NCBI GenBank assembly: GCA_964036045.1
Contig: OZ038380.1
Span: 170,134,245-170,198,244, forward strand
Direction: 5' to 3'
DNA length: 64,000 bases
Source of the DNA: Eutreptiella sp. 'Long Island Sound 2002'
Taxonomy: Eukaryota > Euglenozoa > Euglenophyceae > Eutreptiales > Eutreptiaceae
Shown here: positions 1 to 64,000 of the stretch, piece by piece
How positions within the stretch are numbered: the first letter of the stretch is position 1
How the letters are laid out: the number at the start of each line of letters is the position of its first letter
The notes under the pieces: model-generated
Databases searched by the model: none
What the model was told of the DNA's origin: nothing
Seen by the model: only the letters and a program-made list of their open reading frames with translations
Made by a program: the position numbers and the translations under genes

Positions 1-3000
1 GCATATAGTGATGTGGTGCGAGCATGGTGGGCGAGCGCAAAGCAAAAGGCCGTTTTCTTGGAGCAAAAAAAAAAATCCAAGTTGGCTCACTACCACAGGA
101 TAGTTCACCAAACATCCCTGCATGGCAAAGGGTGGCCATTCTATCCTGCGGAACAAGGAACAACCCGCCCCCCCCCCCCAAAAGCAGGGATGGTGCTGAA
201 CAAGGAACAGACAAACCCCACCCCCCTTGCCCCATCTCCTGCGGGACAGAGTTACCCACCATGCCCCTCCAACAAATAGAAGGGTGAAAATGTGAGATTC
301 CCCAGGCGAATGTGATACAGTCATTTGGACAACCATGGGTTGTGGTCTACGACAAAGGCACAGCATAATAACTTGCATTGATATGTGGGCCAAGGTGAAA
401 GAAGAACATTTGACAATTGTCTTTTTTTTGCCTTTCACAAAGGCCAAATCCCACCGCGAGACCAAAATATTGTCCTTGAACTCAATTGACATGACACACA
501 GCAGCGAAGCTAGTGGGTGTGCGAACACAAGAAAGCGCGTTCTCAAATGATCACCAGCCTGCGTGAAAGCGCCGTTCCGTGCCGTTGCCTTGGCATGAAA
601 TGCTGGATCCCAACCCTCCCCCGCCCCCATGGAACAGTTACCACGGACAATTTCGGGTCAACCCCCCCCCAAAGTTGTCCCCGAGGACCCAACCTGAGGG
701 AACGGACGGGGGGGTCTAGACTGACCGCCCGCCCCCTCCACCCATGGATGATGGTGAAGGAAACAAAAAAATCCACAAAAATGTTGCACAAATAATGTGA
801 AAAGGGTGCCTATTCCCGCTGTGTGCCATGCAACCACATAATGAGCTTTGGGCTTTTTACCGCAAAATTGTGCAAGGAAAGCAATCCATAACCAATGCAA
901 CTTCTTGAAAAACAATTGTTCAAAGCTCACCTTGTGATATGGTGTGGCATGAATGCAAAGGGAAGGCAAGGAGCCATGAAGCTTCTTGAAAATTTTCTTT
1001 CGTCGCCATAGGCAAACCGTTCTAGATTCCGTTCTGGAACAAAATGGAATTTTTCATGGGATAGCGCCCCTTAGAACATATTTGGGCCAAAATAACCCCC
1101 CCTACCACTCTTCCGTACCTAACATCGAATAAGGTCCGCAAAAACAACGAGTGTTGATGTTGCTTGTGGACCATACACAAGCACGAGGTCCGGCTTTCTA
1201 CGCCCCCTAAAAACCTTCAATCAAATGAACTAAAAGACCGCCTCGGTCCATCCTTAACCCAAATATTTATTATACACCGGGTGAAGAACCCGGAACTTGG
1301 TGCAAGTGCCGGTTATCTCCAAGGGTGTAAAGAAGAAGAAGCGGACGCTAGCACAGATGCACGATGAAAGACGTCATCATACAACGCACAACTCGAGGGC
1401 ATACAATGCAATGAAGAAATGGAACAAACAAACGTGACGGTGAGGAGGTGGCATCGGGTGCCTGTTGCCGCCGCACCAGACATGGCGCATGCCTATGGAA
1501 TGCCCGGAGCAAGCGATGCCTAATGTGGCGTGAAATGGTTGATGTGTATTGGTGTGGTGTGTATGTTGCGGTGTAGAGCGTCATGGTTGTTATGGTTGTG
1601 GTTGTTCTCTTGTGGTGGTGTGGTGGTTTGTCTTGGTTGCCGTGCCTTGTGTTCTTCACTCATCAATGCAATAGACATTGTAACAAATACCTTTGGCCCG
1701 CTTGAGGAATCAAATATATTGTGATGCTTTGCAAACTACCCGTGTGATCCGGAATGATCGTTTGATTCACTTGGGAGCTTTCGACGCTTGAGTACACGCA
1801 CGACGTGGCAATTGCTTGCGTGCCGGTGACTCGCCCAGTAATGCTTGACGTTACCAACGCAGCATGGACGACGTTGACGTGCAATAGGATGTAGACGAAA
1901 AGGGACGTGGGAAACTTGAGGAGCATATGGGATGCCGATTGGCGGCTATGTGGGATACACACGAAAAAATGGAGCAGAAGATGGCTGGAAAACGCAAAGG
2001 AGATATGACATCCATTGTCTCCCTCCCCAATAAAAGACGAGCCGGGACTCGGAAGCCGAGAATCTTTTTCAAAATGGCTCTCTCAAGTGTTTCCCTTCCT
2101 ACTTGTCACGTTGTGACCCGTTTTCATCGCCTCATTCCCTCGTGCAATTGAAGCATGGGGACCAGGCCTCGGTCTCAGGCGTTCGTAATGTGAGTGTGTG
2201 GCCCATTTGACAAATATGCGTGAGACACTAGCATCAACAATCTTTGTTCCAGCAATCAGACGCTATCTTCTTGAGAACACATACGACAACAAAATGCCTT
2301 CTCGTTTACCTTATTTGTGGCATGCAATGGTTCATGGATTTTGTGACCGCATGTTGCTCTCATGTTCCGGGCTTGTGCCTATACGCAATCATTTAATCAA
2401 GCCCACACACCTGCAACGAACAATGGTGGTGGCCGACCCACGCATTCCCAGTGGGTAATTTGCACTCACTCACAGAGAATCATCATTATCCTCGTCAACC
2501 ATCATTATCCTCATCCACAATATAATATAACCTCGCCATGCTCCATCCGCGTGTTGCTTTCGTTGGCACTTGTGATGGAGCGTCGTATCCCCCCCCCCCC
2601 CCCGCAAACCGCGGCGTTTCACCGTCAACCATGCAGCTCGCGCAAGAGTTCCGTGAATTCCCCTCCAATGACTAGTATACTGTAGAATTGGGGCTAAAGA
2701 CGCTAATAATAATGGTCCGATTTTGTGTTTGCGTCTCGCGTCCGCGTCTTTAAATAATAATGCCTCAAAAAAGCGTGCGCGTCTCCCGCCTTTTTTTTAT
2801 TGAAAATTTTGGCCTCGCCGCTTTTGACCTATTTTTTTACTTCGGGACCCTCGGGGCCGTGTTTGTGAAATTACCCCACTCCTCGGGTCCCGCACATTTG
2901 CCACCTTTAATAATGTCTGACTTCTACAGTATGGCACGAGGTCTTCTACAGTATGACCTCGCGACCTCGTGTCTCGCGACTCGAGCTCGGTCGCAGCTCA

Positions 3001-3184
3001 GCCCGTAGCGATTTAGCCCCGTGTCGCGATTTTAGCGAAGAACTGCTCGGTGACAAAAACTCGAAATTTTTTTGCGACAAATTCGCCTGGAAAGGAGATG
3101 TTGCAACAATAGCGATGTGTTAATTACGATGTCTGGATTTTGCGCTCCCAAACTCTTCATTTTGACTGATGTTTTGTTTCCCAG
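1..3184. other. No supported gene; AT/GC-mixed non-coding DNA
   Basis: All open frames here are short, lack recognisable domains and overlap one another on both strands. Visible structure is limited to C-tracts (about 170, 661 and 2590) and a T/G-rich stretch near 1540-1640. I see no tRNA, rRNA or convincing promoter. Confidence 0.6.
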
Positions 3185-3414
3185 GCCTTTTGGTTGCCCA
3201 ACAAAGTGGTTGGGGTCCGGACACCTTTCTGGGGAAGGTGTTTGCTTCTTTGGAGATGAGGTTTGCTAGTGAGCATGATGTTCTTGGCATCCGCGCAGCT
3301 GGTGAGGGCACAGGGGAAGATTTGTACATGGCGATTGAACAATCCGAGGCATGGGGTCCGCGATTTGCTCCTTCCATGAGGAAGAAAAATTATTCCTCAT
3401 CGCAAAAGGAATAA
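3185..3414 (+). CDS. Possible 3'-terminal exon of an unrecognised protein
   Basis: A frame of about 76 codons runs to TAA at 3412-3414. It is preceded at 3172-3184 by TTTTGTTTCCCAG, a good pyrimidine-rich 3' splice acceptor, which would enter the frame one base before codon CTT at 3187. The peptide looks protein-like: few low-complexity runs, mixed charge, segments such as GWGPDTFLGKVF and AAGEGTGEDLYMAIEQSEAW, and a basic KKNYSSSQKE tail. I do not recognise the family. No matching upstream exon with a donor in phase was identified, so it may be a chance frame. The minus-strand frames over the same bases look poorer. This is inference from splice-site quality and composition only. Confidence 0.25.
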
Positions 3415-5226
3415 TACCTCCTCATTCTGCAGCTTGTACGGTGATATACTAGTGTTCTGCTTCTGGGATCAAGGGGCTGTCACTTGGGAAGTTACAAGTC
3501 TCTAGGCGGCATATGAGGCCCAACCGTGCTTCTTTTTGGATCCGGCACCCTCAAAATAGGGGGGGGGTCGTGGTGAAAGACCGATGTCCAATGCACACGT
3601 TCCCTCCCGCCTCCCCCCCGCCTCCTTCGCTAACGGGCAGCTACGCAGAACTGCGAAATTCGTGGATCTTTGAAAAATTGGAATTTCTCCGACATATCGA
3701 TGAGTTAGCAAAAACCAAGGGAGGCTTTTTGTGCCCCAATGTTGCTCTCTAAGCGGAAAAAAGAACCGCCTCTTAACGAGACGGTGACGTCACGTTATGA
3801 ACTTTGGTATACGTACTAGGATTTGCCCCTGCAACCATAGTGTGGCCCCGAACAGGCCTCGTGTCCGCGTCTTTAACCCCAATTCGACAGAACCGCTCGC
3901 CAGCTGGGTTCGCATCAGCGACCTTTCGCATGTGGCGGCGGCCACTTGCGCGACTACTGAAATCGTCGGGCATATTGTCTGTCACTGACTCTGTGTTAAA
4001 GTACTTCCTTTTCGACACACCGTTTCTGATGCATTAAGTCGTAATTCACTCGCTGAAGCACTGAGAAATGATGATTCTGTGATTTTATTGCCGGCATCTC
4101 TCAAAATTAGGTTCATGTTTCTCAACTCCAGTGCATTTTCAATGCCTAACCGATTTCAGTCCCAAAAATTTCTCGCATCAATGTCAAGTACATAAGCTCT
4201 TCTTGGGCCCTCATAGCGTCAAGAGTGGGTTTGGGCAATACTGCCATCACCTCATGTCCGAATTGGATAAGGTAAAAGAGCCAGTTTTTTTTCAGAGAAC
4301 TAATCGGTGTACAAGTGACATATTTCTTCCTTTTCTGTGTAACAATGCCGTTCTTTATGGCTATTGACTCCCTTACAATAGCTATCCCACTATTGGAACA
4401 TATGGTCAACAACCTGAAATAATCCTTTGATGTTTATTTCTTGCCCTTGGGCACACTGTGCGTTTGTTTGTCATTTGTGGGCTAGGCACGTGCAATGTGT
4501 GTTTTCGGAGATCTACGCTTGTAGCGATGTGTGAAGTGTGAGTTGGCGCGCGTCCTGTGTGTGCACGTAGGGAACCAAAAAAACACATGTTGCACGCGCC
4601 CAGCCTACAAGCCTACAAAGTCCGTCCTGGGCGAGTAAATTTCGGAAACAAAGTGACTAGAGAGCTACAAAGAAGCGACAGGATGGCGACAAGGGCGCGA
4701 CGCCACCCAAATGTAGTGTAAACGATGTGCGAGAAGCCACAAAGTAAACTACTTCAGCTCAAGACATCGCCAAGGACGATGCAGTACTCGGCCGAGTTGC
4801 AAAAAGGCAACGGAATAGGATCTGCACCTGTCATTGAACTTCGGTCACGTGGTGGTGCATTGGACAAGTGGCGGTCTGCTCAATCCGCTCGTCACGACTG
4901 CCACCGAAACTTGCGCGCTGTTTTAGCCGAAGGCAGATGGAAAAAACAGTGTCGCATGCTTTGTCACAGGCAAAGATTTTGAACCATAGGTCTAGCGCGG
5001 AGGTTTTGAGTGCGGCTGCAACCGCTTAGCTGAAGGTCATTGACAAAATACCCCGATGAACTGTAGATCGCCACCCTGAAGGCAACAGTGAAGTCTTTTC
5101 ATCAGCCAAGTGTGCGAACTTGACAGTTGTTGTCGCTAGTGCAATGTAGAAGAGACGATGTGGTTGGTCCCAAAGTTGACCTCATGTAGGTTTCGGCCTT
5201 GCAACCTCGAGCCTCAGACTCAGTCG
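3415..5226. other. No supported gene
   Basis: Only short overlapping frames with no recognisable domain. There is a repeat-poor stretch between about 3760 and 5200 with no RNA gene or promoter that I can defend. Confidence 0.55.
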
Positions 5227-5457
5227 TCTTCAACATACCCATCGTCAGCACCAAGAAAAACAAACCCATGCACTACACCTAGGCCCATAGGTTAGCTCGT
5301 CGGCAAACCATCTCTGAAATCTAAATCAAACATTACCATTCATGCAACACACAACGAAGGCATGAAGGGCAAGCTCCTCAAACGGCCATAACCTTGTGAG
5401 AGTGCAACAATTCATCGCTGCTCACATGTGTCCGGTTGGCCAAAATTGTCCCTGTCT
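5227..5457 (+). repeat. Dispersed direct repeat, copy A (partner 6414-6627)
   Basis: About 230 bp that recurs in the same orientation roughly 1.2 kb downstream with many substitutions and small indels. Shared landmarks in order are CAACATACC, CACCTAGG, GGCAAACCATCTCT, GCAAGCTCCTCAAA, GAGAGTGCAACAATTCATC and CTCACATGTGTCCGGTTGGC. Neither copy carries a coherent reading frame, so this is an old segmental or mobile-element duplication of unknown type. Confidence 0.75.
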
Positions 5458-6413
5458 ACCATTGCCATGTGCCGGTGACGTTGTAGACTGTTGGATTGTT
5501 CTTCCTAGTTCTATCAGCGGCAAAACAAAAGTACCAACGGCGAGGTCATTTTTGCCAAACATAGGGACAACGGAGGTCATCAATCAGCGCCTCAGCCAAA
5601 TGCAAAAGAGCATAAAAATTTGAATGAACTAGCGCAGAACAAGCTGCTGCCTAGAAAATGTGTCCCGCTTTCATAAAAGCCACCAGAACCAACAAAACCG
5701 ATGGGCAAGCAACCCTTTTCGTTTTCGGGTGTTGAGTGTTTTAACCTATTTGGTATGTTTAAATGTGACAGCCGTTCCTTCAACACGATCTTTGTGGTCT
5801 GCGACGTGTGTCAATCGTCCTGCTCTTTTGGTTTGTACCTCTTCGGTGTTGGCTACCAAGACGTGCATACATATGTCACAGGCCTTTCTTTTTTGGCTGC
5901 AATTGCATTTTGAAAAGCTAGCTGCATGTAACGTTGAGAGAATGAGGCATGCAAAGCTTTGAGAACTTTTTCCCGAAAGCGCAAGTGTACAAAGTTAGGA
6001 AAACAAACAACCCTTCAAAACACATTATTCAGAATGTCATGCTTTACACCCCAAGTCACCCGTGCGGCACAGGCGTGGCTAGATGCGGCGCACCCGGGCA
6101 ATGATTCGGCAAAGCGGAGTTTGGTAGCACTAAATGGTACCGCTGTTGTAAAAAACATGCAGATGCACCATTGGCATCAATGAAAACACCCTGTTGGCAT
6201 TTGCAAGTTCCAGGGTCACATTTAGACTTCACTGGAACCCACTGAGCTATCTCAATCCAATCCTGTTTGGCAGAACTGCCGCCAGGCAGGCACAACACAA
6301 CCCATGGCGCAGCTGTCGACACACCGGACCAAATTTTCTGCTTCTTTCAATCGCTATGGCACGTTGCACTATCGGCGAAAATGGTCAACACCTTGCGAAT
6401 TGGGGGTACAACG
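5458..6413. other. No supported gene between the two repeat copies
   Basis: Frames of up to 100 codons exist (for example 5660-5962 plus) but show no domain, no clear splice context and no conservation signal inside the window. Confidence 0.5.
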
Positions 6414-6627
6414 CTGTCAACATACCTGTCGTTAACACAAAGAAAAGCACACCCACTGCACCTAGGGCCACAGGTTAGGCCGTTGGCAAACCATCTCTAA
6501 AATGTAAGTCAAACATTGCCAGCCGTGCTTGACGCAGTGAAGGCACGAAGAGCAAGCTCCTCAAAGTGAGAGTGCAACAATTCATCACTGCTCACATGTG
6601 TCCGGTTGGCGAAGATTGCCCTGTCTG
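6414..6627 (+). repeat. Dispersed direct repeat, copy B (partner 5227-5457)
   Basis: Second copy of the repeat described at 5227. It lacks a short segment present in copy A (around CGGCCATAACCTT) and carries scattered substitutions, so the duplication is not recent. Confidence 0.75.
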
Positions 6628-7239
6628 AGGCCACCCAAAAAACAAAAGCAAACAGCAAACAAGTTGAACGAAAAAGATTTTTGACAAGTGCCTCTTGCTT
6701 TGCGTGTCGCAATGCTCAAACGTCCACCTCACGGGTCTTCCTTGTATGCGCCCATGACTCCGAAGCTCCTTTGCACCCGTCCCTTGCTCCCTGTGCTCGG
6801 TCTGTTCGAGCAGTGGAATGCACTCGGAAGGTTTGAACATACCAACGTGGCGTGCAGCAACAACAATATGTGGTGCTTTCGTAGTGTTGCTTCTTCAAGT
6901 ATTCACGAATGTGACACAGCAGCAGCTGAATGCTTTGCAGTCCAGGATGTGGAAATCAGAGGCAACAGAGGCCTTGGCAGCGGTTGCCGTCAATCCTATT
7001 TGTCGACCCTAGGACTATGGATCAACAAGCAGCCGTTCGTCTGAGAAGCACTCGGCAAATCGACGAGAGGTGCGACTTGGCTAGATCAAGCCTGTGAAGG
7101 TCACCTTCGATTATGGTACTTGTACCTGATACAGCACTTGGAGAGAATGGTGGATTGTCCCTTGGCCTTCATCATCATTCTGAGGTCCGACATCAGCCGT
7201 GCCTGCTTGGGGTCCCCATGTTGAGGGGTTAACAACAAA
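6628..7239. other. No supported gene
   Basis: Contains short overlapping frames only (longest 118 codons, 6688-7044 plus), with no recognisable motif. From about 7180 the text begins to resemble the satellite-like family seen again at 48-53 kb (GGGGTCCCCATGTTGAGG). Confidence 0.5.
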
Positions 7240-7500
7240 GATACATCACCTCTGCCTTCCTGAGGTCCCATGGTGGGGAGAAATCAACCTAGGAAAGCGT
7301 GGATGTGGTGGAAATGAGCAAAAAAAATTGAAAGAAATGGAAATGGGTGAAACTAGGTGAAAATCCAAAAATGACATATCCCCAATGTGGAAGAAGTATC
7401 AAAATGTACTTTCAAACAAAAATGATGCCCCCCTAGTATCACAATGTAGGGGTGTCTAGTACGGCCACATGCCCAAATAGTTGCACCACGCTTGCACTGC
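7240..7500 (+). repeat. Dispersed repeat (partner 52630-52888)
   Basis: About 260 bp recurring 45 kb away in the same orientation. Shared landmarks are GTGGATGTRGTGGAAATGAG, CCAATGTGGAAGAAG, TATCAAAAT/CATCAAAAT, TCTAGTACGGC and ATGCCCAAATAGTTGCACC. Both copies begin with text of the degenerate satellite family (CTTC/CTGCTC...GGTCC...GGTGGGGAG), so this looks like a longer member of that family. No open frame is shared. Confidence 0.8.
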
Positions 7501-8440
7501 GCTAAATGCGCCCCCTAAACCGCAAATGATTTCAATGAAAGCACGCCGATTGTCGTGGTAGGCAAAAGTTCCGGTTTTGCACCCCCAAGACAGTGGTACA
7601 CTAGAACACCTTTGAGGGGGCTTTCTGGCGAGAGGCCAATAACTGAACACAACGTGCGTATCAGCCAGTGTTGTGGGCACACAACCACAGGGTTTACCTC
7701 CTCTCCCCCAACCGTGCGCGACACTCAATCGCAAAATCAAACTGTAGTGGCTACCGCACCTGCGGGCATTGAGTGGACAACAACATATTCATGTTTGCGG
7801 AGCACAACACATGCAATAACCCCTAACACTCTTGTCTACCATGCCGCAAGCAGTAACACATCCTCCAATTCATGCACATCTGACACATATTGCGTGGAGG
7901 ATACCAATGTATGTATGCTTTTCATTACGCTGCCTATTATTGCATCGAAGCGAGTAAACAGCACCACGTGTGCTGCAGATTCATTGCACAGGCTTTATCC
8001 CCCCACTCCACCGCCAGTCCAGACTGTCCAGGCGGTCCAATAGTTGTGGAAACAACTTCCCGCGATGTTTGGACAACCTGCTATTTGCGCTGTACAAGAC
8101 CACACAGACTGGCTTTGGGCTGGCTCTGGGCAGGCTGTGGGGCAACCAGGGAGGCTAGAATGCATGAGTCATGCACCAAGCCCCAGTTCAGATACAGCTT
8201 GCCACCAAAATCACCAGCAAAACCTGCCATCCTGACACCCACCACAACCAGAAAATCGAATGGCCAATTTCACGATACCAATAAGTTGTAGAAGCAACAC
8301 CCCATGGTGTTGTTGGCCGTAAATGGACGATAGTCGTCACTCCCCAGAAGCACTCTGGCGCACCACAATATTCTGCAAGCCAAACGCTTCCCAACTTGTC
8401 AGCATGGCACAATCAGGCGCCATCTCAAATTGTGCAGCCC
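7501..8440. other. Unrecognised stretch with a 162-codon plus frame (7555-8043)
   Basis: The frame 7555-8043 is rich in Thr and Ser, with no recognisable domain. Its codon composition resembles the surrounding non-coding DNA and frames in the other two phases are also open. I do not call it a gene. Confidence 0.4.
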
Positions 8441-8541
8441 TGATGGCTATGCTATATCATACTCGTGTCCTCTAGGCCCATGATCTCTATTCTATATCAT
8501 ACTGGTGTCCTCTAGCCCCTTGATGGCTATTCTATATCATA
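8441..8541 (+). repeat. 40-bp tandem repeat, about 2.5 copies
   Basis: Units start at 8441, 8481 and 8521 with the shared core TCTATATCATACTGGTGTCC. A short minisatellite with a few substitutions between units and no coding potential. Confidence 0.9.
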
Positions 8542-9044
8542 GGAATGTCAGCAAAGTGCAATGATCTTAGCCAGGCTTCATGAAGTTGTTTGGCCATAGA
8601 TCGACGGTGTCACCCTCTGGAATCACTCCGATAAGACCCTCGGTTCAAAGTCCAGCAAGGCGCCATCAGGCAGCCCCACAAATGTCCACAAATGTCAGCA
8701 ATGCGCTGGCAGGCGCGGTCACAAATCATGATAAATGTCAGCAAAGCGCCGTTGGGCACTGCTATGGCTCACCCCGGATCTCTTGATTACCCTCCTGCAC
8801 TTAAACCTCCTCGTGTCACTGACGCCAGTGAAATGATCGGCCCCCCCCAAAAGCCCCACAACTGTGCCGCTTGAAACTGCACCCTGTCACGAACGGCAGT
8901 GCTGAACCGTGACTCCTCAGCACTGCCATGCATTTCGGGTTCAACGTCACTGGAGGACCTGGAGCCCCCTGAAGACATTTCGCGCTACCCCAGCGCCTTC
9001 ATTGAGGTGTCACAGCCGGCCGTTTGTTGTTCGGATGAGCCTTC

Positions 9045-9116
9045 CGCCCCCTTCTCTGCCAGATCACCTGCCCGCTGATTGCCGGGCAGCCCCAGGCGCG
9101 ATTGCACCCAGCGCGA
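9045..9116 (-). pseudogene. LINE-type RNase H relic (C-terminal motif only)
   Basis: The minus frame 8985-9266 contains SRWVQSRLGLPGNQRAGDLA followed by EKGA. This reproduces the C-terminal RNase H signature of non-LTR retrotransposons (W-[IV]-x-[SG]-H-x-G-[IL]-x-G-N-x-x-A-D-x-L-A-K-x-G-A). The motif histidine is Arg here and the AD pair is GD, so the active site is not intact. The N-terminal half of RNase H and any reverse transcriptase could not be followed upstream because frames break. It is a decayed fragment of an element related to, but not the same as, those at 22.9 and 55.5 kb. Confidence 0.5.
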
Positions 9117-9140
9117 CTGCACTGCTTCTCCCCCCGCCTC

Positions 9141-11764
9141 CGTCTCCAGAAAAATGGCCGCCCGACTCACACTCTTTTTTTTTTGTTTTTTTGAAATACA
9201 CAGTTCACAGTTCAACGGTCCGCTGAGAAGGAAGGCCAGCCCATTATACAGATTTGTGACCCACATCCCAAGTCATGGGTCAGGGGGTCGGCGGGTGGGT
9301 TGGCATACCGGCGTTCCGCCGTAGTGTGAGGGGCAGTGCAAGGTGGAAGGATAGAAACAAAGGTGGTATTCCCGTGTGCATTCGCCCCGTTGCCATCCCC
9401 GGGGGTGATGGGCAACTATGGGGGTGCCCAGGGGGCCGGCAGCTACCATTGCTGGACTCCAGTCATGCAAACAAACGATAGAAGAAGCAGTGATGTCCAC
9501 ATCCAGGGCGTATGTGTAGGCGTTGCTGTGCCAGGGACGGGCCGACTCGGTGTCAGTCGGTTTAAAAATAGATAGGCAAAATCAAAGACAGAAGGGCAAA
9601 AAACAGTTGGCAGGATGACACACAGGACAAGGGTGGACAGGCTGGCAAAACTCCCACACTCCCCCCCCCACCACCAGCCGCCCCCTCTACCCCCTGGGAC
9701 ATCATCCGCCATGGCGACCTTCTGTCTCCACCCCATAAAGTCTGGACGCCCGACTCACACTCTGTCGTTCATGCACCGGGACGTATGCGGAATGGCACCG
9801 CTGGGGGTCCCCCTCCACCAACACCCCAAACCCGGCCTGCATCTACCCGGTTACCCGCTTTGCTGAACTGTCTGTATCTTAAGTGTATACATCAGTACCC
9901 ACCCAGCCTTCCCCAATGCCGTCAACTCCTTGACCAATTTAGCCTGATACTCCCCCCTACCTCACTTCACCTCTCAACTTTCAACACTTCCTTGGTCACT
10001 CACGCCCCCGCCCAAGCTGTGGTCAGGACCTCAGGTTGCTTGATGAGCAATGCCTTATGCAAAAACGACCCGTGCAACTGTTGCAGCACGTGATTACGTT
10101 CTTGGTCAAGGTGAAGGGTACAGCCCAAGCCGTAACAGGATGGTCTTCTGCTGGTTTGGCCCAAGGGTTGCCCGCTACAACCAAGAACAATTCAAACAAT
10201 GCATCGATTTCCATGGACGGGCGCCAAAAGCAACTGAAACTGAATGCTGAAGTATCGTTCAGTGAGGACCTCAATGTGGAGAACCTGACTGCATGAGACC
10301 AGTACACTGACAGGACATGTTACCAACAAAAGCAACACTGAGGCGGACAAGAACCCAACGGTTACCAGGAGCACATTGAATGATCGATCCTGACTGCCAT
10401 ACCCAAACACACTTGACCTTTCACAGCAAGAAATGCACTTGCAGGAAATTCAATGTGGCCGCACTGAGTGTTTTGCAAAACAGCAGACACAATGACAGCG
10501 CGAGTGTAGCCGGATAGGGGCCAGCTGGGAACAGACTATCCGACTCTTAAGAAATATGCAGAAGCCAGGCATTATAATTCCTGCATGAGGCATTATGCCA
10601 CCAATACAGATGGCCTCTGCACACTCTCTATGAGCATGTGCAGGACCCCAGAGAAGGGGGGGGGTAACCATATTGCCGAAGAAAAAGGAGCCGCTGCACT
10701 ACTGGTGAAAGCCAACTTCTTCAAGTCTCGTTTGACATTTCCCTACACTGTTGACGGCTGATACACTGTGCAACGGCACAAACGCTGGTCCTCAGGTAAG
10801 CCGTTCGAAGAGACTGCGTGGGTCAGGGGTACCCTCTGCTTTGGCAAAACGGTGATGCTTCCCGGGCGTCATGGGAGCGTTAGGGTAATTGGCTTTAGTG
10901 TGCACTGCCCAGGAAATATGCACCAGAGCAAAAAAATTCTGTGCACGTTGACCTGTTGATACCATCGCAGTCTACAGAGGAGAGGCTGCTCCCAGTTCAT
11001 CCCCAACTAGGTGTACAATTGGGCAAACAGATGCTCTCCACGGCCCCGCATGAAGGAGTGCCCATGTACTTGGCTTGCCATCTTGGGTGATCCTTGTTCT
11101 TTGGCTTTGGATATGGTACGATACCATGCTTTCTTCTGGGGAAACCACCATTGAGCAGGATCACCTCCCCTTTGGTAAGATCTTTGAGTTGGGGCCCAAG
11201 GCTACATACCCCCTGCCATCTTGGGAGTCCCCAACGGCAAGCGCGAGGTCGAAATCAGAAGTGGCTACTTGACCACTACCGTTTCGGGGGGTCATACCAT
11301 TGGGTACGGAAAACACGTGCACCAGTTGTGGAGGAGACAGGCCCAAAACGGAGAACGCAGCAATAAAATGGGAGGAAAAGTGGGATATGGGGGAAGACGG
11401 TATGTAAAAGTGCGTAGATGTATGCACCCCGATTCCACCCGTATTCTGGGATAAATACCCAAACTGCGCGCCGCAGGTGCCGCCCACCAGCAGCCCACCA
11501 GACGCCAGGGACACACACGCAACGGCGCACGCCCTGACCCAAAATCATGCCAGCCAGGAAGAAAACCAAAACAGGCCAAGGGTGAGACGCCATGATGTCC
11601 GCCTCGTGATGCATGACCCGCGCTACCCCCCTCGCTCCTTGTATGTATCTCAACCCACTTTGTTGTCACATGGGGCGGCACCCGGGCCCAGAACATTGTT
11701 CGAACTGGTTACGTCAAAAAAAAAAGGATTAGCGTCCCCAACGGCAATGACTGCGGCCGAAGAG
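9141..11764. other. Intergenic, no supported gene; degenerate satellite-like text at 11.05-11.48 kb
   Basis: Short overlapping frames on both strands with no domain. From about 11,070 to 11,480 the sequence carries landmarks of the satellite family (GGCTACATACCCCCTGCC, CTTGGGAGTCCCC, GAAATCAGAAGTGGCTACTT). The long plus frame from 11,477 is the antisense shadow of the neighbouring GC-rich gene. Confidence 0.55.
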
Positions 11765-13627
11765 TCACTGGGGACGAGGGGCCGCGGCAGGGCCCTGCCG
11801 GCCCGCCTCCCACGCCTTCCGCGCCTTCGAAAGGTCGGCGTACAGATCGCGGCCCAGCACGTGGGAGGCCGTGAGCAGCCCCGACGTGAGGGCCCCGGAG
11901 AACCCGCACACAAAAATGTCCTTCCCCGTCAGCGCCAGGCCCCGCAGCCCAAAGAAGTCGGGCCGCAGCTCCAGGACGGTCTCCGGCCGGAAGCGCTCGA
12001 GGCCGTGGGCCAGGCCGTAGATCGACGGGTCCGCCAGGAAGTGCTCGTTGGTGAGGGGCGTGCCCACGTCGAAGTAGTCCACGCGCTGCCGCAGGTGGGC
12101 CAGCTCCGGGAGGGCGCACGCCTGGTCCCACACCCGCCGGCCCAGCGCCTCCTTCGCCTCGCGGTAGCCCCGGGAGCGGCGGTTGAAGGGCTCGTGCCGC
12201 CACTCCGCGAACCACGCCGCCGACGCGAAGAACACGATGCTGCACGTGGACTTCCCGGGGGCGCGCTGCGCGGCCGTCGGGTCCTTCGCCGACGGGAACG
12301 TGACGAAGACGTACGGGCTACCGCTCCGCAGCGCCTCGTCGTAGCTGCCGCGGACGAAGGCCTCGGCGTCGCCGTCGCCGCGGATGACCCAATAGTGCGT
12401 CGCGCGCAGGCCCAGGTCCTCGGCGCTGCCCCTGAGGCCGACGAAGATGGAGACGTACGCGGGGCTCACGTCCGGGGCCGCCCCGTTCCGTCGGGCGGGG
12501 CCGCGCAGGAGTGGCTCCGGGAGCAGCCGCCCCGTGTTCACGAGCCCCGCGTCGGAGACGACCCACGGCGCGCGGATCTCCGCGCCGTCCCTCTGCATCA
12601 CGACCCCCACCACCCGGCCGCCCTCCGTCAGCAGCCGCTGCACGCGGGCCTGGGTCAGCACGGCCCCGCCGGCCGCCGTGACCTGCGGGGCCAGGGCGAA
12701 GGGGATCATGGACGCCCCGCCCACGGGGTAGTAGGCGCCGTCCATGAAGTGGGTCGCCAGCTGCGCGTGCATCGCGAACGAGGACCGCGCGGGGTCCGTG
12801 CCGTAGTCCCCCCAGTGGTAGGCCAGCAGCGTCTGCAGGTCCGTGTTGTCCGTCAGCTGCCGCAGCACCGCGAGCGTCGTCTGGTCCGACTTGAACGTCG
12901 TCAGCCGGCGGCGCAGGACCGGGATCCGGATCGCCAGCTTGGCCAGCCACCGCGGCAGTACCTTCAGTAGGAAGAACCCCACGGAGCTGACGCGGCATTC
13001 GGTGCAGTAGTCAATGAACCGGTCGATCGCGGCGCCTTCGGTCGGGAAGTGGGACTTGAGGGCGTTCTTCCAGTCCTCATACCCCGACGGCATGGGCACG
13101 CGGAGAGGCTCCGTCCGCCCGTCGGTGTGCAGCACCGCCACGTCGTAGAACTTGTCGCACGCCTGCCAGGCCACCTGGCCGTTGGTGAGCTGGTTGAGGA
13201 AGAAGCCCGCGGTGCTCGGCCTGTCGGGGTGGAAGCCCCCGCAGTAGTGCAGCCCCGGGTCGAAGTCGTAGCCCTGCTCCACGAACGAGTGGCAGCAGCC
13301 ACCCGCTCGGTCGTGCTGCTCCAGCACCAGCACTCGCTTGCCCACGCGGGCCAGCAGCACGGCCGTCGCCAGCCCTCCGATCCCACTGCCCACCACGATG
13401 GCATCCACCTGCTTGGGGACCTTTGCGGCGCGGTAGGGGTTCCGCAGCACCTTGTCCCGGTCCCGCACGAAGCGCTCCCAGCCGTCGGGGTCCTGCGGCA
13501 GCTGGACGGCGGACGCCGGGGTGTTTGCGGTGAAGGGGTCGATGCGGCAGCGGCCCCGGCGCCGGTACACGTAGTACGACGTCGCCAGGAGGACGGCCGC
13601 GGGCACAAGGACGCGGATGGCCTTCAT
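11765..13627 (-). CDS. Retinol saturase / carotenoid isomerase-type FAD oxidoreductase
   Basis: Intronless 620-residue protein, close to the roughly 610 residues usual for all-trans-retinol 13,14-reductase (RetSat) and plant CRTISO-like enzymes. From the chosen Met it opens with a hydrophobic segment (about residues 4-20, IRVLVPAAVLL...) followed by basic YRRRGRCR, which suggests an N-terminal membrane anchor or signal-anchor. The Rossmann FAD motif is VDAIVVGSGIGGL (residues 74-86), with the ribose-binding acid in VLVLEQHDRAGGCCHSF (E103). The C-terminus has LTGKDIFVCGFSGALTSGLL, the family's second FAD-contact motif. The family saturates or isomerises polyene double bonds of retinoids or carotenoids; the actual substrate here is unknown. 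The frame continues 70 codons upstream, but that extension is low quality, so 13,627 is preferred as start. Coding DNA is much GC-richer than its flanks. Confidence 0.9.
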   Translation of the reverse strand: MKAIRVLVPAAVLLATSYYVYRRRGRCRIDPFTANTPASAVQLPQDPDGWERFVRDRDKVLRNPYRAAKVPKQVDAIVVGSGIGGLATAVLLARVGKRVLVLEQHDRAGGCCHSFVEQGYDFDPGLHYCGGFHPDRPSTAGFFLNQLTNGQVAWQACDKFYDVAVLHTDGRTEPLRVPMPSGYEDWKNALKSHFPTEGAAIDRFIDYCTECRVSSVGFFLLKVLPRWLAKLAIRIPVLRRRLTTFKSDQTTLAVLRQLTDNTDLQTLLAYHWGDYGTDPARSSFAMHAQLATHFMDGAYYPVGGASMIPFALAPQVTAAGGAVLTQARVQRLLTEGGRVVGVVMQRDGAEIRAPWVVSDAGLVNTGRLLPEPLLRGPARRNGAAPDVSPAYVSIFVGLRGSAEDLGLRATHYWVIRGDGDAEAFVRGSYDEALRSGSPYVFVTFPSAKDPTAAQRAPGKSTCSIVFFASAAWFAEWRHEPFNRRSRGYREAKEALGRRVWDQACALPELAHLRQRVDYFDVGTPLTNEHFLADPSIYGLAHGLERFRPETVLELRPDFFGLRGLALTGKDIFVCGFSGALTSGLLTASHVLGRDLYADLSKARKAWEAGRQGPAAAPRPQ

Positions 13628-14704
13628 CGATGCGGCAAAGAGCAGACACTCAGAAACTGGGGGCAAGAATATCAGCAAGGGGCCTTGCGGAACAGGCAGA
13701 TGTGGTGTGGGCGGCGCTCGGGAAGACTCGATACTCTTAAAACAAGACATGCCACCAGTGTCCTGCAGGGGAGCTGAGTTTCGTGAGGAATCAGCCCCGT
13801 ACCATGTGCCACTCAGTAATATCTGCTCCTGTCGCACCCGTAGCTCAGTAGGAACCAGCCGCGTCCTGTGTCGGACTCAGTAGGACCGAGCGCCATCTGA
13901 TCACGTGTGACCTGGCGGACGCTAGTGGCAAAACTGTTTAAAACAGCCGGAGGCACTTGACCACTGAATCGGGTTATGTATGACCTGAGCGAGAATCGTA
14001 CTGGAATCAACCCGAAGGGAGAGCACCGCACGGTACGTTTGCGGCGGGTTTACCCGGAATGGGTCGGCGTTTACCCCTTCCCAAAGTGCCCCCTACGGAG
14101 AGCAAACCCTTGGGTCCAAGACCGGTGGTTGTGGGCGGGGATAGGGCCCAGAAAGATGCCCAGCGTGCGCCCGGTGCGCCAACGCCCCCCCCCCCCCCCC
14201 TCCCCAAACACCACGTGCCTCCAAACGGTGACCCAACAAGGGGAGGAATCCACAATGGCCGGATAATCCCGAGACGAGGGGTCCCCGGAGTAGTAACTGC
14301 GGGTGCTTGGTTGGGCCAGACCGCCGAATCTCTGCGCCACGCGCGCGCCGCATCAGGTGCTTCCCCCAAGACCAGCAACAACTCAAAACACCGTATGTAA
14401 GGGTCTCACGAAGAATGTGTTGAAGGAGCCGTAGAAAGCTGTGGTTGGGAGGTCCCAAACAGCTAGATGTGCGTGCAGTGCGCACACTGCACTAGATGCC
14501 CTCTTCTGGACAAGGGAGGGGGAAATCAGCATGGCCAAGGCACCATGGCCAAGACGGTAGAGGGTATGCAGACATTGCGATCTTCTTCGCTTTTGAGTCC
14601 CCAACACGGAAGGGGCCCCGGAGCTGTGGAGTCCCTGGTATGGCAAGGGCAATGCGGCCATTTCAAGCTTCTCCCCATCGGGGGGTCCAATCCACAAACA
14701 ACTC
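13628..14704. other. Upstream region of the RetSat-like gene; no further gene
   Basis: Would contain the promoter of the minus-strand oxidoreductase gene. I see no convincing TATA box. CGTAGCTCAGTAGG near 13,840 resembles a tRNA A box but no tRNA can be completed. A C-tract lies at about 14,187-14,202. Confidence 0.5.
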
Positions 14705-14910
14705 AAAGTGGCTACAAAATACCCGCCATTTCGTGGACGCCAAAGTGGAGAGGACGGAAGGTGGCTACAAAATCCCTGCCATATGGGCGACGCCCATGCG
14801 GAGAGGATTGAAGGTGGCCCAAGGAACCCCGATACAGGGTGTTTCAGACCGGAGAGGACTCTAAGCGGCTACATAAACCCCGCCGAATTGGGAACCTACC
14901 CCCCCCCCCC
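14705..14910 (+). repeat. About 52-bp tandem repeat, four diverged copies
   Basis: Units begin near 14,707, 14,760, 14,812 and 14,868, with the pattern GTGGCTACAAAAT...CCGCC...GGAGAGGA. The core GTGGCTACATAA/AAAT...CCGCC links it to the satellite-like family at 48-53 kb. It ends at a C-tract (about 14,898). Confidence 0.75.
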
Positions 14911-15524
14911 TTTGTAAGAGCAACACCAAAGTCCCAAAAATTGACGGAAACAACAACTCATAGTGCTCTGACACGGGGGCGTATCTACAAAGGGCAAAGT
15001 AGGACACATTTCGAAAAGATGCGGAAACAACATCTGCTGTTGCTCCGACAGGGGTGTTGTTCTCGCAAAGGGGGGGCGGGGGTACCCAACATGGGAGAAA
15101 AATCGGTGCCTCATACAAAAACGGGTGCTTCTCCTCGCAAGCCTGTTCAATGTTGTCCATACCTTTGTGAGCATTGATGCGATTTGTTGGCACATCTTTC
15201 TTCATGATTGACCAACGACCTCAATGTCTCTTTGTTTGTAGAAAAATGACGAGTATTCCCGGGCGCACAAGCACCACTGCGGATTGCGTACATCATTTTG
15301 CACCGTTTTAAACGCATGCTTTGCCTCTTGCTCCTTGCCCCTCGAGGGAGTGGACAGAGGCATGTGTATGGTCAGCCCTGCGTGCATCCACCCACTTCCC
15401 ATCATCAGCTCTCGCATGGGCGCACGTCGGAACAAGAAAAATTGTTCAATGAGGTGTATGCATCGCTGTCCAAAGTCTGCCCAAGATACAGAATGCATGT
15501 GTGCATACACACCACACCCACGCA

Positions 15525-15525
<1 letters not shown>
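14911..15525. other. No supported gene
   Basis: Short frames only. Nothing recognisable between the 52-bp repeats and the (AC)n tract. Confidence 0.5.

Positions 15526-15621
<96 letters not shown>
15526..15621 (+). repeat. (AC)n microsatellite, about 48 uninterrupted units
   Basis: Pure alternating AC/CA over 96 bp, preceded by a short imperfect CA-rich lead-in (15,503-15,525). Long TH/TH and CV/CV frames crossing it are artefacts of the repeat. Confidence 0.98.
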
Positions 15622-15622
<1 letters not shown>

Positions 15623-17940
15623 GATACCACACACAACATCTACATATCATGCGCATGTACACTCAGGTTTGGAATCAGTTTTGAAGAAGATTAAGCGCTT
15701 GTTCGCTGAAAAATTCATCGGTCCCCCGAAATCAACCTTTTGCAAAACTGGGTCAATGTGGCCAAACCCGGGTGGTTTGTGCCAATCGAGCCGCAGTGGC
15801 CGGTCCGTTGCGGGCTTTTGCGGGCTGGTTTTCTCAAAATACCTGTACCCAAAGCCGTTCAAAAGTCGTTCAAAAATGAGTAGGGGGGGGCGTTGTCAAA
15901 TGATGACAAACACAAGATGCGCACATACCACGCCTGTTTGACAGTGGGGCACCCTTTCTGGGCAAGACGCGAAATTCCATGGCGCTAGCACCGTAAAAAG
16001 TGGGATGAGAAGTGAACACTGCGGCAAAATAGCAGCATGAGACAGCTTGACATCTTGGGGGGGCCACAATGCCCTGGTATACATTCCTGCGACCTGTTGC
16101 ACTTCTGGTGATAGTGCCCTTGGCAATAGTGTCCAGTGCTGTTGTACTGTTACGCCTGTTTCATCCACTTTTTGAAAGAAACTTGCTCAACACATACACT
16201 GTCTCTGCATTGCAGGACTTTGATGATACCATTTTCATGACAAATTGATGTTTGTTTTGTTTGTGGTTTGGATGGTGCTGGCAGCGGAAAAATCTATGGC
16301 ACCAGCGCCATTACAAAAAGCATACTACTGTTGATGTGTATGTGCGTAGTATGCCATCTGACAAGTGTTTGTTTAAACAATCCTGGTTGCCAGATTTTTC
16401 CAGCGCTTGCGCCGTAGATTTGTGCGGCGCTTGCCCTGTCAAACAAACGCAGCCTATGAAGGCCCCTGCACATGCATCGGTGGTGAACACATTTGCTGGT
16501 GCCCAGTGCCGTTCTACTGGGGCTTCTTTCAACTTTTAGAGGGCATTTCTTGGGCAGTCTCCTGCACCCCTTCCCATGTGCGCACACGTTGAACACGTTG
16601 AAATTGTTCGCATTGATTGAACGGTTGGTGGGCCAAAAAATACACGCAGACACTGATTCCCTGATTCCCAGTGTTGGGGTTGCCAAGTGCCCTTGACAAC
16701 CACTGGAGATGCAGCAGCAGTGTCTTATGCGAGAAAACAGGAAATGCGAAAATGATGCCTGCAACACCATGGCACCACGGACCACACAATGGCCAAACAT
16801 ATGGGCTCTTCTGCATCGGCAATGACCCGGGCCAGCTAGGACGGCAGTAATGAGTCTTCAGGGCGGCCTGTGACAGCCGACGGGTTGCCAGCCACCGACT
16901 GCAGGGCAACCGATGCAAACCGCGTGGAATGGCTGCATTGACCTGAGCTTGCGCCATAGAAAATCAGGCAAGGAGCTGGGCCCAAGCAGTGTGTGCCTTG
17001 CAGAGGATCCCCCAAACTGGGGTCAGCAGGGGGGCAGGATGTCCCACACTCCTATCGTGTCCCTGCGATGATGCAGTCAACGCCTCACACAAGATATGCA
17101 TGGCACACCAGCGCACATTCGGGGGCAATGGGCCACAGGGCTACATGGGGGCACCCCCGCCCACACACACACACAGCGCATCATACACACACGGCGACGG
17201 GGGGTTGGGAGGAGTGCTCGCGACGCGCGCGCACCGTGCGACGCGCGGGCACCGTGCGACGTATCACGGGCCAAACGCCGGTAAACGATCCCGTGAAGGA
17301 CCCCCCAGGTATGCATAAGAGCAGAGGTGAGGTTGCTTGTTGGTTGCGTTTTTTCCCTCCGAAGCAAACTGTCCCTCAAGTTCAATGTGAGCTCTCGGGC
17401 AACAGCCCGGATCAAGGGGTAGGGCATGTCGTACAAACGATGCCAGCGTGTTCCGGTTTCACGGGGTGGACCTACTCTGTTCACTACCTGCGTGATCTAC
17501 TCCTTGCACGCGCACTCGTGCGGTGCGGCAGCCTAGACGGTCGCTAACACGTCCCGGATGCTTGCAGTCAGTTCCCGCTTGGCTGCTGCTACCTCCTGAA
17601 TGCTTCCTTCTCAGTCCTGTTGTGGGGGTTGCGACTGGCCCGTACGGTCCCTCGATGCACCCAAAGTTTGCACCGCTCGCGCACCGCACTAAGAGCGTCC
17701 CCCCGTGGCCGGCAGGCTACAGGGAGGCCACGGGCGTCGGGGGCACGAGCTTCTCGGAGTTGCGCGGCCGGGGCCTACAAAAAAAAAAGCTGCCAGCGTC
17801 CGTTTGCCGGTGATTCCCCAACGCCCGCGGGTTGCGGTACGAGTGGGTGGGGCCGGCAGCAGACATGATGCCTCCGATGCAGGGGCACCAGTGGATAGGG
17901 GGTGCGATCGGACTTGGCCTACGAGCCTACGCGGGGCTCA
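15622..17940. other. No supported gene; becomes GC-rich after about 17.2 kb
   Basis: Several frames of 90-180 codons overlap on both strands without recognisable domains. One plus frame (16252-16539) is cysteine-containing and one minus frame (16529-16957) is protein-like, but neither has splice or homology support. CACCGTGCG motifs near 17,230-17,265 recur in the hairpin repeats at 27.4 and 35.6 kb. Confidence 0.45.
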
Positions 17941-18123
17941 GGGGGCGTTTTCGCACAGCGCCAATTATTACGCTGTTCATCCCGGGAACACCCCTCAAAA
18001 CCACCCCCCTACAGAAGCGTGCATGATCCATTCAAAACCGCACTGGGGGTGCACAGTTCAGGACCCTGGGACCCGTGGCTACCGGCGGTGGAAAACAGCC
18101 GACTTCTCGCACCGCGGGCACAG
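17941..18123 (+). repeat. Direct repeat, copy A (partner 18277-18485)
   Basis: About 180 bp duplicated in tandem-like spacing. Shared landmarks are CGCACAGCGCCAATTATTAC, TTCATCCCGGGAACACCCCT, ACCACCCCCCTACAGAAGCG, GATCCATTCAAAAC and CAGGACCCTGGGACCC. Copy B carries an extra insert of GCGC-rich text. Confidence 0.85.
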
Positions 18124-18276
18124 GCGAGGGTTGTGCGGCGAGGCGAGGATTGTGGATGGTCTGGCGTGGATTGGCGAGGGTTCATCCCCAAGAAAGTTCC
18201 ACACGGTCCCCATCGCAGCAGCCGCCCCATCGGCGATCTGGTCGGCTTGAGGCTGCCCTCCTCACGGAGTGCTACG

Positions 18277-18485
18277 GGGGCGTTGTCGCACAGCGCGCGC
18301 GCAGCGCGTGCACAGCGCCAATTATTACGCTGTTCATCCCGGGAACACCCCTGCAAACCACCCCCCTACAGAAGCGTGCACGATCCATTCAAAACAGCAT
18401 CGGGGGTGCAGAGCGCAGGACCCTGGGACCCGGGGCTACCGGGGGTGGACAACACCCGACTTTTCGCACAGTGCGGGCACAGCGC
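18277..18485 (+). repeat. Direct repeat, copy B (partner 17941-18123)
   Basis: Second copy, with an expansion of CGCGCGCGCAGCGCGTG between the first two landmarks. About 335 bp separate the starts of the two copies. Confidence 0.85.
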
Positions 18486-19749
18486 ACGGTGCGCCCCCTA
18501 AATGGAAGCGCCACAAATGCAGCCCCGCGGGGGAGGAGTGCGGCCAACGGGGCCCAGGGGTGCTACGTGCCTGTGATGGTGGTAAGAGTGGCACTAAGTG
18601 ACTGAATTTGCATCCGAGAAAAACAAGCATGCGTCGGATAAGGGGCTGCTTCGACGAGGGCAGGGGGGAAGTGTTGTTGCGTTGGTGTGCCTGCAAATCC
18701 CATCGCGAACGGGATCGCGCACGCGCACGGGGGATGCGCACGCGACCAGGGCCACACCATAATCAATCACGCCGAGCAGCGGGGCCAACTCAGAATGTTC
18801 GAAGGGTCCCGCAGCTTCGGACCGAAACCGGGGCACGGGGCACGAATGCGCTGCAGCCCCGCACCCCCGTCGCGACGTTGCAATGGTGCGGAAGCGCCTC
18901 GCGCAGGACACGCCTGCCCTCGCAGTGCACGTGGGGGCATCCCCACATCCCGCGCCGCACGGCGTGCACTCACGCCGCCGCGGGCGGGGGCATGCCCGTC
19001 GGTGGCGTACGGATCTTCGCTCGGGTCGCACGCCACCCGCTACGACGGACATGTGACGGGCTCCCGCAGCACCGGGCCGCATGCGCACGCGCTGGCCCGA
19101 ACGCGCAGACAAGCGGCGAGGGACATGCGTCGCGGAGGGGCATGGGGGCGCGCGTGTGCGTTGCCGGGCGCGGCGGGGGCGGCGGGATGGGGCGCCACAA
19201 GGGCGTGTGGGGGGGAGGACGCGTGGTACTGCGGCTCGGAGCTGCGGAGGGACGGTCGCGGGGGCGTGGGGTCGCGATGCGCCCCGGAGGCACGACGGCA
19301 CTCGGACGGCTACGGTGGCACTGGAGGTGAGCGTCCGCCCCCAAGGCCCCGGACGGAGGCCCGGCAGCGCTGAGCGCAGTCTCCGGACGAGACTCCGCGC
19401 GGCGTACTGCGGGATCGCCCGCTGAAGCCGGCCGCCCACGGGGCGACCCCAAACGCTTAGGAGCACGGGGCCTCTTTCTGCACAGAAATGAGCAGGCGAC
19501 GCACCAAGAGACCGCCGCCGCCCATCTGCACTGGGGCGTGGGACTCGCTCATTTGCGGAGGGCAGGGGGAGCGTTCGAGCCCCCGGTCCGGGACCCCCCC
19601 CGCGCCCCGCCTCGAAAGGGCCCCCCGGGACCAAGGCCCTTGTCGACGCCGTGCCACTGCAACGGACATGAAGGGCCCCTGACAAATTGAGTTGGGGAGG
19701 GGGTGGGGGGGTGGGGGGTGTATTGGAAGAGAGGAGGGCGACGGTTGGT

Positions 19750-19828
19750 GTACCAACGATGGCCCGATCAGATATCCCCAATGACAAACATCGTTTTTTC
19801 CCGCGATGGTCACTTTGGTCTGAAGGCG
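19750..19828 (+). repeat. Short dispersed repeat, copy A (partner 21537-21612)
   Basis: Shares TGTACCAA...GGCCC...CAGA/T...CCC..ATG...TTTTTCCCG...GGTCACTT.GGTC with the second copy in the same orientation. It is diverged and non-coding. Confidence 0.6.
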
Positions 19829-21536
19829 GGGGGGGGGGGGCGGGAGGGGGGTCCAGGGGGGGGTAGCCCCCCTCCTCCGACGGTGTACGGCCATTCCAAT
19901 ACTTCCCTCGCGGGGGGCCGCAAGCAGGTCAACAAAGCGCTCCACACATGCACGTCCTGGTATGCATATGCAGCAATGTTCGGCAGTTCCATTGATACTT
20001 CGGCTCGCGGGGGGGGGGGGGGGTGGCACAAAGCCTCGGCATCAGATCGTTTGCCTTTGGCGGTGGCCTCTCGCCACTGCTCATTCGGACCCTCTGTGGG
20101 CCCGAACGTGTTTTGGTTGTGTCAACGGAGCCCCCGGATGACTTGTCCTGTTTGACTACTCCGGGGGTCGGCCGTCCCGGAGACGGGGCTGTTGCCCGTG
20201 CCGTTGACCAGGGGCATCCCGATGCACCCTCCGAGTCCCTGCGGGGGTTTGCCTTTGGGGGGGGGTGAGGGTTAGAGGCCCCTTCCCAGACCCCCGCCCG
20301 GGGGCCTCGAGGGCCCGCCGCCCTTGGGGCTCTGTTGGGGAGGGGGCATCGGAGCGGCTGCGGCATTCGGACCCCCCCCCTCGGATCGCCCTGGCCAGTC
20401 CCTGGCAGCACCGACGGTAGCGCCTCGGGCCCTTTCCCGCACATGACAGACACGGCACCTCCCGCGCGTGGCACCCGAACGGAGGAAGTAGGGGTGTGGG
20501 CCTTGGATTGCTGAACCCGCCCCCATCAGCCCCCCCCCCAACCCCCCAACCCAACGGCCCTACCACCAGCGGACCCATCGGATTCCACCTCAAAAAAGGT
20601 GAACAAGTGCGGACGTCCGGAAATCCAAAGCGGCGCACTCACTCGGCCTTGATGCCCCCCCCCCCCCCCCGGCCCCGGCCCATTGTCGCAAACCAACTTT
20701 AACCGCCGCTGCCCGATTCGGGCAGCGGCGGCAAACGCTTCTCTTTTCTTTTTTGCTTCTCCCATTGATTCTCCATTCGTTGCATCGAGCAGCTCTCCTG
20801 CGGATTGTGGGCGTGGGAGCCGTGGGTGGGGAGGGGCATGCCATCCCCCCTGCAGACCCCAGTCACAAGCCACGTGCCCAGCCAGTGCACCGCCCCCCCC
20901 CCCGCCCCGCCCCGCGCTGCCCTCACTTAAAAGATGAGGGACTCGCATCCGTTTGAGCACCGCAGCCTTTGGGCAATGTGCGGCGTAGCGCGTCCACGGG
21001 GGCGCATTGGGCGCAGCACTGAGAGACGCCCCCCCCCCCCCCGTGCGAGAGTGACGCCCGTGTCAGAGCACCGCGAGGCGCTGGTTCCGCAACGGACGGA
21101 GCCGTGGGATTTGGGGGTTCCCCTTCTTGGGCCTCCGTGAAGAGCAGGTGTGTTGTCTGTGATCTGGGGCTTGCGGTTGGCATTTTGGGGATGCCGATCA
21201 CTGCCCCATCATTTGAATTGCAGAAATTCTCGCCTGCATACCCCCCCCCCCCGTGTGACATTCCGTCGGGTTGTTGCTCCTTTACGGGGCCCTGGACACT
21301 CACCCGTTCTTCCCTTCGCATGTTGCGTCGGGTCGCTGCGTTCTGTCGGCCGCTGCGGCCGGCGCTCCTGCTGGTGTCATTTCCGCGTTCGCGGAGCCCA
21401 GTACTTGGTGTGTTGGGGCTGTGCTGGATGTGGCGGGATGTGCCGTTTGCGTGTCAGCGGCGCCCAGGCATATGGAGGTTGTGCTGGTTGTTGTGGGGCT
21501 CGTTTGATTGTTTTGTTGCATAATCCCATCGCCCCC

Positions 21537-21612
21537 CGTACCAAAAATGGCCCAACCAGAATTTCCCGATGGTAAATTTCGGTTTTTCCCGTGAGGATCA
21601 CTTCGGTCCGGG
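21537..21612 (+). repeat. Short dispersed repeat, copy B (partner 19750-19828)
   Basis: Second diverged copy; see the partner entry for the shared landmarks. Confidence 0.6.
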
Positions 21613-21716
21613 GGGCCATGACGTCAGGTGTTTGAACCAACCGGCACTCATGCCGGGCTCCCTCAGTTTTCCGTTCGCAACGTGTTCGTCCTGCTGCTCC
21701 CGCAGCGCAGACCACA

Positions 21717-22490
21717 TCAGTTGGTCGGCCGTTCTGACGTGAGGCTGGGCAAGAGGCCGAAGGGAGGTTTCAGGAGGGGTCGCCAGAGGGGGCACTGGCG
21801 GTTGGAAAAGCGGTTGGATGACAAGGCGGTCGCAAAAGGCGGACAAGAGCGGCCGCAGTGGGGCCCGCGGTCACCCCGGGGCTTCCGCAGCCGCCGGTGC
21901 TGGGGCGGCCGGTGACGGGGGCGTGGCGTCGCGCCCTCGGGCTCTCGGGGGGTGCCGGCACCCGCGTCACGAACGACCTTCGCCTTGGACGGCGGCATCG
22001 GCATGTCGCGACCGGCCGTCTTCCGTTTCGCGAGCCGCGGCCCACCCGCAGGGGCCGCGCAGCCCTCCGCTTCCGCCGGAGGCGCCCTCGATCTGGACGG
22101 CGGCTCGGACCCCGACTTCACCGGCCCGGCAGGCGGTCGCGGTGCCGGGCCCGGGCCCGCGGGTCGCCCGAACTTCTGCCGGAGCTGCCTCTCGGGCGTC
22201 AGCAGCGTCATGCGCGGGCCGTGCGTGCCCATGGCCACGGGCTCCAGCGAGTCGGCGGACTCGATCCAGGGCTCGTCCTCCTCCTCAAAGCGGTACAGCG
22301 GGAACCCCAGGTACGTGTGGGGCGCGTCCGCCTTGTACCACAGCAGCTCGCACTCCTGGTCCTTCCCCGTCCCCTCCGTCGCGTGCACTTTGCCCACGAG
22401 GAGGTCGCCGTCGGCGTTGAAGGTGGCGACGAACTGTCCTTCCCGCAGCGGGGCCATGGGATCCCTCCAGAAAAGCGCGGGGGCGGGCAT
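21717..22490 (-). CDS. Hypothetical protein with a possible SH3/Tudor-like N-terminal barrel and basic Pro-rich tail
   Basis: A frame of 257 residues from the Met at 22,490; a Met at 22,457 is also possible. The open frame extends further to 22,874 but crosses C-tracts and low-complexity text. Residues about 13-90 look folded: REGQFVATFNADGDLLVGKV, then ECELLWYKADAPHTYLG and an acidic FEEEDEPWIE. Alternating hydrophobic strands of this kind resemble SH3-like (Tudor/agenet/chromo-type) barrels. The rest is Pro/Arg/Ala-rich with basic clusters (LAKRKTAGR, PPSKAKVVR) that could be nuclear localisation signals. It sits just downstream of an RNase H relic on the same strand, so it could belong to, or have been carried by, a retroelement. 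Function unknown; GC-rich chance extension of the C-terminal third is possible. Confidence 0.4.
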   Translation of the reverse strand: MPAPALFWRDPMAPLREGQFVATFNADGDLLVGKVHATEGTGKDQECELLWYKADAPHTYLGFPLYRFEEEDEPWIESADSLEPVAMGTHGPRMTLLTPERQLRQKFGRPAGPGPAPRPPAGPVKSGSEPPSRSRAPPAEAEGCAAPAGGPRLAKRKTAGRDMPMPPSKAKVVRDAGAGTPREPEGATPRPRHRPPQHRRLRKPRGDRGPHCGRSCPPFATALSSNRFSNRQCPLWRPLLKPPFGLLPSLTSERPTN

Positions 22491-22870
22491 GTTGTGCAGC
22501 CGTGAGCCCACTTGGAATCCGGGCTCTTCACCCAACCTTGACGTCTCATCCCCCCCCCCCCACCCCCCGGCGCCGCCATGGGACAACAGTGACGGTTCCC
22601 CCCCTGGAGGCAAGGGGCGTGGGGGGGGGTCACCAACACAGACAGAAGCCTCATTGGCCCATACACCGCACAGTTCATGGCAAATCCGGTTGCCTGCCGG
22701 AGGGTTGTTGATTACAAGTCTGGCCGGCCCGCCCACCGCATAAGTCTCTTCCGGGCCGACATCAGCAACTAAATCCTGACTCGCTGCTAAAGGAACCCTC
22801 TCCCGACGAGGCTTCGTTGGAAGACATGTCCCCCCCCGACGAGGTCCAATGCTCCTCCGGCGACGAGCCG

Positions 22871-23430
22871 TCACTCAGAATGCTTAAATACTGCTCCGAG
22901 GAATTTTCGATGAACCTCTGAGCGCATGGGGCTCAGGCCCAACGCCACCCACTCAAGGTCCTGCTGACGCCGCCGCTTGTTATTGGGATGCCGTTCTCTA
23001 TCCCCCTCCGCCAAAGCATCAGCTTCATCGTTCCCTCGCGCATTCAGATGCGAAGGGGTCCAGATCAACTTTACTTGTGTGCCTGCTGGCCTTCGTAATC
23101 CCCCAATGTCCCGCCACAAGTCAGCGTGACCGATTTCCTGCCCCCGTGCCCGCCATCCATGCCGGGCCCATTTAACAGACCATTCTGTTATCCCCTTCTA
23201 AACATACTCTGAGTCCAGGATAATGATTAGGCGCTCCGCCCCCCTTCTGTGTTGCAGTGCATGCAGGACTCCCCTTAGCTCTGCCTGGCTGACACTTTGG
23301 CGCTCTGCTGTTGGTACCGGCGCTGAGAAATTCCTGCCTGCCCCATCCCCAAACCAAACCCCGTACCCTGCCTGCCACCAGCCGCCCACTTGCTTCGCCG
23401 AGCCATCAAGCCCGTAGCTTATACAAGGGA
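22871..23430 (-). pseudogene. LINE-type RNase H domain, interrupted by one stop codon
   Basis: Reading on the minus strand, the domain begins near YGLDGSAKQVGGWWQAGYGV (first catalytic Asp). It continues with VSQAELRGVLHALQ (catalytic Glu) and LIIILDSEYV (second Asp), then a TAG stop at about 23,198-23,200. The same frame resumes with KGITEWSVKWARHGW and ends with VKLIWTPSHLNARGNDEADA, LAEGD (motif His and last Asp). All four carboxylates are present, and only the nonsense codon breaks the frame, so decay is recent or the sequence has an error. RNase H domains of this layout occur downstream of reverse transcriptase in several non-LTR clades. Upstream minus frames (to about 24.0 kb) are Arg/Gly-rich and broken; no intact reverse transcriptase was found. 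Confidence 0.75.
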
Positions 23431-24916
23431 GGTGGGGGTTACAAGGTGAAACTGGATGCTGAGCCACTCTATCGCTTTGTTGCCAGGTGCCTTTGATGCG
23501 GGCGATTTTAGAGACAGCCAGGCGCCCTCCCTCGGGCACCTTTGCGCACCTTTGCGCACAGGGGTGGGCAACAGATGACATGCACGACACCATCTCCATG
23601 GACAGGGATCTGGATGGGCCCATTGCCTCCCCCCCTTGCCCTTCCCCGTCCTCTGCCTCCCCCGTGCAGGTGCGTCGTGCAGACCCTCCACAACGACCGC
23701 ACGGCGCTGTTCCTGTTCGGCGCATGGCAGGGCCTCTGGCAAGTGACGGCCATCCCTCTGCCCCTGCCCAGCGTCCCCCTCCCACTGCGGCGGGCCCTGG
23801 CCCCCGACATCCCGCAGTGCAGTGCCGCGGACCCGTGCCTCGAGACGCTCCGAATGCCTAACGTGGTTACACTGTTGGGACACATTCTCGCTCTGGGGCG
23901 ATGCAGGACTAGACCTTGCCGATGCACAAATATGTGGTATACCACAGAAACCGGGGGCACAGAAATCATTAGACGTGCGCTTCTTTTGACTAAACTCTTC
24001 CTGTATGTTCTCAGTAATCATTCAATGAATCATTTTACGCATCATTTTATTATTTTGTTTGCATCTTCTTTTGGGGCCAGGCCTAGCAGAGCCGTGGTGC
24101 CGTCAAGGCACTTGAAAAGAGTTGTCAGAAACAGGCGCTCTGCTGTTGTCAATTTCCAATGTTCCTCACAGGATGCCACAGATTCTAATATCTTATTGTT
24201 GACATCTATTGAAAGTGGTCTCCCAGGTGGTGTTGAAAAAGACGATGACAGTGCATCAGACACTGAGGTTGTGTGGGCAAAGAGTGTGCGTGGTGTATGG
24301 GGACTGGCAAATCTTTTTGCCAACGGAAAATGGTACGTCATGCGCAATGTTCCTGATGCAAGCTGCTGGCCATAGGGGCTGGAGCCCACTGCCGAGCCCC
24401 CTGCCAAGCCTGCCCCTGCTAGAAAAAGTGGCACACAGAGCCTGTTTCTGAGTAGAGCTGAACATGCATCCCAACGGGCATTGTCCGGCTCATTTTGTGG
24501 TTCATGCGCCCTCTTGTCTGCATGTCTTTTTTCGTGTCACGATTGCCCTCTGGAAAAGAGCGCGGTCGGGGACAGTGAACCGGGGCGTTTCATGCCGCAT
24601 TTTACCATTCCTGGTTCTATCAAATATCTGATGATTTAATGACATCTACGTGTCTGCAGGAATGTGAGATCTGCGTGTGATTGGATTGGAATCAAATGAA
24701 AAACGACAGATGCGTTCCGAGTATCATTCAAGCTGATCATGTTCAATGCCTCTCTCACAGCCGTGTTGCCACCAAATCCAGTATTCCACGTGTCAGACAA
24801 CCGCAGTCAACCAACGGCAGGTTGGGTAGTCGGACATGGAGAATAGTAGTGGCCCCACAAGTCAAGCGCCCTGACGCACCCCGTCCCCCCCGTGTCTAAG
24901 AACCACCAACGGTTTG
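23431..24916. other. Probable decayed retroelement body, then unassigned DNA
   Basis: Minus-strand frames between 23,431 and 24,020 could be the region upstream of RNase H in the retroelement but are too broken to name. A 130-codon minus frame at 24,042-24,434 and the plus frame ending at 24,375 overlap and neither is recognisable. Confidence 0.4.
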
Positions 24917-24998
24917 CCGCGGGACCAGGGGGTGGTTCTCGCGCACCATTTTCCATCCAAAAAGTCCCGCGCAACCAGGGGTCGCTTCTTGCGCACGG
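24917..24998 (+). repeat. Two copies of a 31-33-bp hairpin-prone repeat (third at 25746-25778)
   Basis: Copies at 24,917-24,948 and 24,966-24,998 share CCGCG..ACCAGGGG, then TTCT, then GCGCAC. The third copy lies about 0.8 kb on. AACCAGGGGCTGGTT in the third copy is a short hairpin. Role unknown. Confidence 0.65.
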
Positions 24999-25165
24999 CC
25001 ATGAGCAGCCCCGTACCGCGGAAAAAGAATTTTCCGGCGCACTGCCCCGGGGGAGGTGTGCCGTTTCCTTTCGCACAGTGCAAAACATAGACGAATGAAC
25101 ACCGAAGGACTGAATCGCAGCGAGCTGGGCTGCAGTGCGCCCTCCAATCAAATGAATGGAATGCT

Positions 25166-25366
25166 CTAATGTTCAACCGGTTCCGACGTGAACCCCTTCT
25201 TCCTGTGCGACACCATCCTGAATTCCTGTCTGCGCTGCCCCTTGGGGCCAGGCTTGGCTGCTGCCTTGGGCTTGTGAGCTGGCTCAGGGTTAGGCTTTGG
25301 GTCTGGGACCTTAAAATGCGATGGTATATAACAAGGTACATAACGTCTAGGGTACACAACCAGCAA
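25166..25366 (-). pseudogene. C-terminal fragment related to the SH3/Tudor-like family at 34.0 kb
   Basis: The minus frame ends in GQRRQEFRMVSHRKKGFTSE, PVEH and stop. This aligns by eye with the end of the fragment at 34,040 (HVQEFKVKWSRTKKFYNEPV, KG, stop). The shared pattern is QEF[RK]-x(4-6)-R-K/T-K-[GK]-F-x-x-EPV, preceded in both by a Lys/Pro/Ala-rich linker. The upstream part (RRYVPCYIPSHFKVPDPKP) is only weakly similar to KLYFTRDIPEGKWVPKN. I see no upstream module that completes a gene, so it is treated as a fragment. It may be a final exon with distant partners. Confidence 0.35.
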
Positions 25367-25745
25367 ATGTTTTTGGGGGTTCAGACCAAGATGAGCTGGC
25401 GTAGCCCGCTCACTTCACAGTACTTGAGATAACCTCTCGGAATCAAGGTTCAGAGCTGTCCAGTGCTACGATGATCCCACAGTGGCGTGGTAGCGGATCT
25501 GACACACAGTAGGATAACGTCGATAGTACATAACAAGGAATGGAAGAAGTGGTACAAAGCAAACATGTTCTCGCAAATACCTCAAATGCAGTCCCATGTG
25601 CCTCTACTTGCGTTCCAAATGCATGCATTGCCCTGCAACACACATGAAAATGGTGTCCTTCATACCTGAATAGCTGCCCTGCATGCACCACAGCCATGAG
25701 AACCCCAATTCTGTGGGGCGGGGGGGAAAGTAGTGCGGGAAAAAT

Positions 25746-25778
25746 GCCGCGGAACCAGGGGCTGGTTCTTGCGCATGG
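25746..25778 (+). repeat. Third copy of the hairpin-prone repeat
   Basis: Matches the copies at 24,917 and 24,966 (CCGCGGAACCAGGGGCTGG core). Confidence 0.65.
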
Positions 25779-25896
25779 CGGTTCCCAGACATGGGGGGGT
25801 TACCGTGTAGCAAGCCTATTGCTGCAAAGGAAAGGAGAATGTCACAAAGCTAAGACCTTTGTTGTACCCCACCCCCCTTGTATAAGCTACGCCAAT

Positions 25897-25951
25897 GTAC
25901 ACAATTATTACGGTCCCTACGCCTACTGTAGCTTGGACAAGGGCGTGGCTT
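25897..25951 (+). repeat. Identical 55-bp direct repeat, copy A (partner 26157-26211)
   Basis: All 55 bases match the second copy 260 bp downstream. A second shared segment (GGCCACATGTGCTGAAATTG plus GCAA) occurs at 25,990-26,013 and 26,073-26,096. This points to a recent local duplication of a larger unit. Confidence 0.95.
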
Positions 25952-26156
25952 GTGCACAAAACATACAACTGCCGACACACACGTGCGCAGGCCACATGTG
26001 CTGAAATTGGCAATTCAGGACCTATGGGATGCATCATCCTCAAAAAAAAAAAACCCTGGTGCACCAGCAGAGGGCCACATGTGCTGAAATTGGCAAATGT
26101 GACAACAAACCCATGTCTTATGTGGCCACACTACATTTCGTACGTAATTGAATTGC

Positions 26157-26211
26157 GTACACAATTATTACGGTCCCTACGCCTACTGTAGCTTGGACAA
26201 GGGCGTGGCTT
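26157..26211 (+). repeat. Identical 55-bp direct repeat, copy B (partner 25897-25951)
   Basis: Second copy, unchanged. Beyond it, GGCTTATACAAGGGGGG (26,291-26,319) recurs as AGCTTATACAAGGG at 23,412 and in inverted form at 25,871-25,887. Confidence 0.95.
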
Positions 26212-27415
26212 ATCCATGAGCGGTGGAAAGTCCAGCGACAGGTCCCCACCGACAGACCCACGCTCTCACAACCGTGCAGAGTCATCAATACGGCGGCTTA
26301 TACAAGGGGGGGGGGGGGGGTAGAAAGGAAATAGTGGTTTGGGGAAAGCACTGAACTTCGACTTGAAAAATGTTTCAAAACCGGGGTGTTTGCTTGAAAG
26401 AGTAAACGCCCCTCTACCAGCCCCCCCAAAATATCTCCAGAACAAAAGAAATAGTTGCCAACAACACACTTGCCATGAGGGTACGTTTGCCCGGCGCGCG
26501 CCCGGCATGCCCGGCGCGCCCACCATCCAAATGAATGTTCCGGCCATCTATCACAATGCTTTACCCCCAAACATCACCCCCTCCTCTAGCCCAGGAACCC
26601 TAAGCACACGCACATTGTATGACTGTTGGCAATCAAATAACTTCCAATTTTTTCGCCCAGCAAATGGGACGACCACATGCGCCCTGCCCTTGCAGGCTCC
26701 ATCATGGCCACCCACCTCAAAACCAAAGACTCCCCTTCTTGTGCGTGACGGACCACTCAAGTGGCCACACTGAAGAGTGGGAGTCCTTAACCCCAACTCG
26801 AGGGGCCACACCAAAGCGTGGAAAAACTTTGCCCGGCACGCCCGGCACGCTAACGTACTCTCCATGTAAAAAAACGGGCAGCGTTTAAACAAAACCCGGA
26901 AAAGTAAGACATGCAAATTTCAGGCAGCGGCATTTGGGGAAAACATTACCCATATTACAGCCCACGCTGAAACCACCCCTGCCAGACCTGGTGCAAACAG
27001 CAGAAAACAGAGAGATTGGGATCCAGCGTTGAAATTGCGTTTTGCAGCGGGACGAAATTGAAGCCACAAAGTCTGAAATCAACACTGAACACTGTGCTGG
27101 CGACTTCACACACCAAAAATATCTATTGCATCGGTACAGTGATAGGCAGGCGCTGCTCGAAGACAGGCGAAGAACTGTCGCAGACACCAATCAGGCCATT
27201 GCTTAGTGACTCCGGAGGGAGGGGTTTGGGCCTCGGCCAGGGCTCAGGCAGCCACCTACCCACGCGCCCATACACCCCATCCCCTACCTCCCCCCGCCCC
27301 CACCCCCGAGGGGGGAGGTCCTGTACCCTACACCCACAGTCACCTACAACCACCTGATTGAGAAGCCCCCACTTGTTGTCCCCTATAACCCAGAATGATA
27401 TAATGCATCAGAGGG
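26212..27415. other. No supported gene; G-tract at about 26,306
   Basis: Several 90-140-codon frames overlap without recognisable domains. The G-tract is preceded by CTTATACAA and followed by TAGAAAGG. Confidence 0.5.
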
Positions 27416-27490
27416 AGTACTCGCACCGTGCGCACACCGTGTGCGGACCAGGCGCACACGGTGCGCGCACCGTGCCAAGTATTTGAACAA
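27416..27490 (-). repeat. Hairpin-bearing dispersed repeat (inverted relative to 35560-35612)
   Basis: Centred on GCACCGTGCGCACACCGTGT, then a short spacer, then a near-complementary arm (GCGCACACGGTGCGCGCACC), giving a stem of about 22 bp with a few mismatches. Read on the minus strand, the flanks (CAAATACTTG before, ACTCCCTCT after) match 35,560-35,612 on the plus strand. The two loci are therefore inverted copies of one element with a variable-length CACCGTGCGCG core. Confidence 0.7.
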
Positions 27491-27574
27491 CTTCCCCAGC
27501 AGATGGTCTACCAAGGAGAGGGGTTGTAGATGGTACCTGGTAGGCTCTGAAGTGTTACCATTCCCCCTGGTTGG

Positions 27575-27712
27575 CTCTCAATGGTTGCTGTTATATCCTA
27601 GTGGGCCTTGGATGGTTACTGTTATTTCCTGATGGGCTCTGGATAATTGCTGTTATTTCTTGGTGGGTCCTGGATGCTGGCTGTTATTTCCTGGTGGGTC
27701 CTGGATGGTTCA
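27575..27712 (+). repeat. About 35-bp minisatellite, four diverged units
   Basis: The unit resembles GGTTACTGTTATTTCCTGAT followed by GGGCTCTGGAT. A similar pair of units lies at 35,500-35,555, next to the other copy of the hairpin repeat. Confidence 0.75.
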
Positions 27713-27893
27713 ACCTTGAAATAAACACTGGCCCGAGGCTTTTCAGCCAGTGGCCAGTAGATTGTAAATTTTGGTTTAAATTTTTGTGTTTTCCACCTTT
27801 TTTTGAGAGAAATAAAAAAAAAATCTACCATTTTACCTGTTTCATGCCTCTTTCTTCCTACCCATTCCCCAAATGTTTCATAACAAACAATTA

Positions 27894-27900
27894 GTCATTC
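27894..27900 (+). repeat. 7-bp target-site duplication, left (GTCATTC)
   Basis: GTCATTC lies immediately before the left terminal inverted repeat, and the same 7 bases immediately follow the right one at 29,319-29,325. Confidence 0.8.
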
Positions 27901-27950
27901 CAGGGGTGTGCGCCCGCCAGTGCCAGACGACGGCTCCCCGCCAGAGGACT

Positions 27951-28258
27951 GGAATTATGGGAATTATGGGGAATTATGGGGAATTATGGGGAATTATGGG
28001 GAATTATGGTGGAATTATGGGGAATTATGGTGGAATTATGGGGAATTATGGGGGAATCATGGGGGAATCATGGGGGAATCATGGGGAATCATGGGGAATT
28101 ATGGGGAATTAGGGGGAATTGTGGGGAATTATGGGGAATTTGGGTGGAATTACGGGGAATTATGGGGAATTATGGGTGAATTTTGGGGAATTATGGGGAA
28201 TTATGGTGGAATTATGGGGAATTATGGGGAATTATGGAGAATTATGGTGGAATTATGG
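27951..28258 (+). repeat. GGAATTATGG-type minisatellite, left arm
   Basis: About two dozen units of 12-14 bp built on GGAATTATGGGG, with variants GGTGGAATTATGG, GGGGGAATCATGG and GGAATTTTGG. It encodes spurious NYGELWGIM repeats. Confidence 0.95.
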
Positions 28259-28261
28259 CTT

Positions 28262-28640
28262 GGTTTTGATTCTTGACGCGTTGCTCTTTGTTCCCGATGG
28301 CTTGCTTTTGATTCTTGCCGGGTTGCTTTTAATTACTGTTGCTGGTTGCTGATGCTTGGTGGCTTGCTGTTGATTCCTGATGTGTTGCCCAGTTGCTGGT
28401 GATCCCTGCTGGTCTATTCTTGATTCATGGTGGCTTGCTGTTGATTCCTGCTCGTTCGTTCTTGAATCCTGGTGGCTCGTTGTTGATTCTTGATGTGTTG
28501 CTTTTGACTGTTCCCCAGTTGCTGTTTATTCTTGCTAGTCTTGATTCCTGGTGGCCTGCCGTTGATCCCTGCTAGTTTGTTCTTCATTCCCGGTGGCCTG
28601 CTTGATTCCTAACGGGTTGGCTTGGAGAAACAAAGGCAAG
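28262..28640 (+). repeat. T-rich degenerate minisatellite in the element's centre
   Basis: Repeated TTGATTCCTGGTGGCTTGC-like words at irregular 20-45 bp spacing. No coding potential is supported. Confidence 0.6.
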
Positions 28641-28714
28641 CACAATGCACATGCACGTGAGGACGCCGTGGAACATAATCACGCTGCATCATTGTTGCAT
28701 AAGTCTTTCAAGTC

Positions 28715-28840
28715 TTAAAAGTCAGGTGGGCACTCGGCACTCTCCTTTGCACGGGTGCGGGGCCCATCGTGGGCCTGCCCTAATAACCACTCGACATCCT
28801 CCTCCTCCTCCTCCTCCTCCTCCTCCTCCTCCTCCTCGCC
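28715..28840 (-). pseudogene. Captured gene fragment: acidic run plus conserved C-terminus
   Basis: On the minus strand a poly-Glu stretch, encoded by (CCT)n at 28,798-28,837, leads into EDVEWLLGQAHDGPRTRAKE, then SAECPPDF and stop. The frame 29,991-30,203, outside the element, ends with EDVMWLLGMAHDGPCTRERE, then GLEWPPDF and stop. The matching residues and the matching stop position show common descent. The protein family is unknown to me. The part upstream of the Glu run in the longer frame (28,841-29,224) is translated minisatellite and not meaningful. Confidence 0.5.
28798..28837 (+). repeat. (CCT)n microsatellite
   Basis: About 13 CCT units, with a second short CTCCTCC patch just downstream (28,845-28,855). 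Confidence 0.95.
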
Positions 28841-29007
28841 CTGCCCCTCCTCCTCTTTATTTGGCTTGAACTCTGCCCGATCCTCCTCCTCGAGTTCCAT
28901 TGAGACACGATGGACTTCAGCAAGTGAGGATGAAAGTCTGACATGTCTGTGGAAGCAAGGGGACATACGACGACAAAAAACAACAATCAGCAACACAAGA
29001 AATGACA

Positions 29008-29186
29008 TCCCATAATTCCCCATAATTCCCCATAATTCACCATAATTCCCCATAATTCCCCATAATTCCACCATAACTCCCCATAATTCCCCATAATTGC
29101 CCATAATTCCCCATAATTCCACATGATTCCCCATAATTCCCCATAATTCCACCATAATTCCCCATAATTCCCCATAATTCCACCAA
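29008..29186 (-). repeat. GGAATTATGG-type minisatellite, right (inverted) arm
   Basis: Reverse-complement units (CCATAATTCCCC) with the same variant types as the left arm, giving inverted minisatellite arms separated by about 750 bp. Confidence 0.95.
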
Positions 29187-29318
29187 TCCCAATCATTCCA
29201 CCGGCAGCTGTTCGACAAGCCCACTATAGCCTTTAGGAATTATGGGAAATTTCCCCGCCACCGCCAGACGAACTTTCCCCGCCAGCACCGCCAGCGGTTT
29301 GGCGGCCGCACACCCCTG

Positions 29319-29325
29319 GTCATTC
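29319..29325 (+). repeat. 7-bp target-site duplication, right (GTCATTC)
   Basis: Matches 27,894-27,900 exactly. The next base is A; the base before the left copy is also A. Confidence 0.8.
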
Positions 29326-29365
29326 ATGCATATGACCTAGACACCACTAACACCACTCTGTTTGA

Positions 29366-29860
29366 ATGCTGTTTTTTTACAACTCTGGATGTGTGCTGTT
29401 TATTCCGGATTGTCATATGAACATCACTGCTTATTTTTTTTTTACAACTCTGGATGGGTGCTATTTATTCCTGATGGTGATTTGGTCATCACTATTAAAT
29501 TTTTTACAACTCTGGATGGGTGCTGGTTATTTCTGATTGTGAACTGGTCATCCCTGTTTGGTTTTTTTTACAACTCTGGACGGGTGCTGTTTATTCCTGA
29601 TTGTCATATGTCCATCGCTGTTTATTTTTTTACAACCCTGGATGAGTGCTGTTTGTTTCTCATTGTCACCTGGACATCCCTGTTTCTTTTTTTTACAACT
29701 CTAGATGGGTGCTGTTTATTCCTATTGTCACCTGGCCATCGCTGTTTATTTTTTTTGCAACTCCGGATGGGTGTTGTTTGTTTGCTGATTGTCATCTAGG
29801 CATCGCTGGTGTTTTTTTTTTACAACTCTGGATGGGTGCTGTTTATTCCCAATTCCCCAC
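29366..29860 (+). repeat. About 63-bp minisatellite, eight units
   Basis: Units start with TTTTTTTACAACTCTGGATG and continue GGTGCTGTTTATTCCTGATT, then a variable GTCATMTGGMCATC part. Spacing is 62-65 bp. The transmembrane-looking plus frames here are translated repeats. Confidence 0.92.
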
Positions 29861-29990
29861 TTGCAACAAAATGTGGCATGGCATGGACACCCTCATCCCA
29901 AGCAATACACATTGTCCAATGCACGGGATATGTTAATTGCAAATGCGTCACAATGTATTGTGCGTGGGCACCATTGCCCAACTGCAAACG

Positions 29991-30203
29991 TTAGAAATCT
30001 GGCGGCCACTCCAATCCCTCCCTCTCCCTCGTGCACGGTCCATCATGAGCCATGCCCAAAAGCCACATCACATCCTCCTGCAGCACACCACTGTCAGAAG
30101 GTTTACCAGATTGGGGCTGAGACGAAGACGTGGCGGGGAATGGGCATTTGGGGGGTCCAATTGTGCCTACCCCATTCTGAACCGCATGCCACCACTGGCT
30201 CAC
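29991..30203 (-). CDS. Terminal exon or fragment of an unknown protein
   Basis: A minus frame of 70 codons, of which the last 29 residues (EDVMWLLGMAHDGPCTRERE... ending PPDF) have a diverged copy inside the transposon-like element at 28,715. Conservation of residues and stop between copies suggests real coding descent. The N-terminal part of the frame crosses the left edge of the 330-bp array and is probably not genuine. TACCAGATTGGGGCTGAG on the plus strand nearby offers no clear splice site. Family unknown. Confidence 0.35.
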   Translation of the reverse strand: MSQWWHAVQNGVGTIGPPKCPFPATSSSQPQSGKPSDSGVLQEDVMWLLGMAHDGPCTREREGLEWPPDF

Positions 30204-33200
30204 AGTTCACAGCATTCAACGCCCAAATGGGCTTTGGTTGGTGGGTGCAGATGCTGTAAACTGGCCCATACGTTGACATGCACACCGTGGCCAGTCGCAT
30301 GTCAAAGAGCCATGGCCGTACATGGGGTTCACAGCGGTGCAGGAACAACCTGAAATTCCGAAACACGAAGCATTCTGCGAAATACATAGAGAAATGTATT
30401 GCCTTGGATGCAACAGACACAGTTGCACAGCCAGGCCAGGTGCAAGCGGAGAATCAGTTGTGCCACACAGCAAATTGCCGAACAGCATCAAAGTGCCTAC
30501 CCCATTCTGAACCGCATGCCACCACTGGCTCACAGTTCACAGCATTCAACGCCCAGATGGGCTTTGGTTGGTGGGTGCAGATGCTGTAAACTGGCCCATA
30601 CGTTGACATGCACACCGTGGCCAGTCGCATGTCAAAGAGCCATGGCTGTACATGCGGTTCACAGCGATGCAGGAACAACCTGAAATTCCGAAACACGAAG
30701 CATTCTGCGAAATACATAGAGAAATGTATTGCCTTGGATGCAACAGACACAGTTGCACAGCCAGGCCAGGTGCAAGCGGAGAATCAGTTGCGCCACACAG
30801 CAAATTGCCGAACAGCATCAAAGTGCCTACCCAATTCTGAACCGCATGCCACCACTGGCTCACAGTTCACAGCATTCAACGCCCAAATGGGCTTTGGTTG
30901 GTGGGTGCAGATGCTGTAAACTGGCCCATACGTTGACATGCACACCGTGGCCAGTCGCATGTCAAAGAGCCATGGCTGTACATGCGGTTCACAGCGGTGC
31001 AGGAACAACCTGAAATTCCGAAACACGAAGCATTCTGCGAAATACATAGAGAAATGTATTGCCTTGGATGCAACAGACACAGTTGCACAGCCAGGCCAGG
31101 TGCAAGCGGAGAATCAGTTGCGCCACACAGCAAATTGCCGAACAGCATCAAAGTGCCTACCCCATTCTGAACCGCATGCCACCACTGGCTCACAGTTCAC
31201 AGCATTCCCCGCCCAAATGGGCTTTGGTTGGTGGGTGCAGATGCTGTAAACTGGCCCATACGTTGACATGCACACCGTGGCCAGTAGCATGTCAAAGAGC
31301 CATGGCTGTACATGCGGTTCACAGCGGTGCAGGAACAACCTGAAATTCCGAAACACGAAGCATTCTGCGAAATACATAGGGAAATGTATTGCCTTGGATG
31401 CAACAGACACAGTTGCACAGCCAGGCCAGGTGCAAGCGGAGAATCAGTTGCGCCACACAGCAAATTGCCGAACAGCATAAAGGTGCCTACCCCATTCTGA
31501 ACCGCATGCCACCACTGGCTCACAGTTCACAGCATTCCCCGCCCAAATGGGCTTTGGTTGGTGGGTGCAGATGCTGTAAACTGGCCCATACGTTGACATG
31601 CACACCGTGGCCAGTAGCATGTCAAAGAGCCATGGCCGTACATGGGGTTCACAGCGGTGCAGGAACAACCTGAAATTCCGAAACACGAAGCATTCTGCGA
31701 AATACATAGAGAAATGTATTGCCTTGGATGCAACAGACACAGTTGCACAGCCAGGCCAGGTGCAAGCGGAGAATCAGTTGTGCCACACAGCAAATTGCCG
31801 AACAGCATCAAAGTGCCTACCCCATTCTGAACCGCATGCCACCACTGGCTCACAGTTCACAGCATTCCCCGCCCAAATGGGCTTTGGTTGGTGGGTGCAG
31901 ATGCTGTAAACTGGCCCATACGTTGACATGCACACCGTGGCCAGTAGCATGTCAAAGAGCCATGGCCGTACATGCGGTTCACAGCGGTGCAGGAACAACC
32001 TGAAATTCCGAAACACGAAGCATTCTGCGAAATACATAGAGAAATGTATTGCCTTGGATGCAACAGACACAGTTGCACAGCCAGGCCAGGTGCAAGCGGA
32101 GAATCAGTTGCGCCACACAGCAAATTGCCGAACAGCATCAAAGTGCCTACCCCATTCTGAACCGCATGCCACCACTGGCTCACAGTTCACAGCATTCCCC
32201 GCCCAAATGGGCTTTGGTTGGTGGGTGCAGATGCTGTAAACTGGCCCATACGTTGACATGCACACCGTGGCCAGTAGCATGTCAAAGAGCCATGGCCGTA
32301 CATGCGGTTCACAGCGGTGCAGGAACAACCTGAAATTCCGAAACACGAAGCATTCTGCGAAATACATAGAGAAATGTATTGCCTTGGATGCAACAGACAC
32401 AGTTGCACAGCCAGGCCAGGTGCAAGCGGAGAATCAGTTGAGCCACACAGCAAATTGACGAACAGCATACCCCATTCTGAACCGCATGCCACCACTGGCT
32501 CACAGTTCACAGCATTCCCCGCCCAAATGGGCTTTGGTTGGTGGGTGCAGATGCTGTAAACTGGCCCATACGTTGACATGCACACCGTGGCCAGTAGCAT
32601 GTCAAAGAGCCATGGCCGTACATGCGGTTCACAGCGGTGCAGGAACAACCTGAAATTCCGAAACACGAAGCATTCTGCGAAATACATAGAGAAATGTATT
32701 GCCTTGGATGCAACAGACACAGTTGCACAGCCAGGCCAGGTGCAAGCGGAGAATCAGTTGCGCCACACAGCAAATTGCCGAACAGCATAAAAGTGCCTAC
32801 CCCATTCTGAACCGCATGCCACCACTGGCTCACAGTTCACAGCATTCCCCGCCCAAATGGGCTTTGGTTGGTGGGTGCAGATGCTGTAAACTGGCCCATA
32901 CGTTGACATGCACACCGTGGCCAGTAGCATGTCAAAGAGCCATGGCCGTACATGGGGTTCACAGCGGTGCAGGAACAACCTGAAATTCCGAAACACGAAG
33001 CATTCTGCGAAATACATAGAGAAATGTATTGCCTTGGATGCAACAGACACAGTTGCACAGCCAGGCCAGGTGCAAGCGGAGAATCAGTTGTGCCACACAG
33101 CAAATTGCCGAACAGCATCAAAGTGCCTACCCCATTCTGAACCGCATGCCACCACTGGCTCACAGTTCACAGCATTCCCCGCCCAAATGGGCTTTGGTTG

Positions 33201-33914
33201 GTGGGTGCAGATGCTGTAAACTGGCCCATACGTTGACATGCACACCGTGGCCAGTAGCATGTCAAAGAGCCATGGCCGTACATGCGGTTCACAGCGGTGC
33301 AGGAACAACCTGAAATTCCGAAACACGAAGCATTCTGCGAAATACATAGGGAAATGTATTGCCTTGGATGCAACAGACACAGTTGCACAGCCAGGCCAGG
33401 TGCAAGCGGAGAATCAGTTGCGCCACACAGCAAATTGCCGAACAGCATCAAAGTGCCTACCCCATTCTGAACCGCATGCCACCACTGGCTCACAGTTCAC
33501 AGCATTCCCCGCCCAAATGGGCTTTGGTTGGTGGGTGCAGATGCTGTAAACTGGCCCATACGTTGACATGCACACCGTGGCCAGTAGCATGTCAAAGAGC
33601 CATGGCCGTACATGCGGTTCACAGCGGTGCAGGAACAACCTGAAATTCCGAAACACGAAGCATTCTGCGAAATACATAGAGAAATGTATTGCCTTGGATG
33701 CAACAGACACAGTTGCACAGCCAGGCCAGGTGCAAGCGGAGAATCAGTTGAGCCACACAGCAAATTGACGAACAGCATACCCCATTCTGAACCGCATGCC
33801 ACCACTGGCTCACAGTTCACAGCATTCCCCGCCCAAATGGGCTTTGGTTGGTGGGTGCAGATGCTGTAAACTGGCCCATACGTTGACATGCACACCGTGG
33901 CCAGTCGCATGTCA
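30163..33914 (+). repeat. 330-bp tandem array, about 11.4 copies with a 4-unit higher-order period
   Basis: Units (marked by ACCGCATGCC) start at 30,181, 30,511, 30,841, 31,171, 31,501, 31,831, 32,161, 32,481, 32,811, 33,141, 33,471 and 33,791. The last is cut at a C13/G7 tract (33,914 on). Two units are 320 bp because CAAAGTGCCT is missing (about 32,470 and 33,780). Variants recur every fourth unit: TACATGGGG at 30,319, 31,639 and 32,949, and both 10-bp deletions 1,310 bp apart. Because 330 is a multiple of 3, every frame reaches a stop once per unit, giving identical 62-108-codon frames on both strands. A possible symmetric exon in each unit is discussed under findings. Confidence 0.97.
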
Positions 33915-33933
33915 CCCCCCCCCCCCCGGGGGG

Positions 33934-34162
33934 GACCACACCCCAACCGTACACGCACATTTGCAGGCACAGAAATTGCAGCATAAAACGAAAGCACTCA
34001 GCATAGGATGCGTTCAAAGGGCTGCCAACGTACGGAGACCTACCCCTTGACCGGCTCGTTGTAAAATTTCTTGGTCCTGCTCCACTTCACCTTGAACTCT
34101 TGCACATGCTCACCACTTTCCACTCGAATGCTTTGGGCAGCACTCTTGGGTGGTGGTTTTGC
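33934..34162 (-). repeat. Dispersed repeat shared with 59478-59708
   Basis: About 230 bp highly similar to the 59.5-kb locus, including CGTACACGCACATTTGCAGG, GAAATTGCAGCATAAAACGA, the coding end of the minus-strand fragment and GGGTGGTGGTTTTGCC. Homology resumes at 34,531 against 59,709, so the other copy lacks 34,163-34,530. Confidence 0.92.
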
Positions 34163-34870
34163 CTTCTTGGTAGGAGGCTTGGCAGGCGCAAGCAGATTTT
34201 TGGGAACCCATTTCCCTTCGGGAATGTCCCTTGTAAAATACAACTTGTTCCCAAAACTGCGTCCCATGCCCGACACAACACAGACGCACGGTCGTGCAAG
34301 ACGGTCTTGCCATCGCGGTCATAAGAGATGCGGCGATATGCATCACCGTGCTCTGAATGTCCAACGACCTGCGCCAAAACAGGTTCCCCCGTGGAGCGGA
34401 TGAACATCACACTTGTCCCAGGGGAAAACATGGTTGTGTTGTCAAGTTCCATTTCAGCGAAAGTGAGCAAAATGTCCTGCCATGAGTGCAAGGGATGCAA
34501 GTGGTAGTGCCCCACAACACAGCCACCCACACAACAACACAATGAGCCGCAACGAAAATTTTTGGGTTGACCAAGTGACGGTCCCCCAGCCCCCCCCCCC
34601 CCCCCCGGGGAACGACAAGGGGTGGGGAACGACACGGGGGGGGGGGTACACGTGGGAACAAAACTGTCATCCACGATGTCCTTTGTAAAGTACAGCTTGC
34701 CCTCAAAGACATGCCCCAGACCCCAAACCAATGTGAATGTACTGCTCACCTCGTGTTGAGGGACCCAAAACTCGAGCAGGCACAAACTCATTGTTTGTGT
34801 ACTGCTGGTATGTGACAGGCTGTCCGGCAGCGGAAAGAGAATTGTTCATGACTATGAAAGAGTGTCCAAC
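34040..34870 (-). pseudogene. Broken gene with two SH3/Tudor-like modules
   Basis: Minus-strand pieces in order: module 1 MNNSLSAAGQPVTYQQYTNN continuing EFVPARVLGPSTRGEQYIHI (34,725-34,860); the linker VFEGKLYFTKDIVDDSFVP; module 2 MELDNTTMFSPGTSVMFIRS continuing TGEPVLAQVVGHSEHGDAYR and DRDGKTVLHDRAS (about 34,290-34,455); then GNKLYFTRDIPEGKWVPKN, a Lys/Pro-rich linker and HVQEFKVKWSRTKKFYNEPV before a stop at 34,040. Both modules share the order module, then KLYFT[RK]DI. The frame shifts after module 1 and again after module 2, and module 1 lacks the DRDGK...HDRAS half. It is therefore either a decayed gene or a gene with introns I cannot place. C- and G-tracts (34,590 and 34,637) interrupt it. 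Function unknown; small barrels of this kind often bind methylated or nucleic-acid ligands. Confidence 0.5.
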
Positions 34871-35026
34871 AGACCGGCATACACCCCAAAGTACAAGAGC
34901 ACCTGCATCGTGCACAAAGCTATAAACCACGTTCTCTATTGGACCAGAACCGCAAAAACAACGGTTCAAAAAAAAGACCAAAAGTGCGGAAACACGGGGT
35001 CTCCGTGTTTGGACAAGCCCGTGTTA

Positions 35027-35841
35027 GCGCAAGGGGGGGGGGGGGGTACCACCGACATTTTTCTACTCTACAATTATCCTTCTCTTCTTTCCATACATTT
35101 TTCATTACCCTACCCCACATGTTGATACCAGCGTTGTTGTGCCACCAAGTTTGGGAAGGAGGCCACCCATGTCACCAACCCTCTTCTACCCCCAAGCTTT
35201 GCTCTTAACCATTCTCCGATGCATAGAGCACCCTACCTCATCCCGTGCGTGAAACTTGCCTTGACAACCATGTAAGAATGGCAACAATGTGAACAAAATG
35301 ACAAAAAGCACGCAACTTGCAAGACAAAGAAGGTCAATTCCATCATGAAATAGTGCAAACATAGCAATTTACACCAATTTACACTGAATTTACACCTGTA
35401 AACACCGCGGTGGCCCAAAAAGTGGCCGTTTTTGTAAAATTTACGCATTTGCGCGTAAATTTGCCATTTGGCCAGCGGCCTGGCCAGCATTTAATTCATG
35501 GGTGGGATGGTTACTGTTATTTCCTTATGGGCCATGGATGGTTACCGTTATTTCTCAACAACTCAAATACTTGCACCGTGCGCGCACCGTGCCCGGTACT
35601 CCCTCTCACCCAGCAGAAGAGGATGAGCTTGAAGGCTCACTGTCCACGGAGGCGATCCAGGTGTTGAAGTACAGCCCAATGGTAAAAGTGCTTTATTCCT
35701 AATTACTAATCTGAAAACCCTTGGCAGACCCAAAACCCAAAAAAGTGCACCCCCCCCCCCCCCGGTGCCTGGTGGCCCAAAATGCCCGTTTTTGGGGCCA
35801 AAGCAGCCACCAACCTCCGTTACCCCACCCCGCCCCCAAGG
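35027..35841. other. G/C-tracts and repeat fragments, no supported gene
   Basis: Contains a G-tract followed by TACC (35,032), a copy of the TTACTGTTATTTCC minisatellite (35,500-35,555), the inverted hairpin repeat copy (35,560-35,612), and a 16-base C-tract (about 35,748). Confidence 0.6.
35560..35612 (+). repeat. Hairpin-type dispersed repeat, plus copy (inverted partner 27416-27490)
   Basis: CAAATACTTG, then CACCGTGCGCGCACCGTGCC, then ACTCCCTCTCA. The palindromic core is shorter than in the 27.4-kb copy. Confidence 0.7.
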
Positions 35842-35890
35842 GGATTGGCATAGTCCCCACATCAGAGCCCTTGTGAAGCAAAGCCGTGTC
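35842..35890 (-). pseudogene. Relic of an FkbM repeat unit
   Basis: ATTGGCATAGTCCCCACATC, then AGAGCCCTTGTGAAGCAAAG and CCGTG, match the unit sequence at 36,457-36,503 with about three substitutions. On the minus strand it reads RHGFASQGL followed by a stop, where intact units read RHGFASQGLCCGAYAN; a single change turned Cys TGC into TGA. Flanking DNA does not match, so a fragment of the repeat once extended, or was copied, beyond the present array. Confidence 0.8.
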
Positions 35891-36204
35891 GCAGGCACCA
35901 TAGCCCAGGCACAATATATTTATATATACATATAGAGATATGTATGTATGTTGGGCGATAGGAGATCGCTTGTTGACAAACGGGCACAGGAGAAGTGCCC
36001 ATGAAATGCTGAGACCGTGCCAAAACGGCGGTTGTGTGCAGCAAGCACCCCTTCTCTGGGGAAAAAGGATTCTACCGCAGCAGGACAACGGACTGACTTA
36101 AATACAGCAGGCGATATCTGGGGTTGGCACTCGCATCGCATTGGAGTTCCCTCCCACGTGACGCTCCTGCACAGCCAGTGACTCACTGCATACACTGCAT
36201 ATAT

Positions 36205-39200
36205 TTAGACCCCTTGAGCAGACATTGTGAGACCTGTACAATCCCTGGAAACTTCTTGCACATATTTCCAGTACCCAGCTCCGTTCAGCTTGGCGGACTC
36301 CCGCTGCTGAATGATAGCCCTCATGGGCGTTGGCACAGGTTGGCATGGCTTCAATCGGCGTACACCATGACTAACTTGCGGGCGTTGTGCCGATGGATAG
36401 CCCCTGTACCTTCTCGGGAATCGGTTATACGGATAGCGGGTGTTCTGGAAGATTTCATTGGCATAGGCCCCACAGCAGAGCCCTTGCGAAGCAAAGCCGT
36501 GCCTTACAAGCAACTGCCGGATGGCAATGATGACATCATACGGTTGATGCTCCACCTCAATCACAATCACATCCACTGCAATATCCCAATCCATCGTTTC
36601 TAACAGCTTCAATTCGTAGCCCTCAACATCAATGCTGAAGAAATCGATGTGATCAATGCCATGTTGCTTCAACATGGCACCGATGCGCTTGCATGGCACC
36701 TCGATGCTTCCGCCCTGCATCCTGCTGTGTTGTGTAAACTTGTCCCCAAAATCGCCTATGACCCCAGCCGAGGCTGAGCACTTCTTCGCATACGTCACAG
36801 TACCATTGTCGGCATCACAAACTGCTGACTGCACCTTCACTGTGGATGTGCCTGGTCGGTTGGCATCCAGCCGAGGCCAGAACTCCGGGCATCCCTCAAT
36901 CAAGACCCCACTCCAGTGCAAATTCTTTTCAAAAGCAAGAGTGTTGGAATACAATACACCATCGAGAGCACCCACTTCCACAAACACTCCATGAGTCACA
37001 GCCCCTTTCCTGGGGTCATGGAAGAACTCGTCAAAGACAATCTTGTCCTCTCCTTGCTGACTTCTCCACGACCAAGACGATGGATCATCCTTAAATTTGG
37101 GCTGTGTGTTATAACTATTCCCAGACTTTGTGAGACCTGTACAATCCGTAGAAACTTCTTGCACATATTTCCAGTACCCAGCTCCGTTCAGCTTGGCGGA
37201 CTCCCGCTGCTGAATGATAGCCCTCATGGGCGTTGGCACAGGTTGGCATGGCTTCAATCGGCGTACACCATGACTAACTTGCGGGCGTTGTGCCGATGGA
37301 TAGCCCCTGTACCTTCTCGGGAATCGGTTATACGGATAGCGGGTGTTCTGGAAGATTTCATTGGCATAGGCCCCACAGCAGAGCCCTTGCGAAGCAAAGC
37401 CGTGCCTTACAAGCAACTGCCGGATGGCAATGATGACATCATACGGTTGATGCTCCACCTCAATCACAATCACATCCACTGCAATATCCCAATCCATCGT
37501 TTCTAACAGCTTCAATTCGTAGCCCTCAACATCAATGCTGAAGAAATCGATGTGATCAATGCCATGTTGCTTCAACATGGCACCGATGCGCTTGCATGGC
37601 ACCTCGATGCTTCCGCCCTGCATCCTGCTGTGTTGTGTAAACTTGTCCCCAAAATCGCCTATGACCCCAGCCGAGGCTGAGCACTTCTTCGCATACGTCA
37701 CAGTACCATTGTCGGCATCACAAACTGCTGACTGCACCTTCACTGTGGATGTGCCTGGTCGGTTGGCATCCAGCCGAGGCCAGAACTCCGGGCATCCCTC
37801 AATCAAGACCCCACTCCAGTGCAAATTCTTTTCAAAAGCAAGAGTGTTGGAATACAATACACCATCGAGAGCACCCACTTCCACAAACACTCCATGAGTC
37901 ACAGCCCCTTTCCTGGGGTCATGGAAGAACTCGTCAAAGACAATCTTGTCCTCTCCTTGCTGACTTCTCCACAACCAAGACGATGGATCATCCTTAAATT
38001 TGGGCTGTGTGTTATAACTATTCCCAGACTTTGTGAGACCTGTACAATCCGTAGAAACTTCTTGCACATATTTCCAGTACCCAGCTCCGTTCAGCTTGGC
38101 GGACTCTCGCTGCTGAATGATAGCCCTCATGGGCGTTGGCACAGGTTGGCATGGCTTCAATCGGCGTACACCATGACTAACTTGCGGGCGTTGTGCTGAT
38201 GGATAGCCCCTGTACCTTCTCGGGAATCGGTTATACGGATAGCGGGTGTTCTGGAAGATTTCATTGGCATAGGCCCCACAGCAGAGCCCTTGCGAAGCAA
38301 AGCCGTGCCTTACAAGCAACTGCCGGATGGCAATGATGACATCATACGGTTGATGCTCCACCTCAATCACAATCACATCCACTGCAATATCCCAATCCAT
38401 CGTTTCTAACAGCTTCAATTCGTAGCCCTCAACATCAATGCTGAAGAAATCGATGTGATCAATGCCATGTTGCTTCAACATGGCACCGATGCGCTTGCAT
38501 GGCACCTCAATGCTTCCGCCCTGCATCCTGCTGTGTTGTGTAAACTTGTCCCCAAAATCGCCTATGACCCCAGCCGAGGCTGAGCACTTCTTCGCATACG
38601 TCACAGTACCATTGTCGGCATCACAAACTGCTGACTGCACCTTCACTGTGGATGTGCCTGGTCGGTTGGCATCCAGGCGAGGCCAGAACTCCGGGCATCC
38701 CTCAATCAAGACCCCACTCCAGTGCAAATTCTTTTCAAAAGCAAGAGTGTTGGAATACAATACACCATCGAGAGCACCCACTTCCACAAACACTCCATGA
38801 GTCACAGCCCCTTTCCTGGGGTCATGGAAGAACTCGTCAAAGACAATCTTGTCCTCTCCTTGCTGACTTCTCCACGACCAAGACGATGGATCATCCTTAA
38901 ATTTGGGCTGTGTGTTATAACTATTCCCAGACTTTGTGAGACCTGTACAATCCGTAGAAACTTCTTGCACATATTTCCAGTACCCAGCTCCGTTCAGCTT
39001 GGCGGACTCCCGCTGCTGAATGATAGCCCTCACGGGCGTTGGCACAGGTTGGCATGGCTTCAATCGGCGTACACCATGACTAACTTGCGGGCGTTGTGCC
39101 GATGGATAGCCCCTGTACCTTCTCGGGAATCGGTTATACGGATAGCGGGTGTTCTGGAAGATTTCATTGGCATAGGCCCCACAGCAGAGCCCTTGCGAAG

Positions 39201-42200
39201 CAAAGCCGTGCCTTACAAGCAACTGCCGGATGGCAATGATGACATCATACGGTTGATGCTCCACCTCAATCACAATCACATCCACTGCAATATCCCAATC
39301 CATCGTTTCTAACAGCTTCAATTCGTAGCCCTCAACATCAATGCTGAAGAAATCGATGTGATCAATGCCATGTTGCTTCAACATGGCACCGATGCGCTTG
39401 CATGGCACCTCGATGCTTCCGCCCTGCATCCTGCTGTGTTGTGTAAACTTGTCCCCAAAATCGCCTATGACCCCAGCCGAGGCTGAGCACTTCTTCGCAT
39501 ACGTCACAGTACCATTGTCGGCATCACAAACTGCTGACTGCACCTTCACTGTGGATGTGCCTGGTCGGTTGGCATCCAGCCGAGGCCAGAACTCCGGGCA
39601 TCCCTCAATCAAGACCCCACTCCAGTGCAAATTCTTTTCAAAAGCAAGAGTGTTGGAATACAATACACCATCGAGAGCACCCACTTCCACAAACACTCCA
39701 TGAGTCACAGCCCCTTTCCTGGGGTCATGGAAGAACTCGTCAAAGACAATCTTGTCCTCTCCTTGCTGACTTCTCCACAACCAAGACGATGGATCATCCT
39801 TAAATTTGGGCTGTGTGTTATAACTATTCCCAGACTTTGTGAGACCTGTACAATCCGTAGAAACTTCTTGCACATATTTCCAGTACCCAGCTCCGTTCAG
39901 CTTGGCGGACTCTCGCTGCTGAATGATAGCCCTCATGGGCGTTGGCACAGGTTGGCATGGCTTCAATCGGCGTACACCATGACTAACTTGCGGGCGTTGT
40001 GCTGATGGATAGCCCCTGTACCTTCTCGGGAATCGGTTATACGGATAGCGGGTGTTCTGGAAGATTTCATTGGCATAGGCCCCACAGCAGAGCCCTTGCG
40101 AAGCAAAGCCGTGCCTTACAAGCAACTGCCGGATGGCAATGATGACATCATACGGTTGATGCTCCACCTCAATCACAATCACATCCACTGCAATATCCCA
40201 ATCCATCGTTTCTAACAGCTTCAATTCGTAGCCCTCAACATCAATGCTGAAGAAATCGATGTGATCAATGCCATGTTGCTTCAACATGGCACCGATGCGC
40301 TTGCATGGCACCTCAATGCTTCCGCCCTGCATCCTGCTGTGTTGTGTAAACTTGTCCCCAAAATCGCCTATGACCCCAGCCGAGGCTGAGCACTTCTTCG
40401 CATACGTCACAGTACCATTGTCGGCATCACAAACTGCTGACTGCACCTTCACTGTGGATGTGCCTGGTCGGTTGGCATCCAGCCGAGGCCAGAACTCCGG
40501 GCATCCCTCAATCAAGACCCCACTCCAGTGCAAATTCTTTTCAAAAGCAAGAGTGTTGGAATACAATACACCATCGAGAGCACCCACTTCCACAAACACT
40601 CCATGAGTCACAGCCCCTTTCCTGGGGTCATGGAAGAACTCGTCAAAGACAATCTTGTCCTCTCCTTGCTGACTTCTCCACGACCAAGACGATGGATCAT
40701 CCTTAAATTTGGGCTGTGTGTTATAACTATTCCCAGACTTTGTGAGACCTGTACAATCCGTAGAAACTTCTTGCACATATTTCCAGTACCCAGCTCCGTT
40801 CAGCTTGGCGGACTCCCGCTGCTGAATGATAGCCCTCACGGGCGTTGGCACAGGTTGGCATGGCTTCAATCGGCGTACACCATGACTAACTTGCGGGCGT
40901 TGTGCCGATGGATAGCCCCTGTACCTTCTCGGGAATCGGTTATACGGATAGCGGGTGTTCTGGAAGATTTCATTGGCATAGGCCCCACAGCAGAGCCCTT
41001 GCGAAGCAAAGCCGTGCCTTACAAGCAACTGCCGGATGGCAATGATGACATCATACGGTTGATGCTCCACCTCAATCACAATCACATCCACTGCAATATC
41101 CCAATCCATCGTTTCTAACAGCTTCAATTCGTAGCCCTCAACATCAATGCTGAAGAAATCGATGTGATCAATGCCATGTTGCTTCAACATGGCACCGATG
41201 CGCTTGCATGGCACCTCGATGCTTCCGCCCTGCATCCTGCTGTGTTGTGTAAACTTGTCCCCAAAATCGCCTATGACCCCAGCCGAGGCTGAGCACTTCT
41301 TCGCATACGTCACAGTACCATTGTCGGCATCACAAACTGCTGACTGCACCTTCACTGTGGATGTGCCTGGTCGGTTGGCATCCAGCCGAGGCCAGAACTC
41401 CGGGCATCCCTCAATCAAGACCCCACTCCAGTGCAAATTCTTTTCAAAAGCAAGAGTGTTGGAATACAATACACCATCGAGAGCACCCACTTCCACAAAC
41501 ACTCCATGAGTCACAGCCCCTTTCCTGGGGTCATGGAAGAACTCGTCAAAGACAATCTTGTCCTCTCCTTGCTGACTTCTCCACAACCAAGACGATGGAT
41601 CATCCTTAAATTTGGGCTGTGTGTTATAACTATTCCCAGACTTTGTGAGACCTGTACAATCCGTAGAAACTTCTTGCACATATTTCCAGTACCCAGCTCC
41701 GTTCAGCTTGGCGGACTCTCGCTGCTGAATGATAGCCCTCATGGGCGTTGGCACAGGTTGGCATGGCTTCAATCGGCGTACACCATGACTAACTTGCGGG
41801 CGTTGTGCTGATGGATAGCCCCTGTACCTTCTCGGGAATCGGTTATACGGATAGCGGGTGTTCTGGAAGATTTCATTGGCATAGGCCCCACAGCAGAGCC
41901 CTTGCGAAGCAAAGCCGTGCCTTACAAGCAACTGCCGGATGGCAATGATGACATCATACGGTTGATGCTCCACCTCAATCACAATCACATCCACTGCAAT
42001 ATCCCAATCCATCGTTTCTAACAGCTTCAATTCGTAGCCCTCAACATCAATGCTGAAGAAATCGATGTGATCAATGCCATGTTGCTTCAACATGGCACCG
42101 ATGCGCTTGCATGGCACCTCAATGCTTCCGCCCTGCATCCTGCTGTGTTGTGTAAACTTGTCCCCAAAATCGCCTATGACCCCAGCCGAGGCTGAGCACT

Positions 42201-45200
42201 TCTTCGCATACGTCACAGTACCATTGTCGGCATCACAAACTGCTGACTGCACCTTCACTGTGGATGTGCCTGGTCGGTTGGCATCCAGCCGAGGCCAGAA
42301 CTCCGGGCATCCCTCAATCAAGACCCCACTCCAGTGCAAATTCTTTTCAAAAGCAAGAGTGTTGGAATACAATACACCATCGAGAGCACCCACTTCCACA
42401 AACACTCCATGAGTCACAGCCCCTTTCCTGGGGTCATGGAAGAACTCGTCAAAGACAATCTTGTCCTCTCCTTGCTGACTTCTCCACGACCAAGACGATG
42501 GATCATCCTTAAATTTGGGCTGTGTGTTATAACTATTCCCAGACTTTGTGAGACCTGTACAATCCCTGGAAACTTCTTGCACATATTTCCAGTACCCAGC
42601 TCCGTTCAGCTTGGCGGACTCCCGCTGCTGAATGATAGCCCTCATGGGCGTTGGCACAGGTTGGCATGGCTTCAATCGGCGTACACCATGACTAACTTGC
42701 GGGCGTTGTGCCGATGGATAGCCCCTGTACCTTCTCGGGAATCGGTGATACGGATAGCGGGTGTTCTGGAAGATTTCATTGGCATAGGCCCCACAGCAGA
42801 GCCCTTGCGAAGCAAAGCCGTGCCTTACAAGCAACTGCCGGATGGCAATGATGACATCATACGGTTGATGCTCCACCTCAATCACAATCACATCCACTGC
42901 AATATCCCAATCCATCGTTTCTAACAGCTTCAATTCGTAGCCCTCAACATCAATGCTGAAGAAATCGATGTGATCAATGCCATGTTGCTTCAACATGGCA
43001 CCGATGCGCTTGCATGGCACCTCGATGCTTCCGCCCTGCATCCTGCTGTGTTGTGTAAACTTGTCCCCAAAATCGCCTATGACCCCAGCCGAGGCTGAGC
43101 ACTTCTTCGCATACGTCACAGTACCATTGTCGGCATCACAAACTGCTGACTGCACCTTCACTGTAGATGTGCCTGGTCGGTTGGCATCCAGCCGAGGCCA
43201 GAACTCCGGGCATCCCTCAATCAAGACCCCACTCCAGTGCAAATTCTTTTCAAAAGCAAGAGTGTTGGAATACAATACACCATCGAGAGCACCCACTTCC
43301 ACAAACACTCCATGAGTCACAGCCCCTTTCCTGGGGTCATGGAAGAACTCGTCAAAGACAATCTTGTCCTCTCCTTGCTGACTTCTCCACAACCAAGACG
43401 ATGGATCATCCTTAAATTTGGGCTGTGTGTTATAACTATTCCCAGACTTTGTGAGACCTGTACAATCCGTAGAAACTTCTTGCACATATTTCCAGTACCC
43501 AGCTCCGTTCAGCTTGGCGGACTCTCGCTGCTGAATGATAGCCCTCATGGGCGTTGGCACAGGTTGGCATGGCTTCAATCGGCGTACACCATGACTAACT
43601 TGCGGGCGTTGTGCCGATGGATAGCCCCTGTACCTTCTCGGGAATCGGTTATACGGATAGCGGGTGTTCTGGAAGATTTCATTGGCATAGGCCCCACAGC
43701 AGAGCCCTTGCGAAGCAAAGCCGTGCCTTACAAGCAACTGCCGGATGGCAATGATGACATCATACGGTTGATGCTCCACCTCAATCACAATCACATCCAC
43801 TGCAATATCCCAATCCATCGTTTCTAACAGCTTCAATTCGTAGCCCTCAACATCAATGCTGAAGAAATCGATGTGATCAATGCCATGTTGCTTCAACATG
43901 GCACCGATGCGCTTGCATGGCACCTCAATGCTTCCGCCCTGCATCCTGCTGTGTTGTGTGAACTTGTCCCCAAAATCGCCTATGACCCCAGCCGAGGCTG
44001 AGCACTTCTTCGCATACGTCACAGTACCATTGTCGGCATCACAAACTGCTGACTGCACCTTCACTGTAGATGTGCCTGGTCGGTTGGCATCCAGCCGAGG
44101 CCAGAACTCCGGGCATCCCTCAATCAAGACCCCACTCCAGTGCAAATTCTTTTCAAAAGCAAGAGTGTTGGAATACAATACACCATCGAGAGCACCCACT
44201 TCCACAAACACTCCATGAGTCACAGCCCCTTTCCTGGGGTCATGGAAGAACTCGTCAAAGACAACCTTGTCCTCTCCTTGCTGACTTCTCCACGACCAAG
44301 ACGATGGATCATCCTTAAATTTGGGCTGTGTGTTATAACTATTCCCAGACTTTGTGAGACCTGTACAATCCGTAGAAACTTCTTGCACATATTTCCAGTA
44401 CCCAGCTCCGTTCAGCTTGGCGGACTCTCGCTGCTGAATGATAGCCCTCATGGGCGTTGGCACAGGTTGGCATGGCTTCAATCGGCGTACACCATGACTA
44501 ACTTGCGGGCGTTGTGCTGATGGATAGCCCCTGTACCTTCTCGGGAATCGGTTATACGGATAGCGGGTGTTCTGGAAGATTTCATTGGCATAGGCCCCAC
44601 AGCAGAGCCCTTGCGAAGCAAAGCCGTGCCTTACAAGCAACTGCCGGATGGCAATGATGACATCATACGGTTGATGCTCCACCTCAATCACAATCACATC
44701 CACTGCAATATCCCAATCCATCGTTTCTAACAGCTTCAATTCGTAGCCCTCAACATCAATGCTGAAGAAATCGATGTGATCAATGCCATGTTGCTTCAAC
44801 ATGGCACCGATGCGCTTGCATGGCACCTCAATGCTTCCGCCCTGCATCCTGCTGTGTTGTGTAAACTTGTCCCCAAAATCGCCTATGACCCCAGCCGAGG
44901 CTGAGCACTTCTTCGCATACGTCACAGTACCATTGTCGGCATCACAAACTGCTGACTGCACCTTCACTGTGGATGTGCCTGGTCGGTTGGCATCCAGCCG
45001 AGGCCAGAACTCCGGGCATCCCTCAATCAAGACCCCACTCCAGTGCAAATTCTTTTCAAAAGCAAGAGTGTTGGAATACAATACACCATCGAGAGCACCC
45101 ACTTCCACAAACACTCCATGAGTCACAGCCCCTTTCCTGGGGTCATGGAAGAACTCGTCAAAGACAACCTTGTCCTCTCCTTGCTGACTTCTCCACGACC

Positions 45201-47991
45201 AAGACGATGGATCATCCTTAAATTTGGGCTGTGTGTTATAACTATTCCCAGACTTTGTGAGACCTGTACAATCCGTAGAAACTTCTTGCACATATTTCCA
45301 GTACCCAGCTCCGTTCAGCTTGGCGGACTCTCGCTGCTGAATGATAGCCCTCATGGGCGTTGGCACAGGTTGGCATGGCTTCAATCGGCGTACACCATGA
45401 CTAAGTTGTGGGCGTTGTGCCGATGGATAGCCCCTGTACCTTCTCGGGAATCGGTGATACGGATAGCGGGTGTTCTGGAAGATTTCATTGGCATAGGCCC
45501 CACAGCAGAGCCCTTGCGAAGCAAAGCCGTGCCTTACAAGCAACTGCCGGATGGCAATGATGACATCATACGGTTGATGCTCCACCTCAATCACAATCAC
45601 ATCCACTGCAATATCCCAATCCATCGTTTCTAACAGCTTCAATTCGTAGCCCTCAACATCAATGCTGAAGAAATCGATGTGATCAATGCCATGTTGCTTC
45701 AACATGGCACCGATGCGCTTGCATGGCACCTCAATGCTTCCGCCCTGCATCCTGCTGTGTTGTGTAAACTTGTCCCCAAAATCGCCTATGACCCCAGCCG
45801 AGGCTGAGCACTTCTTCGCATACGTCACAGTACCATTGTCGGCATCACAAACTGCTGACTGCACCTTCACTGTGGATGTGCCTGGTCGGTTGGCATCCAG
45901 CCGAGGCCAGAACTCCGGGCATCCCTCAATCAAGACCCCACTCCAGTGCAAATTCTTTTCAAAAGCAAGAGTGTTGGAATACAATACACCATCGAGAGCA
46001 CCCACTTCCACAAACACTCCATGAGTCACAGCCCCTTTCCTGGGGTCATGGAAGAACTCGTCAAAGACAATCTTGTCCTCTCCTTGCTGACTTCTCCACG
46101 ACCAAGACGATGGATCATCCTTAAATTTGGGCTGTGTGTTATAACTATTCCCAGACTTTGTGAGACCTGTACAATCCGTAGAAACTTCTTGCACATATTT
46201 CCAGTACCCAGCTCCGTTCAGCTTGGCGGACTCCCGCTGCTGAATGATAGCCCTCATGGGCGTTGGCACAGGTTGGCATGGCTTCAATCGGCGTACACCA
46301 TGACTAACTTGCGGGCGTTGTGCCGATGGATAGCCCCTGTACCTTCTCGGGAATCGGTGATACGGATAGCGGGTGTTCTGGAAGATTTCATTGGCATAGG
46401 CCCCACAGCAGAGCCCTTGCGAAGCAAAGCCGTGCCTTACAAGCAACTGCCGGATGGCAATGATGACATCATACGGTTGATGCTCCACCTCAATCACAAT
46501 CACATCCACTGCAATATCCCAATCCATCGTTTCTAACAGCTTCAATTCGTAGCCCTCAACATCAATGCTGAAGAAATCGATGTGATCAATGCCATGTTGC
46601 TTCAACATGGCACCGATGCGCTTGCATGGCACCTCGATGCTTCCGCCCTGCATCCTGCTGTGTTGTGTGAACTTGTCCCCAAAATCGCCTATGACCCCAG
46701 CCGAGGCTGAGCACTTCTTCGCATACGTCACAGTACCATTGTCGGCATCACAAACTGCTGACTGCACCTTCACTGTAGATGTGCCTGGTCGGTTGGCATC
46801 CAGCCGAGGCCAGAACTCCGGGCATCCCTCAATCAAGACCCCACTCCAGTGCAAATTCTTTTCAAAAGCAAGAGTGTTGGAATACAATACACCATCGAGA
46901 GCACCCACTTCCACAAACACTCCATGAGTCACAGCCCCTTTCCTGGGGTCATGGAAGAACTCGTCAAAGACAACCTTGTCCTCTCCTTGCTGACTTCTCC
47001 ACGACCAAGACGATGGATCATCCTTAAATTTGGGCTGTGTGTTATAACTATTCCCAGACTTTGTGAGACCTGTACAATCCGTAGAAACTTCTTGCACATA
47101 TTTCCAGTACCCAGCTCCGTTCAGCTTGGCGGACTCTCGCTGCTGAATGATAGCCCTCATGGGCGTTGGCACAGGTTGGCATGGCTTCAATCGGCGTACA
47201 CCATGACTAACTTGCGGGCGTTGTGCTGATGGATAGCCCCTGTACCTTCTCGGGAATCGGTTATACGGATAGCGGGTGTTCTGGAAGATTTCATTGGCAT
47301 AGGCCCCACAGCAGAGCCCTTGCGAAGCAAAGCCGTGCCTTACAAGCAACTGCCGGATGGCAATGATGACATCATACGGTTGATGCTCCACCTCAATCAC
47401 AATCACATCCACTGCAATATCCCAATCCATCGTTTCTAACAGCTTCAATTCGTAGCCCTCAACATCAATGCTGAAGAAATCGATGTGATCAATGCCATGT
47501 TGCTTCAACATGGCACCGATGCGCTTGCATGGCACCTCGATGCTTCCGCCCTGCATCCTGCTGTGTTGTGTGAACTTGTCCCCAAAATCGCCTATGACCC
47601 CAGCCGAGGCTGAGCACTTCTTCGCATACGTCACAGTACCATTGTCGGCATCACAAACTGCTGACTGCACCTTCACTGTAGATGTGCCTGGTCGGTTGGC
47701 ATCCAGCCGAGGCCAGAACTCCGGGCATCCCTCAATCAAGACCCCACTCCAGTGCAAATTCTTTTCAAAAGCAAGAGTGTTGGAATACAATACACCATCG
47801 AGAGCACCCACTTCCACAAACACTCCATGAGTCACAGCCCCTTTCCTGGGGTCATGGAAGAACTCGTCAAAGACAATCTTGTCCTCTCCTTGCTGACTTC
47901 TCCACAACCAAGACGATGGATCGATCGGACTCTCTGCAGCTCTGGCTGTGATAACAAGCATCCATACCCACAACCAGATTTGTCTGTGCAT
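36205..47991 (-). CDS. Giant secretory protein of 13 tandem FkbM-type methyltransferase domains
   Basis: A single 3,928-residue frame without introns. Residues 1-18 (MHRQIWLWVWMLVITARA) form a signal peptide, with cleavage likely near ARA-AES. From residue 25, a 301-residue unit repeats 13 times. Each unit has the FkbM SAM-binding motif FVEVGALDGVLYSNTLAFE (58-76 in unit 1) and the family signature FFSIDVEGYELKLLE (172-186), a possible N-glycosylation site DNGT, several Cys, and a basic linker (RFPRRYRGYP...VRRLKP). FkbM enzymes are SAM-dependent methyltransferases, often O-methylating sugars or polyketides; the target here is unknown. Units differ at only a few residues (SSWSW/SSWLW, DKIV/DKVV, YNRF/YHRF, PMRA/PVRA). 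The last unit ends SRDCTGLTMSAQGV before TAA. No transmembrane segment or ER-retention signal is seen. The start Met at 47,991 directly precedes the signal peptide. Confidence 0.9.
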   Translation of the reverse strand: MHRQIWLWVWMLVITARAAESPIDPSSWLWRSQQGEDKIVFDEFFHDPRKGAVTHGVFVEVGALDGVLYSNTLAFEKNLHWSGVLIEGCPEFWPRLDANRPGTSTVKVQSAVCDADNGTVTYAKKCSASAGVIGDFGDKFTQHSRMQGGSIEVPCKRIGAMLKQHGIDHIDFFSIDVEGYELKLLETMDWDIAVDVIVIEVEHQPYDVIIAIRQLLVRHGFASQGLCCGAYANEIFQNTRYPYNRFPRRYRGYPSAQRPQVSHGVRRLKPCQPVPTPMRAIIQQRESAKLNGAGYWKYVQEVSTDCTGLTKSGNSYNTQPKFKDDPSSWSWRSQQGEDKVVFDEFFHDPRKGAVTHGVFVEVGALDGVLYSNTLAFEKNLHWSGVLIEGCPEFWPRLDANRPGTSTVKVQSAVCDADNGTVTYAKKCSASAGVIGDFGDKFTQHSRMQGGSIEVPCKRIGAMLKQHGIDHIDFFSIDVEGYELKLLETMDWDIAVDVIVIEVEHQPYDVIIAIRQLLVRHGFASQGLCCGAYANEIFQNTRYPYHRFPRRYRGYPSAQRPQVSHGVRRLKPCQPVPTPMRAIIQQRESAKLNGAGYWKYVQEVSTDCTGLTKSGNSYNTQPKFKDDPSSWSWRSQQGEDKIVFDEFFHDPRKGAVTHGVFVEVGALDGVLYSNTLAFEKNLHWSGVLIEGCPEFWPRLDANRPGTSTVKVQSAVCDADNGTVTYAKKCSASAGVIGDFGDKFTQHSRMQGGSIEVPCKRIGAMLKQHGIDHIDFFSIDVEGYELKLLETMDWDIAVDVIVIEVEHQPYDVIIAIRQLLVRHGFASQGLCCGAYANEIFQNTRYPYHRFPRRYRGYPSAQRPQLSHGVRRLKPCQPVPTPMRAIIQQRESAKLNGAGYWKYVQEVSTDCTGLTKSGNSYNTQPKFKDDPSSWSWRSQQGEDKVVFDEFFHDPRKGAVTHGVFVEVGALDGVLYSNTLAFEKNLHWSGVLIEGCPEFWPRLDANRPGTSTVKVQSAVCDADNGTVTYAKKCSASAGVIGDFGDKFTQHSRMQGGSIEVPCKRIGAMLKQHGIDHIDFFSIDVEGYELKLLETMDWDIAVDVIVIEVEHQPYDVIIAIRQLLVRHGFASQGLCCGAYANEIFQNTRYPYNRFPRRYRGYPSAQRPQVSHGVRRLKPCQPVPTPMRAIIQQRESAKLNGAGYWKYVQEVSTDCTGLTKSGNSYNTQPKFKDDPSSWSWRSQQGEDKVVFDEFFHDPRKGAVTHGVFVEVGALDGVLYSNTLAFEKNLHWSGVLIEGCPEFWPRLDANRPGTSTVKVQSAVCDADNGTVTYAKKCSASAGVIGDFGDKFTQHSRMQGGSIEVPCKRIGAMLKQHGIDHIDFFSIDVEGYELKLLETMDWDIAVDVIVIEVEHQPYDVIIAIRQLLVRHGFASQGLCCGAYANEIFQNTRYPYNRFPRRYRGYPSAQRPQVSHGVRRLKPCQPVPTPMRAIIQQRESAKLNGAGYWKYVQEVSTDCTGLTKSGNSYNTQPKFKDDPSSWLWRSQQGEDKIVFDEFFHDPRKGAVTHGVFVEVGALDGVLYSNTLAFEKNLHWSGVLIEGCPEFWPRLDANRPGTSTVKVQSAVCDADNGTVTYAKKCSASAGVIGDFGDKFTQHSRMQGGSIEVPCKRIGAMLKQHGIDHIDFFSIDVEGYELKLLETMDWDIAVDVIVIEVEHQPYDVIIAIRQLLVRHGFASQGLCCGAYANEIFQNTRYPYHRFPRRYRGYPSAQRPQVSHGVRRLKPCQPVPTPMRAIIQQRESAKLNGAGYWKYVQEVSRDCTGLTKSGNSYNTQPKFKDDPSSWSWRSQQGEDKIVFDEFFHDPRKGAVTHGVFVEVGALDGVLYSNTLAFEKNLHWSGVLIEGCPEFWPRLDANRPGTSTVKVQSAVCDADNGTVTYAKKCSASAGVIGDFGDKFTQHSRMQGGSIEVPCKRIGAMLKQHGIDHIDFFSIDVEGYELKLLETMDWDIAVDVIVIEVEHQPYDVIIAIRQLLVRHGFASQGLCCGAYANEIFQNTRYPYNRFPRRYRGYPSAQRPQVSHGVRRLKPCQPVPTPMRAIIQQRESAKLNGAGYWKYVQEVSTDCTGLTKSGNSYNTQPKFKDDPSSWLWRSQQGEDKIVFDEFFHDPRKGAVTHGVFVEVGALDGVLYSNTLAFEKNLHWSGVLIEGCPEFWPRLDANRPGTSTVKVQSAVCDADNGTVTYAKKCSASAGVIGDFGDKFTQHSRMQGGSIEVPCKRIGAMLKQHGIDHIDFFSIDVEGYELKLLETMDWDIAVDVIVIEVEHQPYDVIIAIRQLLVRHGFASQGLCCGAYANEIFQNTRYPYNRFPRRYRGYPSAQRPQVSHGVRRLKPCQPVPTPVRAIIQQRESAKLNGAGYWKYVQEVSTDCTGLTKSGNSYNTQPKFKDDPSSWSWRSQQGEDKIVFDEFFHDPRKGAVTHGVFVEVGALDGVLYSNTLAFEKNLHWSGVLIEGCPEFWPRLDANRPGTSTVKVQSAVCDADNGTVTYAKKCSASAGVIGDFGDKFTQHSRMQGGSIEVPCKRIGAMLKQHGIDHIDFFSIDVEGYELKLLETMDWDIAVDVIVIEVEHQPYDVIIAIRQLLVRHGFASQGLCCGAYANEIFQNTRYPYNRFPRRYRGYPSAQRPQVSHGVRRLKPCQPVPTPMRAIIQQRESAKLNGAGYWKYVQEVSTDCTGLTKSGNSYNTQPKFKDDPSSWLWRSQQGEDKIVFDEFFHDPRKGAVTHGVFVEVGALDGVLYSNTLAFEKNLHWSGVLIEGCPEFWPRLDANRPGTSTVKVQSAVCDADNGTVTYAKKCSASAGVIGDFGDKFTQHSRMQGGSIEVPCKRIGAMLKQHGIDHIDFFSIDVEGYELKLLETMDWDIAVDVIVIEVEHQPYDVIIAIRQLLVRHGFASQGLCCGAYANEIFQNTRYPYNRFPRRYRGYPSAQRPQVSHGVRRLKPCQPVPTPVRAIIQQRESAKLNGAGYWKYVQEVSTDCTGLTKSGNSYNTQPKFKDDPSSWSWRSQQGEDKIVFDEFFHDPRKGAVTHGVFVEVGALDGVLYSNTLAFEKNLHWSGVLIEGCPEFWPRLDANRPGTSTVKVQSAVCDADNGTVTYAKKCSASAGVIGDFGDKFTQHSRMQGGSIEVPCKRIGAMLKQHGIDHIDFFSIDVEGYELKLLETMDWDIAVDVIVIEVEHQPYDVIIAIRQLLVRHGFASQGLCCGAYANEIFQNTRYPYNRFPRRYRGYPSAQRPQVSHGVRRLKPCQPVPTPMRAIIQQRESAKLNGAGYWKYVQEVSTDCTGLTKSGNSYNTQPKFKDDPSSWLWRSQQGEDKIVFDEFFHDPRKGAVTHGVFVEVGALDGVLYSNTLAFEKNLHWSGVLIEGCPEFWPRLDANRPGTSTVKVQSAVCDADNGTVTYAKKCSASAGVIGDFGDKFTQHSRMQGGSIEVPCKRIGAMLKQHGIDHIDFFSIDVEGYELKLLETMDWDIAVDVIVIEVEHQPYDVIIAIRQLLVRHGFASQGLCCGAYANEIFQNTRYPYNRFPRRYRGYPSAQRPQVSHGVRRLKPCQPVPTPMRAIIQQRESAKLNGAGYWKYVQEVSTDCTGLTKSGNSYNTQPKFKDDPSSWSWRSQQGEDKIVFDEFFHDPRKGAVTHGVFVEVGALDGVLYSNTLAFEKNLHWSGVLIEGCPEFWPRLDANRPGTSTVKVQSAVCDADNGTVTYAKKCSASAGVIGDFGDKFTQHSRMQGGSIEVPCKRIGAMLKQHGIDHIDFFSIDVEGYELKLLETMDWDIAVDVIVIEVEHQPYDVIIAIRQLLVRHGFASQGLCCGAYANEIFQNTRYPYNRFPRRYRGYPSAQRPQVSHGVRRLKPCQPVPTPMRAIIQQRESAKLNGAGYWKYVQEVSRDCTGLTMSAQGV
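36220..47929 (-). repeat. 903-bp coding tandem array, 13 units, partly dimeric (1,806 bp)
   Basis: Adjacent units are nearly identical at DNA level and all are in phase (903 = 3 x 301). The boundaries are sharp: left of 36,220 (AGACATTGTGAG) and right of 47,929 (GATGGATC then GATCGG) the similarity stops. Marker bases alternate between neighbours from about 37.1 to 44.3 kb: CACGACC/CACAACC, ACTCCCGC/ACTCTCGC and CCTCGATG/CCTCAATG. The rare CACGGGCG variant occurs at 39,031 and 40,837, exactly 1,806 bp apart. This is the pattern left by unequal exchange of two-unit blocks. Confidence 0.97.
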
Positions 47992-48229
47992 GGTACTGCA
48001 CCTGTGTGTTGGTATTCCAAAGCCGATCTACAGGGACCCATGGCCAACGTGGAAGCTGCATTGATCTGCAGACGGCAGCAGAAAAGAAACCATCCTGCAT
48101 TGATGTGGTGAATAACAGTCATAGAGGGGTCTTGCAATGTGCAGGTGTGCCATGTTTGCAAGTATGGGATGTGCGTCATGTGCAGGCAACCTGTGCATAG
48201 CACAGAGAGAAAATCAGAAGCGGCTACTT
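47992..48229 (-). promoter_or_regulatory. Upstream region of the FkbM array gene
   Basis: About 240 bp between the start codon and the satellite-like block, which must hold the 5' UTR and perhaps the core promoter. I do not see a convincing TATA box or initiator. Listed as the only candidate space. Confidence 0.25.
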
Positions 48230-49072
48230 AAGCCCGCGGCCTGAGGGGCCGAAATCTGAGATGAATGGCTGTATAATCCCCACCTTCTCGGGGACCCCTA
48301 GTGGTCAACACGGGCAGAAAAGTAGTCGTGACTAATTATGCCCGCCGTCTCAAGGGGCCAAATGAAAATTGAAAAACGGCAACGTAATCCCTTCCTTCTT
48401 GGGCGTACCCAGTGCTCAACATGAGGAGAAAATCAGAATGGGCCCACAGGTGGGCAAGATGGCTACATGGCCCTACCTGCTCGGGGTCCTTGATGCTCGG
48501 TACGGGGAGAAAATCAGAAGTGGCCTACATGCAGACAAAGATGGCTTCGTAACCTCTGCCTTCTCAGGGGTCCCTAGTGCCCAAAATCAGGGAAGAAAAT
48601 CAGAAGTGGCCACTTAAGCTCGCTGTCCCACGGGCCCAAATCTGAGAAAAATGGCTACATAACTCTTGCCTTCTGGGAGGTCCTGAGTGCTCAGCATGGA
48701 GAGAAAATCAGATGTGGCCCACATGTGGGCAAAGATGGTTACATAACCGCTTCATAGTCGGGGGTTCCCGATGCTCAGCTCGGGAAAAACATCACCCATG
48801 GCCCACATGTGGGCACGATGGCTACATAACCCCTGCCTTCTCGGCGGTCCCTAGTGAGAAAATCAGAAGTGGCCCACTTGTGGGCAACATGAACGCTGCC
48901 TTCCCGAGGGTCCCTAGTGATCAAAATGGGGGGGGGGGGGATCAGCGGTGGGCACATGTGGGCAAGATGGCCGCATAACATCTCCCATCTCCCTAGGTCC
49001 CGTGGTCCCAGCAGGAAGGGGGGGGGGGGGGGATAGAAATGGCCCAATTGTGGGCAAGATGGCTGGATTGAC
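48230..49072 (+). repeat. Degenerate satellite-like block 1
   Basis: Seven or more imperfect units of about 85-125 bp with the core GCCCACATGTGGGCAAGATG, GCTACATAACCCCTGCC, TTCTCGGGGGTCCCTAGTGC, TCAGCACGGGGAGAAAATCA, GAAGTGG. GCCCACATGTGGGC is a perfect 14-bp palindrome repeated through the block. G-tracts are embedded at 48,927 and 49,019. No coding frame is sustained. Confidence 0.9.
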
Positions 49073-49620
49073 TGCAGAAGTTCATAGAGTACTCAAGACC
49101 GTTCTTGGAAACATGGGCGGCTCCGGCACATGATACAGTGGATCCCCGCAATGTGGGGCACGTGGCAAAGACCTAGAGTTCATACGCGTATACCAGAGAG
49201 CTCTCTAGTGCGCTAGGCGACCGCCACGCCCGTAGGCAACCTGTAAAGTGAGTAACCGCATGGTTTGCAAAAGCGGAGCACAAGAATACTGCAACACAAC
49301 TGCAACAGAATACGGTCCCTTAACCGGGCTGACATTGCAGAGGGGCGCCTTGAGCTGTAAGTGCCGGATACTGTAGCGGCGAGGGAGGGGAACAGTATGG
49401 AGGCTACCTTGCAGGCATCGCCGCAGACCCCGAGGGGTCACAGCATCGGCTATTGAGCTGCCGACACGGGTCCTGTAGGGTAACAGCCACGTTTCCGACG
49501 TTGCCTGCCTGGAGCATTGTCCGGAGGCATGTGCCTAGTATGCTTGGTCTAGTGCGGCACTGGTGCTTGGGGAAAGGTGATTCCACCCTATGGTCCGTGC
49601 GTTATGACGCCCACAACCGG
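49073..49620. other. Unassigned insert between satellite blocks
   Basis: About 550 bp not matching the satellite core. Short frames only, with no motif recognised and no terminal repeats found. It may be a fragment of a mobile element. Confidence 0.4.
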
Positions 49621-50665
49621 CCCATCACGGAATTGTGGCAATTGTCGGCAAGATGGCCCCATAACCCTTGCCTTCTTGGGCACCCCCAGTGCTCAACATT
49701 GGGAGGACCTCACAGGTGGCCAACACTTGGTAACCTCTACTTTCTTGGGGCTCCCCAATGCTCAGCATGGGGAGAAAAGCGAGAATGGCCCAGTTTTCGT
49801 CCCGAGGGCCCAAATTTGGAAAAGAGGCTACATAACCGCTTCCTTCTTGGCCGTAGTGCCAAATATGGGGAGATACAATCAATACTATCCCACAGGCAAG
49901 ATGGCTACATAACCTCTGCCTTCTTGGGCATCCCTAGTGCTTGGCATGGGGTGTACCTTAGAGGTGGCCGACATGTGGGCAAGATGAACACTGCTTTTAC
50001 GAGTGCCCCCAGTGCTCAATAGGGGGAGAAAATCAGAGGTGGCCCCCATGAGAGAAAAATGGCCCCTTCCTTCTAGGGGGTCTTGAGTCCTCACAAGGGG
50101 GGGAAAATAAGAAGGCGCTACTGAACTCCGCCGTGTCAAGGCCAAAATCTGGGAACATGGCTGCATAACCCCTTCCTTCTTGGGGGTTCCTAGTGCTCAG
50201 TACGGGGAGAACATCGGGGGTGGCCCACACTTGGGCAAGATGGCTCCATAACCCCTGCCTTCTTGGGGGTCCGTAGTGGTCGGCACGGGGAGACAATCAT
50301 AAGTGGCCCACATGTGGGCATCATCGCCACCTAACCCTTGCCTTTTCCAGGGAGCTTAGTACTTAGCATGGGGAGGAGATCACAGGTAGCTATATGACCC
50401 CTGCCTTCTCGGAAGTCCCTAGTGCTCAGCACGGCAGAATATGGGCAAAGATGGCTACATGAACCTTGCTTTTTCTGGGGTCCTAAATGCCGAGCACGGG
50501 GAGAGAATCAGAAGTGGCAACTTCAGCTCGTTGTCTCGCGGGTCCAAATTTGAGGAAAATGGCAACATAACCCCAACCTTCTCGGGGTCCCTAGTGCTCA
50601 GCACAGGGAGAAAATCGGAACTTGCCCACATGTGGGCAAAGATGGCTACATAACCCTCGCCTTTT
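49621..50665 (+). repeat. Degenerate satellite-like block 2
   Basis: The same family resumes (AAGATGGC, CATAACC, CCTTGCCTTCTTGGG, CCCCAGTGCTCAACATTGGG). About ten diverged units of variable length, several missing the CACATGTG palindrome. Confidence 0.9.
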
Positions 50666-51169
50666 TGTTTTGTATTCCGACACTGGTAAGTTCTGCCGAC
50701 AGGCAACAGTGTGTGTAGGAGCAATGGCCTAGGAGTATGTACAGTCAGAAAGGCTTAGCCACTGGAGTGTATACGGACGAGGTATTCCCCTAGAACCCAT
50801 GGAATCCAGCGGGGGCGCCTGCCCATTTAATACTGCACATTGTATGCAGGAGGTGAGACCTGCCACGACCCTGGGGGTCCACACCTGAACTGAAGAAATT
50901 GACGGAAAGACAAAACAAAAGAAAACTAGGGCATGAAACACAGGAAGTAATCGCACGGAGTTGAAAAACTCACATGTTTCTTGAACTGCACACGGGGGTG
51001 GCCTCATGAAGGTCAAGTCGCACCCCACGGCGACCCAGTTGGTTGTATGACAGAATCATCACATGACTCCTAGACAGATGATCCTGTGAGCTGAATAACA
51101 TGGGAGGGGTGCACGTCAGTGCGTCGCCTCTTTGGTGTATGTGGGTCGGTGCCTTGCGAGCGGCGGCGT
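50666..51169. other. Unassigned DNA between satellite and LINE relic
   Basis: A minus frame of 99 codons (50,729-51,028) lies on the same strand as the following retroelement-like frames and may be part of it, but no motif is clear. Confidence 0.35.
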
Positions 51170-52040
51170 TTCAGTGGCAGCACCGGGAGCTGTGCCCTCT
51201 ATGCTTCCAGGTATTTTTTTCTTTCACGCCAGGGCACCTCCTCCCAGTGTTTTGTGAGGGTGGCCCGGTGGACCCACCGTTGGTCCACATGATAAGCTGT
51301 GTGCGCACCAGCACTCTGAAAAATAGGCACGCCGCAAAGATGCCGCTTCTTCCCACAAAGCCCGGGTAAAGGATAGTAATACATCTTGCCACATAGCAAA
51401 TGTGTCACGGGCAGCCCTTCGAGGAAACATGGTAAAAATCCTCCACAGAGGTCATCGACCTACGAAGCCAGTGTTCATGCCCTCGCACATAGTACACACA
51501 CATCGTTGCCCACGCCACGTAATTTCTGGTAAGACACCGAGACCATATGCAGGGCGGCCCCGCCCATAGTAGAGACTTGTCCTGGGTATACTCCCCGCAA
51601 CACGTGGATCAAGGAGTGTGTTGATGTGTGCGACGGGGTAAAGGAATAGAAAGCAAGCAGGTTTGTGGCCATCCTCTCTTTGCGGTGGGGAGTACGGCTG
51701 CAAAAGGAGCCAGTCCACCCGTTCCTCTGGAGGCCGGGCCGGGCGCCTGCGTCCCGGGGGTTTTTTCTTTGGCATAGGGGCCCGGTAGTGTACCTGTGAG
51801 CGCAGAGTGCTGTCGCTTGGATTGGGCTGGACCGCTCGGCGGCGGAGGGCAGTGTACCACACCGGAGTGCTATGAGACGGGGTATGCTTTGTGTTGTCCG
51901 CCACCTTGGGGGGCATAGGGAGGGACTGACGCATGAGTATGACAGCATGGGCCATGTGGTACTGATGCCAGGCGGCTCTATATCTAAGTGCGTGCAGCCT
52001 GTCACGGGGTACAGTGTCAATGAAGGACTGTGGGACACGC
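51170..52040 (-). pseudogene. Possible LINE relic (zinc-knuckle region downstream of reverse transcriptase)
   Basis: Overlapping minus frames give pieces such as RGQRCVCTMCEGMNTGFVGR (C-x2-C), then RRAARDTFAMWQDVLLSFTR and ALWEEAASLRRAYFSECW. The layout (a C-x2-C, a later W-x-D/V helix and Trp-rich segments) resembles the zf-RVT region found between reverse transcriptase and RNase H in non-LTR elements. There are several frame breaks. The catalytic reverse transcriptase motif (F/Y-x-D-D) was not found. The call is tentative. Confidence 0.3.
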
Positions 52041-52629
52041 CGTTTGGAGATGTGGTCTAAGTCCTCTGCGGAGGCCGTAGAAACCTAGTATTGGGCTAAA
52101 TCACTCCAGGTGTCCCATGTGCGTAACCCTACATAACCCTCGCCTTTTAGGAGGTCCGCAATGCGGTGCACGAGGAATAATAAGAAGTGCCCACTTAGGG
52201 GGAATCCTTGCACTGCGCACGCACTACGCATGGAGTGCACACGCATTGTGCGCTACCCTTAGACTAGATTCGCCCCAAAGAGCCCCCAAATACGCCCCTT
52301 CCATACACCCTTAAAATCAGGCGACTCCAACTATCCTAGCCCTGGGGGGGCAAAGTAGCCGAGGGGTACAAAAATTGCAATCTGACATTGAAACCATTCC
52401 CCCTTTTTTTCAGTGAAAAATGTTGCACTCAAGCTTGATGAGTTTTACTTCACTAAAGCTGGTGTGTGTTGGAATTCCTTGTACCTAAACATGGTGTTCT
52501 GACACAATATCACACAATGATGTCACCCATCTAACATCAACGTCACACGTGCATGCCACACTCTTCATCTTCTCTTCAAAATCCCTGTTGGTTGAGTAGT
52601 GGAGGGACCGATGGAATATGTGTCAATAT
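52041..52629. other. No supported gene; short satellite fragment at about 52,120-52,200
   Basis: CTACATAACCCTCGCCTTTT, AGGAGGTCCGCAATGC shows one satellite-family unit. The rest has no recognisable structure. Confidence 0.5.
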
Positions 52630-53335
52630 GGCTACATAGCCCCTACCTGCTCAGGGTCCAAATGGTGGGGAGCAATCAAGTTAGAAAGGAGTGGATGTAG
52701 TGGAAATGAGCACAAAATGTGCGAAAAGGGGTGGAAATGGGTGGAATTGGGTGAAACCGCCATATGCCCAATGTGGAAGAAGCATCAAAATCTGCTAGCA
52801 AGCAACAATGAGAGCCGGAGTGTCACAAAGTACGGGTTTCTAGTACGGCGGAATGCCCAAATAGTTGCACCGCGCGCACATCGCGCTTCAGGCCGCCATC
52901 TCGGGGGCCCAACTCGAGAAAAATGGCTACAGACTCGTTGCCTTGTCGAGAGTCCCGAGTGCAAGGCAACGGGGGGTTTCAGAATTGCCCCACAAGCCGG
53001 CAAGATGGCTGCATAACCCCTTGCCTTTGCGGGGGTTGCCACTGTTCAGCGCGGGGAGGAAATCAGAAATGCCCCACATGTGGGCAAAGATGGATACATG
53101 AACCTTGCTTTCTGAGGGGTCCCCAATGCCGGACATGGGGAGAAAATCAGAAGTGGCTACTGAAGCCTGCCGTCTCTGTGGACCAAATATGGGGAAAATC
53201 ACTACATAACCGCTGCCTTCTAGGGGTCCCCATAGCTCAGCACAGGGAAAAACCCGAAATGGCCCACATGTGGGGGAGGTGGCCACATAACCCTGCTTTC
53301 TCTTCTCGGGGGTCCCCAGTGCTCAGCACAAGGAC
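52630..53335 (+). repeat. Degenerate satellite-like block 3, starting with the longer dispersed repeat
   Basis: Positions 52,630-52,888 match 7,240-7,500. Then come about five satellite units (AAGATGGCTGCATAACCCC, GCTACTGAAGCC, CCACATGTGGG). The association of the two segments suggests they belong to one larger repeat element. Confidence 0.88.
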
Positions 53336-54261
53336 CGATGCATGCATGCCTCTGGCGTACGCCAAAAATGTACAAGCTGGGGCCTAGCAGGATATTTGCC
53401 CAATCGCTCGCAACTAGGTGAATGACACAAGAACAGTGGACCCAAACCTTCAGAGCGGCACCCGTGGCAGCACGACGGGCCGCAGCTTCACACATGAGCA
53501 CTTGTCTCACAGCTACAACGTGGAGTACTTCTTGGGCAAACTGCCACTGCCCAATGCTTCTTCAGCCTGTACTCCACATTCCCATCATACGCATCCCGAC
53601 TATTGACAATCTGTGTGCCAAAAAACCCCCCCAATGTCGTTGGCCCAGGCCATAATTCTCACTTCTCAAGGGGGGTGGGGGTTAAGGGGGGGCATGTTTC
53701 TTAATTCCAGGTGGGGCGGCTAGTGGCATGCCCCGGGGTACCATTCCATGGCCCTCTCAAAATTGACACCCGTCATCTCAAACCCTCAACAATATTCTTC
53801 TACGCATTAAGTGTCAATTGTATGAGCAAAATAATTTTGCATGCGCATTCTCTAACACTGTGGAGCGAAGAAATGCACGGCATTGGCTGCTGTTAGGCAA
53901 AAAGCCCCAGGCAGAGGGGGGGAGCATGATTCTCACTTCTTAAGGGGGGGCATGTTTCTTTGTTCTGCAAGGGGGGGGGCAGCGACATGGCGGGCCTGAA
54001 TATGGTTAGGTTGCGGTGTCCGCATTAGGCGTTGGCCGCGCCTACCCCGCGATTGTCATTGCCTTCTGTCCATCTTGCCAACTTGTGGCGTGTCCGTTGA
54101 GTGTGCGGTGCACTGGTGTTCATCCCTGGACCCTACCTCCGCTGGCTGCATTGGCTGTCCGGGCTCTTAGGCGTACATGCTGGTCACGGGTCACTCCCTC
54201 CCCGTGCTGCTATAGTAGCCGGCCCCATCTGGCCACACTTGGTCGGGCAATGTGGCGGCCT
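53336..54261. other. No supported gene; GGGGGGCATGTTTCTT repeated
   Basis: AATTCTCACTTCT[C/T]AAGGGGGG...GGGGGGCATGTTTCTT occurs at about 53,651-53,706 and 53,930-53,961, a small direct repeat. Otherwise only short frames. Confidence 0.5.
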
Positions 54262-54345
54262 TAGGTTGAACCCAGTGGGTACAAGTCCGGTTAAATTTAG
54301 TGTACACACAACACAGAACAATCAGGGGGTATTCCACATGCAGTT
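54262..54345 (+). repeat. Direct repeat, copy A, flanking tRNA-like modules (partner 54841-54920)
   Basis: Shares CTTAGGTTGA, CCCAGTGGGTACA, GTCYGGTTA, TTAGTG, CAACACA and TCAGGGG with the second copy about 580 bp away. Confidence 0.75.
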
Positions 54346-54373
54346 CACTGGGGGTGGGGCCTATGCAGTTTGT

Positions 54374-54445
54374 GGCGGCCGCTGTCTGAGCGGTAGCGCA
54401 CCCGGCGCCAGCCGTGTAGGCGCCGGTTCGAGCCCCGTTGCCGTC
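54374..54445 (+). ncRNA. tRNA-like module with pol III A and B boxes (probable SINE head)
   Basis: 72 bp, the size of a tRNA. The A box is TGTCTGAGCGG (54,383-54,393) and the B box GGTTCGAGCCC (54,425-54,435). The ends GGCGGCC and TGCCGTC can pair at six of seven positions, and the T arm pairs at four of five with a TTCGAGC loop. The anticodon arm does not fold: CCGGCGCC/GGCGCCGG forms an alternative 8-bp hairpin. A functional tRNA is therefore unlikely, and a tRNA-derived SINE head or tRNA pseudogene is likelier. GAGACCTCC...CGATC...GGTACCGG-like text follows twice (about 54,457-54,500 and 54,571-54,605), as in a SINE body. Confidence 0.5.
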
Positions 54446-54679
54446 AGCCGACGGGTGAGACCTCCGATCGATCCCTTCGAGTACCGGTGGCGGCGCGCGC
54501 TGCTACAGGTGTGTGGTGCCACGGTGTGTTTTCTTTTTAGGGGCGGGGGTTCCTGGATGAGAAAATAGGCGAGACCTCCACCCGATCCGCCGGTACCGGC
54601 GGTGGCGCGAGTTGATGTATGGGTGGGTGGTTCCAACGATGCCCACTAGAGAGCTCTACGTGCAAGGGACCCAGGGGCA

Positions 54680-54745
54680 GCCCCTGGGTATCGAACCCCC
54701 GCACTGGACGACTGAAGACTACCGCTCTCGCCATTGGGCCGTCTA
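54680..54745 (-). ncRNA. Second tRNA-like module with A and B boxes (probable SINE head, minus)
   Basis: On the minus strand, A box TGGCGAGAGCGG and B box GGTTCGATACC lie about 35-40 bp apart, as in tRNA genes. They are followed by a hairpin CCCAGGGGC/GCCCCTGGG. The anticodon arm is not convincing. It faces the plus-strand module at 54,374. Confidence 0.5.
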
Positions 54746-54840
54746 TGTCTCTTACCATCTATCCAGGTTTGTCACTTGGTGGGGGTGTCCCTGGGGCGGG
54801 GTTGCGTTGTGGGGGGGAGGGGGTGGGTGTTCCAAGGGAG

Positions 54841-54920
54841 GTCTTAGGTTGAGTATCCCAGTGGGTACAGGTCTGGTTATGGTTAGTGCACGTGCAACAC
54901 ACAACATTCAGGGGCTTTGG
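54841..54920 (+). repeat. Direct repeat, copy B (partner 54262-54345)
   Basis: Second copy bracketing the tRNA-like modules. It could be the tail unit of a SINE-like element or a duplication boundary. Confidence 0.75.
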
Positions 54921-55499
54921 TAGCGCGAGCCTTCCGTGCTACATGACATCGTGGAAGCCATGGAGGGAGAGGCCGGTGCGGATCCGTCCGAGCGGGCCTC
55001 CTGTGACGAGTCAGAAAAATTTAGGCTGCAGGGGGTGAGGGGGGACTCGCCGTCCATTGCCACCAGCTCCAACGATGCCAGTAGCTGGATGGATGCCTAG
55101 GGGGATAGTGGAGAGTTCGGTTGTGGCGTCCGGAATGTCATGTGCACCGGGCCCACTTGGTGGGGGGTGGCGTGACGCCCACCTATTGCCGGCGTTCGGT
55201 CCGTCTTGATGGCCCTAGGCGGTTTCATACCGGGCCGGGGGATGCTAGACCCTGGCGTCTGCAGCCGGGGTCTCTTGCTTACCTGTATCGATGTGCACAT
55301 TTCAATGTCCCCCAACGGGGTCAACAGTGGCGACCTTGGTTTGGCCGGCGTTCCCTGCTGGGATCCCGGCGGGGTGTCTGGTTCTATACCTCCGCTGGGC
55401 GCTAACGCTGGTTGCGAGATACACTCCTCCTGCCACCCCAAGATGGACTCTTCGTGCTTGTGGTCTTACTCCTTGCCTTCTGGTGTGTGTGGGGGGGGG
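54921..55499. other. No supported gene; probable 3' region of the LINE relic
   Basis: Downstream (minus sense) of the RNase H relic. Only broken frames are seen. A G-tract lies at about 55,490. Confidence 0.4.
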
Positions 55500-57110
55500 G
55501 GTGAGCCCAAATAGCAGGGGGGAGCGGCATCTTCCTACATTCGCCAGGTGGTCCGCCCGACCGTTGCCTTTTATGCCGGTGTGGGAGGGGACGTGAAGCC
55601 ATTTTATGGCTTCCCCCAGTTTTTCGACCAGGTGGAGTATTTTTGTCCATAGGTCCACGTGGGCCACTGCCCCCGATTTGTTTTGCCATCCATGCCTGCG
55701 CCATCGTTGTGCCCAGCCTAGCACTCCATTGTGCACCAACAGCGAATTGTGCCCCTGTAGACTGCAGAGGGCCGCTCTCAGTTCCCCGCGGGTGTTGGTT
55801 TGTTCCTCTCACAAGGGGATATAGGCGGTGGTCGCCAAAAAACACCCCGTAACCCCCCACCTAGCCCACCTATGGATGTTTTATTCAAGAGCCGCCCGGA
55901 TAGATGGTGTCCCACCCTTGCTCAGGGTATGTTTGGATGGTGGCCTCATATTGCGACGCAAGTGCCTCCGCATTTTCGAACTTTTTTTTCCGCTTGCGCG
56001 CGGGTGGAGCGTGTGTTGGAAACCGCCACCCTGGGGTGTTGGAGTACCGTGTGGTCCTTCATGGACTGCAGGGCATGTACGAGCAGTGAGATCTCACCCG
56101 CGGGCAGTGTTGGCGTGGGGTGTTGTTCCTGACCCCGTAGCACCTTAATCCACAGAATGAGGAATTGGTCCCATGACGGGCGGACCGCACGTGCACTCAT
56201 TTTAACCATACACTTGTGAGACCATGCCGCCCTGACTGCAGATCAGAGGGTGACCCCAGTGGGGGAGTGAGGGACAGCTCCGGCTGGTCCCATAGGATGA
56301 TTGTGGGGTCTGTTTCCGGCCCATGTTCCGTGGCAGCTGGGCCCATGCACTGTGATTCCACATGTTGCAGTTGCGTGGTTTCCAGTAGCCCGTAAATTGG
56401 GCATGCCGTCGCTGTAGGCTGTCAATTGGCGAGCCGGACTCCTACCGTCAGTTTCTTCCACAGCGCTGTCTGTATGAACTGCCTGTTTGTTGGGGGTAGG
56501 AGCTTATGCCACGCCTACCACACCTCTGGCTGCTGTCGGGGTGCTTCGCGGGACAATTTCATGAGGTAGCGGAGCATGGGTCGCTAGTTCCACGATAGCC
56601 AAAAGAACGGGGTGGGCTCAGGGGGGACCGAGGGTTTCGGCTTCGGCCGTGCATGGAGAGAGCCCAGTCCTGCCTGGTACAGTGGTGCCCACGTGCGGGG
56701 GAGGGCGCCCCCCCCCCCCTCTTGGCTGTCCATATGCGACACCGTATGGACCCCTTTACGGATCATTGCTAGCGAGTAGTACGTGTTGTTGTGGGTGTCT
56801 CTGAACCATACGGAGTGCCACAAGGGGCATCCCCGGGATCAGTTCGTCCATGGGGGTGGCCACTGGCGCTTGTTTCCTGAGGAGGGAGAACGCCTTACAT
56901 GACATCCCCAAAAAAGGGTAGGTTTTCCATGGGATTGGTCCCAGTTGGAGCCATGGCAAATACCTACCATCCAGGGACACACCATGGTGGTGTGCCGAAG
57001 TTTCAAAATGCCTCCTGGACAGTGCTGGCACTCCCTGTGGTTCTACTCTGGACAGGATGAATGGCGTGGTGTGTTGCCATAGTAGGTATGTGCGTGGCTG
57101 TGGTAGGTGA
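55500..57110 (-). pseudogene. Decayed LINE: reverse-transcriptase tail, zinc-knuckle-like region and RNase H
   Basis: Minus-strand order: a reverse-transcriptase tail-like piece PIPWKTYPFLGMSCKAFSLL (about 56,900-56,980, resembling the [YF]-[KP]-[YF]-LG step); RYLMKLSREAPRQQPEVW (a stop follows); QFIQTALWKKLTVGVRLANW (about 56,400-56,490) with QPTATACPIYGLLETTQ, a zf-RVT-like CPxCGxxET motif with one Cys changed to Tyr; then RNase H. RNase H pieces are GGYGVFFGDHRLYPLVRGTN, a one-base frameshift near 55,795, NTRGELRAALCSLQG (catalytic Glu retained), LLVHNGVLGW (the usual second Asp region, not conserved) and KWLHVPSHTGIKGNGRADHL. The multiple lesions mark an inactive remnant. Confidence 0.7.
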
Positions 57111-58997
57111 TTTCCCCCCGGGGTGGGGGGCATGGCCATGATTGGCAACGACATGGCGGGGGGGGGGGGGGGGGCAACTTAATGAAAAAAGAAAAGGAAA
57201 ACTGCAGGAATATGGAAAGCGATGCAATTTGCAATTCCAATGGAACAGATTTGGGTAAAACTCCAGTGCAAAACAAAACTCGAGCACCTCTGCACCACTG
57301 CACATCCAAACACCCGAGGCACAAGATCCAGCACGGAAACTGCGTTCCGCAGTTCCGCAGCAGCACAAAACCGAAAGTACGAAGCGTGCGGACACTACTC
57401 AACAACGCAATGGCGATCTCACAGAAGAGTTCCTGAAGGTCTTGTACATGGGCACAGCGCCAACTGCTACTTGGACCGCCACTACTACAGCCGGTGCCGC
57501 ATTCACCTGCCCTGCCGCGCTATGTCAAGGAGGCCGAGTGCTGCTGGCCATCATGCCCTCCCGTTTGGTTTCCCAACCCAAGGGCGCGTCACAGGCACGC
57601 GCGCCACACCGCACACGTCGCATGAACAAGGACCGCCGCGCGCATCGGTCTTCGTTGTGCCACCTGCTCCATGCAACTGCACGCAGCACCGTGCAGTCCG
57701 CGAGCTCCGCAGGCACCGGGAACGGGGACGAGCCGCGCCGCATGGTACGCACGAAAAAGCGGCGACGCAGATGGGACGGGCGTGGGGTGGAGTCCACAGG
57801 GAATCACGCCGGGCGTGCCTGTGCGCGCCGTTGCCACGGCAGCACCGCAGGCACCGCAGGCTCTGCCGGGCTGCTGACGTAAGGCAGGGCTGTCCTGGAC
57901 ACGAAAACGAACCCAACTCTCGTTGGCACCCGCTTGACCCAACAAGTGCGCGCACCACGTAAGGCACCCGGGCACTACTCTCACTCACGCCACGACGATA
58001 AGACGCGCAACGCGGCAACCCACGATACTGCTATAGGGGCGCGCTGCAGCACGGGGCGGTGGTGGGGGCCTTACTTTCGAACCAGCAACTACGCTTCTCA
58101 ACTCCACAGTGTATGTGGATCTGTCATGTGGCTTTTGGGGCGCCCGGCGGAATGTCAAATTCTCCCCGAAGACATTGCGCGTTGCACTGGTCAGGGCAAG
58201 GCCCGTGACCCTGCACCGGCAGTCGACGTTCAATGAACGAAAGTTGGGCCGCTCACCGCCGGCGCTGGGCGGGTGGCCGCCAGCCTGAAGTGGCACCCTT
58301 CGCGAACTCATCGCTACAGCACAGCTCCGATGTGAGGGTCGTACTGGGGACTGCGCGGCCTCAGCCCCGCACAGGAATGTGCTTAGCCACAGGGGGAAGG
58401 TGATCTGGCGGACCCACCACCCAGGCCAAACCACCCACCCACCCAAAACCAACACTCCTTTTGGGGGAAAAATGAAAATTCTATCGGCACCTCGAAGAGG
58501 GAGGGAGCGCAGTCGGTCCATCAGTAAGTTAGTCACGTGATCACTCACAGTGCCAGGGCCATGAGGTGTTGTCCTGAAGCGCACCCGGCACCCGCCGGTG
58601 AGGCCGCGGCTGCCGGGCACCGACACGAGTTGCGATGACTTTCCCTTCTCCCCCAATGAGACCGCCAAAAGGTCGGTGCCCTGCGAGACCAGCTGTGACT
58701 GCGTCTGCGGTGCAGCAACCGAAAAACTGTCCGTTTGGACCGTTTTACAGCCGGAGGCCAATGGCAGGCGGATCAGAGGGGGGGGGGGGTAGTTGGGGAG
58801 GTGGGGGTGGGGGGTTGTCCACCACCGGTCGTGACTGCACCAGAAGCGTATTCCCCGAAGGTGGTACGCCGGACAGGGCGTCTCACGTGCCTCTGCACTG
58901 GGCTCGGTGATCACAGGCCACCGCTGACCGCTTGGCACCAAGAGTGTGCTTTGGTTTGGAGAAGGGCCAAGGAGAGGCACCACACCCACAAGGCAAG
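57111..58997. other. No supported gene; long G-tract at about 57,160
   Basis: Frames of up to 384 codons (57,985-59,139 minus) run through low-complexity and hexamer-repeat DNA. A plus frame at 57,222-57,962 is Arg/His/Ala-rich and open in parallel with others. I recognise no domain. Confidence 0.5.
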
Positions 58998-59070
58998 AGA
59001 AAGGGAAAGGGAAAGGGAAAGGGAAAGGGAAAGGGAAAGGGAAGGGGAAAGGGAAGGGAAAAGGGAAAGG
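58998..59070 (+). repeat. (GGGAAA)n-type microsatellite
   Basis: About seven GGGAAA units, then diverging GGGGAAAGGGAAGGGAAAAG. It encodes spurious KGKGKG or PFPFPF frames. Confidence 0.95.
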
Positions 59071-59477
59071 GTAAAGGATGTGGGAAGAGGGGAGCCATGA
59101 CCCGGTTAGGTGACCCGGACACAGCGAAGCCTCCCACACGCAGCTGACCTGTGCTCACCTGCACACCAACGACCAGAAACCCGGAGCGGAGCATACACGG
59201 CACAGGCAAACCAATGGGGGTGTCATGAGGCGAGGCGCAGTCCTGCGTGGAGCGCTGTGTGTTCCCCTTGGTTCACAGGTCCGCTGGGGCTCCCCAGCCC
59301 CGGTCCCAAACACAACCAACGAGTGCGTGCAGAGTCAATCATGATTCCACTGCAACAGTTTGAATGTCTTTGAGCTGCTATGTACAGGCGGCATATGTCT
59401 ATGAACAGAGAAGTGATTTCACCCCCCCCGCCCCTTGTCCTTCCCCTCCCCAGGGAAGACGGTCAACCCCCCCTGGG
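59071..59477. other. No supported gene
   Basis: Short frames only; a C-rich stretch precedes the dispersed repeat. Confidence 0.5.
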
Positions 59478-59750
59478 GAACCGCACTACCACCGTACACG
59501 CACATTTGCAGGCACAGAAATTGCAGCATAAAACGAAAGAATTCAGCATAAGATGCGTTCAAAGGGCTGCCAATGTACGGAGACCTACTCCTTGACCATC
59601 TCGGTGTAAATTTTCTTGGTCCTGCTCCACTTGACCTTGAACTCTTGCACATGCTCACCACTTTCCACTGGAATGCTTTGGGCAGCACTCTTGGGTGGTG
59701 GTTTCGCCACAACAACACAGTGAGAAAATAGTGGGTTGAGCAAGTGACGC
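59478..59750 (-). repeat. Dispersed repeat, partner of 33934-34162 and 34531-34580
   Basis: Contains the same minus-strand coding end (HVQEFKVKWSRTKKIYTEMV, KE, stop). It is then joined directly at 59,708/59,709 to text that at the 34-kb locus lies 368 bp further on (ACAACAACACARTGAG). The copy therefore lacks the second SH3/Tudor-like module. Confidence 0.88.
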
Positions 59751-59852
59751 AAGGACAAGGACAAAGGGGGGGGGGGTAGTTATATGGACCTGAGGCCACA
59801 AACAAGTCAGGGAAATTTAGTTGCGGGCGCCATGGGGAAAAGCGACAGCCCT

Positions 59853-59882
59853 ATAACATACTCACTGCAGTGAGTATGTTAT
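59853..59882. repeat. Perfect 30-bp palindrome
   Basis: Arms of 15 bases (ATAACATACTCACTG and its exact complement) meet with no spacer between 59,867 and 59,868. It could extrude as a hairpin or be a dyad binding site. No neighbouring gene indicates which. Confidence 0.95.
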
Positions 59883-59916
59883 GCGAGTGCGTGCAGGGGT
59901 CCAGCCTCCATTGGAG

Positions 59917-60019
59917 GAATTCTGGCTATTGCACGTGTGCACAGGTGGCAGTCAGCACAAAAGCGCAGAAAGAAAATGGGCTCGTCAGTGGCCTATAAGA
60001 CCATAGGTCCCTTCCTGTC
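59917..60019 (+). repeat. Dispersed repeat, copy A (partner 62408-62511)
   Basis: About 103 bp shared with the second copy: GAATTCTG, GCACGTGTGCACA, GGCAGTCAGCACAAAAGCGC, GTGGCCTATAAGACCATAGG, TCCCTT.CTGT. Confidence 0.93.
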
Positions 60020-60525
60020 ACAGAACATGGGACACGGAAATGCCGGTGGACAAGCCACTGACGGATGCACAGCAGTGGCACTGCAGCGGTGCGCGTGAAG
60101 CCGACGCTGAGCCGTATCCCCTGGACTCGTTAAGCGGCCTAACCTTGAGTCCATTGAGGCAATGTAGGAAACGGTGATGGGCCCTCCCCCCGGGGGCTGG
60201 ACCCCACACGGATCCCCCCGTATGGTGATGTGTGAACTGTCACGTGTGGCTTGTTGGTTGGCGAGACGTCAGCACAACAGGCACATGCAGGTCACAAGAA
60301 GGGAAGAAAAGCTTGTCAAGAGCCGAAGAACGGCCCTAGGCACCTTTCGCAAAAGGTCTGTGGGTAGAGAGTATATGAGTACCTGGTGCATGTGGGAGGA
60401 GGCAACATCTGAGTCATCAGCAGCATGGTACACGGGGTACAGGACATATAAGCAGGGTGCAGGTGCACAGCGGAATGCAGGCCATCCCTCCCCCCCGCCG
60501 CCCCCGGTGGTGCTGAAGTTTTAGA
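60020..60525. other. No supported gene
   Basis: Short frames only. TATAAGCAGG near 60,447 and GAGTATATGAG near 60,369 are TATA-like by chance frequency; no downstream gene supports them. Confidence 0.5.
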
Positions 60526-60609
60526 GGCGCCGAAGGCGCCAAAGGGAATCTTTGGTCTAAACTCATTGGCGCCGAAGGCGCCAGAGATATTTTTTGATCA
60601 GCCGAAGGC
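60526..60609. repeat. Repeated short hairpin GGCGCCGAAGGCGCC
   Basis: Two perfect hairpins (six-base arms, GAA loop) at 60,526-60,540 and 60,568-60,582. A degraded third (GCCGAAGGC) lies at 60,601-60,609. Between them lie AAAGGGAATCTTTGG and AGAGATATTTTTTGAT. In minus frame they give repeated APSAP or GAFGA peptides. Confidence 0.85.
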
Positions 60610-62407
60610 CCGGAAGAAAATTTGGCCCAATCTTTTAAGAGGGGGGGAGGGGGACGGGTGGGCAGGTGGGCCCAGGGGGGGTGGTGTGGGACGCCCCCGC
60701 CCCCCCAGCCCCCCAGTGGTGCCGAGTTGTTGAAAGGACCCCTGCTCCTCATCCCCTGCCCCAAACACCGCAAACGCGAGCGCATGGGCTGGGGATGGGT
60801 CAGAAGTGCACTTCCGTGGGCCACCCCCGTCGAATGGCACACAACACCCCCCCCCCCCGACCCCCCCCCCCCCCCGGCGCAGCGCCACGGCCGTGTCCAC
60901 GGCTCCGGTGCCTGTCAGCCACGTGTTTTCTCGCTGTCAAAGGCAATGGCAGGGCACGCCGCACAGGCGTACGGACCTGCAGCGCGTGCGCCGAATCCTT
61001 CATCAGAAACGCAGGCCATGAGTGCCCGCAGAGGGGGGCATCCAGTCGATCAAAGCCGACCATTTGTCTCCGCGCATACCAGTGTTGGTGTGCGGGGACG
61101 ATGGTGGGTTCGAGGGCGCGTTTCGCAGCCACGTTGCTCCCCGGCACGAAGACCGGTGCGGGCTGCTTTCATGCGTGGGACTGGGGGTTGTGGCCCAGTG
61201 ACTGAGTGGAAAGGGCAGACGCGGTGCACGCGCAGTGCAGGTACCCCCCCCCCCCCGCGCCCCAAGGTATTCTGGTTGACCAGGGGCAACAGCCAGTGTC
61301 CTCTCCTGATCTAGATTATGCGTCCTCATGCGCAATACCCCCCCCCCCCTCCGCCCCACCACCACCCCCAGAAAGTGCAAAACACCCTTTCCACACCGCA
61401 CAGTCCCACGCGATGCACTGCGCACGCGCGAAGCCCAGCAATGCAAAACCCCCGGCCTACCACCAGCCGCACCCGCTAACGTGCCGCGCACGCACCGCGC
61501 TAGAGCACGCCCCGACGCTCTGCTCATTCCCGTGGCACGGGCCGCCGGGTCGCGCCGCGCGCGCCCCGTGCCAACCGGTCCACCGAAATATCCCTCCGGC
61601 GCCCTGAAGCCCACAGAGTCATCTGGTCTCTGCCACCACCGCATCAGACCGTAGCCCCACGTCTGCAGGTGGGGCTCTTACATGGGCAGCCGCGGCCCGC
61701 GCCACTCACCGTCAGCGCGCCGGCGGGCAACACTGGACGGGCCCACTTTGTCAGCGAGACACGCGGAACCGAAGCGTCGGGCAGCAGGGGCCACTTCTGC
61801 GATCTGACCGCGACCGCCTGGTATCTCAGCCCATGTAACTGAACGCACCGTGAATCAGCGCTGTCCTCAATCCCCCCCCCCTCCGGCCCCCACAAACCTC
61901 CGGCCTCCGGTACACTCGGACCTCTGCAGAGCGCCAATCGGCATCGGTTACGCGCCGACCGCCGTCGGTTGCGGGTCAACCGCCATCGGCTCAACGAATC
62001 CCGCCGGCAACAGCCGCAGGCCGTCCGCGGGTAGAAACAAAAAGAACGAAAGATATATCTCATTCGTCAAAGGACCGCCCTGCCATGAATACGATATCGA
62101 CGCCTCGTGTGGCTTGGACAGGGCGTGGCTTAGACGGCAGTCGGAGCGAGAGGAATGGGGCGGGGGGGGGGGGGTGGGCAGTTCTTATTTCTGGTCGTGA
62201 ATTGAAGCACTGCAATCACGCGGCGTGGCGCGCGCGTCTTGCAACGAGTGGGATCGCGGCGGATGGCGCGGGACTCTTCGATCCGACCAAACAAGATGAT
62301 AGTCCGAGCAGAACGGCGCCGCACATATGTAAAGCGCTTTGGAAGAACAGACCCGCCTCTGACAAAAAAGGGGGCGGTTTCGCGAGTTGGTCCCGGTACC
62401 CCCGTAA
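60610..62407. other. GC-rich DNA with many C-tracts, no supported gene
   Basis: C-tracts at about 60,848, 60,868, 61,242, 61,330 and 61,868 and a G-tract at 62,160. Frames of 100-230 codons are Pro/Arg-rich and overlap on both strands. Confidence 0.5.
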
Positions 62408-62511
62408 GAATTCTGAGCTACTGCACGTGTGCACATGCGGCAGTCAGCACAAAAGCGCAGACGGAAAAACGGCTCATCGGTGGCCTATAAGACCATAGGT
62501 CCCTTTCTGTA
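62408..62511 (+). repeat. Dispersed repeat, copy B (partner 59917-60019)
   Basis: Same orientation about 2.5 kb from copy A with scattered substitutions. Confidence 0.93.
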
Positions 62512-63667
62512 CCTGCACCGCCCCGCATCTCTCTGCCTTGGCACTGACCGACCAACCCCGCAACGGTCGGGGGGGGTAACGGCAGGCGGAGGATAACCGA
62601 CGGGGTCGGAGCTTGGACGGTCCCTGGGGGCAGTCGTTGCTGCCAAACAAAACGTGACGGTCCGTAAAGACCGGGGGGAGTGGTGGGGGGGGGGGACCAC
62701 TCCGCTACGGCGGACCGTATTCGACTCCGATACACACGTTCAGCCTGCAACTCATTCTTGTAGCTTAAACCAGCATGTGCATTATGCGAACGATTTGCAC
62801 AACAGTTTCGGTACCCTATTTTGTTGTCTGTCTGCCAGAGCAAAGGCTCAGAGACTGATAGCCGAATACGTCCAGAGAAGCACTAAGAAACTGGCTGGCT
62901 ACAGATACACAGCCAGGTATCCCCTTCTCTGCACAGGCGCATGGCACACAAGACTCGCACTAATGCCACATAGCGCACGCCTCAGGCACGTGATGCAGCG
63001 ACATTCGCTCACTGCCCCTGTGTTCTTCTCAAATCCATTCCGTAACTGGATCCTGCCCACGACGAGCCCCCCTCCCCCCTAAGGTAATCACAACCCTCAC
63101 CCAATGGGCGCAGCCAAGGCACGCACTCACCGACCAGCCCACGGGGCCACGCAGAGAACTGTACTGATCGCCTCTGGCGCCTTTGCCGCCCGCGACACGG
63201 GACGCAGTCAGCCCTTATCCACCCACCCACCCACCCACTCATGGCCTACCCCCACGGCGTTGGGCGGCGTTGGAGGAGGCGTTGGAAGGATCCGGTTAGA
63301 GCAAACTGCCCGGTACTGTGTGTGTATGCGTGTGTTTGTGTGTGTGTGGGGGGGGGTTGTTACCTGTTCCCCGCTACAAGCGCAGGTCAGGGTGGGTGGG
63401 CGGGCGGGGTTTTTGTTCAATGATCTGCCCGCAATGGCTTTCCCAGCCGTGGCCAACGGGTTTAAACGCGTTTCCCACACTACCCCGCGGCCTCCCTCTC
63501 CTTGAAGCGCACCCCCCGCCCGTCGGGTATTTCTGGGCATGACCTCCTGCCTCCGAAGACCACTCGCCTCCACGACCTGGCGTGTTTCGAGCCATTGCCC
63601 AGGCAGCGAACTCTCGACCATGGGGTCTTTAGAAGAGCTCGGAGGGCATGACTTTACTCCCGGCGCC
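62512..63667. other. No supported gene
   Basis: Short overlapping frames. GTGTGTGTATGCGTGTGTTTGT near 63,318-63,346 is a short TG-rich patch leading into a G-tract. Confidence 0.5.
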
Positions 63668-63828
63668 GGTCATGGGATTTGGACTTGGAGGCTTTACCCG
63701 GTGGCGGTCATGGGATTCGAACCTGGAGGCTTTACCTGGCGCCGGTCATGGGATTCGAACCTGGAGGCTTTACCCGGTGCCGGTCATGGGATTCGAACCT
63801 GGAGGCTTTACCTGGCGCGGGTCATCAT
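63668..63828 (+). repeat. 38-bp tandem repeat, four units, each with a pol III B-box match
   Basis: Units start at 63,668, 63,706, 63,744 and 63,782. On the minus strand three units contain GGTTCGAATCCC, an exact match to the B-box consensus GGTTCGANNCC, but no A box is present. The repeat also carries CAGGTAAAGCC or GGGTAAAGCC on the minus strand, a splice-donor-like word. Confidence 0.92.
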
Positions 63829-64000
63829 CCGCATCCTTCTGCCCCAACTTCTTTGATGATTGAGAGTCAGAAACCCACTTCAAGTGATCGGCATGCCCCT
63901 TCTTGACAAAAATGCTGTCATTGAATGCTTTGCAAAAAGGAGCTGCCATTTGCTGTGCAGTGGGGAACATGTCTGCTCTAGGATCCTGAACTGCTCCAGA
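63812..64000 (-). CDS. Partial exon running off the right edge, unknown protein
   Basis: The minus frame is open from the window edge through 63 codons (GAVQDPRADMFPTAQQMAAP, FCKAFNDSIFVKKGHADHLK, WVSDSQSSKKLGQKDADDDP, RQ). It reaches CGCCAG|GTAAAG at 63,812/63,811, an excellent 5' splice donor in phase 0. Beyond the donor the frame enters the 38-bp minisatellite, as expected for an intron. The composition is protein-like, with mixed charge and low-complexity only in the DADDDP turn. The next exon was not found. I do not recognise the family. Confidence 0.45.

Follow-up and report, generated by a model that had tools for sequence, protein, structure and literature searches.

A 13-unit FkbM reading frame

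A single open reading frame of 3,928 codons plus stop, on the minus strand of the 64,000-nucleotide stretch that we analysed (the window), encodes a signal-peptide-like start followed by 13 nearly identical FkbM methyltransferase units, with a predicted chain of 441 kDa that contains 104 cysteines and 13 N-glycosylation sequons. An earlier note on this DNA had described the frame, which runs from an ATG to a TAA; we add its strand. Its length is far beyond chance expectation. The next-longest ORF in the window has 690 aa, the remaining five frames of the same interval carry 44 to 220 stops each (none is open), and when all window ORFs of at least 30 codons were scanned with the FkbM profile, this frame was the sole match.

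The repeat layout given in the earlier note was also confirmed. DPSSW unit starts are spaced exactly 301 codons apart (n = 13), with the last unit shorter (293 codons, then the stop), and the motifs FVEVGALDG and SIDVEGYE each occur 13 times along the chain. The units are indeed near-identical (at most 9 differences per 860 bases in any pair), and no indels were found between them when the first 860 positions of the 13 units were aligned. The note's remark that there are no introns is consistent with the alignment of the unit to single-domain relatives. Outside the frame, the window contained no unit-like DNA besides one short relic.

48066..48089, minus strand: pyrimidine-rich tract ending CTGCAG, 74 nt upstream of the ATG (read from sequence only)
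36205..47991, minus strand: the single open frame
47938..47991, minus strand: predicted signal peptide, residues 1-18, with an A-R-A cleavage site (sequence and hydropathy)
47020..47922, minus strand: unit 1 (301 aa, linker at its C-end)
47020..47061, minus strand: linker of unit 1 (unit residues 288-301, modelled with pLDDT <50); units 2-12 end in the same DNA
46117..47019, minus strand: unit 2 (modelled by AlphaFold2)
45214..46116, minus strand: unit 3
44311..45213, minus strand: unit 4
43408..44310, minus strand: unit 5
42505..43407, minus strand: unit 6 (two 3'-end variants common to unit 13 only)
41602..42504, minus strand: unit 7 (identical to unit 9)
40699..41601, minus strand: unit 8 (identical to unit 10)
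39796..40698, minus strand: unit 9 (identical to unit 7)
38893..39795, minus strand: unit 10 (identical to unit 8)
37990..38892, minus strand: unit 11 (one base off units 7 and 9)
37087..37989, minus strand: unit 12 (one base off units 8 and 10)
36205..37086, minus strand: unit 13, terminal, with MSAQGV and the stop in place of the linker
35844..35888, minus strand: unit relic, 45 bp, 93% identical, with an in-frame stop, ~320 bp beyond the stop codon of the frame

Domain, predicted fold and relatives

Pfam PF05050 matched 13 stretches of the chain, which as a whole scored 896.5 bits (cut-off 22.7), and a single unit reached 43.4 against TIGR01444 (cut-off 37.7), as expected of an FkbM family member. 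Further Pfam names on the chain (aldo/keto reductase, RseA_C, FAD_binding_5 and GLTT) were rejected: no single stretch passes alone, and the names appear because weak matches sum over 13 copies. The AlphaFold2 model of unit 2 (pLDDT 92.9) is confident apart from a linker of ~14 residues and shows a predicted class I SAM-dependent methyltransferase fold like that of the solved FkbM structure. In this one-unit model residues 288-301 lie outside the fold with pLDDT <50. Together with the confident fold, this predicts a product built like a string of beads, each of the 13 beads being one enzyme. The unit falls within an FkbM clade that is rich in cysteines and probably secretory and glycan-modifying; the unit motifs and the clade cysteines are intact in all 13 units.

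The closest protein, P0002, is 63% identical and has one FkbM domain. The earlier note had proposed a database search for chains with repeated FkbM domains, and ours found no other. At E values up to 1e-5, in searches where a match needs short words or patterns shared with the query, we obtained 44 matches among 953 candidates of ~178-567 aa, 5 among 1,460 of 564-1795 aa, and 1 among 4,521 of 2160-6874 aa (query words from residues 1-1300), the last being the window's own frame; proteins of 1796-2159 aa fall outside this range, and less similar repeats could escape it. Literature on FkbM combined with tandem, polyprotein or architecture likewise gave no repeated-FkbM chain among the matches listed. 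When 8 of the 49 database matches were rescanned with Pfam (P0002, P0003, P0010 and P0046-P0050), each had one FkbM stretch; in P0049, a distant relative, it is fused to glycosyltransferase 61 (GT61). A glycosyltransferase in the C-terminal extension of P0047 was considered and dropped, as the modelled extension is of low confidence and gave no Pfam match above cut-off; the extension of P0046 gave none either. A PDB sequence search returned no match. Among 62 profile-matching ORFs in 55 loci, 57 had one FkbM stretch and five had two, and in four of these five the pieces resemble one split domain. The fifth, a 454-aa ORF of a Buchananbacteria MAG (L042:4917 onward), has a full FkbM stretch and a second, weak one (24 bits) and is the sole hint of a two-domain FkbM chain among these loci.

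Start of the frame and predicted use as one message

Unit 1 is preceded by 23 residues, a signal-peptide-like stretch and a short spacer. The signal peptide named in the earlier note is borne out by hydropathy: the N-terminus, MHRQIWLWVWMLVITARA/AE, is hydrophobic and has an A-x-A site, the pattern of the -3/-1 rule for signal peptide cleavage. Upstream, the pyrimidine tract ending CTGCAG is a possible 3' splice acceptor, cis or trans. The 74 nt between this candidate and the start codon hold two out-of-frame ATGs, which counts against the explanation that we favour below.

A tandem array of separate genes is ruled out, as there is no stop, spacer or start between units. The first stop in the frame comes at the end of unit 13, and the earliest in-frame Met is codon 123 of the unit, in 13 of 13 units. 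Since internal units lack a stop and a usable start, whole monomers are not separately translatable and the frame is usable only as one message. The options left for the array are one chain, a cleaved polyprotein, or silence.

Cleavage at the linkers would release 13 single enzymes, as in the RuBisCO small subunit of Euglena and the light-harvesting and RuBisCO polyproteins of dinoflagellates. The single N-terminal targeting signal and the repetition of whole domains would suit such processing. So would the short linker, all 12 copies of which are identical and which the unit model shows as disordered, and the same plan is reported in PMC4938576, PMC3747160 and PMC4351107. However, the linker, TKSGNSYNTQPKFKD, has no dibasic site (the cleavage motif examined), while each domain contains five dibasic pairs (at residues 26, 101, 133, 225 and 243). 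Lineage support is missing as well: in the window we found no dinoflagellate spliced leader within 3 substitutions of the full motif, and four matches to its 15-base core with up to 3 substitutions. We regard a processed polyprotein as quite unlikely.

Origin of the array

Over the first 860 positions the 13 units differ at only 14 sites. The earlier note had ascribed the intact motifs to selection or very recent amplification. Recency holds, with divergence of at most ~1%, identical pairs and dimer-level duplications, while selection is hinted at by the substitutions discussed below. One dimer, present three times, makes up units 7-12; lag-2 periodicity over the whole array was not significant (P = 0.066), the dimer pattern being plain only in units 7-12. 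Few inter-unit differences together with duplications of dimers point to recent unequal exchange.

The repeat begins shortly after the signal peptide and ends close to the C-terminus. Unit 13 diverges from the other units near position 868, ~35 bp of the linker are present at neither edge of the array, and no similarity was evident between the DNA upstream of unit 1 and that upstream of unit 2. We infer one founding in-frame duplication, which unequal exchange would then have expanded.

The copy number of 13 comes from one assembly, and fewer units might exist if pairs 7/9 and 8/10 were created by mis-assembly, as the two identical pairs and the threefold dimer of units 7-12 could suggest. Yet units 11 and 12 are each one base off the other dimers, the other units have variants of their own, both array edges are unique sequence, and the 774,910-base contig suggests long reads. 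An artefactual copy number seems very unlikely.

We also considered a mobile element or viral island and rejected it: the 2.3-2.4 kb flanks share only homopolymers and matches of at most 12 bases, with no terminal repeats. Over more than 100 residues, no viral or prokaryotic relative exceeds 36% identity (short partial matches reach 44%), and a direct scan of viral and prokaryotic collections with unit 1 found no relative. A viral model in BFVD matches the unit at 31% identity, and algal viruses are reported to carry FkbM genes (PMC12085832), so that there may be an old viral link.

Selection and codon usage

The 14 variable sites comprise 6 nonsynonymous and 8 synonymous changes, where 10:4 is expected (10.06 nonsynonymous under random placement). 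With each site counted as one event (n = 14, one-sided), the ratio is ~0.29 and P = 0.020, or 0.023 when the direction of change is ignored, which is modest evidence for constraint. All six amino-acid changes affect columns that vary within the clade; with so small a sample this says little. Selection cannot be read from the lack of indels, as none in 14 is unremarkable beside one indel class per 16 substituted columns in a neighbouring array. This second array, of 330-bp units (30163-33914, 2.3 kb off; 11.4 copies, 98% matches), has stops in all six frames and a 10-bp indel class in 2 of its 11 units; its presence indicates that the region amplifies readily.

The frame could in principle be a neutral coding macrosatellite that arose recently by tandem expansion in a region prone to repeats. 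It would then have little or no expression, and its openness would be due solely to its youth and to a unit length divisible by three. Such an expansion would leave low divergence and duplicated dimers, and openness is no proof of selection, because 14 substitutions predict just 0.44 stops (the probability of no stop is 0.63) and the non-coding neighbour was amplified in the same style. Codon usage points the same way. GC3 of the unit is 0.56, local non-coding GC is 0.50-0.55, and a flavin oxidoreductase gene, the one clear neighbouring gene, has a GC3 of 0.95; judged against this one reference gene, the unit does not look adapted to host codon usage, which suggests low expression or recent arrival. 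On the other side stand the excess of synonymous changes and the fact that the unit still matches its enzyme clade, with motifs and cysteines intact 13 times over. On balance we consider a neutral, silent or barely expressed macrosatellite somewhat unlikely.

Other features of the window

11765-13627, minus strand: flavin oxidoreductase in a single ORF (PF01593, PF13450) with a hydrophobic start and GC3 of 0.95, presumably of the carotenoid-isomerase/retinol-saturase type
15507-15635: long (AC)n microsatellite, 65.5 copies
21717-22874, minus strand: 385-aa ORF, GC3 0.77, no Pfam match
27951-28258 and 29009-29181: ten-base minisatellites GGAATTATGG and CCCATAATTC, ~750 bp apart
48208-53327: degenerate ~80 bp repeats with a palindromic GCCCACATGTGGGC core, recurring upstream of the frame
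55305-55808, minus strand: RNase H domain ORF (PF00075), probably of retroelement origin

Within the 385-aa ORF, codon choice at 21849-22502 resembles that of the oxidoreductase gene. The two minisatellite units are mutual reverse complements up to rotation. No tRNA genes were found in the window, and an Rfam scan of it gave no match.

Proposed explanation

The account that we favour, to which as a whole we give an even chance, starts from a microbial eukaryote with a gene for a cysteine-rich FkbM O-methyltransferase of one domain; that the host is a eukaryote is suggested by the sparse coding, the minisatellites and the secretory features. The ancestral gene would have undergone one in-frame duplication, beginning shortly after the signal peptide and ending close to the C-terminus, and unequal exchange of blocks of one or two units would later have raised the number of units to 13. 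The frame, if expressed, would be used as a single message only, its product would enter the ER through its one signal peptide, and the chain would fold, presumably with disulfides, into 13 separate SAM-dependent methyltransferase beads joined by flexible linkers. The beads may O-methylate sugars on glycoproteins or polysaccharides, either within the secretory pathway or on the cell surface, where many sites could raise enzyme dose and avidity.

Glycans are favoured as the substrate from the FkbM-GT61 fusion of P0049, from an Ostreococcus FkbM gene near sugar genes for which glycan methylation has been proposed (PMC5082852), and from the O-methyl mannose present on algal N-glycans (PMC12507850). 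Golgi SAM transporters are reported from plants (PMC9946043, PMC12881853). In the FkbM literature consulted we found no substrate data for the cysteine-rich clade. The word methyltransferase is likewise absent from those parts of the literature on O-methylated N-glycans that were checked, which makes the clade a testable candidate for the enzyme.

A more specific version, in which the 441-kDa chain stays uncleaved and is active in the lumen or outside the cell, with its 13 near-identical glycan O-methyltransferase sites on flexible linkers and a copy number tuned by unequal exchange, appears unlikely. Under it, exchange would allow fast change of surface-glycan methylation, e.g. against viruses or grazers.

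If the chain is made, it is the first repeated FkbM found within the proteins and literature covered and, to our knowledge, the most repeated enzyme domain in one chain. The multi-unit polyprotein plan of Euglena and dinoflagellate plastid proteins would then extend to a secretory-pathway enzyme, and the array would provide a natural copy-number system in which to test for selection on enzyme multivalency or dose.

Comparison with known systems

The earlier note had called the architecture unlike any known to it. This stands insofar as we found no other repeated-FkbM chain among the proteins covered; the kind itself has parallels. The units share domain, SAM motifs and predicted fold with the FkbM family (PF05050, TIGR01444), whose eight Pfam-rescanned members have one domain each (one with GT61), compared to 13 here. 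One parallel in plan is the RuBisCO small-subunit (RBCS) polyprotein of Euglena, for which 8 units, decapeptide linkers and cleavage are reported (PMC4938576). Both have one targeting sequence, many units and short linkers; in our array whole units lie in one uninterrupted frame behind one putative signal, recognised by its hydropathy. The Euglena protein is a small subunit in the plastid stroma, whereas the array encodes 13 copies of an enzyme domain probably destined for the secretory pathway.

Dinoflagellate form II RuBisCO (3 to 4 units; the Prorocentrum spacer is 21 residues; PMC3747160) and LHC polyproteins (PMC4351107) likewise repeat enzyme or antenna units in one message, as the array would; the RuBisCO units are plastid-targeted and number 3 to 4, in contrast to 13 here. 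Nematode polyprotein allergens are reported to be similarly large and tandemly repetitive, with near-identical units, but these are small, lipid-binding and cleaved, and are no enzymes (PMC3079579). Dinoflagellate tandem gene arrays also consist of similar tandem copies, which are described as having a stop, spacer and start between them (PMC2488372), while the FkbM array has none. Thus, the FkbM array is a new example of the known repeated-unit polyprotein kind, from which it differs in its probable location, its domain and its number of units.
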